Shown here piece by piece: positions 1 to 64,000 of a stretch of 64,000 bases of DNA. A model generated the notes under the pieces. That model was given only the letters and a program-made list of their open reading frames with translations. It did no database searches and was not told where the DNA came from. Position numbers and translations under genes: made by a program. Numbering within the stretch: position 1 is the stretch's first letter; every line of letters starts with the position of its first letter. Source of the stretch: Hemerocallis citrina. Lineage: Eukaryota > Streptophyta > Magnoliopsida > Asparagales > Asphodelaceae. The stretch is from NCBI GenBank assembly GCA_017893485.1, contig CM030367.1:90779121-90843120 (forward strand), in the 5' to 3' direction.

Positions 1-658
1 GCTCTACCGACGTTGTGTGAGACGAAGGAGGAAGGAGAGAGCAGACATAAAAAAAAAGAACAGAAGAGAAAGCAGAGGTCGGGAGAGAGCACCGGGAAAA
101 GAAGAAAAAAAATTGGGTTCGGGCGTTGACCAAGTCAACGCGTGCCGACGACTCGTGCCACCGACCCTCAAATTGGAGAAAAAAATGGTCTCCTCCCGAT
201 GCGCGCTCGCTTGATCGTGATCGATGCACAGGATCGCGCCACGTCATCAGGTATTAATTAATTTAATTAATCGAATTAATTATTTAAAAAATCAGAAAAA
301 ATATTTAAAAATCGGGAAAAAATAATTAAAAAATTCTTAAAATAATTATTAATTCAGAAAATAATTTTAAAATTCTGAAAATATAATTATTAAATTAGAA
401 TAATTAATTAATATTTTCGAAATCAATTATTTAAATTAAGAAATTGAATAAATAATTCCAAAAAACTGGAAAAATCACAAAAAATCCAGAAAAATCTGAG
501 AATAATTCTGGGCATTTTACAAGCTCAGAATAATACAGTTACACCTCGAGCAAGATCCAAACTCCCTTAAGAACTCCGATAAAATCCTGTACGCCATTAG
601 GGCAACAAAACTACTCCTCAAAGACTGTAGAACTCAGTTTCCAGAAGTGGGGGGCTCG

Positions 659-1235
659 TGATATGGCTAAAAATAGGATTAATTCGGAACCGTTCAAATC
701 GGACATGAATCTTAAAGCTCTCAGTGGTAAAATGGCAATTTCACCTACAAACGGGTCTGAAATGGAAACTGGGTCTTTCTTCAAAACCCAATAACCCATA
801 AACGGATCTGTCCTACTGGGTACGGGTCCCAACCCGTTACAAACCAGTTCAGAAGGATAAAGAAGGATTCAGATTCGTAATTATCCCTAAGAGGTGGTTT
901 TAACCACTTCTATCCATCCACACCGGGAAGCAGAGATTTGTTTTTATCTCGAAACGGATCCCTAAGGCGACTATAAATACCCCTTTCCCCCCACCGTAAC
1001 AAGGTAATCAATATTTTTCTACATAAGGCTCTTTCATAATCTTCCTGATTACTGACAAGAGTGTCGGAGGGTGCGTTGCTGGGATCCACCCTGGTGTATT
1101 GCACTTTTTGCAGGTTCTCAGCAACAGCAAGAAACAAGTCAACACATTGGTGAAGATCAACAAGTTTGCCTTATTCGTTTTCTCAAGAATCCACAAATTC
1201 ATCTGTTTGCTCCCACACCAAAATTAGCAGCAACA
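659..1235 (+). repeat. 3' LTR of element X-prime
   Basis: The LTR begins TGATATGG and ends AGCAGCAACA. It is the reverse complement of the LTRs at 1944-2530 and 8117-8701, with scattered substitutions. It is 577 bp and preceded by a polypurine tract containing GTGGGGGGCTCG. A TATAAATA box lies at 972-979. Confidence 0.85.
972..979 (+). promoter_or_regulatory. LTR TATA box
   Basis: TATAAATA followed by a C-rich stretch sits within the 3' LTR of X-prime, where the U3/R boundary is expected. This is motif evidence only. Confidence 0.55.
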
Positions 1236-1287
1236 CTTATCACTTCCAAACCACCCAATTAGGAACCCTAGACCTCCACAAACTGAG

Positions 1288-1943
1288 ATGGACAACTCTG
1301 ATATTTTCGCTACTCTAGCTACCATTCAAGCAACTCTTGCCAATTTCAATCAGAGGCTTGGAAAAGTGGAATTAAATCAAACTGTTGCCCTTGAGCTTCA
1401 TACTAATCGTCAGATCCCCAAGGGAATGATCGTGACGACCGACATCACGATCATGACCATGACAAACAATACAAGAAGAACGTTAAGGCTGACGTTCCCC
1501 ATTTTGAAGGCCACATAGAACCCCAAGCTTATTTTGATTGGATCCGTGCCATGAACCACTACTTCGTGTGGTTTGACATGAACGAACCCCTAAAAGTCAA
1601 ATTTGTCACGATAAAATTGACAAGAAAAGCTCAACAACACTGGACCAATCTTGAACATGCCCGTAGAGGCCGAGGCCTAACACCCATATCCACTTGGGAA
1701 GCCATGAAAGAGAAACTCACTGAGAGATATGTACCGTTATCGTTCCACACCCGATTGCTAGATTCGTAGAACTAAATCTATCAAGGAAGCAAACCCACCC
1801 AAGAATATGTTGATAAGTTTGATAACTTCCTTATTCGGTGCAATGCCTTAGGTAAAAAGAGCGAAAAACACTCTAGGTTCATGGAACGAGCTAATTCATA
1901 GAAATGTGGACTCATTAGCGGCAGCTTATGCCCTTATCCTCGA
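1288..1943 (+). pseudogene. Gag N-terminal part, chromovirus copy 1
   Basis: The frame starts MDNSDIFATLATIQATLANF and matches residues 32 onward of the gag frame on the minus strand at 24656-24108. A coiled-coil-like N-terminus is followed by the capsid-type segment (HYFVWFDMNEPLKVKF, KAQQHWTNLEHARRGRGL, TWEAMKEKLTERYVPL). Frameshifts near 1510-1550 and stops near 1768 make it non-functional. It ends at the insertion point of element X, within the motif read as VDSLAAAYALILD. The gag leader upstream of 1288 was cut by X-prime. Confidence 0.8.
1939..1943. repeat. Target site duplication CTCGA (left)
   Basis: CTCGA lies immediately left of element X and again at 8702-8706 immediately right of it. 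Removing X and one copy restores continuous gag sequence. Confidence 0.85.
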
Positions 1944-2530
1944 TGTTGCTGCTGATTTTGGTGTGGGAGCAAACAGATGAATTTGTGAATTCTTGGAAAA
2001 AACAATAAAGCAAACCTGTTGACCCGTTGACCTTCACCAACTTGTTGACTTGGTCTCTTGCCGCTGCCGTTGACCTGCAAAAAGTGCGAGACACCGGGAT
2101 GAATCCCGGCAATGCACCCTCCGACGCTCTTGTCAGTAATCTGAATGATTATAAAAGAGCTTTAATTGGAAAAGTATTGATTACCTAGTAACAGTGGGGG
2201 AAGAGGGTTTTTATAGTCGCCTTAGAGATCCGTTTCAAGATAAGAACATATCTCTACTTCCCGGTGTGAATGGATAGAAGCGGTTAAGGTCACTTCTTAG
2301 GAATAATTATGAACCTGAATTCTTCTTTATCCTTCTGAACTGGTTTGTAATGGGTTGGGACCCGTACCCAGTAAGACAGATCTGTTTATAGATTATTGGG
2401 CTTTGAAGAAAGACTCAGTTACCATTTCAGACCCGTTTGTAGATAAAAAAAATTACCGTTTTACCCCTAAGCTTTAAGATTCGTGCCCGATTCGAACGGT
2501 CCCGATTTAATCCCATTTTTAGCCATATCA
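1944..2530 (-). repeat. 3' LTR of element X
   Basis: A 587-bp LTR that pairs with 8117-8701. Read on the minus strand it runs from TGATATGGCT to CAGCAGCAACA. The flanking CTCGA direct repeats and the internal polypurine tract define its limits. Confidence 0.9.
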
Positions 2531-2546
2531 CGGGCCCCCCACTCCT
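2531..2546 (-). promoter_or_regulatory. Polypurine tract of element X
   Basis: On the minus strand GGAGTGGGGGGCCCG directly precedes the TG of the 3' LTR, where the plus-strand primer of an LTR element belongs. The same tract precedes the LTR at 659. Confidence 0.7.
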
Positions 2547-2974
2547 GGAGACTGAGTTCTACAGTCTTTTAGGAGTAGTTTTGTTGGTCTAATGGCGTAC
2601 AGAATTTTATCGGAGTTCTTAAAGGAATTTGGATCTTGCTCGAGGTGTAACGGTGTTATTTTGAGCTTGTAAAATGCCCAAAAATATCCTCAAAATTTTC
2701 TGGATTTTTTGTGATTTTTCCAGATTTTTCTGAATTTCTTCTCATTTTCTGAATTTTTTATTCATTTTCCGAATTAAATAATTAATTATCGAAAATTTTA
2801 ATTAATTATTCTAATTTAATAATTATTATTTTCATAATTTTAAAATAATTTTCCGAATTAATAATTATTTTTAGAATGATTTAATTAATTTTTTCGATTT
2901 TTAATTAATTTTTCGGATTTTTTTAAATAATTAATACAAATAAATAAATAAATTAAATTAAATATTACCTGGAT
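2547..2974. other. AT-rich internal spacer of element X, no gene
   Basis: The sequence is AT-rich with repeated AATTAATTA/TTTCCGAATT-like words. It is the inverted counterpart of 240-600 in X-prime, so it is a family feature. No coding frame is supported. Confidence 0.6.
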
Positions 2975-3245
2975 ACGTGGCACATTTCTGGACGTCGATC
3001 ATGATCAGATTGCGCGCATCGCAAAGCAGATCATTCTCTGGACACGTAGCGCATTTCTGGACGTCGATCATGATCAGATGGCGCGCATCGCAAAGCAGAT
3101 CATTTTCTGGACACGTGGCACATTTCTGGGAGTCGATCATGGTCAGATGGCGCACATCGCAAAGCAGATCATTTTCTGGAACGTGGCGCGTTTCTGAGCA
3201 TCGATCGTGTCGTAGCGCGAATTTTGAGATGATCGGACGGCTTGT
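2975..3245. repeat. Tandem repeat, about 69-bp unit, four copies
   Basis: Units begin at about 2975, 3044, 3113 and 3181 (ACGTGGCACATTTCTGG...). Each contains GTCGATCATGATCAGAT and GCAAAGCAGATCATT. The units differ by a few substitutions and the last is shorter. ORFs here on both strands are repetitive and not credible genes. Confidence 0.85.
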
Positions 3246-4550
3246 ATAGTTCGGCAGCGTTTTTCTCCACATTACGAGCTCGGTAGGTCGGTAGCTCGGC
3301 AACCAGCGCCGACCCCCCAGAAGACGCCACGTGGCGCAGTCAACGCTGGCGTTGACCGCCACGTGGCACACTTTTTTTTTCTTTCTTTCTTTCATTCTTT
3401 CTCCCCGCCCTTTTCCTCTGCCTTTCTTCCTTCTCCTTCGTCTCCTTCCTTCGATTTCTTCAAGCATTGCTGGAGCTCGACGAATGGTGGCTCATCGAAG
3501 GCGTGGTTCGGCGAGGGGAGCTCGTCGAGAGGAGAGTTGGCGAGGAATGGAGGAGGAGAGGAGGGTCAGCGACGAGAGGAGCTGTGGCAGCGCTGGCGTG
3601 GAGCTCGGATGCACCAGAGAGAAGCTCGTCGGCAGCTGACAGTGGAGATCGGCCTTGGAGGTCGACGAGGCATTCATGGAGGTTGGAGCTCGACACCGTG
3701 ATGGGTTCGGAGCTCTTCGAAGAAGAGCTCGACATTGTGGAGGAGGAGAGGAGCTTGAAGCTCGGTGATGGAGCTGTTCGGCTTTGGAGCTTCGAGAGTA
3801 GCGCTCGGTGGTAGCTCGAGCTCGGTGAAGTCGACGATAGTGGAGCTAGCCGATGAAGGAGGAGCTCGGTGTCGAAGCTCTGCCGACTCGACGTAGTGTT
3901 TGGAAGGGGAAGAGCTCGACGAAGCTTCGCGAGGAGGGAGGCGAAAGCTTCGAGCTCTTCATTGGAGTTGGGCAGAGCTCGGAGTGAGGAGCTCGGCGAG
4001 GTGGCGAATCAGTGGGATTCTCGACGAGGCGGCGAGCTCGGCCGCGAAATGGAGGTCGGAGATGAGCGAGCTCGTCGACGGAGGGAGAGCTCGGTGGCGT
4101 GAGGAGCTTGGCACAGTGAAGAAGAGGAGTTTGGGTTTTTCTTGTTTGGTTTTGGCGCCAATTCGAGGAAGAGGATGGAGAGGAGAGATGTGCAGTTTGT
4201 GGAACGGGATCGGGTTTATAACGGGTTCGGATCCGACCCGTTAACCCATCCGCTTCTATTTTTTGATTGATTGGATCTGAACCGCACATCGTGTTTGAGC
4301 ACAAATTTCGAGGCAAATTTTTTGCCATTTTGCAGTTTGGTAGCTCAGTGGCTTGGATTTCAGATCTGAGCTACGTGGCTCCATCTGGACGGTTGATCAT
4401 GATCATGGCGCGAATCACAAGGCAAGAGGCCCAGATCACGAGAAAACGTGATCTTGTCGTTTTGTGTAGATGTGGCAAAATCTGAGTCATCTATCAGCCA
4501 TTGGCGCGAACATCTGGACGATCTGACGGTCCAAGGAGCTCGGGGGTATT
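3246..4550. other. GC-rich low-complexity region of element X, no credible gene
   Basis: This region is dominated by repeated GAGCTCG words (about 3470-4130) and a CT-rich stretch (3368-3460). Overlapping ORFs on both strands (for example 3846-4328 minus and 3467-3814 plus) have Ser/Pro/Arg/Glu-rich compositions that follow from the base composition. Its sharp change from the AT-rich spacer could mean captured host DNA, but no domain is recognisable. Confidence 0.5.
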
Positions 4551-4555
4551 TTTTC

Positions 4556-4736
4556 GCAATACGGAGGTCGGTGCCCCGGTAGCTCGGCATTGTAGCTCGG
4601 TAGCTCGACGCTGTAGCTCGGGGGCATTTTTCCCCGAAGGGGCACCTCGGTAGCTCGGCGTTGTAGCTCGGTAGCTCGACGCTGTGGCTCGGGGGTATCT
4701 TTCCCCAAAGGGGCACCTCGATAGCTCGGCGTAGCT
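4556..4736. repeat. Tandem repeat rich in GTAGCTCG, about 72-bp unit
   Basis: Roughly two and a half units of a GTAGCTCGG-rich sequence ending in a TTTTTCCCCGAAGGGG-like inverted repeat (around 4626-4645 and again near 4692-4712). The inverted repeat would form a short hairpin in the transcript. Confidence 0.7.
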
Positions 4737-5019
4737 ATGTTGCGATCCACTTTTCCGGTGCTACAGAGGTCCGATCGGGGCGTGTGATCCCTCGTTTCGA
4801 AGCTAACTCGAAGATCCACAACTTCTCTTTAGGAGTGGGCTAAAGAATCACCCTTCTTTATGGTCAAAATAGCCCCGCAACATTCTTGTCTTCATGAAGT
4901 TGAGGAGTGTTTTGGTCTTCAAAATCTTCGAAGAGGAGCTCCACTCCTAGGAGCGAAGAAGATGGGCTAGGAAGATCCTCGTAAGAGCCATGGGAAGATC
5001 CATTCTTGGGGGTGAGTGC

Positions 5020-6050
5020 AAGGAGCAACTTCTGGGGAGAGTTCTAGCTCGGAGCCCATTGAGAGGAAGGGCACTCGTGAGGCGAACGGAGTGAAGAACA
5101 TCACAAGGCTCTAGGAGAGAGCAATTCGTGAGACGAGTTTGAGCAGTAACTCTAGGGGAGAGTTTTGAGCTCCGAACTCGCCTAGAAGAGGTCCGCTTTG
5201 GAAGTGAGCGGAGCGAAGAGCTTGGCTCTAGGAGAGAGCCATTTGAGAGACGAGTTTAAGGAGTAACTCTAGGAGAATGTTGTGCTCCGAACTCGTTGAG
5301 AAAATATCCGCTTTGGAGGCGAGCGGAGCGAAGAGCTTGGCTCTAGGAGAGAGCCATTTGGGAGATAAGTTTGAGGAGCAACTCTAGGAGAGAGTTGTGA
5401 GCTCCGAACTCGTTGAGAAAAGGTCCGCTTTGGAGGTGAGCGGAGCGAAGAGCTTGGATCTAGGAGAGAGCCATTTGGGAGACAAGTTTGAGGAGCAACT
5501 CTAGGAGAGAGTTGTGAGCTCCGAACTTGTCATTTAAGAGAGATTCAACGGTTGTGGGAGCAGTTCCGAATGGCGAACCACTTCTTACCCGCTTATGAGA
5601 GAGTAATTTGAAGCGGAATCGAGCCAAGTGTTGGACTCCGAACTCGGCGTTTAAGATAGATTCTACGGTTGTGGGAGCAGTTCCGAATGGCGAACCACTT
5701 CTTACCCGTTTATGAGCGAGTAATTTAAAGCAGAATCAAGCCAAGTGTTGGACTCCGAACTCCTTGTTTAAGAGAGATTCAACGGTTGTGAGAGCAGTTC
5801 CGAATGGCGAACCACTTCTTACCCGCTTATGAGCGAGTAATTTGAAGCGGAATCGAGCCAAGTGTTGGACTCCAAACTCGTTGTTAAGGGGGTTAACGAG
5901 GTGTAGGAGCAATTCCGAATGGTGAGCTGCCCCGCCCTTGCTTGTTTGCAAGCGGCTAAAGCAACGTCGAATCAAGCGTTGGACTCCAAACTCGTTTTTT
6001 GAGCTTAGTAAGTTGCGGGGACAGCCATGTAGGAGAAGCTGGATTCTGAA
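5020..6050. repeat. Tandem array, about 117-bp unit, about nine copies in two subfamilies
   Basis: The unit marker GAGCGAAGAG recurs at about 5211, 5326 and 5443. The marker GGACTCC(G/A)AACTC recurs at about 5633, 5750, 5867 and 5981. Periods are 114-117 bp. The left half (AGGAGAGAG... type) and the right half (GGGAGCAGTTCCGAATGG type) are two variants of similar length. The array lies between gag and the 3' LTR of X. In Tat-lineage elements this interval is known to hold variable tandem repeats that can seed satellite DNA. Confidence 0.85.
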
Positions 6051-6179
6051 CTCACCATTTAACGAGTCGCAGATGTGACTCGGAGAGATAGAGATGAAGC
6101 AAGAGCAATAATTTTCAAGGAAAAAATGTAAAGTTTTATTGAGGTAAACTAAGTGGCCGCTTCAATAGGGCGAGTCATT

Positions 6180-8049
6180 ATTACATGCTATTGGCCGGGT
6201 TACAAGCATCGGCCGTATTGAAAATCAAGATCCTACTTCTACGATAAGGTGAAGACCTCTTGGGAGGAGGTGGATTCTCCCTCCATTGGACCTTTTTGGA
6301 TGAGGTGGAAGACGGCCCCAGGTTCTGAGTCTTGAGGCTCGGCGGGCCTCTCTGTTCGTTTGTAGGCTCCTCAGGGGGGAAGCTCGGCCCCATCATTTTG
6401 GACGAACTTGGTCAGGTGTCCCCGCTGTATGAGTTCTTCGATCTCTTCCTTGAAAGCCCGACAATCATCCGTGTCGTGGCCGTGGTCCCTGTGAAAGCGG
6501 CACCACTTATCCCTGTTCCTCTTCTTGCCAGGGGTATTCATTCTAAAGGGAGCGCGGAGTAATCCTTCCTTGTCCACCTCCATAAGAACTTCTGATATAT
6601 TAGCAATGAGGGGGGTGAATTTCTCAAAACGAGGAGTCGAGCGGTGCTGGCCATTGCCGTCCCTCTGGAATTTCTGGGACCCTTCTTCGCTCGTATTCTT
6701 CCGTTTGTTCCCGGAAGATGTCTCCTCAAGCGTAGGGGGTTGAGAGCCTCTTCCGCTCGTATGTACTTCTCCACTCTAAGTAGGAGTTCTGAGAAGTTCC
6801 AATGAGGCTTCTTGGCAAGGGACGCCCTGAGGTTGGCATTAGTGACGTTGCGCTCGAATGCGGCAGAGGCTACTGATTGATTGAGGGAGGGAATGGACCA
6901 GGCTTCGACGGTGAAGCGTCGAACGTAATCTCTGAGGGTCACCAGGGATACACTCGTTTTCTCGGCCCGGCGGTTACTCACGAAATGAGTAAGGAAGAGC
7001 CCTTCGAACTGATCGAATGAGAAGATGGAGGCCGGGGCGAGTCGAGAGTACCATTCTCTAGCAGGCCCCTTCAGTGTGGCAGGAAATATCTTGCAGAAGA
7101 GGGCATCTGAAGCACGGTGGATCATCATGAGAGTTTTGAAACTCTCTATGTGATCCGCAGGGTCCGACTCCCCGGTATACGCCTCGAAGTGAGGCAGCTT
7201 GAAGTTCTCTGGGACGGGGGCCTCCATGATGGTGCGGGAGAATGGAGGTCTGCTCGGGCGGAAGTTTATCACCCGTTGCTCTTCTTCCCTGTCAATTCGG
7301 CTGAGGCGCCTCTCCATCTCGTGGAGACGGCAGTAGACTGAGTCTTCTCTTTGATCATATCTTGCCGAGCCTCGGGACTCATCTTCGTACGAGGGTGGAC
7401 TGGGGCTGCAGCGATGATAGCTTGGAGATGGAGCAGGACAGGGATTGTGAAGGCGGTGGCTCCTAGCTGGCTCATAAGTGGCCTCTGGTCGTTATTTGGG
7501 GCGATATTGAGGGCCCGTAAGACTGCCGCTTGGAAGTCTTGAAGCTTTGCCCTTGTGACTGGTGCCTCTCCAGCTTGGCGGTCCCTATGTGTGGCTCGGC
7601 TTACTGGAGAATGAGTTCTCCGCCGATGACGCTGAGGGGACTCTCTCGCCTCCTTGGGGGAAGGGATCTTCTGGTCCTTGGTCGGCGGGGGGTCCGGACT
7701 CTTGAGACCCCTGGGTGCTCAAGTTGATAGACTCTCCCAAGGGCTCGCCATCCATTCAGGCGAGTTCGGAGGTCGAGCCCCTTTTGGCGATCGGCAATCA
7801 CTTGACAAAGATCCCGCTCGGGAGGGTTTTGAGAAGCCATAGATTCAACTGAAGGATTGGGACCCGCGACATGGTCATGAGGAGAATGTTGCTTCGAACG
7901 ACTCCGACGGGAGCCCCCCTGGGCAGCCCCCCGAGACCCTGGAGGGGCCTGTTGAGGAGGAGCACCTTGAGCTGGAGGAGGGGGAGGAGGAACAGAAGTG
8001 GTTCTTCGGCTGGAGACCGCTGCCTTCCCCTTCTGTTTTGGATGCATGG
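6180..8049 (-). pseudogene. Gag of element X (Tat-like), interrupted
   Basis: Minus-strand pieces share one gag. An N-terminal Pro/Gln-rich leader starts MHPKQKGKAAVSSRRTTS at 8047. The core, 7317-6538, contains MEAPVPENFKLPHFEAYTG, DPADHIESFKTLMMIHRAS and KGPAREWYSRLAPASIFSFD, typical of gypsy gag. A segment at 6583-6371 carries CRFHRDHGHDTDDCRAFKEE, a zinc-binding-like C...H...H...C pattern typical of this group. Frames change between segments, so it is not a single ORF now. No protease or RT follows. Confidence 0.8.
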
Positions 8050-8093
8050 CTTGGAACTAGTCTCGCTGACGAAGTTAGGTCGGGTTGCTTTTT

Positions 8094-8113
8094 CGTTCCC
8101 ACAGACGACGCCA
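8094..8113 (-). promoter_or_regulatory. Primer binding site of element X
   Basis: On the minus strand TGGCGTCGTCTGTGGGAACG begins three bases after the 5' LTR. A closely similar TGGCGCCGT...GTGGGAA motif is the usual start of the internal region in plant Tat-type gypsy elements. The matching tRNA was not checked. Confidence 0.65.
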
Positions 8114-8116
8114 ATC

Positions 8117-8701
8117 TGCTGCTGCTGATTTTGGTGTAGGAGCAAACAGATGAATTTGTGGATTCTTAGAGAAAACAATAAAGCAAACCTGTTGACCCGT
8201 TGACCTTCACCAACTTGTTGACTTGGTCTCTTGCCGCTGCCGTTGACCTGCAAAAAGTGCGAGACACCGGGATGGATCCCGACAACGCACCCTCCGACAC
8301 TCTTGTCAGTAATTTGAATGATTATAAAAGAGCTTTAATTGGAAAAGTATTGATTACCTGGTAACAGTGGGGGGAGAGGGGGGTTTTTATAGTCATCTTA
8401 GGGATCCGTTTCAAGATAAGAACATATCTCTACTTCCCGGTGTGAATGGATAGAAGCGGTTAAGGTCACTTCTTAGGGATAATTATGAACCTGAATTCTT
8501 CTTTATCCTTCTGAACTGGTTTGTACGGGTTAGGACCCGTACCCAGTAAGACAGATCCGTTTATGGGTTATTTGGCTTTGAAGAAAGACCCAGTTTCCAT
8601 TTCAGATCCGTTTGTAGATGAAATTACCGTTTTACCCCTGAGCTTTAAGATTCGTGCCCGATTCGAACGGTCCCGATTTAATCTCATTTTTAGCCATATC
8701 A
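8117..8701 (-). repeat. 5' LTR of element X
   Basis: A 585-bp LTR nearly the same as 1944-2530. It is flanked on the right by CTCGA (8702-8706), then by resumed chromovirus gag. Confidence 0.9.
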
Positions 8702-8706
8702 CTCGA

Positions 8707-9105
8707 TATGGATTCCCTTAAAGTAAGTTCCTATTACAAGTCCAGCGATTCGATGAATCATTCCTCTAGAATGACCCCTCCTAATCCCTCTAGGCCTGAA
8801 CACTCCTCTCCTCAGTACCCCAACAAGTCGTACCCAAGCAAGCCTACTTCAAATCCCTATTCACTTAGAAATGACAACACAGATAAGCACACTGAAAAAA
8901 ACTATTCTAAGATTGATTCTCTCACTATGTGCTATAAATGCCAGGGATACGACCATATTGCTGGCAACTGTCCAAGCCCAAGTAGGATCAATATAATAGA
9001 AGGTACCGCTATCATCGCTGATGAGCCCGACAATAAGTTTACCTATGAACCTCATGTAAGTGATGACTTTGATGAAGAAGAGGAAGACCAACCTCTCAAC
9101 TGTAT
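8707..9105 (+). pseudogene. Gag C-terminal part with zinc knuckle, chromovirus copy 1
   Basis: It resumes at MDSLKVSSYYKSSDS, continuous with the gag broken at 1943. A CX2CX4HX4C knuckle (CYKCQGYDHIAGNC) lies at about 8932-8973, followed by an acidic tail (DDFDEEEEDQ). The same order occurs in copy 2 at 23915-23475 (minus). Confidence 0.85.
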
Positions 9106-9189
9106 TCGGTCGATCCAATCACCTTCACTGAATGTACCTGAGTCAGCCATCCTTTCCCAAGTCACTTGGCAGCCCATAGATTTTACCCG

Positions 9190-9838
9190 TGTTAGAACAT
9201 CACAGAGTTACAGAGTCTGCATCTACATTTGCATTCCGCAGTCATGATTTGCATAGAGAAATTTCCAAGGAAATTAATGAGAATAATTTTAACTACAAGT
9301 TAATAGAGGATACTAAAAGAAAATTTAAAACTCTTGATGTTGGTGACGAAGAGATGGTTCGGATTCGTCCTCAACGTTTTCCAGCTAGATCTGTTAAGAA
9401 CTTGAACATAAGTGTTGCAAGCCACGTTGACCTTCTTGAAGGTTTTGGTAAGTAAGACTTTCATATTGAGGATCTAGTACTCTATGAAGGCTCAAAATTT
9501 AACCCTAGAAATTCTTTTATAGATGAGCCTACCTTGCAGCCTAATGGTAAGATTCCCATATTTATCCCTCTACCTGATACTATTTACCCACCGACAAAAG
9601 AATTGAATAATATTTTAGATGATCAGATAATTTCTACAAGAGATGGTAGTATTCATAGGTATTTGGTGAGGTGAAAGAACAAGCCGAAAAAGGATGACAC
9701 TTGTAGTGATCATGAGGAGCTCCAGCGCTTGGATTCATATCTTTTGGAGCGCCATGATAGGATCACTGATTTTGACTCGACTGGGTCGTGCTCTCTCTCA
9801 CCCGGAGAGAATGATGAGGACATCAATTCTGTTTAGTT
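9190..9838 (+). pseudogene. Integrase C-terminal module and chromodomain remnant, chromovirus copy 1
   Basis: After the gag tail the frame passes directly into the integrase C-terminal region (ESASTFAF, HDLHREISKEINENN, EEMVRIRPQRF), then a chromodomain-like stretch (IISTRDGSIHRYLVR, KNKPKKDDTCSD) and an acidic tail ending about 9838 inside the LTR start. A stop replaces a Trp-type position before KNKPKK, and frameshifts occur near 9450. The integrase catalytic core and RT are absent. Confidence 0.8.
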
Positions 9839-11032
9839 TATTTTGAGATTTAGCTCTATATAATAGTTTTACAATTTGCACCTTTTTTATGCATTAGAAT
9901 ATTTTTGAGATTTTAAAATATTTTGAGATTTGTATCAAGATTTGTTTTGAGCTTATATATAAGCCTTGAGATTAATGAGAAGTCATGATATTCTTGATAA
10001 AAAAAATTTATTGTGTTGAGTTATTGCCCTTCATCCCTCTTTGTGTGATACAATTGTGAGAATTATTAGGGTTTGTGATAAATCCTAATAAAGTATTAGG
10101 GTTTGTGATAAACTCTAAAACTACACCCCCCAAATCCCCAAATCAACTAAACCCAAACCCTAATTCCCAAATCCAACTTAAACTCAACCCTAACCCATTC
10201 TCCAGCTGCTGCATCTTCCTTTTGAATCCTGAACCCAACACCCCAGTCCACCATCGCCAACCTGTTGATCCCTCGACCTCACCGCCGCAGGTCACCGCCC
10301 CCATCACGCGACCACCACGACCACTCTACGGCAACACCATCCCGACCCCTCGCCACCGTCGACGCCCCACACCACCACCGTCTTCCTCCTCCCACTTTCA
10401 CCGACCATCGCCTACTACTCAGACCCCCCTTCACCATCCCCGTCGTCCTCCCCGCTCGCCCCTCCACCGCCCCTCCTTCGTCGCCCTCATCGCAACCCGA
10501 CCTCCTCCTTCACCCCGCCGTCGCCTCGACTCCGACCACAGCAATCCTGACGCCCCTCCCCCCCCTCCCCGGCTCTTCCTCCTTGACATCTCGGCGCCGC
10601 CCCTTTCGGCCTCCATCGACGGCCGCACGCACCCCTAGTGCTACCTATTGTTCAGATCCAGCAATTTCACAACGTTTTCATCGCAACTCGGTAAACTCTT
10701 TCCTTTTCTCATTTATTTGTGATACCATTTATCATCTCTATAATATTATTTAATTTATCTGTCGTCCACAAATATTGAGAGTGAGCGTTTCCACTTGCCT
10801 ATTAAAGTATAAATCATTATTGCATCTCTTACTTGCTAAGAACGCGTAGGTATACAGTTATTGAATGTTATAACTGGATCGTTAATTGGGCTTGTTAAAC
10901 TTAATTCAATTCTTGAAAATCCATCGAACCGATTAACTATTTTAATTTCTAACTTGATCCGCATTACATGTTGGTAAAATTAATTGTTTAAAATTCTTGA
11001 AAATTCTCTATTTAGGATTACGTTTTACATCA
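9812..11032 (+). repeat. 3' LTR of chromovirus copy 1
   Basis: The LTR begins TGATGAGGACATC and ends ACGTTTTACATCA (1221 bp). It matches, in the opposite orientation, 21439-22730, 24842-26141 and 18813-19921. It contains several AAACCCTAA-like telobox words and a C-rich block (10200-10650). Pro-rich ORFs in that block are compositional. Confidence 0.88.
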
Positions 11033-11210
11033 GTCAACCTCCTTCCATTCTATCATTTCTGCTGATAAGTATCAAAACTTCCACAACATGCTGCTTCCTC
11101 CTTCTAGTAACTCTTTCCACTCGAGCAATGCTTATCATGTTTCCTCACATCAATGAATAATTGATGTAGGTGATTCTGAACATGACTCCTTTATCGCTTT
11201 CTTCATAATT

Positions 11211-11780
11211 TTGCTTTCAAATTATCATGTGTGTATTGCTGATGGCTCACCTGTCCCTGTTAACGAGGTGGGAGATCTCTCTCTTTCTCCGGACCTTCAC
11301 CTTAAATCGGTTTTGAGTATTCCTAACTTTTCTAATAGATTATTATCAGTTCGTAAACTTTGCAAAGATTTAAACTGTTCAGTGATATTTTTTTCTTCTC
11401 ATTGTGTATTTCAGGATAGTACGACGAGGAAGGTGATTGACACCGGTCGTGAACAACATAGATTATATATCTTGGATTCTCCAGTCTCGGCTTTTTATTT
11501 TTCTGCTGATTCTGAATTGTGGCACCGACGACGGGGACATCCTTCATCTTCGACACTCAAGTACTTAGTTTCAAGTTGTGAGCCTTTCTTTCAGATATCT
11601 TGTGAGTCATGTGAGTTAGGTAAATATCATAGAGTTTCCAACCCAGGACGCATCAATAAACGTGATGAACATTTGTTTGATTTAGTGCATTCTAATGTTT
11701 GGGGCCCTATTGGTTTTCCCACGTTTAATAACTATCGTTATTTTGTTACGTTTATTGATGATTTCTCTCAAATGACGTAG
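11211..11780 (+). pseudogene. Copia GAG-pre-integrase and integrase N-terminus
   Basis: A 189-residue open frame includes ADGSPVPVNEVGD and VLSIPNFSNRLLSVRKL, then the zinc-binding HX4H...CX2C region (LWHRRRGH, CESCELGKYHR). The integrase core follows (HSNVWGPI, YRYFVTFIDDFSQ). The first catalytic Asp region (VHSNVWGP) is partly changed (Asp to Asn at HSN). A TAG at 11778 stops the frame. Confidence 0.85.
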
Positions 11781-12779
11781 TTGTTTCTTTTGAAATATCG
11801 TTCTGAAGTATTTAAAGTTTTTCAAGAATTTTTTTCGAGATACAAATGCACTTTGGCACAACTCTGCAATATGTTTTCGTTTTGATAATGCTAAAGAATA
11901 CATGAGTTTCTATTTTCAATATTTTTTTCCCAACATGGAATAATTCACCAAACTTCTTACGCCTATACTCCTCAATAAAATGGAGTGACAGAACACAAAA
12001 ATCAACATTTACTTAGCACTGCTCGCTCCCTAATATTTGAAATGAAGGTCCCCATGTTTTATTGGAATTTTGCGGCTCTCACTACATGTTTTCTTATTAA
12101 CCGAATTCTTACTCATATTCTTCAAAATCAATCCCCATTCAACATAGTATTTCATCAAAAAATCCATTTTCAATGTCACATCGTGTTTTTGGTTGCATTT
12201 GTTTTGTTCAGAATCTCCACCCAGACACTAATAAACTTGACCTGCGTACTACTAAATATGTATTTTTTTGGTATTCGTGTTTTTCAAAAGGTTATCTTAA
12301 TATCTTTGCTATTGCCCTTTAGGAAAAAAATGTTTTCCTCGGCGGATGTTTCATTTTTTGAATATAAACCTTTTTTTGAACATATTTCTTTATACAATCA
12401 TGATTTACCAAGGACTGTTGTAGAGAGTCTTGATTTTCCACCTTATCTGCCACCACCAACAACAACAACAATCACACCATCCCCACCACCACCACCACCG
12501 CCACTGCCAGCGCCACCATCACTTCAGGTTTATGTCAGAAGATGAAAGGCTCGTTCAAACTCGACCATCCAAGCGTACCCTATGTTGTTCAACCAAGCCA
12601 ACCACTTCTATCGGTAATATTCCTAACACGGATAATTTACCTATTTGTCAACGTAAGGCTAAGCATTCTTGTGCTCATTATTCTATTGCAAAGTCTGTTT
12701 CTTCTTTTAAACTGACCATATCCTTCTGAACTTTTGCCTCTTCTTTGTATTCTATTTTTATTCCTAACAATGTTCAGGA

Positions 12780-13570
12780 AGTAATCAAGCACCTTGGTTG
12801 GACATCAGTCATGAAAGAGAAAATGCATGCTCTTCAAGCAGAATGATACTTGGCGTTGGTTCGCCTCCCTGTGGATGGTAAGATAGTTGGTTGTAAATGA
12901 ATATTCACTGTCAAATACAGTCCTGATAGCATAGTTGACCAACTCAAATCACACATTGTCGCTAAAGATTATACACAGGAATTTGGGGTCGACTCTGTAG
13001 AGACTTTTTATCCGGTTGCGGAACTCACTTCTGTACGTGTTCTTATCTCTCTTGCATCAAATTGTTTTTGATCCCTTCATTAACTTGATGTCAAGAATGC
13101 ATTTCTCAATGGAGACTTGAAAGAAGTGTATATGCAGCAGCCTCCTGGTTTTGAGTGACAGGGGGACAATCTTGTATGTTCGCTCAAAAAATCTCTTTAT
13201 GGCCTCAAATAGTCTTCGTGAGCTTGGTTTAAAAAATTCGGCAAAGCTATGTGCTCTTATAGGTTCTCAAGATATAAGGCAGACCATTTTCTCTTTACAA
13301 AGAAAAGAAGCAAAGACATTGTTATTATGTTAGTTTATGTTAATGATATCATTAATCATTATCACAGTCAGTGATTCACGAGGTATTACACAGATCAAAC
13401 AATGGTTAGCTCAAATCTTTCAAACAAAGGGTCTTGGTCCGCTTCGATATTTTCTTGACATTGTGGTTGCACGCACAAATGATGATATCTTTCTTTTTCA
13501 AAGAAAACATGTCCTTAATATTTTTACTGAGACATGAATGTTGGGATGTCGCTCTAGTGACACCTATATA
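12780..13570 (+). pseudogene. Copia reverse transcriptase, degenerate
   Basis: Recognisable pieces, separated by stops and frameshifts, are KEKMHALQAE, GVDSVETFYPVAELTSVR, LDVKNAFLNGDLKEVYMQQP, and the catalytic loop. The loop reads YVND where copia has YVDD, so a catalytic Asp is replaced. The polymerase cannot be active. Confidence 0.8.
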
Positions 13571-13629
13571 TCCCAATATTAAGCTGTTATCCTTCAATGA
13601 TGCATTGTTCTCTGATCCAGGATGATATT

Positions 13630-14154
13630 GCAGGCTGGTTAGCAAACTCATCTCTCTCAGTGAATAGGCCGGACATTGCCTTTGTAGTTAGTCAAGTCAA
13701 CCGGTTTATGCATGCACCGACCATCACTCATTGGGAAGCAATGGTTCACATTCTTCGTTACCTTAAGAAAGCCCCAGGGCAAGGGCTACTCTTTCAGCCT
13801 GGTGATTCTCTTTCTTTACGAGGATATTCTGATTCTGATTGGGCAGAATCGATTGATGATAGACGCTCAACTAGTGAGTATTTTGTATCCTTTGAAGAAA
13901 ATCTTGTATCTTGAAAATGTAAGAAACATGTGATAGCCAAATCAAGTGCAGAGTCTAAATACCGAGCAATTGGGCATTTAGTTTCTGAAGTTTTATGGCT
14001 CAAATATCTTCTTCAAGACTTGACAATCCCAGTGTTATCTCCAGTTCCTCTCTACTGTGACAACAAGGTTGCTATGCATATTTCTGAAAATTCAATGTTT
14101 CATGAGCGCACAAAACATATCAAAGTTAATTGTCACTTCGTTCAAGATGAGTGA
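13630..14154 (+). pseudogene. Copia RNase H, degenerate
   Basis: Pieces include NRPDIAFVVSQVNRFMHAPT, GYSDSDWAESIDDRRSTSEY, AKSSAESKYRAIGHLVSEV, PLYCDNKVAMHISENSMFHE and RTKHIKVNCHFVQDE. These are the usual copia RNase H blocks in order. One stop separates 13597-13914 from 13930-14154. Confidence 0.85.
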
Positions 14155-14297
14155 GAGAAGAAAGTTATTTCATTTTCATATGTCCGATCCGGTGAAAACT
14201 TGTTAATATCCTAACTAAAACATTACCTCCTAAGGTTTTTCAAACATTCTTGAGCAAGCTTGGCTTCAACAATAACTACGCACCAGCTTAAGGGGGG

Positions 14298-14438
14298 TGT
14301 TAAAGTAGTCTTGGTTTAGTCCCACATATGAAGTATATTTATATTACTTTCTGTACTAATCTATATATAGGAACCAGTGTATTCAGTTTTATGCATCCAA
14401 TAAAGTATTCTTTTCTGTCTCTATACTATACTTCAACA
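14298..14438 (+). repeat. Short copia 3' LTR
   Basis: A 141-bp unit from TGTTAAAGTAG to TACTTCAACA, with matching inverted ends, follows the polypurine tract AAGGGGGG. A CTATATATAGG box lies near 14361. The 5' LTR was not found. Confidence 0.7.
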
Positions 14439-14670
14439 CACAAATTTTTTATTTACTAATAAGGTATACAACTGGAAGAGAGACCTACCTGAAAGCACTC
14501 ATCCTTGCATTACCATTATATAGTACTATAAATGGTAATGTCGAAGATGATATGACAAACCGGAGAAAAAAGATAATTCATAATAAAATGAATCAGAAAG
14601 GAACCAATAATGAGCAATTTGGAGTATGAAAGGCATTTGCAATAGAAATCTACAAGAGCTGGTATCCTAC

Positions 14671-14781
14671 CTTCTGACTGTCAAGGCCAAAGTAACCTCT
14701 ATCTAACAAAAAATCCTCATATGACCGAATCTCATGAGCAGGGGAAACCACAATGAGAGGAATAGAGATATCCTGTCCTAC
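14671..14781 (-). CDS. RimM gene exon 9 (UDPGP-like region)
   Basis: 111 bp, 37 codons, phase 0 at both ends, reading VGQDISIPLIVVSP...FLLDRGYFGLDSQK. The preceding acceptor is TATACAG and the donor GTAGGATA. The pattern of a hydrophobic strand followed by a GYFGL...QK segment resembles UDP-sugar pyrophosphorylase-type (UDPGP) proteins, where a VWF motif usually follows. The next exon was not found in the window. Confidence 0.75.
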
Positions 14782-15133
14782 CTGTATAGAAATACAATGC
14801 ATTCCTTGAGAAGCATATTGTAGAAGGATAAAACAAATTTGAGATATTTCAAACCTTGACAAGATGCTTAGTGAATTGAAACTATTTGAGTACTGTGAAA
14901 ACCATTATGCAATATGCAGAATAATACTCGTAATCATTTATTTGGAAGCGAATGTAACAAACAACAAATATAGATAGTGAACAACAGGATTACCGTTGTA
15001 TTGCTAGGGAAGAATGCAAATAAACACAACAAAATGTATTACAATAAAAAATCGCAAAAAAGGTCTAATGTGACAGAGTAGTAGAAAGAGAGGTGGAGGT
15101 GGAGGAAGAAGGGAGAGTGCAGCAGGGGTTGGG

Positions 15134-15143
15134 GTGTGTGTGT

Positions 15144-15194
<51 letters not shown>
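15134..15194. repeat. (GT)n followed by a 37-base G run
   Basis: A GT repeat (about 15134-15157) runs into an uninterrupted G run (15158-15194), in the RimM intron between exons 9 and 8. Poly-Pro ORFs on the minus strand here are artefacts of the run. Such a run can form G-quadruplexes and its length is unreliable in any assembly. Confidence 0.9.
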
Positions 15195-15200
<6 letters not shown>

Positions 15201-15356
15201 GAATGATGGGCGGCGGATGATGGATTGGTTACTAAAGACAGAGAAATACGAAGTGATAAATTTTGAAAAATGATATGCACGAACCAATAGTCCAGTTAAA
15301 TTTCATTATAAACTAGGTTCAAGAAAAAGACAAGTAAAACAGGAAAAGATTCTCAC

Positions 15357-15647
15357 CTCCAAAAGTTTCTTGTAATCAACAATTAGTTGTTGAATCCACA
15401 CAAGCCAAGACTCGGATTTACTAGTTTGAACACCATCAATGTCAAAATCTTTGCTAGCATTCACATCATTATCCGTGACAACTAAGATTGCGACTTTTGA
15501 TTTTGCAAGGAGTATAAGCCCCTCTTGGTGTAATTCATAGTTTGAGCAACTATTTTCTTTACTTGCACAAGAGCTGAGGCATCAGGCGATATTTTAAGGG
15601 TATTCTCTTGTAATAAAGCTGACTTAGCATAGATAGACAAATCGAAC
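15357..15647 (-). CDS. RimM gene exon 8 (UDPGP-like region), one-base frameshift
   Basis: 291 bp. The first part reads FDLSIYAKSALLQENTLKIS...KKIVAQ and the second NYELHQEGLILLAKSKVAIL...DYKKLLE, in different frames. The two match end to end if the A run at about 15538-15541 were one base longer, and only then do the exon phases fit exons 7 and 9. The acceptor is ACAGCAG and the donor GTGAGAAT. Either a real deletion or a homopolymer sequencing error is possible. Confidence 0.75.
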
Positions 15648-16003
15648 CTGCTGTATAAATTCAAGTAGAGAATTAGACACTGATTAGGTGCGCATTTGAG
15701 CATTTTGCTAAGACATAAATACATGAAAATACACAAAAAACAATTGAACACATTCTCTAACAGGGTGAAAAGATCTAGAAAACAGTGTAAAATAGCACTC
15801 CACTGAAGAAAGTAGGGAGACAGTGCAAAGGAGAGAGAACAGAGCTGACTCCACATATCAACTAATATTTGAATATTCTCATCTCTAGTCATGGATGGTG
15901 GTCCTCTAGATTCTGCATGAGCTGAAACCCCCTAGTTTTCAATCTCAGCATAGTGAATAACAAACCCTTCTATCACTATTCATGTAAACTAAACCATATC
16001 TAC

Positions 16004-16203
16004 CTGTGCGAAGGTGTGTTGATACTCTGCACTGCATGTTGAAACAATTTATAATTGATCACCACTATTTGTTTTATTAGAAAATTCTTTTGGGCCTTCC
16101 CTCCAACTTTTAGATACTCCAGAACATGATTCTGCCCCATTTCAGAAAGCCTTTTTTTAGCAGCAGTGAAACGGTGTTGTAACTTTTTCCTTTCCTTCCA
16201 TTC
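16004..16203 (-). CDS. RimM gene exon 7 (linker helix region)
   Basis: 200 bp, entering in phase 0 and leaving in phase 2. It reads EWKERKKLQHRFTAAKKRLSE and onward to SINTPSH. It is highly charged and probably helical, linking the PRC-barrel to the UDPGP-like part. Borders are TTTCAG at the acceptor and GTAGATAT at the donor. Confidence 0.8.
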
Positions 16204-16497
16204 CTGAAACAAAAAAATGGCGAGTGGATATTAGAGAAAAAAGTGTACATAATTAGCGAAAAAATTGTCACTGTTAAAATTTAAATCTATGTCCATCAGT
16301 ATTTTCTTATATCATCACTTGAGGAAACACCTATGATCGAAAATCAACGTAACATGGTTAAATTCCATTTTACTGTCAACGCCCGTGCATTCAAGCAACA
16401 TGCACATGGATAACTTTATGCACACTGAGGTATAGCAGAAAAAATGAAGCCAATGATAACACAGCATGGAATAAGTGTTGAGAACATTGGTATCTAG

Positions 16498-17125
16498 CAT
16501 GGTTTTAAATCTCGGATTTCGGACTCGTCTCGGCAAGGGATGTTTCGTCTCAGATCGAAGATATCGGAGAAGATCTCGGGAAAATGTGATCATATCGGAT
16601 GTTCATTTCCTATACTCAATAAATATATTTTTTTTACTAAATAAGATATTATATGTCCTACATGTCATTTATCATATAAAATATTGTATAATGTAACTAA
16701 TGACACGAATCAATTACGATAAATCTTCACATAATTTAACAATAATATAGAAAAGAATGTAATATACGTATATAACTAAATAAATTTGCATTGATCAGAA
16801 AAAATGTATTAGTTAATAAAGACTTTGCATATATATAAACAATAGCGATACAAAATTCTCACATTATTTTAGCTTAATATCCTATATTGAAAGACATATA
16901 TGCAAAAAGTAAAACAAATTTTTTTAATATATTCACAATAACATTTGTGTCTATTTCGGTTGATATTCGCCAATTTTGGCAATATTTCGGCCGATATTTT
17001 GGTAATTTCGGCTGAAATCTACACATTTCAGTCCAAAACGATGTAGAGTATAAAATATGTGATTTCGTATCGGCAAGCAAGCAGAAACAAAATTTCGGCC
17101 GTACCGGAGGAAATTTTTTATAGTG
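16498..17125. mobile_element. hAT-type MITE in a RimM intron
   Basis: A 628-bp non-coding element flanked by the 8-bp direct repeat GTATCTAG (16490-16497 and 17126-17133; 9 bp if the preceding G is counted). Ends are loosely inverted (CATGGTTTTAAATCTCGG against CACTATAAAAAATTTCC). The interior is AT-rich with TTTCGGC-like words near the ends. The TSD length points to the hAT superfamily. Confidence 0.7.
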
Positions 17126-17374
17126 GTATCTAGTACAAAGATGGTAAAATAGAGACATATATGAATCAGAACAGAAAGGGAGGGAGAAGGAAGAAGATGT
17201 AAGTTGAGGAAAACTGATGATGATAATTTACTTACAGCAACAACAAGAATCAATAACAGGAAATAATAATACACTAAGACAAGTCAACTAGACACTGAAA
17301 GATATGCCTTAGAAAGATTGAGAGGAGAGCAGTAGATAGATGATTAAATTGGGCACTAAAGGAAGAAGACTAAC

Positions 17375-17656
17375 CAGCTGGCGTCTCTCAGTTTTAGTTT
17401 TCACGTGCTTCCGGAAATTGAGCTCTAGAAGCCCTTTTGGAGGTGTTATGTGCAGTTCTCTTCTATTGATGTCAACATCTGGAACAATTGCTTCCACAAA
17501 TGGGACCCACACAGTTTGACCAGTAGCACCTACGACTGGATTTGATGGATTAGAGTGATCAAACTCTTCTTCTGTCGATTTAAGCAAGACCTGCAGAAGA
17601 TCGCTAGCACCAAAGTTGAAAACATTGGTTACCTCTCCCACCAATCCACCTGTTTC
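17375..17656 (-). CDS. RimM gene exon 6 (PRC-barrel)
   Basis: 282 bp, 94 codons. It reads ETGGLVGEVTNVFNFGASDL, then LQVLL, GQTVWVPFVEAIVPDVDINR and LHITPPKGLLEL. This is the RimM PRC-barrel signature: G.v..v.n.Ga.D.l.v, then the VPFv..iVp.VD...k.i.i..P.GLle block. Borders are TTTTCAG at the acceptor and GTTAGTC at the donor, phase 0. Confidence 0.93.
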
Positions 17657-18202
17657 CTGAAAAGATACAACCTTCTCTATTTTAATGAGCAGAATCATTC
17701 TCTGCCAAAAGAAATAGAACCAGAACAACAACAAAAATATACTGAAGAAATGTCTAGTGAATATTCTGTTCAGCCAGCCCTCCAACTGAAACCAAATGTA
17801 CAGATCCTGAAATAGTAGGTGTCCAACATCATTAAATATTATGATGCTTAGGGTCGATACATGCACAAAGTGACCTGCAATGGAAGGTAAAAGAAATATA
17901 TAATATTATAGGAAAAACTCTCAGATAACATCCGAAAGGGGACACCAAGCACGTAATACAGAAAAGACAAACGCACCATTTTAAAGGGGCTATAGGAGTC
18001 AAAATGGTGGAATCCATTGCACTTGCAGCATAATAGGATTAAATTTCCTGTAGCATCTTTCTTTTTGAATTTATTACATTTACAAAGAAAATGAAGAAAA
18101 CAAGAGCAGTTTCTTTCTTCAACTCTGGGTAGGGCCTATAAATTCTAAAAGTTGATACTAGCATGATAACTATCAAGAAAAGCAATAGATTAGAGGCTAA
18201 AC

Positions 18203-18313
18203 CTTAAGGACAACCCTCATTCCAACAAGGTCACGAATGTAAAATTCGCCTTCCTCCAAGTCTGGCCTGTCTACCTCCCTCACAAGCAAAGTGGAACCAA
18301 CTATCTGCTTCGC
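18203..18313 (-). CDS. RimM gene exon 5 (end of RimM N-domain)
   Basis: 111 bp, 37 codons. It reads AKQIVGSTLLVREVDRPDLE and EGEFYIRDLVGMRVVLK, matching the RimM pattern A..l.G..l.v....pel.egEfY..DLiG..V. The acceptor is TTCTTCAG and the donor GTTTAGCC. Together with exon 4 it gives a continuous RimM domain across an 18.4-kb intron. Confidence 0.93.
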
Positions 18314-18812
18314 CTGAAGAAAAGAAAGATCAAGACATGTCGTCAACCAACACAGATGCAAGTTGCAACACTTTATATTTCAGAATCTTATTGTAAGAAG
18401 GAGAAGAAAAAAAAGAAGGTAGAAGGATCATCGTGCATGAAAGTAGAATTAGTGGTCAGCATGCAATCTATCAAATCTTATTTAATGACAAAATTAAACA
18501 AGCTTCTCAATTTACTTATAATTCTCAGTTTTTAATAATATTAGATAAAATTCTCTGCACAATCAATCTCTTGTACGACAATACTGGAGTATGGGTAATA
18601 TATTGAACTAAATCAAGTTTCTAATCATATACTATACTTCTGAAGTAGTGTACTTACAGGGATCGAAAACTATGTCGAGTTATTGTTTGGTAGAGCTGGT
18701 TTCTATTCAGTAGGGCTTCATCTTACTAATTCATGCATACACCTTAGGATTGTAATACTATGAAAGGCACATATCAATTATTTATCAATAACGTGTTCGA
18801 CCACAAGAAAAT
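18314..18812. other. RimM intron sequence, no element recognised
   Basis: Ordinary AT-rich intron sequence between exon 5 and chromovirus copy 3. No gene or repeat was recognised. Confidence 0.6.
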
Positions 18813-19921
18813 TGATGTAAACTTAACCCTAAATATAGAATTTTCCAAGAATACTAAAAGATTAAGTTTACCAACACGTAATGCCGATTAAGTTGGAAAT
18901 TAAAACTAATAATTGGTTTGATGGATTTTCAAGATATGAAATAGTTTAACAAGTCCAATTAAAATTCACGTCTACAATCAACAATTATACTTGATCGTTC
19001 TTAGCATGTAAGATATGTAATAAAGATTTGTACTCTAATTAGCAGGTAGAAGCACACAATCTCAATATTTGTGGACGACAGATAAATAAAATAATATTCT
19101 AGAGACGATATATAGTATCACAAATAAATGGAGGCAACGACGAGGAGGCAACGCTATGGGGCAGGAGGCGGCGGCGGCTGCAGATGGTGGCAGGGCAGCC
19201 AGCGAGGAGCCGTCAGGAAGTCGACGGGAAGAGGAGGTGACAGTAGCCTGAGGTGGTGCTGGGGTCAATTTAGGGTTAGAGTTTCGAACTTGAGGAAAGG
19301 GGTGGTCGGGGTGGAAGCGACGGAGGTGGTTGCGGGGTGAGGGAGGATGGTGGCGGTTCGGGAGGTAGAGGCGACGGCGGGGTGAGGTCGGGATGGAGGA
19401 GATAGAAGGCTTCGGGTGTGCTGTGGTCGATGGTGGTGGTTGAGGTTTTGGTGGAGTCAAGAAGAAGGGGAAGTGGGTTCAACGGAGATGAAGAAGAAGA
19501 AAGAGGAGAAGAGGGGCGATGTCGGCTGTGAAAATTGGGAGTTAGGGTTTGTGATTTGTATTGAATTTGGGTATAGTTTTTGAGTTTATCACACACCCTA
19601 AAATTTTATCTCAATGTCTCGGACAAAAAGATGAATGAAGAGCAAAACTCAATCAAAATAATTTTAGTCAATCAAAAGCATCGTTATTTCATTAATCTAG
19701 CGGCCTATATATAGGCTCAAAATAAATCTCAATACAAATATCCAAAATATTCTAATGCATAAAATAAAGGATGCAAATCGCAAAACTACTACATATGGCT
19801 ATAATTGTCAAAAACAAATATAAAGATTGAAATAAAAATACAAGGCTAATAGAACTACCATCCTAGATGATGTCTGTGCTTATAGAAGCGCCAGAATCGT
19901 CTTGAACTGATGTCCTCATCA
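18813..19921 (-). repeat. 3' LTR of chromovirus copy 3
   Basis: A 1109-bp LTR from TGATGAGGACATC (at 19921) to GTTTACATCA (at 18813) on the minus strand. It is shorter than the other copies. The GC-rich block lies at about 19120-19510; its Pro-rich ORF is compositional. Confidence 0.8.
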
Positions 19922-20184
19922 TTCTCTCCGAGTGGAAAAGGGCTAGACTCAGTCGAGTGAAAACCAGTCCTCCTGTCATAGGCTCCAAAAGGTCTGGATC
20001 CAAGCATTGAAGCTTTTCACGATCAATCCAAGTATCCTCCGACTCCGGCTTGTTTGTTCATCTTACCAAATACCTATGAATACCACAATCTTTAGTAGAG
20101 ATTATTTGATCATCTAAAATATTATCCAATTTTTCGGTCGGTGGGTAAGTAGTATCAGGTAGAGGGGAAAATGTGGAAGTCTCA
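18813..20184 (-). mobile_element. Chromovirus-derived element, copy 3 (3' end only)
   Basis: On the minus strand: the end of the integrase tail and chromodomain-like region (20184 down to 19922, with DDQIISTKD- and NKPESEDTW-like segments), then the 3' LTR (19921-18813). It stops abruptly at 20184, where the DUF659-type hAT element begins. The W in EDTWID is kept here but lost in copies 1 and 2, so this copy is closer to a normal chromodomain. Confidence 0.75.
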
Positions 20185-20285
20185 CCAGCTGTGAAGCACC
20201 GATACGGGTACGACGATACACATACGGGAACACGGGTACAGGTGATACGGCAATTTTAAAAAAAGTAGGATACGGGATATGACGG

Positions 20286-20288
<3 letters not shown>

Positions 20289-20323
<35 letters not shown>
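20289..20323. repeat. (TA)n microsatellite
   Basis: About 17 TA units just inside the left end of the hAT element. Confidence 0.9.
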
Positions 20324-20327
<4 letters not shown>

Positions 20328-21438
20328 AATAAGGAAATGATAAATATCATTCATTAAGCATAAATAAGATAACTCATAAAGACTATAATAATTATTAATA
20401 AACATAAGCAATAAGCCAATAACATAAATAAACAAAGCAAATTCATAACCAATATAACATAAGCAGATAAATCAAAAAGTGGGACAAGTTTGAAAATATA
20501 GCAAAGGCTCCTCTATCACACCATGCCTATCCAAGTTGATCAATATCATCATCATCACCAATTTTCTCAAAAAGCACAGCCTCCATATTAGGTTCATCAA
20601 GCGAAAATTCTGCTATCTCAAGCTCCCCAGCACCATCAAAAGGATAAAAAATATCCCCTCCTACATCCCACATTCTGGTTTCTCCTTGCATATATTACTC
20701 ATTCTTCCTTGAAAGTAGGCGAAGATTAGAGTGTACAAACACCAAATCTTCTCCACGTTGTGGCAAAATTTTGTTTCTTCTAAGCGAATGGATAAGTGAG
20801 TATATACTCTAGTTTCTCTTAGCACATGCAGATGAGCATGGTTGTGCAGGTAGCTTTAAAGCTAGGGTTTGTAAATTTGGAGTGGAAGTGCCATAAAATA
20901 ACCACCGTTCTTTAGCATCCAGATGGGCTCTATTATTCAAACAATCAAACAAAGAACATACATATGAAGCTCCTGAAAATTTAGTGAACACATTGATCGC
21001 TACCCTTAGCTCAATAGGGTCTGGAAAATATCGCTTCAAACGCTTGTTTCTCTCTTCAGAAATTTCGTTATCTCTATGAGGTGTAAGCCGATTAGGAGCC
21101 TCCCTAAGACACTCTTCACTATAGTATCTGTATATCAAGAAGCCAATATTTATTTAAAGGCAATACTTACTAAAACTTATGAATAAAGCAATCTAAGGAT
21201 CCTAACATATTATATTATGCATAAATGTGCTGACTAATTAGTAATTACTCTGGGTTCAACGAATGTGCAAAGCAGTGAAGTGGCCTACTGCTCTTGTTCC
21301 ATCTATCAACAAGAATTTTATGCACGATGTCATAAAAGCTAGATTCTTCATGAACCGCTAAGCCTTCTTTGCGAAAATTACTTGTTTAACCTTCTCAATC
21401 ATTGAATCCCACATATCATAGATCAAATGAAGAGCAGG

Positions 21439-22730
21439 TGATGTAAAACTAACCCTAAGATAGAGAATTTTCAAGATTCTTAATGGATTAATTTTACCAA
21501 TACGTAGTGCGGATCAAAGTTAGAATTTTTAAACAGTTAATCGGTTTGATAGATTTTCGAGAACTGAATCGCGCCAACAATCCCAATTAATAATTCAATT
21601 CTACAATCAATAATTAAATCCCTAAGTGTTCTTAGCAAGTAAAGAATTCAATATTAATTTGTACTATAATCAAGCAAGTGGAACAGTCAATCTCAATTGT
21701 TTTTGTGGGCGACATGCAAATCAGATAATATAATAGAGATGATAATTGATAAAGCAGTATAACACAAATATTTGTAAATTGGAAAGAGTATACCGAGGAT
21801 TCGAAGAACTCAATGTAGATCTCGGATTGAACAGCAACGCGGAATGCAGCAAATCAGCAACAACAGTCAGATAGAAACACAGCAACTACAGCAAGAGGAA
21901 GAGGGAAGGTGCGGGAGAGAGACTGGTGGTCGGCACCTACTCTGTAGCTGGCGTCGGGCTACTACAGTCGTCAGCGGCGAAGGAGCACAGGCGGGCGGTA
22001 GCTGTGCTGCGGAGCGGCTGCGACACAGGAGGCGGCGCAACTAAGGGGGTCGCGACACCTGGGATTACTGCCGAGGGGATGAAGAAGATCGGGAGGGGGA
22101 CACAAGGTGCAGGGATGGGTGCTTGGAGGTCTAGAGCGACGGGAGGCTGCTGTGGGGCTATTTCGATGTGGATGAGGTGAAGGGGATGGTCGACGGAGGA
22201 GGGAGGGGTTTGTGTCGGCGAAGTCGCGACGTGGAGGTGGGCTAGGGTTTCGGTCGGGATCGAGAATAGGGGAAAGAAGAAGAAGGTGAAAGAGAGGGGA
22301 AGGTAGGTGGCGGCTGAGTAGGGTAGGTTTTGATTTTGTGATTTGGGAAATTAGGGTTAGGGGTTTTGGGGATTAGGGTTTGGGTTAGATTTTAATTTGG
22401 GGTAGATTTTAGAGTTAATCACTAACCCTAAAATTGTATTAGAATTTATCACAAACCCTAACAAGTTGGATCTCAATTGTATCACACAAAGGAGAAGATG
22501 AAGAGCAAAACTCAACACAATAATTTTAATCAAGAATAGCATGTCTTTCTCATTAATCTCTGGGCTTATAAATAGGCTCAAAAGAAATCTTGATACAAAT
22601 CTCAAAAGATTTTTAAAATCTCAAAAACATTCTAATGCAAAAAGAAAGATTACATATGGCTATAATTGCCCAAAAACAAGTATGGTACTGAAATAAAATA
22701 CTAAATTAAATAGAATTGATGTCCTCATCA
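21439..22730 (-). repeat. 3' LTR of chromovirus copy 2
   Basis: A 1292-bp LTR, TGATGAGGACATC to TTTTACATCA on the minus strand, nearly the same as 24842-26141. It carries telobox-like AAACCCTAA words (22340-22460) and a GC-rich block (21840-22320). Confidence 0.9.
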
Positions 22731-23484
22731 TTCTCTCCGGGTGGGAAAGAGCTCGACCCAGTCGAGTCAAAACAAGTGATCCTATCATGGTGCTCCAAAA
22801 GATCTGGATCCAGTTGCGAGAGCCCCTTACGATCACTGCAAGTGTCATCCGACTTCGGCTTGTTTTTCCACCTCACCAAATACTTGTGCATACCACCATC
22901 TCTTGTAGAGATTATCTATCATCTAAAATATAATTCAATTCTTCTGTCGGTGGGTGGATTGTATCAGGTAGAGGGGTAAATGTGGGAATCTCACCATTAG
23001 GCTGCAGAGTAGGCTCATCTATAAAAAAATTTCTAGGATTGAATTTTGAATCTTCATAAAGTACTAGATCCTCAATATTGAAAGTCTTACTTATGCCAAA
23101 ACCTTCACGAAGGTCAACGACATAGGTATTATCATTGATTGTATGTAGAATCTTAAATGGGCCTGCAGCACGTATGTTCAAATTCTTAACAGGTCCAACT
23201 GAAAACCGTTTCGGACGAATTCGAACCATCAGTTCGTCACTAATATCAAAAGTTATAAATTTCATTCTAGTATCTGCTATTAACTTATAGTTAAAATTAT
23301 TCTCATTAAGTTCCTTGAAAATTTCTCTATACAAATCATGAATGTGATATGCAAATGTGGGTGCAGACTCTGTGACTCTAGGATGTCTCAACACATGGAT
23401 AAAATTATAGGCTGCCAAATGACTTGGGAAGGGATGAGTGACTCGGGTACACTCAATGGAGGTGACTGGACAGACTAAATACAA
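22706..23484 (-). pseudogene. Integrase C-terminal module and chromodomain, chromovirus copy 2
   Basis: A 190-residue open frame (23484-22912) contains VTESAPTFAYHIHDLYREIF, ELMVRIRPKRF, and AAGPFKILHTINDNTYVVDL, the GPF/Y module of integrase C-termini. It continues in another frame (22891-22706) into the chromodomain-like MHKYLVRWKNKPKSDDTCSD and an acidic tail. The RYLVRWKN-type strand is the chromodomain aromatic/strand signature; the usual Trp after DDT is Cys here. Nothing of the integrase catalytic core remains upstream. Confidence 0.85.
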
Positions 23485-24656
23485 TTAAGAGACTGGTCAT
23501 CCTCTTTTTCCTCAAAGTCATCACTTACATTAGGTTCATAGGTAAACTCATTGTCGGGCTCATCAGCGATAACTGCAGTACCCTCTATTATATTGATCCT
23601 ACTTAGACTGGGACAGTTGCCAGCAACATGCGCATATTCCTTACATTTATAGCATTTAGTGAGAGGATCAATCTTAGAATAGTCTCTTTCAGTGTTCTTA
23701 CTCGTGTTGTCATTTCTAAGTGGATAGAAATTTGAAGTATGTTTGTTTGGGCAAGACTTGTTAGGGTACTGAGGAGAGAAGTGCTCAGGTCTAGAGGAAT
23801 CAAGAGGATTCATTCTGGAGGAATGATTCATCGAATCGCTGGACTTGAAATGAGAACTGGCTTTAAGGGAATCCATATCGAGTACAACGGCATAGGCTAC
23901 CGCTAGTGAGTCCACATTTCTATGAATTAGCTTGTTCCTAAGGTCGGCTCGTAGTCCAGCCCTGAACCTAGAGAGAGTATGTTCTTCACTCTCTTTACCT
24001 AATGTATTGCACCGAATAAGGAAGTCATCGAACTTATCAACATATTCTTGTGTTGATTTACTTCCTTGATAAAGTTGGTTTCACGAATCTAGCAATTGGG
24101 TGTGGAATTATAACGGTACATATCTCTCAGTGAGCTTCTTTTTCATGGCTTCCCAAGTGGCTATGGGTGTCAGGCCTCGGCTTCTGCGGGTGTGTTCAAG
24201 GTTAGTCCAGTGTTGTTGAGCTTTACCCGTTAATTTTATTGTGGCAAATTTAACCTTCAGGGCTTCGCTCATGTCAAACCACACAAAGTAGTGGTCCATG
24301 GTACGGATCCAATCGAGATAAGCTTGGGGTTCCATGTGGCATTCAAAATGGGGAACGTCAGCCTTAACGTTCTTCTTATATTGTTCGTCAGGGTCACGTT
24401 CTTGACGTCGATCGTCACGAACATTCCCTTGAGAGATCTGATGATTAGCATGAAGCTCAGAGGCAACAGTTTGATTTAATTCCACTTTCTCAAGCCTCTG
24501 ATTGATATTGGCAAGAGTTGCTTGAATGGCAGCTAGGATAGCGAAAATATCAGAGTTGTCCATTTCAGGTCGGGAAGGTCTAGGGTTTCTAATTGGGTGA
24601 TTTGGGAGAGATAAGAAAGGCTTGTCAGGATCTGTGATGGTGCTGCGAAGACGCAT
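23475..24656 (-). pseudogene. Gag with zinc knuckle, chromovirus copy 2
   Basis: The first frame, 24656-24108, is 182 residues from MRLRSTITDPDKPFLSLPNH through MDNSDIFAILAAIQATLANI to KKKLTERYVPL. A frameshift follows near 24100, where the frame should continue. The second frame (23915-23475) carries the CX2CX4HX4C knuckle CYKCKEYAHVAGNC at about residues 92-105 and an acidic tail. Except for the break it is the most complete gag of this family in the window. Confidence 0.88.
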
Positions 24657-24826
24657 TCACCAAAAGGAGAAAACTAGGGGTCGTGTGTGTACTTTTTTTT
24701 TAAAGATGAATATCAGAATATGAAATGATCTAAAATAAAGAAAGAAAAATAAAAGACTACACGATCCTAAATGAAAGCAAAAATTGATGCCTAAATGATG
24801 CAAGAACTAGGGTTTTAAGAACCTTC

Positions 24827-24838
24827 GCTCTGATACCA
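24827..24838 (-). promoter_or_regulatory. tRNA-iMet primer binding site, chromovirus copy 2
   Basis: TGGTATCAGAGC on the minus strand, three bases after the 5' LTR. This is the standard plant initiator-Met tRNA PBS. Confidence 0.9.
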
Positions 24839-24841
24839 AAA

Positions 24842-26141
24842 TGATGTAAAACTAACCCTAAGATAGAGAATTTCCAAGATTCTTAATGGATTAATTTTAC
24901 CAACACGTAGTGTGGATCAAAGTTAGAATTTTTAAACAGTTAATCGGTTTGATGGATTTTCAAGAACTGAATCACGCTAACAATCCCAATTAATAATTCA
25001 ATTCTACAATCCATAATTAAATCCCTAAGTGTTCTTAGCAAGTAAAGGATTCAATATTGATTCGTACTCTAATCAAGCAAGTGGAACAGTCAATCTCAAC
25101 TATTTTTGTGGGCGACATGCAAATCAGAGAATATAATAGAGATGATAATTGATAAAGCAGTATAACACAAATATTTGTAAATTGGAAAGAGTATACCAAG
25201 GGTTCGAAGAACTCAGTGTAGATCTCGGGTTGAACAGCAACGCGGAATGCAGCAAATCAGCAACAGTCAGATAGAAACACAGCAACTGCAGCAAGAGGGA
25301 GAAGGAAGGTGCGAAAGAGAGACTGGTGGTCGGCACCTACTCTGCAGCTGGCGTCGGGCTGCTGCAGTCGTCAGCGGCGGAGGAGCACAGGCGGGCGGTA
25401 GCTGTGTTGCGGAGCGGCTGCGACACAGGAGGCGGCGCAACCAAGGGGGTCACAACACCTGGGGTTACTGCCGAAGGGATGAAGAAGATCGGGAGGGGGG
25501 CACGAGGTGCAGGGATGGGTGCTTGGAGGTTGAGAGCGACGGGAGGCGACTGTGGGGCTATTTCGATGTGGATGACGGTGAAGGGGATGGTCGACGGAGG
25601 AGGGAGGGGGTTGTGTCGGCAAAGTCACGACGTGGGGGAGGGCTAGGGTTTCGATCGGGATCGAGAATAGGGGAAAGAAGAAGGGGAAAGAGAAGGGAAG
25701 GTAGGTGGCGGCTGAGTAGGGTAGGTTTTGATTTTGTGATTTGGGAAATTAGGGTTAGGGATTTTGGGGGTTAGGGTTTGGGTTTATTTTATTTGGGGAT
25801 TTTAATTTGGGAGTAGATTTTAGAGTTAATCACTAACCCTAAAATTGTATTAGGATTTATCACAAACCCTAACAAGTTGGATCTCAATTGTATCACACAA
25901 AGGAGAAGATGAAGAGCAAAACTAAACACAATAATTTTAATCAAGAATATCATGTCTTTCTCATTAATCTGTGGGCCTATAAATAGGCTCAAAACAAATT
26001 TTGATACAAATCTCAAAAGATTCTAAAAATCTCAAAAATATTCTAATGCAAAAAGAAAGATTACATATGGCTATAATTACCCAAAAACAAATATGGTACT
26101 GAAATAAAATACTAAATTAAATAGAATTGATGTCCTCATCA
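24842..26141 (-). repeat. 5' LTR of chromovirus copy 2
   Basis: A 1300-bp LTR with the same ends as 21439-22730, followed on the minus strand by the PBS. Confidence 0.9.
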
Positions 26142-28249
26142 GCAAGTTTATCAGTATCTGCAAATCGAAGCATATCATAATAGGAGCAGTGAAGGCGAGT
26201 ATGTAGTCAATCTTATCCCACCATTGATCATTTAGAATCTTTTCCTTCACAAACAGAGCTTTAATTTGATCATCTTCACGGTAATTAGACCACTTATCAC
26301 TAATCACCATTGTTTGCAGTCCTCATTTTACAAGCTTGAATCTTTTCAACATCACAACAACAAAAGCAAATCTGGTTTCAGCAACTCAGAGCAACTTCAG
26401 ATTCACAAACTCATTAAACATTGCCAACCTCAGAATGATTGTTGATGAAATTCCTAATTTGAACAACTTCTGAAGCAACATCAGCAATCCAGCTCAATAC
26501 CTTATGTGCCTCATGTGTCTCCTGATTTCTTTCTAAATCTGTTGGTGCACATATATTCTTCAGGGCAAGATTACGAGTGTGCACGATACATGGTGTCCAA
26601 AAGATTTGTTCAAATTGTGCCTCTACAAGCATCCCTGCCGACTTGCACACTGGGGCATTATTAGTTATGACTTAGACCACATTCTTAGATCCCACTTCTA
26701 AAATTACTTCTTTCAAAAGGTTGGCAATAAAATACTTATCTTTATACTCACCATCACAATTCACCACTCATAGAAACATAGGTTGATTGTCTGCTACAGC
26801 CATGAAGTTTAGAATTAGCCTCCTTTCAGCATCTGTCCATCCATCAGAAACAATGCTTATCTCTTTCTCCTTCCATGTTCCCTTAATAGGATCTAAGAGT
26901 CTTTCAAGGTTTTCTCTTTCCTTCTGAAGCAGTGTAGTTCTCAAGGCGTTGTAGATGGAAGAACAAAACCAGGTAGATTGGTGTTAGCCACATAACTAAA
27001 GGCACTTACATAGTATGGACTCCTAGCACGGTGAAATGGCAGCTCCGAAGCGTAAAACATCCTTGCTATTTCACTACTCAATTGCATTCTAACTTCATTG
27101 TTGAATGCCTTCTCTAGTAGAGAAGACTTTGTCTTCTTTGTTGTATCTAACCCGCCAACCCTCAAAGAAGCAAATATTGTTCAACTCCCTTGGCTTGAAG
27201 AAGAATTGGGAGGAAGCGGGATGGTCGTATAGTTAGACCTCTTCTCAATTTCTTCAACCTCTCTTTGCAATCTGGCTTTCAAAGATGCATCGACTTTCGT
27301 ACATAGGGATACACCAATCCCTGGAATTCTGAGCAAGTGAGCTTTGACCCGAGAATATAACCCTGAGAATTGTTTGTTGCAAAAGCCACACTGCCATCTT
27401 TGATTTCCACCATTGTCTCCCAATTTTTCTATCTTGGTAACATAATTCTAGAGCGGAGTAGTATCAGATTCGGAAATTCGTTGGGTTGCACCGGTGGTGT
27501 CACGGCCCACTTCCCAAAAAAGAAATACAAAATGCGGATACGTGACAAAGTCCAGCGAATAATTTTCATTATCCATAAGCTGTCAGGATCTTTACAACAT
27601 TTCACAGGAATAATCAAAGTAGGAAGCAAGAAAAGTCAACCACGCATGCATAGATGAATCAATATACCAACAGGAATTTACTTGAAACAAAATTTAATAA
27701 TCTCAAATAAACCAGATCTGAACAAGTCAATAATTCCAGGTCACATTGCCCACAACAAAATAATCCAAGTAACCGAGTACAATTATTCAAGATAAGCAAC
27801 AAGAAATAAATAGATATAGCAAGAACTCCAGCCAACTAAAATCTTAGATCACCTACCCCATCGGGCAGCTGGACACCAAAGTCTGCAATTTAACAAATTG
27901 CACGAAGAGGAAAAGAAACAAAACGTCCATCAATGCAAGTTACGGGCCGCTTGTAATGCAGGCACAAGCACGGGGAAAGATAAACAGAATAGAGTAACAG
28001 AGGAGCAGACATAGCATGGAATAGACATGACAACAAATAGTATGACTAACATAAATCAGGAAACAAAAATCAACATAATGTGCTAACAGGGTACAGGTAA
28101 CATGTAACAGATGTCAAGTATCATGCAAGCAGGTAAACAAATAATCAGGTAAACAGGTAGCATGTACAGGTAAGCATGTAACAGGTGTCATGTTATGACA
28201 AGTCTTGTATTTATTACTATTTAGGTAGCACTTCATGCGTCCCATCCAT

Positions 28250-28515
28250 TTTCCACATGGTTGCTACATTCAAACAAGTTACGTTTAAATTCGTAGGGAA
28301 TTCTATAGGTCATGTACTCGGGTATTCACAGGATTACAAAACTTGGTTGGTAAACTTGAACGGTAAAAGAAAATTAACTTGGTCGGTAAATCCATTTCCC
28401 ACCTGGTTGCTACATTCAAACAAGTTACGTTTAGATTTCGTAGGGGATTCTGTAGGTCATGTACTCGGGTATTCACAGGATCACAAAACTTGGTCGGTAA
28501 ACTTGAACAGTAACA
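28250..28515. repeat. Tandem duplication, about 130-140-bp unit
   Basis: The block ...GGTTGCTACATTCAAACAAG...AAAACTTGGT(C/T)GGTAAACTTGAAC occurs at about 28258-28367 and again at about 28397-28508. Shorter TTAACTTGGTCGGTAAA words repeat to 28580. It lies within the Y-family LTR. Confidence 0.75.
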
Positions 28516-30496
28516 GAAAATTAACTTGGTCAGTAAACTTGATCGGTAACAGAAATTTAACTTGGTCGGTAAACTTGATCGGTAACTTGTCATACGGGAA
28601 ACACGAGTTCCCTTCCGAGTACAGGCTCTTATATTGTCCACTACTAGATCTTTTCCTTAACTCCAACTTGGTTATTTGTTATTATTATCAAACAGGCATA
28701 TACGAGCACAAAACAGTGCAAGAATAATATAGTATAAACAAGTAACAGGTTCAGGTTGGAAGACAAACATGCACAGGTGAACAACTCATAAAAGGATAGG
28801 ACAACGAAAATTCTAATTCAGGACAGCAAGACAGTACCGCACTAAATCTGAGATTTTCGTTGCCACAAACATGCAAATCTGGATCCGTCAAAAAATCTGG
28901 AAAATAGACTCTCGGCCGAATCCAGCAAATATATATAAGTCATATGGTATTTCACAAAAAAAAGACTCAAAACAGAATTGTATCCAGAAAACATGTTTAG
29001 CCAGAAATCATGAGTTTGTATTCATAAACAGAAAAACGGCATTAAAACTTACTGATTAAATCCACGAAAAATCTGGGGTATTCCCTAATATGTTTAGTAA
29101 CAGAAAATAAAGTTTCATAATTTTCTAACATAGATAGAATAGTCAAGTAAAATCAGAAAGCAGCAAGATACAAAAAATTTGTAAATCTGAAATCAGAAAC
29201 ACAGCAGTGCTAAAACAGCAATATCTTACAAAATATAAATCGAAATACAGATTCGTCAGAAGGATGATAAAATAGATACAGTAAGCTACAATTCATATTC
29301 AAAAAGTTTTTACAGACAACAAATAGAATCAGGTCGAAATTAAGATTTTTTACTGAACAGCATGAAAATTCTGCATGTATAGTAGTTGTTTGTAAGCATA
29401 GAATAGTTTATAAAAGTTATCAATTAAATCCACAAAAATTAGGGATTAATCCCAATAAAGTCTAGTAGTACTCAGCAAAATATTGGATCAAAATATTATC
29501 TTTAACATCAGTAGAAAAATAATTAACCATACAGAATTCATATAAAACTGGATCTAGAATTTTCTACATATCTGTAGTAAAATAGTCATAACTTGCAACT
29601 CATAAATCGAAACTGAGATTTGTCAGAAATTCTAGAAAGTAAACAGAATTCTCTATAATATATATTCCAGATAATTTTCATATACTGACTTTAATAGGGA
29701 TTAAAATATTGAACAAAAACGAGGTAACAAAAAGACAGAAATAATCCTCATGCATAAAATCCACATAGATCATATGAAACACATCCAAATCATAACAAAC
29801 GTGAAATACGGTGTACTAGATGTCTAAGCAACATGATATAGGGTATTTAACACATCTACTACGAGTTAACTACGACTAACACAAGCAAGCATACGACATC
29901 ATACGAACAACATGCATGTATACAACAAGAAGTGATTATCCCTAAGTTATTTCATGTCGTGTAATGAGACAACTACGGGCAGGTCAACACAATAGAGACA
30001 AGATATAACAGGAATTTTGCACAAGAATTGTCTCTAGAACACAACTATACTACAGGCAATATTTAATACTTGTATTACACAGAATAGAATACAAGTTACT
30101 TGCCTGGAGGTTGACGACGGAAACGAAGCAAAGAGCGAGAATAACGGGAACGGATTCCCGGGCAACGAACTCAACGAACTAATGATTCACGAATCACACG
30201 AACAACGAACAACAAACCTGCGAACTCCAACACATGCACACAAAATCACACGCACACCGAGAGAAAGAGAGACGGATGAGAAGATGAGGCAGCCAAGGGG
30301 TCGCGACTTGCTGTCGACGGAGGAGCACAGCGCACTGCGGTGCTGTCGCTGCTGATCGCGAGGCCGGAAGGAAGCAGCACAGGGAGGGCTGCTAGCTGCG
30401 CTGTGGTCGATGCAGGGAGGCAGGGAGAGGGAATATGTAGGGGCTGTGCTGGCTGCTCGCTGTTGCTGTCAACGGAGAAAAGAACACAGCACAGGG

Positions 30497-31049
30497 GATC
30501 GACAGATATTTGGGCCTGAGATTGTACAGCAGACCTCTGAAAAGATTGTTTTGATCAAGAAGAGGTTGGTGGATGCTCAGAGTAGGCAGAAGAGCTATGC
30601 AGACAACCGGAGAAAGGACCTTGAGTTTGAAGTTGGTGACTGTCTTTCTGAAGGTATCACCTAGTAAAGGTGTGATTCATTTTGGCAGAGGTGGAAAGTT
30701 AGCCACAAGGTTCATAGGCCCATATAAGATATTGAAAGGGATCGGGAAAACTGCTTATCGGGTGGAGTTACCGGAAGAGTTATCTCAGATGCACAATGTC
30801 TTCCATGTGTCTTTGCTAAGAGGTTACGTTCCAAATCCAAGTCACCATTTGCTCGAAGTGCCGGAGGGTTTGCAGCTGGATCTGAGTTACATTGAGCTAC
30901 CGGTTGAGATTGTGGATCGTCGGGAGAAAGTCTTGAGAAACAAGACGATACCAATGGTCAAAGTAGTCTGGAGAAACCAGTTGGTTGAAGAGGCTATTTG
31001 TGAATCTGAGGATAGGATGTTGAAGGATCATCCTGAGCTCTTTGTTTGA
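30497..31049 (+). pseudogene. Integrase C-terminus with chromodomain-like tail, element Z
   Basis: The frames read KKRLVDAQSRQKSYADNRRK, GVIHFGRGGKLATRFIGPYK (GPY module), QMHNVFHVSLLRGYV and VLRNKTIPMVKVVWRN, ending EDRMLKDHPELFV. This is the C-terminal arrangement of Tekay/Del-type chromovirus integrases. One frameshift occurs near 30660. Confidence 0.85.
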
Positions 31050-31715
31050 TTTGTATCTTCTTTTCTTTTCTTTTCTTTTCTTTTCTTCTTGTTGTGTTCT
31101 GTTTTTTCACCCTTTAAGCGTAGTTTCAGGGACAAAACTATTCTAAGGAGGGAGTGTTGTAACATCCTGAATTTTTAATTATAATTAAATAAGAGTTTGT
31201 TGATTTTTACGTGTTTTTCACGTACAAATTCATGTGCATTTTTCCTAAGAAATTATTTATTTTTATACCATGAACAAATATTTTTAATCCTTCTCTTTTT
31301 ATTTTAAAAAATCTATTTAAATCCTAGGCCTAATTGTTTATTCTTAGCCCACACTAATTAATTAATTATTTTAATTAAAAGCCCATGGATTCTAAAGCCC
31401 ACTAATTTGAGCCCATTAGTTTAATTCTCTTTTAATTGTCATATCTTGTAGTGTAGACTAGTTTTGTAAACAATTAATTAAATAAATATGTACAACTAGT
31501 AAGTAGGGGTGAATTGTGTGACACGTGCATTGCACTAGCAAGTGTCTTGAGCTATGCATGGGGTAGGCCGGAAATGGTACAAGAGAGTGGAGAGTTGGTG
31601 TAGTGGAGAGGTGGTTTTGAGTTCATGGGTAGTTGCTTTAACTCCCTAGTTCATCCTAGCCCCTAATCCACAACCATCTAGTTCATCTTGGCCCTCCATT
31701 TCACTTAAAAAAATG

Positions 31716-31723
31716 TATAAATA
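31716..31723 (+). promoter_or_regulatory. LTR TATA box, element Z
   Basis: TATAAATA followed by a C-rich run, at a typical U3/R position. The related minus-strand LTR has the same box near 42866. Confidence 0.6.
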
Positions 31724-32814
31724 CCCCCTCCATCTCTTCATGCAACACACTTGAAAATTTTGATAAAAAGAAAGAAACAAACAAACAAAAAATGAGAAAA
31801 AGATTGAGAGTTTGTAAGTGAAAGATTGAGTTGTGTTTTAGTGTGTATCCCTCATTGGAGGCCAGCCATTCACCATAGGAGCAAGAAGTGCATCGGGTTC
31901 CATCAAGTACAAGGAGGAGAAGGCAACTTGTGGCACAATCTAGGAGGAGAAGGATCGTTCGTTGTTCAAGGAGATTTCTAGGAGTTCTTTTCATTTGTGT
32001 TTCTTCAAGTAGGTGGGTGATTTCTCAAGCTTCTAGTTAGATATCATGCTAGGAATTGACATTGTGATCATGTTAAAAATGAATAGAAAATATTGCCATG
32101 CTTTTGTTTAAGGAGATTAAGAGGAAAAGATTACCAAAGCAATTTACATGAAAAAGTAGTAGAATAAATAGAAAGTGTATGTGAATATTTGTATGATGAT
32201 TTGGTAGTTTATTTGCATGCTAAAATGGGTGAATTATGATTTTGTGAAACTTTGTCTATGCATGAAATGAAAGATACAATATGTGGAAATTGTGATTATG
32301 GATAGATTATGGAATTTAAATTGATTGGCATGAAATGTTAAATAGATGAAACTGTGATAAAAGTAAGTTTGTGCCTTATACAAGTAATGTTGTGATGACT
32401 TGATTTATTTAGCCCTATTTGTCTCTTAAAATATGTAGTTGGGAAATATGACTAAATTGATGAATTAAATCTTTAGTAAGGAATGAAAGAAAGAAAATTT
32501 GTATTTGAATTCAATGAGAATGAGGAAAATTGTGATAAAAAGATTCTTATAGAAATAGATGTTTTTATGTCAAAATGAGTTTATTTTGATCTATGTATTA
32601 AACTAACTAAGGGAGAAAGAGTTTTTATGTTTAAAAAAAATGAGTTCCATGAAAATTATGAAAATGCAAGCTACTGTTTTCCTTAGAAATTATACTCAGG
32701 AAAAATCTAACTTTTATAAGAACTATTCGAATAAGGAAAAATCGAGTTTTATAAAATAATCTAGAAACAGTACAGTCACAAACAAAAGTGTTTTAACCAA
32801 ACTTCTTTACGGGT

Positions 32815-33085
32815 GAGTCACTTGGACCTATTGGTTATCGGGTGCATTTTAAGAGTGTTACTACAGCGAGCGGAGCCAGAGGTCTTGGGTTCGAGTCTCG
32901 GCAGAAACACTGTTTTTTTCCAAAATCTGATTTTTATTCAAACCCGATCACTGAAATTTAAGTATAATTTGAGTCACTTTAAACAGCAAGTTGTTGTGGA
33001 CTTTTTGGTCTTCGATGGCGCCTTAAGAGCATTACTGTTGCTCAAGCGGGCCTCTTGTGCTCGGTTCGAATCCTGGATTCGGCCA
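32815..33085 (+). other. Two tRNA-like segments with A/B-box-like motifs inside the Z LTR
   Basis: At 32833-32900 TGGTTATCGGG and, about 55 bases on, GGGTTCGAGTCTC resemble RNA polymerase III A and B boxes. A second segment (32998-33080) has TGGTCTTCGATGG and CGGTTCGAATCC. Neither folds to an obvious full cloverleaf by eye, and no intact tRNA is claimed. They may be remnants of tRNA-derived SINE heads. Confidence 0.4.
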
Positions 33086-35417
33086 AACTTTTTATTTTTT
33101 TGATTTTTTTGGATAAAATATTATATTTTTGAGATTTTAAGTGTTTTAAAAATAGAGAAAAATTATTAGAAATATTAGAAAAATATGTAGACTTTATGGA
33201 AAAATTTCTATAACATTTTGACTTATTATACTGAGGTTTAGAAGAAATTTTTGGGAAAAGTGATTAATAAAATTTATTTAAAAAATATTTCTTTTGTAAT
33301 TAAAGATGAGAATATTTTTGTTGAACATAGAAAGTTGTGAAGAGCTCAAAATGAAATTTTTACTCATAAATTATTTGGTAGAATTTAATGTGAGACTGTT
33401 TAAGAATATGCAAGTTGTGCATGGAAAATTGATTGAAAAGAAACATGTGAATTGTGAAATTTGTGAACAAGTATACTCTTATTTTAATGAACATGAAAAG
33501 AGAATTTAGACTAGAATTTTAGCATAAGTCCTCACATCGGTAAGAATGAAAGTTTTGAAAAGAGAAATGTGATAAATTGTGACCAAATTTGGGTCATGGA
33601 TAATGATTTATATTTTAAGACCGATGTAGGGGTAACACTAAATTCTAGAGTGTTGATTTTTATTCATGATTCAATTACTTAGGGATTTAGATACATAGTG
33701 AAGATGTGATGAAAGTAAGAGAAAAACACAAGTATGAGGGCCATCGGATTGGCGGTGTGAGAGTGTTTCACAGGCTATCTACATGATGCGTCATGTCATA
33801 ACGTGAACACGTCTCCGGAATTATCGTCCCGGTGGCGACGCTTGTGCGATGTTTGGTGACTACGGGTGGTGTCATTGTCCCATGACGGAGGCTGAATTGT
33901 CCATAGGTTGTCTACATTATGAGTCATGTCATGACGTGGAATTCCCCTCCAAGCTGTCTGAATATGGGCTCATAAATCATAGAACATCTAGGATACTTAC
34001 CTTAATGACTGTAGTAGTTTAAGTCATAGCGAGGGATTGAATCCTACAAGATGAAAAACGATTAAGGACTTGCCATCGGACCTATGTACTATGGGATGCA
34101 TAGAATCCGAACAAGTGCGCATTAGTGTCATGTAAATATTAATAACTGCATTAAGGACTAAATGCACTCTCACACACGACATCAATAGGGTAGTCCTCTT
34201 TAGTTTGTTTTGTGACAAGTATGTGTTTTCCAAGTAAGAGAAATTGATGTATTATATCCTAACGTCAACTGACGTATCCACAGTTTCTATGCAGGATAAA
34301 GTGAATGACAAGACTGAAGATTGATTGCTGCTTAAAGAAATGTTCAAGTTAATATTCAATTCATGTATAAATATTGTAATTTATAATCCACTGCATTGAT
34401 GTAAACTCTGTTGTAATAAAAAAATTTAATTCCTTGTAAAATTGTACGAAGAGAAGTGTAAAGATCCTGTGGAACTTTGAATTCGGTCTTATTTGGAATT
34501 CGGGATGTTACAGGGTGGTCGGCAGAGCGGCGGGATAGGGATCGCAACTGGCTACAGAAGGAAAGCATCGGGGAGCGGCTGCTTGCTGTGGCTCGCTGGC
34601 GTCACTGCAAAAGGAGGCAGGGTAGCACAGGGTGTTGTGCTGCCACGGGGGTGCGTCGGGAGCGAGGGGCTGGCGTCGACGTCGAGGCAAGGTGGGGTCG
34701 CGACAGGGAAAGGCGCTCAGCAAGAGGGAGGGGTTGCTGCTGCGGTGCAGGGCGGAGCAGGGAGAGGTCCTGGCATCGAGATGGGGGGTCGCGAGGCAGC
34801 ACCAGGAGAAAGGTCGGGAGAGCTAGGAGGGTGATCGGGATGGTTTAGGAGGACGGGGCTGGAGGTAGGGGAAGGTGAAAGATAGGGTTAGCAGCTAGGT
34901 TAAATGAACAGGGGAAAATATATGGGTATATATATAGGGTAGAGTAGTTAGGGTTTAGGATGCAGATGGGTACTTGGGTAAACGAGTTAGGTGTAAGGGT
35001 GTTAATGGGTTAGGGTATTGGGTTTCAATGGGTATTGGATTTCAATGGGTTATTGGGTATTAAAGATCCAATAGGGGAAAATAGGATTTTTGGAATAATT
35101 GAGTTATATTAAAAGATCCAATAGAATTTATAAAATAACCAATAAAAATATGGTTTATAATAAAAGGTAATTTGCATTACAATATAATTTATTTGAAATA
35201 ACTACAAATACAATTAGTACATAGAAATGAATTTTTAATAACCAGTCAAAATTAATAATAATAATAACAATAATAATAATAACAGTAATAGAAATAATAA
35301 TAGAAATCAAGATAATAATAACAATAATAAGATTTGTATTAAAATATAAAAATCATAGAAAATAGTTACAAATAAAATTATTGATAAAAAATAGATTTTA
35401 ATAGAAAATCCAACAAT

Positions 35418-36075
35418 CAAGGTTGTAAACGGCGTTAGGCGGTGGCGGTTCGGTCAAGGGGTGCCTAGCGCGGCGCCTGGGCAGTTGAATTTTGTTTGTC
35501 GATTTAGTTAATTTCAGCCCATATTCTTCAATCGTAAGTATAATTATGCAATGCAATTGCAAAATATTCATCATGTTCTTGTGTAATATGTGTACTTAAA
35601 GGGTGTTTACACAAAAAAAATTCTCGTGCAATTAATGTGTAAATATGTGCAATTAATAAAAAAATTATTGTCCAATTGTAATATGTGTAATATACCAATA
35701 TGTGTAATATATGTAATATGTGCTATTTTAATATGTGTAATAGGTGTAATATGTGCAATCCATCACCAATAATATTAAAAAATGTGAAAACAATTTCACT
35801 AATATTAAAGATCCATACATAGTACATAATAGATTAATAGTAGTTCTCTTTTTTTGTGTTATTTTATAGTATTTAAAATTAAAATAAAAAATAAAAAACG
35901 TCTGGGCGTTAGACATCCGCCTGATCAGCGTCACAGACGCCTATTCAACAAGATGACCGCCTAATTGCCTCCAACTGCCTGGACCACCGCCTATGGCAAA
36001 GGCAGTTCATTCTCCTCCACTTAAGCGCCCAGGCGCCGCCTAGGCGTCCGAGGCGGCCTGCCATTTAGAACACTG
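35418..36075. mobile_element. MITE with GC-rich inverted ends
   Basis: A 658-bp element with ends CAAGGTTGTAAACGGCG and (inverted) CAGTGTTCTAAATGGC. The GC-rich subterminal part GCCTAGCGCGGCGCCTGGGC pairs with GCCTAGGCGGCGCCTGGGC from the other end. The centre is AT-rich. The ends resemble non-autonomous hAT elements. No matching 8-bp TSD was seen. Confidence 0.65.
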
Positions 36076-36412
36076 GGTAAAACAATGATAGAATTAGAAA
36101 CAAGCATATACGAGACATGCTAAAGGTAGCTCGAATCCAAGATAAATTAAGAGAGAATCGCCTCAGGTGATTTGGATATATCACACGTAGACCTAGTAGT
36201 GCCCCGTTAAAAAGAGGAATTTGATAAGTATTGAGGGTAGAGTTAGGAGTAGAGGAAGACCTAAACTAACTTGGGTGGAAACAGTGAGAAAAATATGATA
36301 GCTTGTAACCTTACAGAAGATATTGCACTGAACCGAGCAGAATGGAAAACCATGATTCATGTAGTCGACCCCAACTAGTAGGGAAAAAAGCTTTGTTGTT
36401 GTTGTTGTTGTA
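36076..36412 (+). mobile_element. RTE-type LINE, 5'-truncated 3' end with (TTG)n tail
   Basis: The end of a reverse-transcriptase ORF is readable in pieces: ARIQDKLRENRLR, RVRSRGRPKLTWVETVRK, NLTEDIALNRAEWKTMIHVV and DPN then stop. GACCCCAACTAGTAGGG and a GTTGTTGTTGTTGTTG tail follow at 36396-36412. This is the characteristic 3' end of plant RTE-type LINEs. Stops and frameshifts are present. Confidence 0.85.
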
Positions 36413-36674
36413 GGCTGGTAAGTTGTAAGTGCCTAGGTGATAAAGGACAATGCCCATTATGATTTTTTTTTAAAATAAGGACCTAGGGTAGTTACAATGT
36501 CAATTAAGTTATAATGGGAAGCACATCTTGAGCACAACATTATGATCAAACAAACATTAGGTGGTTTCTGAACTAATACGAGCTAAGGGTAACTCACAAC
36601 CATCTATGACTACAAAGTTCCATCCTTCTTAGTATTATCAAGATTGGAAATTAAATAAGTGTAACAAAAAAAAC

Positions 36675-36809
36675 CTGGTCAAGAGTGTCGATCCCACGTA
36701 GAGTGATAATCCAGCTCTTTTGGCCAGGATGGTCTCTTCCTCCTGTCAGCTCCACTTGCGATATCACTTCTTTCTCCAAAATACATGCACGCAGCCATCT
36801 TCTTCCTGG
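36675..36809 (-). CDS. RimM gene exon 4 (RimM N-domain)
   Basis: 135 bp, 45 codons. It reads PGRRWLRACILEKEVISQVE, then GHPGQ-like RDHPGQKSWIITLRGIDTLD Q. The stretch from SWIITL to GIDTLDQ is the RimM core strand leading into the A..L.G helix of exon 5. The acceptor is TTTTAG and the donor GTTTTTTT. Confidence 0.9.
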
Positions 36810-37260
36810 CTAAAATTCAACGCCATAATTTGTGTGTGAAATGGATAGACAATAGAGTAGAAAACAAAAGTCATGGAATAAACGTTGGAAGTATTGGTGT
36901 ATATTTGCAACATCACTTTTAGGCCCTATTTGGGAACAAAGTTTAGATAACAAAAATTATCTTAACGTTGGAGGTACAAGGTAAGCTAACTTTGGTAGTC
37001 ATACCCTTACCTCCATTTTCAAAATTAAGAAAAACTAGGTAAGGGTGGAGTTTACATAATTATGGTTTTCTCACCTTTTTTGGTAAGACAATTGCAGTTA
37101 TCTTAACTCCAAAATGAATCTCAAACATGCCAAGCTTAGGATCGCTAGAGTTTTTTAAAGTTGAGAAAGATAACTCCAGTTATCCTAGTTTAACTTTAAA
37201 GTCTTAATATATTCGATGAAATGCCAATACAGAAATGAAGACAAACTGAAACCAACGCAC
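36810..37260. other. RimM intron between exons 3 and 4, no element recognised
   Basis: Ordinary intron sequence with the donor GTGCGTTG at the 3' side of exon 3 and the acceptor TTTTAG before exon 4. No gene was seen. Confidence 0.65.
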
Positions 37261-37263
37261 CTT

Positions 37264-37271
37264 GGATAATC
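37264..37271. repeat. hAT target site duplication GGATAATC (left)
   Basis: An exact 8-bp copy of 41084-41091. The 8-bp length is diagnostic of hAT insertion. Confidence 0.95.
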
Positions 37272-40200
37272 TAGGGGTGGCAACTGGGCCGGGTCAACCG
37301 GTGACCCGACCCGCGACCCGGCCCACGAACCCGGCCCGCTTAAGAACTTCACGGGTTCAGGTCGAACCCGGTGAACAGTACCGGATCGACCCGGATCGCA
37401 ATTTACGCGAATCGAATTTGCGAAACCCGGCCCACGAACCCGTTTAATTCGCGAATTGAACCCGTTAACCCGCGGTTCGACCCACGGGTTTCGACCCGTT
37501 CGACCCGTACGGGTCGAACGTTCGACCCGTGACGGGCCGACCGTTCGACCCGCGGGCCGACCGGTCGAACGGGTCGAAACCCGCAGTTCGAACCCGGGCT
37601 GACGCTGGCGTTGGCAGCAAACGGCTCTTAGAGCCGTTGCTGTGCAAACGGCTATTTTTTTTTTTCCCCACTTCTAAGCCTATAAATATCCCCTAAAAAT
37701 CTCAAAAAAAATTACACCTCACTCTCTTACTCTCTCTACTATTATACATCATTTTAAAGAAATTTTTGAACAATTGTAGTATTCATCAAATAATTGTACA
37801 AGAAGGCATATACACGATCAAATTTCGGTCGTATCGGAAACAAAATTCAACGTCTTCAACGTCTTCAACTCTCTTCAACCTCTTCTCAACTCTTCAATTG
37901 TGGAATCGGCAAAGCGCTCCTCCATCTTTTCTATTATATTCTTATTTTCCCGGTTTTTTTTACATACGCGTATTCTACGGTGAACGGTATCAAAATTTCT
38001 CTACCTCTCTTGTTAAATTTTTTTTGCGTTGTAGTTAAAATTATTGTTTGTTTTTGAACTTCTCTATCTCAACCCTCTTGTTTTTTAGATTTTTTTGTAT
38101 AATTCACCGCTCGGTCCGCTCCTACATTGTAGTTTTTTTTACATATTTGAGCACATTACCACATTATGTCTAGATCACGTGGTAGCGGTCGTAACAGACA
38201 AGATTCCTCCTCCTCTTCACGTAGGCCACCAATTGTCCCAATTAGTGAGCCCACCCAAGATTACATTGATCCTACTATGGAACAATGGGGTACACACGAC
38301 ATGGATGTTGTAGGTGACATTCAATTAGAAGAAGAACAACAACAACAACCCAAAACCACACAACCCCGTAGTAGTAGGAAAAGTAAAGGAGAAACTAGCG
38401 ATTGGCACAAGTTTTATGAGTATATTCCGGACGAACATATTCCGGGTGTAGGTTTGAAAGTGTGTAAAACATGTAGTAAAACATACAAATTCAAGAGGGG
38501 TGACGGCACCGGTACAATTAGTAGACACATACAACATAATCATAAAGAACTTCTTGACCAAATACAAGGCCAACAAAAAATTAACCCTAGGACCGGTCAA
38601 GTAGATAGCCACCCTTATGATCCCGAACTTGTTCGTCGGGAAATGGCCCGATTAGTCATTAAGGAAGAGTTGCCATTTTTCTATCCCGAGAGTAGGAACT
38701 TGGAAAATTTTAATCAAACGGCCTTAAACCCTCATTTTAAAAGAATTCCGAGAAATACTTGCAAATCAGATTGTTTTAAAGTGTACATGGAAATGAAGGA
38801 TGCTTTGATTGCAATTTTATGAAGTTTAACTTGTAGGGTTAGTTTAACTTCGGATTGTTGGACGGGTGTCAACAATATTCCAACGATGGGAATAACCTGT
38901 CATTGGATCGACAATGATTGGATTCTTCATAAAAGAATCATATCACTTGTGTCGTTGCCGTATCCCCATAGTGGCGCAGAAATAGCAAACCGTATTATAG
39001 AAATATGTGATGTTTTTCATATTCGCGATAATATTATGGCTATTAGTTTTGATAATGCATCTAACAACAATGTAGCAATTACTACTTTAAAATCTGTATT
39101 AAACCCTCCATCTGACAATATTTTTCATGTTAGATGTGCATGTCATATTATAAATTTATGTGTTCAAGATGCATTAAAAATAGATGATCCATATATACAT
39201 AAAATTAGAAATTGTGTACATTTCATTGCATTAAGTCCAAGCATTTTACAAGAATGGAAAGTCTAGTGTAGGGTTAGAAATGTTCCTTTTAGAAAATTTT
39301 CAAAGGATGTTAGACACCGATGGAATTCTACTTTTGATTTACTGAATGTTGTCACCGATTATAAAGCAGTTGTAAATGATTTTTGTATCGCAAAAAATAT
39401 GCACAATTTTGAAATGACTCCCAACGATTGGTATTTTGCCGAAGCTTTGTTGAAATTTTTAGAACCTTTTAAAACCGCAACTTTAAAATTTTCAAAAACA
39501 TATGAATCTACTTCTAGTAGCATTTTTATTGAATTAGTTAGCATGATGCAAATATTTAACGAAATGTTAAATGATCCCTATATTAGTGACATTGTAATAC
39601 CTGCATTTCAAAAAATTTTGAAATATTATTTTTCCTCCTCCTATGTTGATTTGTGTTGCTACTGTTATGGATCCTCGTATCAAATTAGAAGGTACGAAGA
39701 ATTTGATAGAAATGTTTTTTGGATATTTAGATAACAATGTAGAATTAACAATTGATTGCGCTACTTTTTTAGTTCAGTTTGAATCTACATTAAATAACTT
39801 GTATGATTATTATGATAGACGTTTTGCTTCTAGTAGTACAACTTCTGTAGTTAGTTCTTCTTCTGGTAGTTCTAAAGGTAAGGGTAAAAGTAGAATTGGT
39901 GATAGAACATTTAGTCTACTTGAACAAATTCAATCTAAAAAACCTAGGACTAATCAACCAAATGAATTAAATTGGTATAACCAACAGGATACTGAGCCTA
40001 CTCTTTCCCCACTAGATATTTTACAATGGTGGAAAGAACATGAACACACTTTTAGTATTCTGTCTATTATGGCTAAAGATTTGCTAACTCCTCCTGTCTC
40101 TACAGTTGCTTCTGAGAGTGCATTTTCTACAAGTGGCAGGGTTCTATCTGATTACAGAAATCGGTTGAAGCCCAAGGCGTTGGAGATGCTCGTTTGCACA

Positions 40201-41083
40201 GAAGACTGGCTGAAGGCTGAAGATAGGATGCAAGGGAAAGCATTATCAAGTTCTACAAGTGGGAGCAACTCGCCCGAAGAACAACAACAACAACAACAAC
40301 AACAATAGCTTTTCTTCTTATATTAAATTAGAAAAATTGTAGTCAATTAAAATTGTACATAAGAAATATTGTATAAAACTTATTTGTGAATTGAATTCTT
40401 CATTTCGTTATAAATTGTTCAAATTGTATCACTTAAATTCATATGAATAAAATTTCAAAATTTGTTGTCAATTTCACTCTTTCAATCTTATTATTATTAT
40501 TATTATGATTTTTTTTGTTTATTAGTATTATTACTTACTTAGTATTATAATTAAACATCATTTGGGGATATTTGATTCAATTTGAAGAATTGTAGTATTA
40601 TTACTTATTAGTATTATTACTGAATTACATACTTAGTATTATAATTAAACATCATTTGGGGATATTTGAAGAATTGTAGTATTATTACTTATTAGTAGTA
40701 TTACTTAATTAGTATTATAATTTTTTAAGAAATGTAATATTCATCAAACAAAAATATGGTAGTTCACTTGTTTGTATAATTGTATACATCATTTGTAAAA
40801 TTATTATTATTATTAGTTCAATTTAAGCTACCAAAAAAAAAATAAAAAAAATTATATATATATTTTATTAAGCGGGCCAACCCGCGGGTCGACCCGGCCC
40901 AACCCGGGTTGAGCTAAAGGGTTCACGGGTTGGGCGGGCCACCCAAATAAGGAATTGACCCGGCCCGGCCCGGCCCGGCCCGGCCCGCATAAGACGCCAA
41001 CCCGGCCCGGCCCGCCTACTCGAGCGTGCCAACCCGCACGGGTTGGGCCCGGACCGGCCCGTTAGACCCGTTCGCCACCCCTA
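37272..41083 (+). mobile_element. hAT (Ac-like) transposon inserted in RimM exon 3
   Basis: A 3812-bp element with inverted ends TAGGGGTGGC...GCCACCCCTA and perfect 8-bp TSDs. GC-rich subterminal regions are packed with CGACCCG and CCCGGCCCGG repeats (37290-37590 and 40870-41060), as in plant hAT elements where they bind transposase. It contains one transposase gene (38166-40308), now broken. Confidence 0.95.
38166..40308 (+). pseudogene. hAT transposase (BED zinc finger, RNase H-like core, hATC)
   Basis: The frame starts MSRSRGSGRNRQDSSSSSRR. A BED zinc finger lies at residues about 80-126 (Cys100, Cys103, His121, His124/126). The core has LTSDCWTGVNN (first catalytic Asp), SFDNASNNN (second Asp) and CHIINLCVQDAL. 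The hATC region is near the C-terminus (SPLDILQWWKEHEHTF, ASESAFSTSGRVLSDYRNRL), followed by a poly-Gln tail from (CAA)n. It is broken by TGA at 38820, TAG at 39265 and a frameshift near 39640, all inside otherwise good coding sequence. The element is therefore probably immobile unless served in trans. Confidence 0.92.
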
Positions 41084-41091
41084 GGATAATC
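41084..41091. repeat. hAT target site duplication GGATAATC (right)
   Basis: The right-hand copy of the 8-bp target sequence. On the minus strand it encodes part of the RimM RLS segment. Confidence 0.95.
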
Positions 41092-41192
41092 TAAGTTCCG
41101 GGGAAATCGGTGCTTGGAAACACTCGGAGCTCTCCTTTAAGCCCGTGAACTTTGCTTCTCTATCTTCTTCTTGTCTGCAGCAATCTCACAAA

Positions 41193-41286
41193 TGACAAAT
41201 ACTCTCTATGTTTATCAAAGAAGCTCCCAGGTTTCAGGATGACAAATACTCTCTATGTTTATCAAAGAAGCTCGCAGGTTTCAGGA
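41193..41286. repeat. 47-bp tandem duplication beside RimM exon 3
   Basis: The unit TGACAAATACTCTCTATG...GGTTTCAGGA occurs twice with period 47 and one clear mismatch (CTCCCAGG against CTCGCAGG). It lies just upstream of the exon 3 acceptor on the minus strand and makes the exon boundary hard to place. Confidence 0.85.
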
Positions 41287-41368
41287 TATATTGCCAAATA
41301 AAGATAAAATCCAACTAAGAGTAGAATAATCAGTAATCATATCCGAGAAAGAAAAAAGGATAATACCG

Positions 41369-41417
41369 TGCCTGCTAGCAAAGGGCAGAGTTATATCCTG
41401 ATACTCCGCGTTCTGCA
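41369..41417 (-). CDS. RimM gene exon 2 (tentative)
   Basis: The minus-strand stretch reading NAEYQDITLPFASRH lies between an AG acceptor (GTGTGCAG or GATAG) and the donor GTATTATC. No family motif is recognisable. It is included only because it fills the gap between the presequence exon and exon 3. Confidence 0.35.
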
Positions 41418-41496
41418 CACCTTTCTATCAGAATCAAGAAACCCATTGATTTAAAACAAACAAACAAACAAACAAACAATTCCTATTTATAAATAC

Positions 41497-41676
41497 CTCA
41501 TGAATAGCTCTTTTTTGGGGGTCGTGAAGAACGGTGACCCGATGGGTGGATGAATTGGGGAATCTGGGTTGTTGAGTCAAAGCTCCTCTATGTCTGAATC
41601 TTCTTCTGGTTTGTTGGGTTTTTGAGAGGTGGAAGAGAGAAGGTTTGTGAGCGGAAGTGATGCAGATATGATTCAT
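41497..41676 (-). CDS. RimM gene exon 1, probable plastid transit peptide
   Basis: It starts MNHICITSAHKPSLFHLSKT and is rich in Ser, Thr, Arg and His with few acidic residues (QQTRRRFRHRG...), as expected of a plastid or mitochondrial presequence. The donor is GAG|GTATTTAT. The upstream minus-strand frame extends further, but this Met gives the shortest presequence-like start. The link to exon 3 rests on position and strand, not on sequence similarity. Confidence 0.55.
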
Positions 41677-41999
41677 GGCTTTGTAGGGAGAAGGGGAAGA
41701 AGAAATTGTGAGAAATTGAATTTTATGGTCTCTTGTTTCATATTGAGAACGGAAGCGATCCAGCTTTTGGGATAAAATTTGAGATTTTTTTGCCAGGCTA
41801 GGCAACTTTTTGAAACTATTAAAAGTCTCTAGAGAGACTAGAATCCAAACACACCGCCACCGTCGTGCTACAGTAACATTTTTAAAATGCATTCACTGAC
41901 CAGTAGGTCTGAGTGACTAACCTGATGTGAGATGAGTTGAGTTATTTTTAACTCGACTCTCTGTTTGTTATTAATATTTTGTATTTCAAAAATTCTTAA
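41677..41999 (-). other. Upstream region of RimM gene (5' UTR/promoter), partly open frame
   Basis: The minus-strand frame stays open to 41892 without family motifs, so it is probably 5' UTR. No clear TATA box was seen. A Z-family LTR lies just upstream. Confidence 0.4.
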
Positions 42000-44901
42000 A
42001 CTCTTTTCTCCTCTAATTTATTTCTTTAAAATTTCCAGATTACTAATCTTATAGATTTGCAACTTAACAGTATTTAAAAATTATTATTTTGACATAAACA
42101 CATGAATTTTTCTTTCTAAATTGTATTTTATATCTATATTTTCGACATTTGAAAACAACCATGATTCTTACCAAATTTAGCACCACAATTATCACATAGG
42201 TTTATTTTCTTGCTTTCTTTTATTTCTACAACAATTTCTAGAATATAGTCTCTTTTATCATACTAATGCCATACTAATTAATACGGCACAATTCAAATAT
42301 TTCAATTAACCAATTAGCCATTTACAAGCATATTCCCTTAATCTTACAAGGTTCAAAGTTCACAATTTCATAGCAACATGATAATTCTGATGTAATAATC
42401 ACAATTTAAAACATCTATCAATCAATTCATCAAGCATTCACTTCATTTCTAATTAGTCTCTTTTATAGCAACACATGGCCAAATTAACCAGTTTCTTCTT
42501 AGCAATTTCATCAATTTAATCCCTAGCATGATATCTACATTAGAAGCTTGAGAAATCACCCACCTATTTTGAAGAACAATTGAAAAACTCCTAGAAATCT
42601 CCTTGAACATACGATCACCTCCTAGTTGTAAGCCTTCTCCTCCTTGCTTGTGCACACCAAAGCGCCTTCTCTTCCTTATACTTGATGAAACCCGAGCTCT
42701 CCTTCCTCCTTAATGAATGGCCGGCCTCCAATGGTGAAAGGAACACACAAAATACACAACTCAATCTTTTTCCTCACACAAATTTCTCACACTCTATCTT
42801 TTCTCCTCACTTTCTTTATAATTTCTAAAGGTGCAAGAGAAGTGAATGGCTAGAGGGGCTATTTATACACTTTTTGGGGTCAATTGAAGGACTAAGATTA
42901 ACTTGATGAGAGTAGATTAGGGGCTAGGATGCATTAGGGAGTTAGAGCAATCACCCATTAACACAAAACTACCTCTCCACTCACACCACTCCCCCATCTC
43001 CTCCATGCTTGAATCCGGCCAAGTCTACTAGCACAATTCACGTGCATGTGCAATGCACGTGCCACCCTAAATGTTGGATCCTGTAGGCAAGACAAAATAA
43101 CACTAAAGGGAGGTGAATAGTGTTGTATAAAAAATAATTAAGAAAGTGAACTTTTCGTTCTGTCCAGTCGACTTAAAGGGAGAATACAGTCGACTGGGCA
43201 TCAAGAAAGAAGAGTATTTTATACAAGTCTGATCAGTCGACTTATAGCGGAAACTTAGTCGAATTACCAGACAAGTATTCGAAGAGTATTTTATACAAGT
43301 CTGATCAGTCGACTTATAGAAGAGACCCAGTCGACTTGCTAGACAAGTTTTCGAATAAAACACAGAAAAATTGAAATGCAAGTGAAAAAAATACAATCAC
43401 AGAGTACATAGCGATGTATCCTGGTTCGGTCCTCCCTACCTACATCCAGTCCTCAAGCAACCCACTTGAGATTTTTCACTATTCTTGAAGAAAATACAAG
43501 AATACCCTACGGCGTTTGACGACAACCTTGCCAAACTCATAGACCTATCTCACCACTAGAGAGAGCACACCCACTCCACAACCTAGAGTGAAAAAACTGA
43601 CTCTACAACCGAAAGGACCACTTTCACAACCCGAGAGTGAAGAACAACAACAAAAGAGTTACAACAACCTATATCCTTGTTTGTGATTGTGATTTTTGTT
43701 TGGTGGCTAATAGGTCAACTTCTGAAATCAGTCTAAAACGAATTCAATGTTATACTAGACTGATTTTCAGAGAACCAAGACTTAGAGATTATGATTGCTT
43801 CTTAGGAAACTTGTTCTCTCTAAAAAACAAAAGCTTTTAAACTAGAGAGAATGCTTTGAACCTTTTCATGGTGATTCCTATGCTCTATTTATAGATAGGA
43901 ATCATAGGAACGTTGAAGAACAGTTCCTAAAACTGAGTTAAAACGGATAGAATTTGATTTAAATTTGAAAAACAAGTTTTGAAATCAGAAAACTGTCGAA
44001 ATGGCTTGAACAGTCGACTGGGTTGCCATAATGAGTCGACTGGTCCGAGCTTGTATTAGTTCAGACAGTTTCGTACTATGACAGTCGACTGGTTCCGAAG
44101 AATGGTCGACTGGTACTCAACAGCTGATCTTATTCAAGCTTATTTCGACCTTTTAACTTTTGTAAAAACACTCAAATATTTAAAAGATATGTGTGAGTGT
44201 ATGTGTGACAAGTCTATTATAACATTTTTAAGACTCAAAGAATAAGAATTACAATTGCTACAAGACACTTTAATACAAACAGTTAAAAGCACTAGTCTTG
44301 TCTTGAACTTGAGTCTTTGACATGAGTCATTGTCTTTATATCTTGAAGCTTGCATGATCAATGTGGCTTGAACTAAGTTTTTTATGGTTTGATCAATTGT
44401 CTTGAAAGCTTCATTGGATCAACTTTGCCTTTGTGTATTGCACCATGATATTGATCTTAATACACCCTGCAATATATATAGGTGATAGCACAACTTTGCA
44501 TTGTGTTGTAGTCATCACAACCAAGAATCAACACTAAGCACACCTAGTTACTAGTTGTACATGTATTTGTTAATTAATTTGTTACAAAAATAAGTCTACC
44601 CTACAAGTTGTCGCATTTAAATGAGAATAAACTAGTGCGCTCAATTTAATGGGCTTTAGAATCCATGGGCTTAATAATTAAAAAATAATTAATTTAATTA
44701 GTGTGAGCTAGATTTAAATAATTTGGCCTAGGATTTAAAATAGGCTTTTAAAATTAAAAAAAAGAAGAATTAAAATACTTGTTCTTGGTATGAAAATAAA
44801 TAATTTTCTAAGGGTAAAAATGTACATAAATTTGCACGTGCAAAACACGTGAAATCAAACAAACTTATATTAAATTATAATCGAAAATTCAGGATGTTAC
44901 A
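42000..44901 (-). repeat. Z-family LTR, minus orientation, interrupted and partial
   Basis: On the minus strand it starts TGTAACATCCTGAATTTT at 44901 and follows the first 1-1.5 kb of the Z LTR (31158 onward). Shared landmarks are the CACGTGCATTGCAC segment, the TATAAATAGCCCC box near 42866, and the AAATCACCCACCTA/AGATATCATGCTAGG segment near 42530-42550. It is interrupted by a solo LTR (43072-44533). The far end (42000-42400) is diverged and its limit is approximate. Confidence 0.65.
43072..44533. mobile_element. Solo LTR (copia-like) with repeated AGTCGACT motifs
   Basis: A 1462-bp segment bounded by TGTTGGATCC and GAATCAACA (imperfect inverted ends). Flanks CTAAA (43067-43071) and CTAAG (44534-44538) are a near-match 5-bp TSD, and it splits a Z-family LTR. 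A CTCTATTTATAG box lies near 43882. No internal domain is present. The palindrome GTCGAC occurs about nine times. Confidence 0.65.
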
Positions 44902-45615
44902 ATGATCACTTGACACTTGCTACTTGTTACTTGTACATGATACATGATTACTTGACACTTGTTACTTGTTACTCGTTTACATACCACTCGACACTTGTTA
45001 CATGCCACTTGCACCCATTTACCTTGCCATGATACTTGCTCTGTTCTTGACTTAGAGTTAGTTGCTCTATTTTGCTGTTACATCTTTCATGCTACACTTG
45101 CTTCCGCTATTACTTTATTCCTGTCTTTTTGTTTTCTTCTGTACTTGTTGCCTGCAATACAAGCGGCCCGTAACTTGCATTGACGGGCGTTTGTTTTCTC
45201 TTTTCCTTTTCTGCAAATTTGTCACTTGCATACCTTGGTGACCAGCTGCCCGATGGAGTAGGTGATCAAAGATTCTAGTTGGCTGGAGTTCTTGTTACAT
45301 TTATTCTTATTGCTTATCTTGAATAATTTGTAACTTGTTATATGGATATTTGTATTGGGCATTTTGTCAAAGACTTGTGTTTTGTTCCAGACTTGATTAT
45401 TTGAGATTTAGTATTCTTGTTTTTGTTTCAAGTAATCTTGTTGACTATATTAATTCAGTTATTCATGCATTTTTTACTATTCATCTTGTATATCTCTTGC
45501 TTATTCTTATATATGTTGTAAAGATCCTTACAGCTTATGAATGGTGAAAGCCATTCGCTGGACTTGTGTCGTGTACTTTTATTTCGTATTCCTTTTTGGG
45601 AAGCGGGGCGTGACA
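44902..45615 (+). repeat. Partial 5' LTR of element Y
   Basis: It matches 62148-62861 and ends GGGAAGCGGGGCGTGACA. The upstream 2.7 kb of the LTR is missing at the junction with the Z-family LTR. Small ORFs shared with the 3' LTR (44959-45183 and 62205-62429) reflect LTR similarity, not a gene. Confidence 0.85.
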
Positions 45616-45625
45616 GGGTTTTTAG

Positions 45626-45637
45626 TGGTATCAGAGC
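45626..45637 (+). promoter_or_regulatory. tRNA-iMet primer binding site of element Y
   Basis: TGGTATCAGAGC, ten bases after the LTR end (GGGTTTTTAG spacer). Confidence 0.9.
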
Positions 45638-45703
45638 ACCGGGTTCGGCTAATGTATTAGCTCGACTAATATATTAGACAAGTTTGGGCTCGATCAAGGA
45701 TTG

Positions 45704-45785
45704 ACTCAACAGTGTACAGACCATGCAATAACATGAATGAATTAACTCAACAGTGTACAGACCATGCAATAACATGAATGAATTA
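45704..45785. repeat. 41-bp tandem duplication in Y leader
   Basis: The unit ACTCAACAGTGTACAGACC...GAATGAATTA occurs twice in direct succession between PBS and gag. Confidence 0.85.
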
Positions 45786-45833
45786 TAATCAACATTGATC
45801 TAGATGCTAATTATTTTTGGGTTTGTGCAGGCC

Positions 45834-46340
45834 ATGGTTCGTAGAGGTCCCATATCCCGTCCACAGGAGGAACAACCTGTACTTGAGGCTGTTACAAATG
45901 TTCTTGAGCGGTTGATCAACATGCAGCAAAACTACAGTGACCTTGTGATGGCTGCTTTGGAAGCTGCCTGGGTTCCGAATTTCGCTGTGCCTACACAGGC
46001 AGCTCTTCCTCCTCGTCCGGGTACAGTTACAAATTTTATGAGGCTGCACCCTGACAGATTCTCGGGCACTGAGACGCCTTTGGATGCTGAACAATGGCTG
46101 ATAAGGACAGAACAGTTATTGTTGGCAACAAGAGTTGCCGATGCTGATCGAGTGGATGTGGTGACCATCCAGCTGGTGGACCTGGCCCACATATGGTGAA
46201 GGATCGAGTCCGAAAGGCTCATGCGGCCTATTGCTTGGGCCACATTCACTAGGAGCTTCTTGGAGAAGTTCTTCCCTAGCAGTACTCGGGTTAAAATGAA
46301 GCAGCAGTTCCTGGCCCTGAAACAGGTTGGTCATTGTTCT
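45834..46340 (+). pseudogene. Gag N-terminal part of element Y
   Basis: It starts MVRRGPISRPQEEQPVLEAV and contains MRLHPDRFSGTETPLDAEQW and the capsid-like WATFTRSFLEKFFPSSTRVK segment, typical of Tekay-type gag. One in-frame TGA occurs at 46197, where the family has W. The frame stops shortly before the inserted element; the C-terminal gag and zinc knuckle are missing. Confidence 0.85.
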
Positions 46341-46954
46341 ATTAATTGGAACATTGTTACATATTGTCACTCCCCGCTTCCCACTATAAGGAAATACAGG
46401 CACGCAACTGAGGCCCAGCGAATGATATACATCATCCATAAGCTGTACAATTATTAGCTCAACAAGATCTTTATAACATATTCACGCAGGCAAATATAAT
46501 AATCACATGAGCTGAAAATAGAATAACCATCATCTGAATAATACATCAACATCGGGTCAAGATGCCCGGAAGTACAAGATACCAGAATTAAAATAATATG
46601 ATAAGCAGTTCGCTATAACAACTAGATAAAATAGCGACTGAAAGAAAAACAACATGAAGTAGTAACGAAGCAGCAACGATCATCTAGAGAGTCTGCTCGT
46701 CGGGTCCATCAGTACCTGTATAATTATTAACTCAAAGAAAAATAGAAAAGTTCCCGTTAGAGCAAGTTTCGGGCAACAAGTAGCAACAAGCAGAAAAAAG
46801 GGTAATATAACAAGATATAACATGGAAGAAACAAGAATTAGAAGTACAAATACAATATGGAAGTAAGCAAAGAACTGGGACAATATGATCATGTAACTTA
46901 CCTAGTGTATTCTAGACTTCGAGATAAAAGCAATTGATAACCTAGGCTCAGTTA

Positions 46955-47310
46955 ATCGATAATCATGTAATCAAGGATCGAGAGTCATGTAATCAAGAGT
47001 CATGTAAACAAGAATCATGTAATCAAGAGTCTTGTAATCAAGAGTCATGTAATCAAGAATCATACTTAGTGAAGATCTCAAGTTTATCTGTTTTATTAAC
47101 TTATCTAATGCACGTAATCCTGTGTCCCATACCACAAGTTCGGTGTATATCAATCATGTGACGTTTAGACTTAAGTAGTGAATTCTATAGGATTATGTAC
47201 TCGGGTCTTCCAGTGATAGTATCAAGACATGTAATCATGAATCATGTAATCGAGAATTATGGAATCAAGAATTGTGTAATCAAGAATCAAGAATCAAGAA
47301 TCACTATTTC
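46955..47310. repeat. Tandem 15-bp words (ATCAAGAATCATGTA type)
   Basis: Clusters of ATCAAGA(A/G)TCATGTA at 46970-47070 and 47220-47310. The same words occur at 52395-52495, 52660-52735 and 63050-63260. The reverse-complement form (ACTTGATACATGATT) fills 61890-62020 and 62150-62260 in the Y LTR. Confidence 0.8.
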
Positions 47311-48778
47311 GGGAAACACGGGCCCCCTTCCGAGTATACTCCCCTATATTGTCCACAATTAAGTCGTACCCTTATAACCCCGGCTTGTTATTCTTTTATA
47401 ATTAATTATGAAGATGCAGTTGGTACGACTAGTGGAACGGTGTAATCAAATAGTTTAGTCAAGGAAAATATCAAGGGCAGTAATCATGAGACGTAAAACG
47501 AGTACATGTATCGAGAGTAGTTATTATAGAATTATCAAGTGGTATAAAATGTATGCTATCAACCTATTATATCTGTGCAAATTATTATTACACGAACAAT
47601 AATACATTCAGTTCATTAAATATGAAAAAAAATAATGGGTTTATATGAAAAAATGTATAGATGAATTTTCAGACAACTTGACATATCTGCATTCAAATTC
47701 ACTTTCCCGTTGTTACAGAAAAACAAATCCAATTCCGTCAGATATTCTAGAAAGTAGACTCTCTTCCGGTTCTAACGCATATTCACACGATACATTCTAG
47801 AGAAAGTAGCTATGCGTACAAATTCATTTTTCGCTGGTTTCGATGTTTCGCGCACATTCTGGAAATTCGGAGTCACAATACTAAAACTGCGATATCTCAC
47901 AATCTATATATCGGATTGAGAAACCGTAATATGTTTTGGATATCTAGACTCGAAGGGTTACGATTTTCATGTAGAAAGTTTTTCGATCCAGTATCAAGAA
48001 CATGGTCAAATTCTCAGTACGAGATACAGGTTAGTAATCCCGTGCAGGTTCAAAAATTCACGATATGATGGTACTAAAATCGCGATATCTCACAATCTAT
48101 ACATCCGATTGAGAAACCGTAAGATGTTCTGGATTCGGGACTCGATAGGCTACGATTTTCATGTAGAAAATCATCAATCCAGTATCGGAAACATGGTCGA
48201 ATTCTCAGTGCAAGGTCAAGAAATTTTAGAGATAGTAAGGTTGAATATTCGATATTCGATAACACGATTCGAAATGTGTTAACGGTTCACTGTTGAGTTG
48301 ATATAGAATGGAACCAATGACTAGAATGGAGTTTGACAATAAAATATGATGATAACTAGACTACTTGCTACGAGTTCAAGGAAAATGCTTGTATGAGAAC
48401 AAAAATAGTGTACAAGGTACTTGCCTTATAACGTGATGATTTTGGTGGTGGTGTTAACCGCGGAAAGAAGAAGCAACATCGGAAACGGACGGTGGCACAA
48501 CGGCGGTAAGAATGGCGGCAAGACGGTAGCTAGCAAGCAGCGGTAGCAACGGTGAGCGACGACAACAACAAGGTGGCGCGGCGTCGGGTTATTTTTCGAG
48601 GTTCACGGGATCGTAGAAGCGGAGTCGGTGGCTCGAAGATGGAAGGTAAAGTGGAGCTTGGGTGTTGCTTGAGCTCTCGGGTGTGAAGAAGGCAGAGGAA
48701 GAGAAAGAAGGAAAATGAATAATGAGATGTAGATAAGAGAAGAGAAAGAGGTGGGAGGTTCTACATGTGTGTGTGTGT

Positions 48779-48787
48779 ATATATATA
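48779..48787 (-). promoter_or_regulatory. LTR TATA box downstream of LOG (left LTR)
   Basis: TATATATA beside a (GT)n run, about 0.57 kb downstream of the LOG stop on the minus strand; the right copy is at 54500-54509. If it is the LTR promoter, LOG lies wholly in U3. Confidence 0.5.
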
Positions 48788-49360
48788 GAAAGGAAGAGGT
48801 GCATGGGGTGTAGAAAAATCAAAGTGCATGGGGTGTAGAAAAATCAAACATGTGTGTGGAAAAAAATGAGAAGTTAGGCGTAGAAGGAGAAAATGAGGGG
48901 TTAGTGGGGATTAGGTCAGAAAATAGGAATAAGGAGGAGAAGTCAGGAGTAGGAGTTAGGCGTAGAATTAGGCAGGATTCGGATTAGGATTAGGATTAGG
49001 ATTAATCAGGGTTTAAAATTTGTATTTAAACTCCGATCGAAAAATCACAAAATTATAGAATTGATCAGAAAAATATTCTGGCTTTAGATAAATAGTCCAA
49101 AGAAAAAAATAAAACTGATCTGAAAATTGAAGTACAAAAATTCACGTAGTAAAATACTTACTACTGGAACAGGGAGTTACAATCCTACCCACAAAAAAAA
49201 TTTCGTCCTCAAAATTTACTTAGGTGGGATATAGGATAGCTAAGAAGAATGCAATACTCTTCAACTGAGAGTGCAACGGAAGATAAAAGAAACAAAGAGT
49301 ACAAAGACACGAAAACAACTAAAGACAAATTGTGCACCCTCAACTGAAGGACTCAACAAT

Positions 49361-50086
49361 TTAATGTCTAGGCTCAGAATCTGAACCACCGACATCGCTA
49401 ACATCCCAGTTCAGCTGAGTCACAAGCTCATCTCGCTCTGACACATACTCTTCTAATTTTCTGAGTAACTCCTTAGGCGAAGGTGCTGAAATCAAGATGC
49501 GTCTGGCCTTACTGGATATAAACTCCTCAGCCACAGCTGAATCTATGAAGGACAGAAGTGAGTCGTAATATCCATCAACGTTTAAAATACCCACCGGTTT
49601 GCTGTGGATTCCCAGTTGAGCCCATGTGATCACTTCAAATAACTCCTCAAGTGTTCCATAACCTCCGGGCAAGGCTATGAAAGCACCAGCAGCACGAGCC
49701 ATTTCAGCCTTCCTCTCGTGCATGTTAGAGACAACTCTAACATCTCCCACAGTTCTCCCAGTAATCTCTTTCGGCATCAGCGACTTGGGAATCACTCCCA
49801 AAACGTGTCGGCCACCAGCACGAACAGCGTCGAAAACTAGGCCCATTAATCCTATGCTCCCACCACCCTAGACGAGATCGATATTCCTTTCTACAAGCTC
49901 CTTGCCGAGCTCGATCGCGGCTTCCTGGTAGCTAGCTCTTTTGCCCGAGCTACTGCCACAAAATACACAAATCCTGCCGAATCTCGATAAAGATGAAGAA
50001 AGCTTCATCTTCTTCCCTGCTTCACTTTCTTCTTCCACCGATTTTCTCTTCATCCCCGCTACCGATTCTTGATCTCTTCTTTCCAT
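49361..50086 (-). pseudogene. LOG: LOG cytokinin-activating enzyme, intronless retrocopy 1 (one stop codon)
   Basis: LOG hydrolyses cytokinin riboside 5'-monophosphates to the free base in the cytosol. The 241-codon frame starts [16 protein letters not shown]. It has [17 protein letters not shown] (residues about 38-54), [10 protein letters not shown] (74-83), [10 protein letters not shown] (122-131) and [20 protein letters not shown] (140-159), the substrate/catalytic motif of LOG proteins. Its only break is TAT to TAG at codon 73, immediately before GGGSIG. The length fits the family, with an N-terminal extension of about 25 residues. Plant LOG genes normally have several introns and none occurs here, so it is a retrocopy. 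It lies 369 bp inside the LTR, sense to the element. Confidence 0.93.
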
Positions 50087-50089
50087 TTG

Positions 50090-50425
50090 CCAAGAAAATC
50101 CGAGCTACTAATCTTTCTCTTGCTTTCTTGCTCCCGCCTCTGCTACCGGCTTCTCACTTTCTCTCTTCTCCGAAGCTTGCTCCCGAGTTGCCTTCTTCTT
50201 TCTCTTCTTTCCTTTCTTCCCCGACCTCTCTCTCTCTTTCTTTCTTCTCCGTCTTCTCTTTCTTTCTTCTTCCTTCTCCGACTTCTCTCTCTTTCTTCTT
50301 CCTCTTTCTTTCTCTTTTTCTTTCTCTCTTTTTCTTTCTCTCTTTTTCTTTCTTCTTTCTTTGACTTCTCTCTCTCTCTTTCTCTTCTTTTTATTTCTTC
50401 TTCTTCTTGTCTTTTCTTCATTAAT
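50090..50425. repeat. Polypyrimidine tract upstream of LOG copy 1
   Basis: A (TTTCTTTCTCTC)-like run on the plus strand, purine-rich on the sense strand, between LTR start and LOG start. ORFs here (Phe/Ser/Leu-rich or Arg/Glu/Lys-rich) are compositional. The counterpart is 55800-56115. Confidence 0.9.
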
Positions 50426-50455
50426 GCACCGCCCCCTATAACCGGACTATGGCCA

Positions 50456-51060
50456 ATATTTACACTTTGTTTCCTATCCATTCTAAATATAACATCGAAC
50501 CCTTAGATGTTGATGTTTCTAGATGCTGATATCACGTGATAGCGATCGATGAATTGAGCAGAATTAAGAGATTGGTAACACGAAGATGTTGGTTGTCAAA
50601 CTTATTTGGTAAAGTGGGCCCCACCCACCAAACAATGTTGAAAAATTGTGGCAAGATTGGTGCCGCAAAGAAAAATGGGAGAAATGAAAATAAATAATTT
50701 GTCAGTTACTCATTTCTCATTCCTATAAATGAGAGGTTTAGGAAGAAGAAAAAAATTAAGCAAGATAAGAACAAGAAACAAGCAGAAAAGAAGAAAAGAA
50801 TAGAGTGTATATTTGTAAGGTGTAGTAATACCAGTTTTAGAAAATAGTGAAGAGTCTTCTTGTTGTTATTCCAATTTCCAATTTGTTTGCTAAAAGCCCA
50901 ACAAAATTCCTACTCTCTTCCAACAGAAGATTCAAGAAAATAGGGATAGAAAGAAATAACTAGTATGATACTCAATAATGGATTGATCGATGAGAATGAA
51001 TGCAATGTATAGAAGGCAACATGCAACAAACGACGCAGGAACTGAAGAATCAAAATATAC
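50456..51060. other. Interior of the LOG element next to the 3' LTR
   Basis: It contains the candidate solo LTR at 50587-50903 and otherwise AT-rich non-coding sequence. No convincing polypurine tract was found beside 50456, so the plus-strand primer site may be degenerate. Confidence 0.5.
50587..50903 (+). mobile_element. Candidate short solo LTR (copia-like)
   Basis: 317 bp from TGTTGGTTGTC to AAAAGCCCAACA, with matching inverted ends TGTTGG/CCAACA and a CCTATAAATGAG box at about 50732. No PBS follows and no TSD was seen (GAAGA against AAATT). Confidence 0.5.
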
Positions 51061-51727
51061 CAGCAACTGTTTCTTTGGTGGTCTCTGCCTTTTCTGTAAT
51101 CAAGTTATGAGCCTGATTACACTCTCCAGTATGTCCTCCACTGGGATTTGATCCTCCTATTGGTGTGACACTCTTTCTCTTCGGGCAATCTCGAACCTTG
51201 TGATCATTCGCTCCGCATGCAAAACACAGGTTGTTGGCTTTTCAGCAGTTCTTGCGTATGTGTTCAACTCGACGGCAATAATAGCACTTCCGGTCCTTCT
51301 TCGGAGTCGCCGATGGGTAAGGTGATGTTCTAGTAGTCGGGGTCTGAACTGGCCTCCGTATCGGTCCACCTGTAGACTGTGCGACAGTAAGAAGATGTAA
51401 TGCCTCCTGAACGGCATTCCACCCTCTACAGATCTGCTCTTGGGTATCAAGCATGGCGGTGTAACTCTTATGCTGGTGCACAAACAAATCCCATTGAATG
51501 GAGTTTGCGACATCCTGTACCCTATCCAGATTAGCTCTCACCAGTTCATTTTGTCCTTGCTGTAGCTCCATCATTCGTCGCATCTCCTGGAGAATGGCAA
51601 CGATCTCCGATAGTTCATCCCTGGGTGTAGAAGTCGAAGAACCTCCGTGAATCATAGTCTGAAATGCATATTCGAATGGGGTAAATCTCCAGATGGCAAG
51701 TTGGTTATTAACATTCATGTGATCCAC
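51060..51727 (-). pseudogene. Gag remnant with two zinc knuckles, LOG element interior
   Basis: The minus frame starts MDHMNVNNQLAIWRFTPFEY. A coiled-coil-like segment follows (ELSEIVAILQEMRRMMELQQ), then CYYCRRVEHIRKNC, a stop at 51241, and CFACGANDHKVRDC. Both knuckles fit CX2CX4HX4C. The capsid core of a normal gag is missing between the N-terminal part and the knuckles. No pol follows. RNA binding is the only gag activity that the remaining sequence would support. Confidence 0.75.
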
Positions 51728-51768
51728 GTGGTGTGTATATTGTTGAGCTTAGCATGGTTCGAGCCTAG

Positions 51769-51780
51769 GCTCTGATACCA
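51769..51780 (-). promoter_or_regulatory. tRNA-iMet primer binding site of the LOG element
   Basis: TGGTATCAGAGC on the minus strand, nine bases after the LTR end TGACA (spacer GGTTTTTAG, almost the same as in element Y). Confidence 0.88.
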
Positions 51781-53060
51781 CTAAAAACCTGTCACGCTCC
51801 GCTTCCCACTATACGAAAATACAGGCACGCAACTGAGGCCCAACGAATAATATACATCATCCATAAGCTGTACAATTATAAGCTCAACAAGATCTTTATA
51901 ACACATTCACGCAGGCAAATATAATAATCACATGAGCTGAAAATAGAATAACCATCATTTGGATAATACATCAACATCGGGTCAAGATGCCTGGGAATAC
52001 AAGGTACCAGAATTAAAATAATATGATAAGCAGTTCGCTATAACAACTAGATAAAATAGCGACTGAAAGAAAAACAACATGAAGTAGTAACGAAGCAGCA
52101 ACGATCATCTAGAGAGTTTGCTCGTCGGGTCCATCAGTACCTGTATAATTATTAACTCAAAGAAAAATAGAAAGTTCCTGTTAGAGCAAGTTTCAGGCAG
52201 CAAGTTGCAACAAGCAGAAAAAGGGGTAATATAACAAGATATAATATGGAAGAAACAAGAAGTAGAAGTACAAATACAATATGGAAGTAAGCAAAGAACT
52301 AGGACAATATGATCATGTAAGTAGTAACTGTAACTAGTGTATTCTAGACTTCGAGATAAAAGCAATTGATAACCTAGGCTCAGTTAATCGATAATCATAT
52401 AATCAAGGATCGAGAGTCATATAATCAAGAGTCATGTAATCAAGAATCATGTAATCAAGAGTCTTGTAATCAAGAGTCATGTAATCAAGAATCATACTTA
52501 GTGAAGATCTCAAGTTTATCTGTTTTATTAACTTATCTAATGCACGTAATCCTGTGTCCCATATCACAAGTTCGGTGCATATCAATCATGTGACGTTTAG
52601 ACTTAAGTAATGAATTCTATAGGATTATGTACTCGGGTCTTTCAGTGATAGTATCAAGATATGTAATCATGAATCATGTAATCGAGAATTATGTAATCAA
52701 GAATTGTGTAATCAAGAATCAAGAATCAAGAATCACTATTTTGGAAAACACGGCCCCCTTCCGAGTATACTTTCCTATATTGTCTACAATTAAGTCGTAC
52801 CCTTATAAGCCCGGCTTGTTATTCTTTTATAATTAATTATGAACATGCAGTTGGTACGACTAGTGGAACGGTGTAATCAAATAGTTTAGTCAAGGAAAAT
52901 ATCAAAAGTAGTAATCATGAGACATAAAACGAGTACATGTATCGAGAGTAGTTATTATAGAATTATCAAGTGGTATAAAATGTATGCTATCAACCTATTA
53001 TATCTATGTAAATTATTATTACACGAACAATAATACATTCAGTTCATTAAATATGAAAAA

Positions 53061-53358
53061 CTGGAATGACCAATAAATCCTAATTTGGACAAGTATTCGA
53101 TTTTATATGAATTTTGCAAGTGATGATAGAAATACAGTGAAACATAGAGCTCACTGGTTTGTACCATGTCCATAGAAATGGGTTTAAACTTGTACTTCAC
53201 TAGCTTAGAGTTGTTGTTTGAGGTCAAGAAACATGTCATGGATGTGAGTATGAGTTAGGACTTAAGTGATCTAAAGTTTCTTGCTAATAGTAGCCCATAA
53301 TTGCTTGTAGAGCCCAATATAGACAACGGTGTTCAATGTTTGAATTGGAAATTGTATT
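53061..53358. other. Block of about 300 bp present only in the right LTR
   Basis: Left LTR (near 47630) and third LTR (near 63785) read straight from AATATGAAAAA to GGGTTTATATG. The right LTR has about 300 extra bases here. No inverted ends or clear TSD were seen. A minus-strand 66-codon frame has no recognised motif. Confidence 0.7.
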
Positions 53359-55081
53359 GGATTTATATGAAAAAATGTATAGATGAATTTTCAGACAACT
53401 TGACATATCTGCATTCAAATTCACTTTTCCGTTGTTATAGAAAAGCAAATCCGATTCAGTCAGAGATTCTAGAAAGTAGACTCTCTTCCGGTTCTAACGC
53501 ATATTCACACGATACATTCTAAAGACAGTAGCTATGCGTACAAATTCATTCTTCGCTGGTTTCGATGTTTCGCGCGCATTCTGGAAATTCGGAGTCACAA
53601 TACTAAAACTGCGATATCTCACAATATATATATCAGATTGAGAAACCGTAATATGTTTCGGATATCTAGACTCGAAGGGCTACGATTTTTATGTAGAAAG
53701 TTTTTCGATCCAGTATCAGGAACATGGTCAAATTCTCAGTACGAGATACCGGTTAGTAATCCCGTGCAGGTTCAGAAATTCACGATATGATGGTACTAAA
53801 ATCGCGATATCTCACAATCTATACATCTGATTGAGAAACCGTAAGATGTTCTGGATTCGGGACTCGATAGGCTACGATTTCCATGTAGAAAATTATCAAT
53901 CCAGTATCGGAAACATGGTCGAATTCTCAGTGCAAGGTTAAGAAATTTTAGAAATAGTAAGGTTAAATATTCGATATTCGATAACACGATTCGAAATGTA
54001 TTAACGGTTCACTGTTGAGTTGATATAGCATGAAACCAGTGACTAGAATGGAGTTTGACAATAAAATATGATGATAACTAGACTACTCGCCACGAGTCCA
54101 AGGAAAATGCTTGTATGAGAACAAAAATAGTGTACAAGGTACTTGCCTTATAACGTGATGATTTTGGTGGTGGTGTTAACCGCGGAAAGAAGAAGCAACA
54201 TCGGCAACGGACAGCGGCACAACGGCGGTAAGAATGGCGGCAAGACGGTAGCTAGCGAGCAGCGGTAGCAACGGTGAGCGACGACAACGACAAGGTGGCG
54301 CGGCGTCCGGTTATTTTTTGGAGTTCACGGGATCGTAGAAGCGGAGTCGGTGGCTCGAAGGTGGAAGGTAAAGTAGAGCTTGGGTGTTGCTTGAGCTCTC
54401 GGGTGTGAAGAAGGCAGAGGAAGAGAAGGAGGGAAAATGAAGAATGGGATGTAGATAAGAGAAGAGAAAGAGGTGGGAGGTTCTGCATGTGTGTGTGTGT
54501 ATATATATAGAAAGGAAGAGGTGCATGGGGTGTAGAAAAATCAAAGTGCATGGGGTGTAGAAAAATCCAACATGTGTGTGGAAAAAAATGAGAAGTTAGG
54601 CGTAGAAGGAGAAAATGAGGGGTTAGTGGGGATTAGGTTAGAAAATAGGAATAAGGAGGAGAAGTCAGGAGTAGGAGTTAGGTGTAGAATTAGGCAGGAT
54701 TAGGATTAGGATTAGGATTAATCAGGGTTTAAAATTTGTATTTAAACTCCGATCGAAAATTCACAAAATTATAAATTTGATCAGAATAATATTCTGGCTT
54801 TAGATAAAGAGTCCAAAGAGAAAAATAAAACTGATCTGAAAATTGAAGTACAAAAATTCACGTAGTAAAATACTTACTACTGGAACAGGGAGTTACAATC
54901 CTACCCACCTTACAAAAAAAATTTCGTCCTCGAAATTTACTTAGGTGGGATATAGGATAGCTAAGAAGAATGCAATACTCTTCAACTGAGAGTGCAACGG
55001 AAGATAAAAGAAACAAAGAGTACAAAGACACGAAAACAACTAAAGACAAATTGTGCACCCACAACTGAAGGACTCAACAAT

Positions 55082-55794
55082 TTAATGTCTAGGCTCAGAA
55101 TCTGAACCACCGACATCGCTAACATCCCAGTTCAGCTGAGTCACAAGCTCATCTCGCTCTGGCACATACTCTTCTAACTTTCTGAGTAACTCCTTAGGCA
55201 AAGGTGCTGAAATCAAGATGCGTTTGGCCTTACTGGATATAAACTCCTCAGCCACAGCTGAATCTATGAAGAACAGAAGTGAGTCGTAATATCCATCAAC
55301 GTTTAAAATACCCACCGGTTTGCTGTGGATTCCCAGTTGAGCCCATGTGATCACTTCAAATAACTCCTCAAGTGATCCATAACCTCCGGGCAAGGCTATG
55401 AAAGCATCAGCAGCACGAGCCATTTCGGCCTTCCTCTCGTGCATGTTAGAGACAACTCTAACATCTCCCACAGTTCCCCCAGTGATGGCGACTTGGGAAT
55501 CACTCCCAAAACGTGTCGGCCACCAGAACGAACAGCGTCGGAAACTAGGCCCATTAATCCTATGCTCCCACCACCATAGACGAGATCGATATTCCTTTCT
55601 ATAAGCTCCTTGCCGAGCTCGATCGCGACTTCCTGGTAGCTAGCTCTTTTGCCAGAGCTACTGCCACAAAATACACAAATCCTGTCGAATCTCGATAAAG
55701 ATGAAGAAAGCTTCATCTTCTTCCCTGCTTGACTTTCTTCTTCCACCGATTTTCTCTTCATCCCCGCTACCGATTCTTGATCTCTTCTTTCCAT
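55082..55794 (-). pseudogene. LOG: LOG cytokinin-activating enzyme, intronless retrocopy 2 (13-bp deletion)
   Basis: It has the same start and end as copy 1 ([16 protein letters not shown]... to ...GGSDSEPRH). It is 713 bp against 726 bp, and the difference is one 13-bp deletion near 55484-55485, after VIPKS. This shifts the frame to a stop at 55396. Codon 73 is intact Tyr here ([17 protein letters not shown]). The downstream part retains [20 protein letters not shown] and [14 protein letters not shown], with Ser in place of the usual Thr in PGGYGT. It has no introns. Lesions differ from copy 1, so each arose after the LTRs separated. Confidence 0.93.
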
Positions 55795-55799
55795 TTGCC

Positions 55800-56115
55800 A
55801 AGAAAATCCGAGCTACTAATCTTTCTCTTGCTTTCTTGCTCCCATCTCTGCTACCGGCTTCTCACTTTCTCTCTTCTCCGAAGCTTGCTCCCGAGTTGCC
55901 TTCTTCTTTCTCTTCTTTCCTTTCTTCCCCGACGTCTCTCTCTCTTTATTTCTTCTCCGTTTTCTCTTTCTTTCTTCTTCCTTCTCCGACTTCTCTCTCT
56001 TTCTTCTTCCTCTTTCTTTCTCTTTTTCTTTCTCTCCTTTTCTTTCTTCTTTCTTTGACTTCTCTCTCTCTCTTTCTCTTCTTTTTTCTTCTTCTTCTTG
56101 TCTTTTCTTCATTAA
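55800..56115. repeat. Polypyrimidine tract upstream of LOG copy 2
   Basis: The same CT-rich run as 50090-50425 with length differences. Confidence 0.9.
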
Positions 56116-56189
56116 TGCACCGCCTCCTATAACCGGCCTATGGCCAATATTGGCCCTATAACTGGTATCATGTCAGAGGCTTGGAACAT

Positions 56190-56590
56190 TGTCATAGGTG
56201 GTGATGTTGTTGTTTATTCTCGAGAGTGCAAGCAGAGTCCCGTGGCTATTGTGGCGCAGATTTCAAGGCGAACCTGATTATCATTGGGAATTCAGGATTC
56301 GACATCATTCTCGGTATGGATTGGTTGGGTGAATCCCATGCTGTCATTGATTGCCGTGCCAAGAAAGTTGTATTCCGAATTCCAGGTCGTGCAGAGTTTG
56401 AGTTCCATGCTAGGGAGATGCCCCTAGGACGAGCTGAGACTGTAGATGATCAGGAGAATTGTGCGATGGAATTGTACTCAGGCTGTGAGGCTGCACCTCT
56501 AGTATTGCAAGAATTCCTGGATGTTTTTCCATAGGAGTTGCCCGACTTACCCCCTGATAAGGATGTGGATTTCGGTATTGAAGTTTAGCC
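56190..56590 (+). pseudogene. Protease C-terminal part of element Y
   Basis: It reads CGADFKANLIIIGNSGFDII and LGMDWLGESHAVIDCRAKKV, the ILGMDWL block after the gypsy protease. The DSG/DTG active-site segment is absent upstream. Stops occur at 56532 and 56586. Confidence 0.8.
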
Positions 56591-56597
56591 TGGTACG

Positions 56598-57300
56598 ATG
56601 CTGATATTGAAGGGTCCTTACAGGATAGCATCAATTGAGCTAGCATGGCTGAAGGTGCAGATTCAGGATTTGCTAGATTTAGGGTTCATCAGGCCCAGTG
56701 TTTCGCCATGGGATGCTCCAGTTCTTTTTGTTAGCAGGAAGGATGGTAGTCGTCAACTGTGCATCGATTATCGGGAACTGAACAGTGTTACTGTGAAGAA
56801 CCGGTATCCGCTGCCCAGGATCGATGACTTGTTTGATCAGTTTGGCGGAGCAGCTATTTTCTCGAAGTTGGATCTTCGTTCAGGGTATCATCAGGTCAAG
56901 GTGAAGGTAGCAGATGTGCAGAAGGCTGCGTTCAGGACCAGATATGGGCACTATGAGTATCTTGTGATGCCGTTCGAAGTCACAAATGCGCCAGCTGTGT
57001 TCATGAGTCTTATGAACAGGGTCTTTTCTCCGTTCCTGGATAGATTTGTGGTAGTCTTCATCGATGACATTCTAGTGTATTCTCGGAACCGGGAGGATCA
57101 TGTTGAGCATCTGAGGTTGGTTCTGCAGACTTTGAGGGAGAATCAGCTCTATGGAAAACTCAGCAAGTGCGAGTTCTGGCTTGACAGAGTTATCTTCTTG
57201 GGGCACATCATCTCGGGCAATGGTATCTCCGTGGACCCGTCCAATGTTACAGCTATGAGAGATTGGTCAGTTCCCAAGTCAGTTTCGGAGGAAGTTTCTT
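56598..57300 (+). pseudogene. Reverse transcriptase of element Y
   Basis: Gypsy RT blocks are in order: [75 protein letters not shown] and [13 protein letters not shown] (FIDD catalytic loop intact). The frame is open for 236 codons, then shifts near 57290. The expected G in the MPFGLTNAP block is E. Confidence 0.92.
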
Positions 57301-57840
57301 TAGTCTAACTGGTTATTATCAGAAATTCGTCCAAGATTTTTCGATAATTGCAGGGCCTTTGACGAAGCAGACCCGAAAGGATCAGAAGTTCTGGTTGTCT
57401 GAGGCTTGCAGTGAGGTTTTTTCTGAGTTGAAGAGCAGGTTGACGTCAGTGCCAGTGTTGACTATTCCAGATGGTTCAAGCGAATTCGTGGTTCACTGTG
57501 ATGCTTCTGGCAAGGATCTTGGTGCAGTTCTAATGCAGAACGGCCGAGTTGTTGCTTATGCATCGAGGCAGTTGAGGCTGCATGAGAAGAACTATCCGAC
57601 TCATGATTTGGAGTTAGCGGCAGTGATCTTCGCTTTGAAGCTGTAGAGACACTATTTGCTTGGAAACCGAGTTGAGATATTTACCGACCACAAAAGTCTC
57701 AAGTATGTTTTCACCCAAAAGGAATTGAACATGAGGAAAAGGCGTTGGTTGGATTTTATGGCCGACTATGACATCAGTTTGCAATACCATCCTGGTAGAG
57801 TGAACTTGGTGCCGGATGCGTTGAGCAGGAGATCGACAAC
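57300..57840 (+). pseudogene. RNase H of element Y
   Basis: It has [32 protein letters not shown], a TAG at 57644, then IFTDHKSLKYVFTQKELN and PGRVNLVPDALSRR. The four acidic positions expected of RNase H (D, E, D, D) are visible. Confidence 0.88.
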
Positions 57841-58930
57841 TATGTTCCTAACTCAGCAGAGAGATTTGGTTGATCAGATGCGAAGGTTGGAGTTGAATGT
57901 GTTGTTGTCGAGTTCTGATCGGAGTTGTTTGGTGCTTCAGCTCCAGTCGTATCTTGTTGAGCAGATTAAAGAGGCTCAGGTTGGTGATGAGCAGTTGCAG
58001 GGATTCAGGGCAGAAGTTGAAGCTGGTTCCAGAATGGATATGGTTATTCATGCAGATGGATCGCTTATTTTTAAGTCCAGGTTGTGTGCCCCGAAGGGTG
58101 AAGCTCATCGGAGGTTGCTTGAGGAAGCCCACCAGTCGTCGTATTCTATTCATCCTGGAGGTACTAAGATGTATCGGGACTTATAGCTTCACTTCTAGTG
58201 GCATGGTATGAAGATGGTTGTGGCTCGGTTTATGTCTCAGTGTTTGATATGCCAGCAGGTGAAGGCAGAGCATCAGAGAACCGCCGGTTCTTCAACCGCT
58301 TCCCATTCCGGAGTGGAAGTGGGAACATATCACTATAAATTTTGTGACTACTTTGCCGAGGAGTCCCAAGGGTCACAATGCCATTTGGGTGATTGTCGAC
58401 AGACTGACGAAGAGTGCTCACTTCATTCCCTTTTGAGTCGGACAGTCTACTGAGAACCTAGCTGAGAAGTAGATGCAAGAGATCGTCAGACTTCATGGGG
58501 TTCCAGTCAGTATTGTATCCGACAGAGATACAAGGTTCATGTCTCAGTTTTGGGAGAGTCTTCAGAGTAGTTTGGGGAGTAAATTGAAGTACAGTACAAC
58601 TTTTCATCTCCAGACAGATGGACAGTCAGAGAGGACCATCCAGACTCTAGAGGACATGTTGAGGTCCTATGTGTTGCAGTTCGGTGAATCTTGGGAGGAC
58701 CATTTGCATCTTGTAGAGTTCTCGTACAATAACAGCTTTCAGGCCAGTCTTAAAGCTGCACCGTTCGAGGCACTTTATGGGCAGAAGTATAGATCACCAG
58801 TGTGCTAGGATGACATTGGTGAGAGAAAATTGTTGGGTCCGGAGTTAATCACCAGGACAGTTGATACAGTGACTCAGATCAGCAAGCATCTTCAGGCAGC
58901 GCAAGACAGGCAACAGAGATGAGCAGATGT
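57841..58930 (+). pseudogene. Integrase of element Y
   Basis: The zinc-binding region (HQSSYSIHPGGTKMYRDL, then [17 protein letters not shown]) is followed by a frameshifted core. [12 protein letters not shown] sequence near 58390 holds the first Asp. VSDRDTRFMSQFWESLQ (second Asp) and GQSERTIQTLEDMLRSYV (Glu) are in the open frame 58473-58808. Stops occur at 58186, 58807 and 58919. Confidence 0.88.
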
Positions 58931-58943
58931 CCATAGGAGAGTT

Positions 58944-59372
58944 TTGGAGTTTGAGGTTAGTGACCATGTTTTTCTAAAGGTATCGCCGTGGCGAGGTGTC
59001 ATTCAGTTTGGTGATGGGGGCAAGTTGAGCCCTAGATTTATCAGACCGTTTGATATCGTTGAACGAGTAGGCAAAGTGGCCTATCGTCTTACATTGCCAC
59101 CGGCTTCATCCGGAGCGCACGATGTTTTTCATGTCTCACAACTCAGGAGATATATCTGTGATGAGAGCCATGTGATCGACTACTTATAGTTGACCGTGCG
59201 GACGGATTTGACTTGTGAGGTTCCGCCAGTTGCTATCTTAGACCGGTGAGAGAAAGTGCTGATGAACAAGGTCATCAAGCTGGTCCGTGTTTCTTGGAAT
59301 CCTCACTCGCCAGGTGAGTCGACTTGGGAATTGGAGGAGGAGATCCAGCAAAAGTTTCCTCATCTATTTGAG
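58944..59372 (+). pseudogene. Integrase C-terminus and chromodomain-like tail of element Y
   Basis: It has GVIQFGDGGKLSPRFIRPFD (GPF-type module), AHDVFHVSQLRRY and, after a stop, VLMNKVIKLVRVSWNPH and ESTWELEEEIQQKFPHLFE. The order fits Tekay/Del chromoviruses. Confidence 0.85.
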
Positions 59373-59472
59373 TAGCTTTTTGTTTTGTTCTTTCTTTCCC
59401 TTTCGGGGTTACCCTATGTACCTCCTGTTTGAATTTCGAGGACGAAATTCTTCTTGTTAGGTGGGTAGGATT

Positions 59473-60212
59473 TGTAACCCATGTTTTCCATTTTCTTGTA
59501 TTTTGAATGTATTTTCTTTTTCTGAGTATTTATTCATTTTGTACTCTTCCGTTTCTTATTAATTGTGTATTTGTTCTTCGTTCTCCATAATCAATCTATC
59601 TGTTTTGACTTTGACTACATTTTCTGGTCTTAAATAATTTCCTGATTCAATTTAATTTAATTTTTCTGTCCAAATTTATTGTCTCCGATTGAATCTGTTT
59701 AACTCTAATTAATTGTTGTTTATGGCCTATTTGATTGTTGTCTAATTCCATGTCCTATATCCTTTTATTGGATCTTCTAATAAACCCATTGAAGCCCCAA
59801 ACCCTTTTATCACTGTCTTCTTATTGGGTTAAAACCCAATATCCATTAACCCTAATCATCTCCTATTAATACCCTACTGTTTACAACCTAACCCTAATAT
59901 TATACCTAAACCCTAGCCGCTCCTATTACTCATCGCGATCCCCTTTGACTTGCTCTCTCCCTCTCTCCCGTGTACCCTCATCCTCGTCTCCCTCCTCTCG
60001 AGCAACACCAACCACTCAGCCCGACCCTTCTGCAAATGCCAGGCCCTTGCGCCTGCCTGCTCCCAGCACATCGACATCCAGTAGCAGCAGCTGTGTTGCT
60101 TTCCCCCAACGCCAGACAGACAGCACATCAAAGACAGCAGTAGCGACCACTGTCGCTGCTGTCCGCCGCCTGCTGTCGCCCGTTCAACCATCGTCGTCCT
60201 CCCGACAGTGCC

Positions 60213-60263
<51 letters not shown>

Positions 60264-62861
60264 TGTGAACACGTTGTTCTGCGTGTAGGGTTTGTGATTA
60301 TTGTGTTCGTGCCCGGGAATCCGTTCCTGTTATTCTTATTTTTCGTCGGATTCGTCGTCAATTACAAGGCAAGTAACTTGTATTCCTTTTGTTGTATAAT
60401 ACACATACTAAATACCGTCTGTAATATGGCTTTTGATTCTAAATTCATTCCCATGAAAATCCCTTGTTAGATCTTGTCTCTATTTGTTGATCCATCCGTA
60501 TTCATCCTTTATTACACACACGACATGAAATTAACTTAGATCTAATTAATTCTTGATGCTTGTATGTTGATGTTCGTAATCCATGATATGTGGTATGAAT
60601 CTTGCATTCTTGATGTGTTAGTTGTAGTATATCTTGTGGTAGATTTGTAAAACACCCATGCCATGTTGTTTGGACATCTATTATACCATGCGTTTTGTTT
60701 TAATTTGGATTTATCGCATATGAACTATTTGATTTCATACATGAAAACATTTCTGTTTTTGCTGCTGCCCCGTTTTTGTTCAGTATTTTTGACCCTGTTA
60801 AGGTTAGTAAATCAAATTTATTTGTGAATACAAATCGTAGACACTGTTGTCTATTTTTCAGAATTTCTGACAGATCTCAATTTCGATTTGTGAGTTGCAA
60901 GTTATTGCTGTTTTACTACAGAGGTAGAAAATTCCAGATTCGATTTTATGTGAATTCTGTGGAGTTATTTAGTGTAATACTGATGTTAAAGATAAGATTT
61001 TGACCTAATATTTTTCTGGATATGACTAGACTTGACTGGGATTAACCCCAATTTTTTAAAGATTTATTTAATGATGTTTATAAACTATTCTATACCTATA
61101 AACAATTACTATATTTCCAGAAATTTCATGCTGTTCAGTAAAGAACCAAGTTTTCAACCTAATTCTAGTTACAATTGGTAAAAACTTTGTAAACATTAAA
61201 TTTAGCCTACTATATCTATTTTATCACCCTTTTGACGAATTTGAATTTTGATTTATACTTTGGAATCTATCGCTGTTTTAGTACTGCTGTGTTTGAGGTT
61301 TCAGATTTGCAAACTTACTGTATCTTGCTGTTTTATGATTTTATTGGAATGCTATCCATGTTAGAATATTATGAAATTATATTTGCTGATACTAGACACA
61401 CTGGGAAATACTCCAGATTTTTCTAGGATTTAAGTTTTTATGCCATTTTCATGCTTGTGAATACAATCTTGTGATTTCTGGCTGAACATGTTTTCTGTGT
61501 ATAATTCTGTTTTGAGCCCTGATTCTGGAATTATTATATGACTTGTATATATGTGCTGGATTCGGACGAGAGTCTATTTTCTAGATTTTCTGACGGATAT
61601 AGATTTGCATGTCTTTGGCAATGGGAATCCCAGATTTAGTGCAGTACTGTCTTGCTGTCCAGAACTAGAATTTTCGTTGTCTTAGTCTATTTTGAGTCAT
61701 TCGTCATATGTTCATATCCTTTATTCAACTTGTACTTGTACCTTGTTGTCTTGCCATGTTTCTCTCCTTGTTTGTGCACGTCCATGCTTTCTTGAGTAGT
61801 AATAATAAGAAATTAAGTCGGGGTTAAAGGAAAAGATCTAATAATGGAAAATACAGAAACGTGTATTCGGAAGGGGATCCATAGATCTTACGTGATACTT
61901 GATACATGATTACTTGATACTTGACACGTGATTACTTGACACTTGCACACTTAACACGCGATACTTAATACTTGATGCTTGATACTTGATACATGATTAC
62001 TTGATACTTGTCCCTAAGTACACTGCCCTCTATGATCCACTATGAAATCTAAAATGTAACTTGTTTGAATGTAGCAACCATGTAGTAAAAATTTGGGACG
62101 CATGAAGTGCTACCTAGATCGGACTAGATACAAGACTTGAAAACAACATGATCACTTGACACTTGCTATTTGTTACTTGTACATGATACTTGATTACTTG
62201 ACACTTGTTACTTTTTACTCGTTTACATACCATTAGACACTTGTTACATGCCACTTGCACCCATTTACCTTGCCATGCTACTTGTTCTGTTATTGACTTA
62301 GAGTTAGTTGCTCTATTTTGTTGTTACATCTTCCATGCTACACTTGCTTCCGCTGTTACTCTATTCTTGTCTATTTGTTTTCTTTTGTACTTGTTGTCTG
62401 CAATACAAGCGGCCCGTAACTTGCATTGACGGACGTTTGTTTTCTCTTTCCTTTTCCTGCAAATTTGTCACTTGCATACTTTGGTGACCAGCTGCCCAAT
62501 GGAGTAGGTGATCAAAGATTCTAGTTGGCTAGAGTTCTTGCTACATTTATTCTTGTTGCTTATCTTGAATTATTTGTAACTTGTTACATGGATATTTATG
62601 TTGGGCATTTTGTCCCATACTTGTGTTTTGTTCCAGATTTGATTATTTGAGATTTAGTATTCTTGTTTTTGTTTCAAATAATCTTATTGACCATATTAAT
62701 TTAGTTATTCATGCATGGTTGACTATTCCTCTTGTATATCTCTTGCTTATTCTTGTATATGTTGTAAAGATCCTTACAGCTTATGAATGGTGAAAGCCAT
62801 TCGCTGGACTTGTATCGCGTATTTGTATTCTGTATTCCTTTTTGGGAAGCGGGGCGTGACA
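59473..62861 (+). repeat. 3' LTR of element Y
   Basis: 3389 bp from TGTAACCCATGTTTTCC to GGGGCGTGACA. It follows a weak polypurine tract (AGGTGGGTAGGA). It has telobox-like CCCTAA words (59820-59925), a (CT)22 run (60217-60260), AT-rich sequence, and ACTTGATACATGATT-type tandem words (61890-62260). No gene was seen; the ORF at 59945-60268 is compositional. Confidence 0.85.
60217..60260. repeat. (CT)22 microsatellite
   Basis: An uninterrupted CT run in the Y 3' LTR. Confidence 0.95.
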
Positions 62862-64000
62862 ACCCGTTAAAGCAAGCTTCGGGCAGTAAGTAGTAAGAAG
62901 TAAGGAAACAATAAAGCATGATATAACAAGGAAAAAGAAACAGAAACAGAAACAGGGAACCATATGATCAACTGCGATACAAATAGCAAATGTGAACTTG
63001 TAACTGAAACGAGAAACATGGAAACATGAATTCAATGTATAATCCTTCGGTGACGAGAAATCATGTAACGGAAAACATGTCATGTAACAGGAATCATGTA
63101 AACTTATAACTTGTAAATGGGAACATGTAAACATATAAACGGGAATCATGTGAACTTGTATACGGGAATCATGTAACTTGTAAACATAAATCATGTAATC
63201 AAGAACCAGGAATCGTGTAATCAAGTATCAATAATCATGTAATCACAAATCATGCCTAGTGCTGGTCTTCAGATTACCAGTTTTATTAACTTATCTAATG
63301 CACGTAATTCTGTGTCCCATAACACAAGTTCGGGTGCATATCAATCATGTGACATTTGGACTTGAGTAGTGAATTCTATAGGATTATGTACCCGGGTCTT
63401 CCGGTGACTTTATCAATAAACAAGACATGTAATCAAGAATCAAGAATCAAGAATCACTATTCCAGGAAACACGGGCCCCCTACTGAGTCTACTCCCTTAT
63501 ATTGTTCACTACTAAGCCATACCATTATAACCCAGCTTGTTATTCTTTTACAATAATTAATCATGAACATGAAGTCAGTATAATCAGTAAAAAGGATAGT
63601 ATTATCAAGACAGTTATTAGGAAGGTATCAAGAGATGATGCAATACATGATATAGAGTCATGACGGTAATCAAGAAGGTATCAAATGGTAGATGCAAATG
63701 CATAATATAAAGAAAATCTATCAACTTATTATATCGGTACAAATTATGAACAATATTTATAGTTCAGTTCATTAAATATGAAAAATAACGGGTTTATATG
63801 CAAAAACGTAGAGATGAATGTCTAGACAACATCACCTATCTGTGTTCAAATTCACTTCCCTGTTGCTACATAAAAGCAAATCCAATTCCGTCAGATATTC
63901 TAGAAAGTAGACTCCCTTTCCGTTCCAACGCATATTCACACGACACATTCTAGGGACTGCAGCTATACGTAAAAATGTATTCTTTACTAGTTTCGATGTT
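62862..64000 (-). repeat. Third LTR of the LOG-carrying family (partial, continues off window)
   Basis: From CCCGTTAAAGCAAGC it follows 46753-47840 and its right-LTR counterpart. It includes the AATCAAGAATCA words (63420-63460) and the CCCCCTACTGAGTCTACTCCC segment. It is more diverged than the two LTRs are from each other. Y ends exactly at 62861, so Y inserted into or recombined with this LTR. If collinear further, a third LOG copy would lie about 1.5-2.5 kb beyond the window. Confidence 0.75.

Follow-up and report, generated by a model that had tools for sequence, protein, structure and literature searches.

Results

Two LOG copies in a pair of long direct repeats

The 64,000-nucleotide stretch of Hemerocallis citrina DNA analysed here (the window) contains, on its minus strand, an element with two direct repeats, 46365-50460 and 51790-56151, whose two main BLAST pieces show about 95.6% identity. 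A preliminary description of this DNA had reported paired 4.1-4.4-kb repeats with a primer binding site (PBS) just inside, and both features were confirmed: the PBS TGGTATCAGAGC, which we take to be of the tRNA-iMet type, lies at 51769-51780 (minus strand), 9 nt beyond the end of the inner repeat. Each repeat carries an intron-free LOG sequence in the sense orientation of the element, LOG being the enzyme that releases active cytokinin from its riboside monophosphate. The left copy (49361-50086) has 726 coding bases and the right copy (55082-55794) has 713, with start codons at 50086 and 55794, which lie 374 and 357 bp in from the respective edges of the repeats. Both copies match Pfam PF03641 (E = 5.9e-46 left, 7.4e-35 right), and the best solved relative of the left reading frame is 2a33 (E = 5.8e-67). 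An active enzyme is plausible for the LOG of this element because the motifs PGGYGT and MHERK, presumably those of a LOG phosphoribohydrolase, are present and the left copy retains 93 of the 98 positions that are invariant across 25 plant LOGs. The two window copies themselves are broken by separate lesions, an in-frame stop at codon 73 on the left and a 13-bp deletion on the right. They differ from one another at 14 replacement codons (one being the stop) and 4 silent codons, and thus decay about neutrally.

The preliminary description had also placed an intronless LOG within each LTR. Its account of the LOG copies held, but the repeats turned out to extend beyond the true LTRs. On the 3' side of LOG in each repeat, the motif GAGGACGAAAT...GGTGGGTAGGAT is followed by TGTAACTCCC, at 49181 and 54897 (the tract is shorter in the left copy), such that the joint between the polypurine tract (PPT) and TGTAACTCCC is found 3' of LOG in the two repeats. 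Within the Ty3/gypsy element that surrounds the locus, GAGGACGAAAT...GGTGGGTAGGAT occurs in exact form once, at 59438, immediately 5' of TGTAACCC, and the motif regions of the two elements align at 75% (E = 5e-7). This placement, together with the fact that TGTAACTCCC is nearly an inverted repeat of the LTR end, suggested that the LTRs start at 49181 and 54897 and that LOG lies outside them. These are also the positions at which the LTRs begin in relatives with target duplications.

With these borders, the locus can be followed on the minus strand from a truncated first unit into a second, more complete one. The first unit breaks off inside internal sequence at 56151-56200 (no strand assigned), where the flank shares with the relatives only 13-base words expected by chance; there follow its LOG with the 13-bp deletion and a pol-end remnant with PPT (54898-54934). 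A middle LTR (51790-54897; 3108 bp) is common to both units and has a TATA-like site at 54509, upstream of the LOG of the last unit. The internal region of that unit (50465-51789) is of the long type described below and includes the PBS and a nucleocapsid-like ORF (51242-51727) whose zinc-knuckle match is weak (E = 0.025, below the Pfam cut-off). Next come a GA-rich leader 5' of LOG (50087-50464), continuous with internal sequence in relatives, the LOG with the stop codon, a pol-end remnant and PPT adjoining the LTR (GAGGACGAAAT...GTGGGTAGGAT; 49182-49212), and the 3' LTR (TGTAACTCCC...GTGACA; 46365-49181; 2817 bp), delimited by the LTR ends of relatives with target duplications.

The tandem is set into a host Ty3/gypsy element at 44902-62861, whose LTR pieces (44902-45615 and 62148-62861) are 93% identical. 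The 5' LTR of this host is cut short, and parts of gag and protease are missing at the insert; its gag match is weak (E = 0.022) and its protease match begins at profile position 90 of 136, so that the host seems to have lost part of both genes. Twelve bases, TTGGAACATTGT, flank the LOG tandem on both sides (46344-46355 and 56181-56192) despite the absence of a 5-bp target duplication, and may be a relic of break repair. At 62863-64000 there is a third LTR, akin to the LOG element but further diverged (about 74-82%), which continues past the window end. Elsewhere in the window, the ORF at 17312-17905 encodes a RimM PRC-barrel domain (E = 3e-12) and might be a host gene that serves 16S rRNA processing, and a hAT-family transposase dimerisation domain lies at 39622-40305 (E = 3e-27).

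LOG is an internal gene in genomic relatives

The 3.78-Gb genome, window included, was searched with a 1.1-kb LOG query, which returned 952 candidates; all 40 that were scored matched at 92-100%, the window among them. Twenty 10-kb stretches, which contain 22 of the 39 other scored places and represent the copies most like that of the window, were then inspected. The order internal region-LOG-LTR and a PBS are found in 20 of 20, and the tail of a 5' LTR precedes the PBS in 19, the tail in L016 being shorter than the 80-base cut-off. Only two depart from the plain plan: the LTR after LOG is rearranged in L025, and L023 is without part of its LTR. The relatives have the hallmarks of LTR retrotransposons, namely TG...CA LTR ends, a short target duplication, a PBS and a PPT. 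The PPT joint is present in 13 of 13 elements inspected and in 10 of 10 further copies. All 13 predicted 5' LTR starts begin with TGTAACTCCC, and the 40 bases preceding them are never the LOG/PPT end. A perfect 5-bp target duplication was found at the TGTAACTCCC...GTGACA ends of all 12 testable elements, the thirteenth 5' LTR start belonging to the tandem L028 and lying outside these tests.

Since the target duplications abut LTR ends that exclude LOG, and since each unit carries a single LOG, LOG travels as a passenger in the internal part of the element, flanked by the PBS side and the 3' LTR, and is present once per unit. The preliminary description had proposed instead that LOG resides within both LTRs and that each insertion spreads two copies. 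The paired window repeats, LOG included, do look this way, but the 12 target duplications and the one LOG per unit in all 20 stretches contradict both claims, and we regard such an arrangement as extremely improbable. Still harder to credit is the idea that a host LOG locus simply multiplied by segmental or tandem duplication: copies are many and some are tandem, but the target duplication differs at each of the 12 tested sites, the PBS, PPT and LTR joints are all alike, and introns are absent.

How, then, did the window come to carry LOG in both of its repeats? Eighteen of the 20 stretches show no second unit within the at least 4 kb examined, and the other two, L014 and L028, consist of tandem units connected through an LTR, the second internal region of L014 being mostly missing. 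Neighbours 3.8-5.4 kb apart form five groups among the best 150 of 1216 LOG protein candidates (see below). The window copy fits the truncated tail of such a two-unit tandem, with a common middle LTR and cut off at 56151, and it is this truncation of an LTR-sharing tandem that gives it the look of a doubled LOG. We had at one time favoured plus-strand synthesis primed, in the window copy alone, from a purine tract upstream of LOG, which would yield a longer terminal repeat, on the strength of that tract and the TGT near the edge; it was dropped because of the continuous sequence of relatives. The repeat edge does lie 4 nt from the element's only site with at least 13 purines in 15 followed by TGT, a threshold chosen after the site was seen. 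However, seven relatives are continuous across this point and have TGC or TAC there rather than TGT, no target duplication was seen where one was sought at 56151, and LTR-sharing tandems occur in the family; we thus consider upstream priming very unlikely.

Family size and state of the LOG frame

An Asparagus LOG protein yielded 1216 loose candidates in the genome, and the best 150 of them, which were scored, all match in one piece; LOG is stop-free in 140 of these 150 and has a stop in 10. An exact 45-base PPT/LTR joint occurs 178 times in the genome (control, 0), and a search of viral contigs with the joint pattern returned none. Ten further copies were chosen from the best 150 for low score or odd frame length. 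The joint was found in all ten, with 1-2 mismatches allowed, and many copies with common LOG/LTR joints are what the preliminary description had named as a supporting check. From the usual start, the frame is complete in six of the ten; two others are open with a later start and two are broken. The LOG element therefore has no fewer than 150 copies, a secure minimum, and probably many hundreds. In a second subfamily (L042-L049), a serine-rich stretch whose length varies lies close to the LOG N-terminus, and frames that are unbroken measure 243-253 aa.

Among the 22 copies at the 20 loci, the LOG frame is uninterrupted in 20. Two size classes of internal region occur: a long one of 1377-1420 bp (9 of 20 elements), which retains a gag-like (nucleocapsid-like) remnant, and a short one of 648-657 bp (the other 11), which has lost gag and leaves LOG as the sole gene that can be recognised. 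Neither leaves room for pol, and the complement of gag and pol genes that marks an autonomous Ty3/gypsy element is absent. At the nine long-type loci, a gag-like ORF of at least 200 aa is open at five, whereas LOG is uninterrupted at eight. A search with the gag-like protein gave 26 candidates, none at E 0.001.

Selection and age

A codon model fitted to 28 copies gave omega = 0.294 and kappa = 4.06 (lnL -3435.4), against lnL -3511.5 with omega fixed at 1 and the best of six kappas. Stops were masked in this analysis, and four of the ten diverse copies (L043, L047, L050 and L051) were left out for their start/end pattern or a length not a multiple of three. W5, which has a deletion, and L028b, an identical duplicate, were left out of all selection counts, and L010 also out of pN/pS and the replacement:silent (N:S) counts. 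Pairwise pN/pS was 0.196 (21 copies). Variants found in a single copy have an N:S of 77:41 (the 77 including two stops), as compared with 27:48 for shared variants (Fisher p = 1e-4). Outside C>T/G>A changes the difference is 42:13 versus 7:24 (p = 3e-6), and within them the contrast is absent (33:28 versus 20:24, p = 0.43). Across 22 copies, the 726 coding columns are free of indels, as against 24 in 620 flanking columns (15/404 before LOG and 9/216 after), a count made without the right window copy, which would add one coding indel, and with flanks that are GA-rich or T-rich and hence indel-prone.

The copies examined are biased towards similar ones, and the 150 are the best scoring, such that decayed copies are under-sampled. 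This bias and the indel-prone flanks make the strength of the selection signal uncertain, with most tests agreeing in direction. In the 11 elements with enough sequence, the LTR tails differ by 0-15 in about 830 bases, which at a rate of 1.3e-8, that used in PMC5664825, corresponds to ages of 0-0.7 million years. Part of the intactness of LOG is thus a matter of youth.

LOG might then be a harmless passenger, useless to element and host alike, which owes its intact frames solely to the youth of the insertions and their descent from a few intact master copies. The young LTR pairs of the 11 measured elements agree with this, as do the single-copy variants, which with 75 replacements, 2 stops and 41 silent changes come near the neutral ratio of about 2.4. 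Shared variants, however, come from replicating lineages and are short of replacements, overall and outside C>T/G>A, and the omega of 0.294, the zero coding indels in 22 copies and the better survival of LOG than of the gag-like ORF at long-type loci also speak against a useless passenger. We therefore consider it unlikely, and favour the reading that the LOG protein is probably maintained by purifying selection.

Origin of the LOG gene

In a comparison with 12 plant LOGs, a branch with support 100/100 has all 14 element LOGs on the same side, as expected if LOG was captured a single time. One tree puts the element LOG beside Iris (support 84/67) and the other leaves its place without resolution; the branch is long, and an Asparagales-like donor is only a lead. 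Plant LOG genes have introns. The element LOG has none, in the window copies or in the best 150 of the 1216 candidates, which match in one piece. Its missing introns and GA-rich leader make capture of a spliced LOG mRNA likely. When an intron-bearing parent was sought in the genome, the best 150 protein matches were near whole-query, in one piece and at 66-73%, like element copies, and a separate search for the parent gene found none. With regard to the earlier proposal that a retroelement had captured LOG mRNA, uptake and spread of an intron-free LOG by a Ty3/gypsy-type element therefore stand, but the intron-bearing parent was not found in these genome searches.

Discussion

Our overall interpretation, to which we assign a probability of roughly 0.75, is that one capture of LOG gave rise to a non-autonomous retrotransposon family whose LOG frame is kept by selection, the window copy being the tail of a tandem. 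According to this model, a Ty3/gypsy-type LTR retrotransposon would have taken up a spliced LOG mRNA, its coding sequence probably accompanied by leader and trailer, between the PBS side and the PPT. The element would then have lost pol and later often gag, resulting in the plan LTR-PBS-short internal region-LOG-PPT-LTR. We infer that this family is copied in trans by movement proteins from a related autonomous element. With LOG in sense orientation in an RNA that would start in the 5' LTR, each transposition would generate one new LOG copy, and purifying selection in the replicating lineage would keep the frame. The LOG protein is probably made and of use, whether to the element, to its host or to the two together.

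When LTR elements capture genes, these are often fragmentary or decaying. In maize, at least 189 captures of gene fragments by LTR elements have been counted (PMC2774510). The nearest known kind to the LOG family is found in pepper, where LTR elements harbour retroduplicated NLR genes, about 72% of which sit in non-autonomous elements without gag or pol, and Ka/Ks indicates purifying selection (PMC5664825). The two cases are alike in placing host genes under purifying selection in gag/pol-less elements, and they differ in that the pepper count is 86-123 NLRs per genome, whereas here one captured LOG serves as the lasting gene of a single family, of which at least 150 copies were scored. A LOG-type YgdH domain is listed for LTR-element consensuses of Citrus and Populus (PMC9289625, citing Steinbauerova 2011), and these resemble our family in having a LOG-family domain in a plant LTR element, a comparison of domain presence alone. 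Additional sense ORFs between pol and the 3' LTR are also known (PMC7264820); they share the position and orientation of LOG, but the elements described there retain gag-pol, whereas LOG elements lack pol and keep gag at most in reduced form. An m6A demethylase domain occurs in orchid Ty3/gypsy elements (PMC9289625), which are similar in that an enzyme gene is fixed in a gypsy family, and they are giant where LOG elements are small and non-autonomous. Finally, Cassandra, a small element without gag-pol genes, forms LTR-sharing tandem arrays (PMC7215508) in which neighbouring units have an LTR in common, the arrangement also seen in the window, L014 and L028, but the units of our family carry LOG. 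Among the publications that our searches listed, PMC9289625 was the only one linking LOG and retrotransposons by its title or the start of its abstract. Our literature searches, on LOG and retrotransposons, gene capture and tandems, turned up no family built around one complete LOG gene, no maintenance of LOG by selection and no subtype with LOG as sole gene.

What might such an element gain from LOG? One speculative possibility, which we hold to be doubtful, is that the retrotransposon uses LOG as a gene of its own, with active cytokinin, released in the cells that express it, favouring dividing or meristematic cells and thereby passage into the germ line. Acutely transforming retroviruses carry a captured growth gene, and the element would be comparable to them. 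If this is true, the subtype with LOG as sole gene would be a minimal hormone-making genomic parasite.

The anatomy of the window also exposes a trap for annotation, in that a gene internal to the element can appear LTR-borne where tandem units share an LTR. Mobile LOG copies can moreover inflate LOG gene counts in genomes of this kind. More generally, one complete hormone-activating gene is present here in at least 150 scored copies, mostly readable and probably under purifying selection, and is the sole recognisable gene in 11 of the 20 elements. The LOG family thus offers an opportunity to test whether a plant retrotransposon may gain from changes that it causes in the cell of its host.
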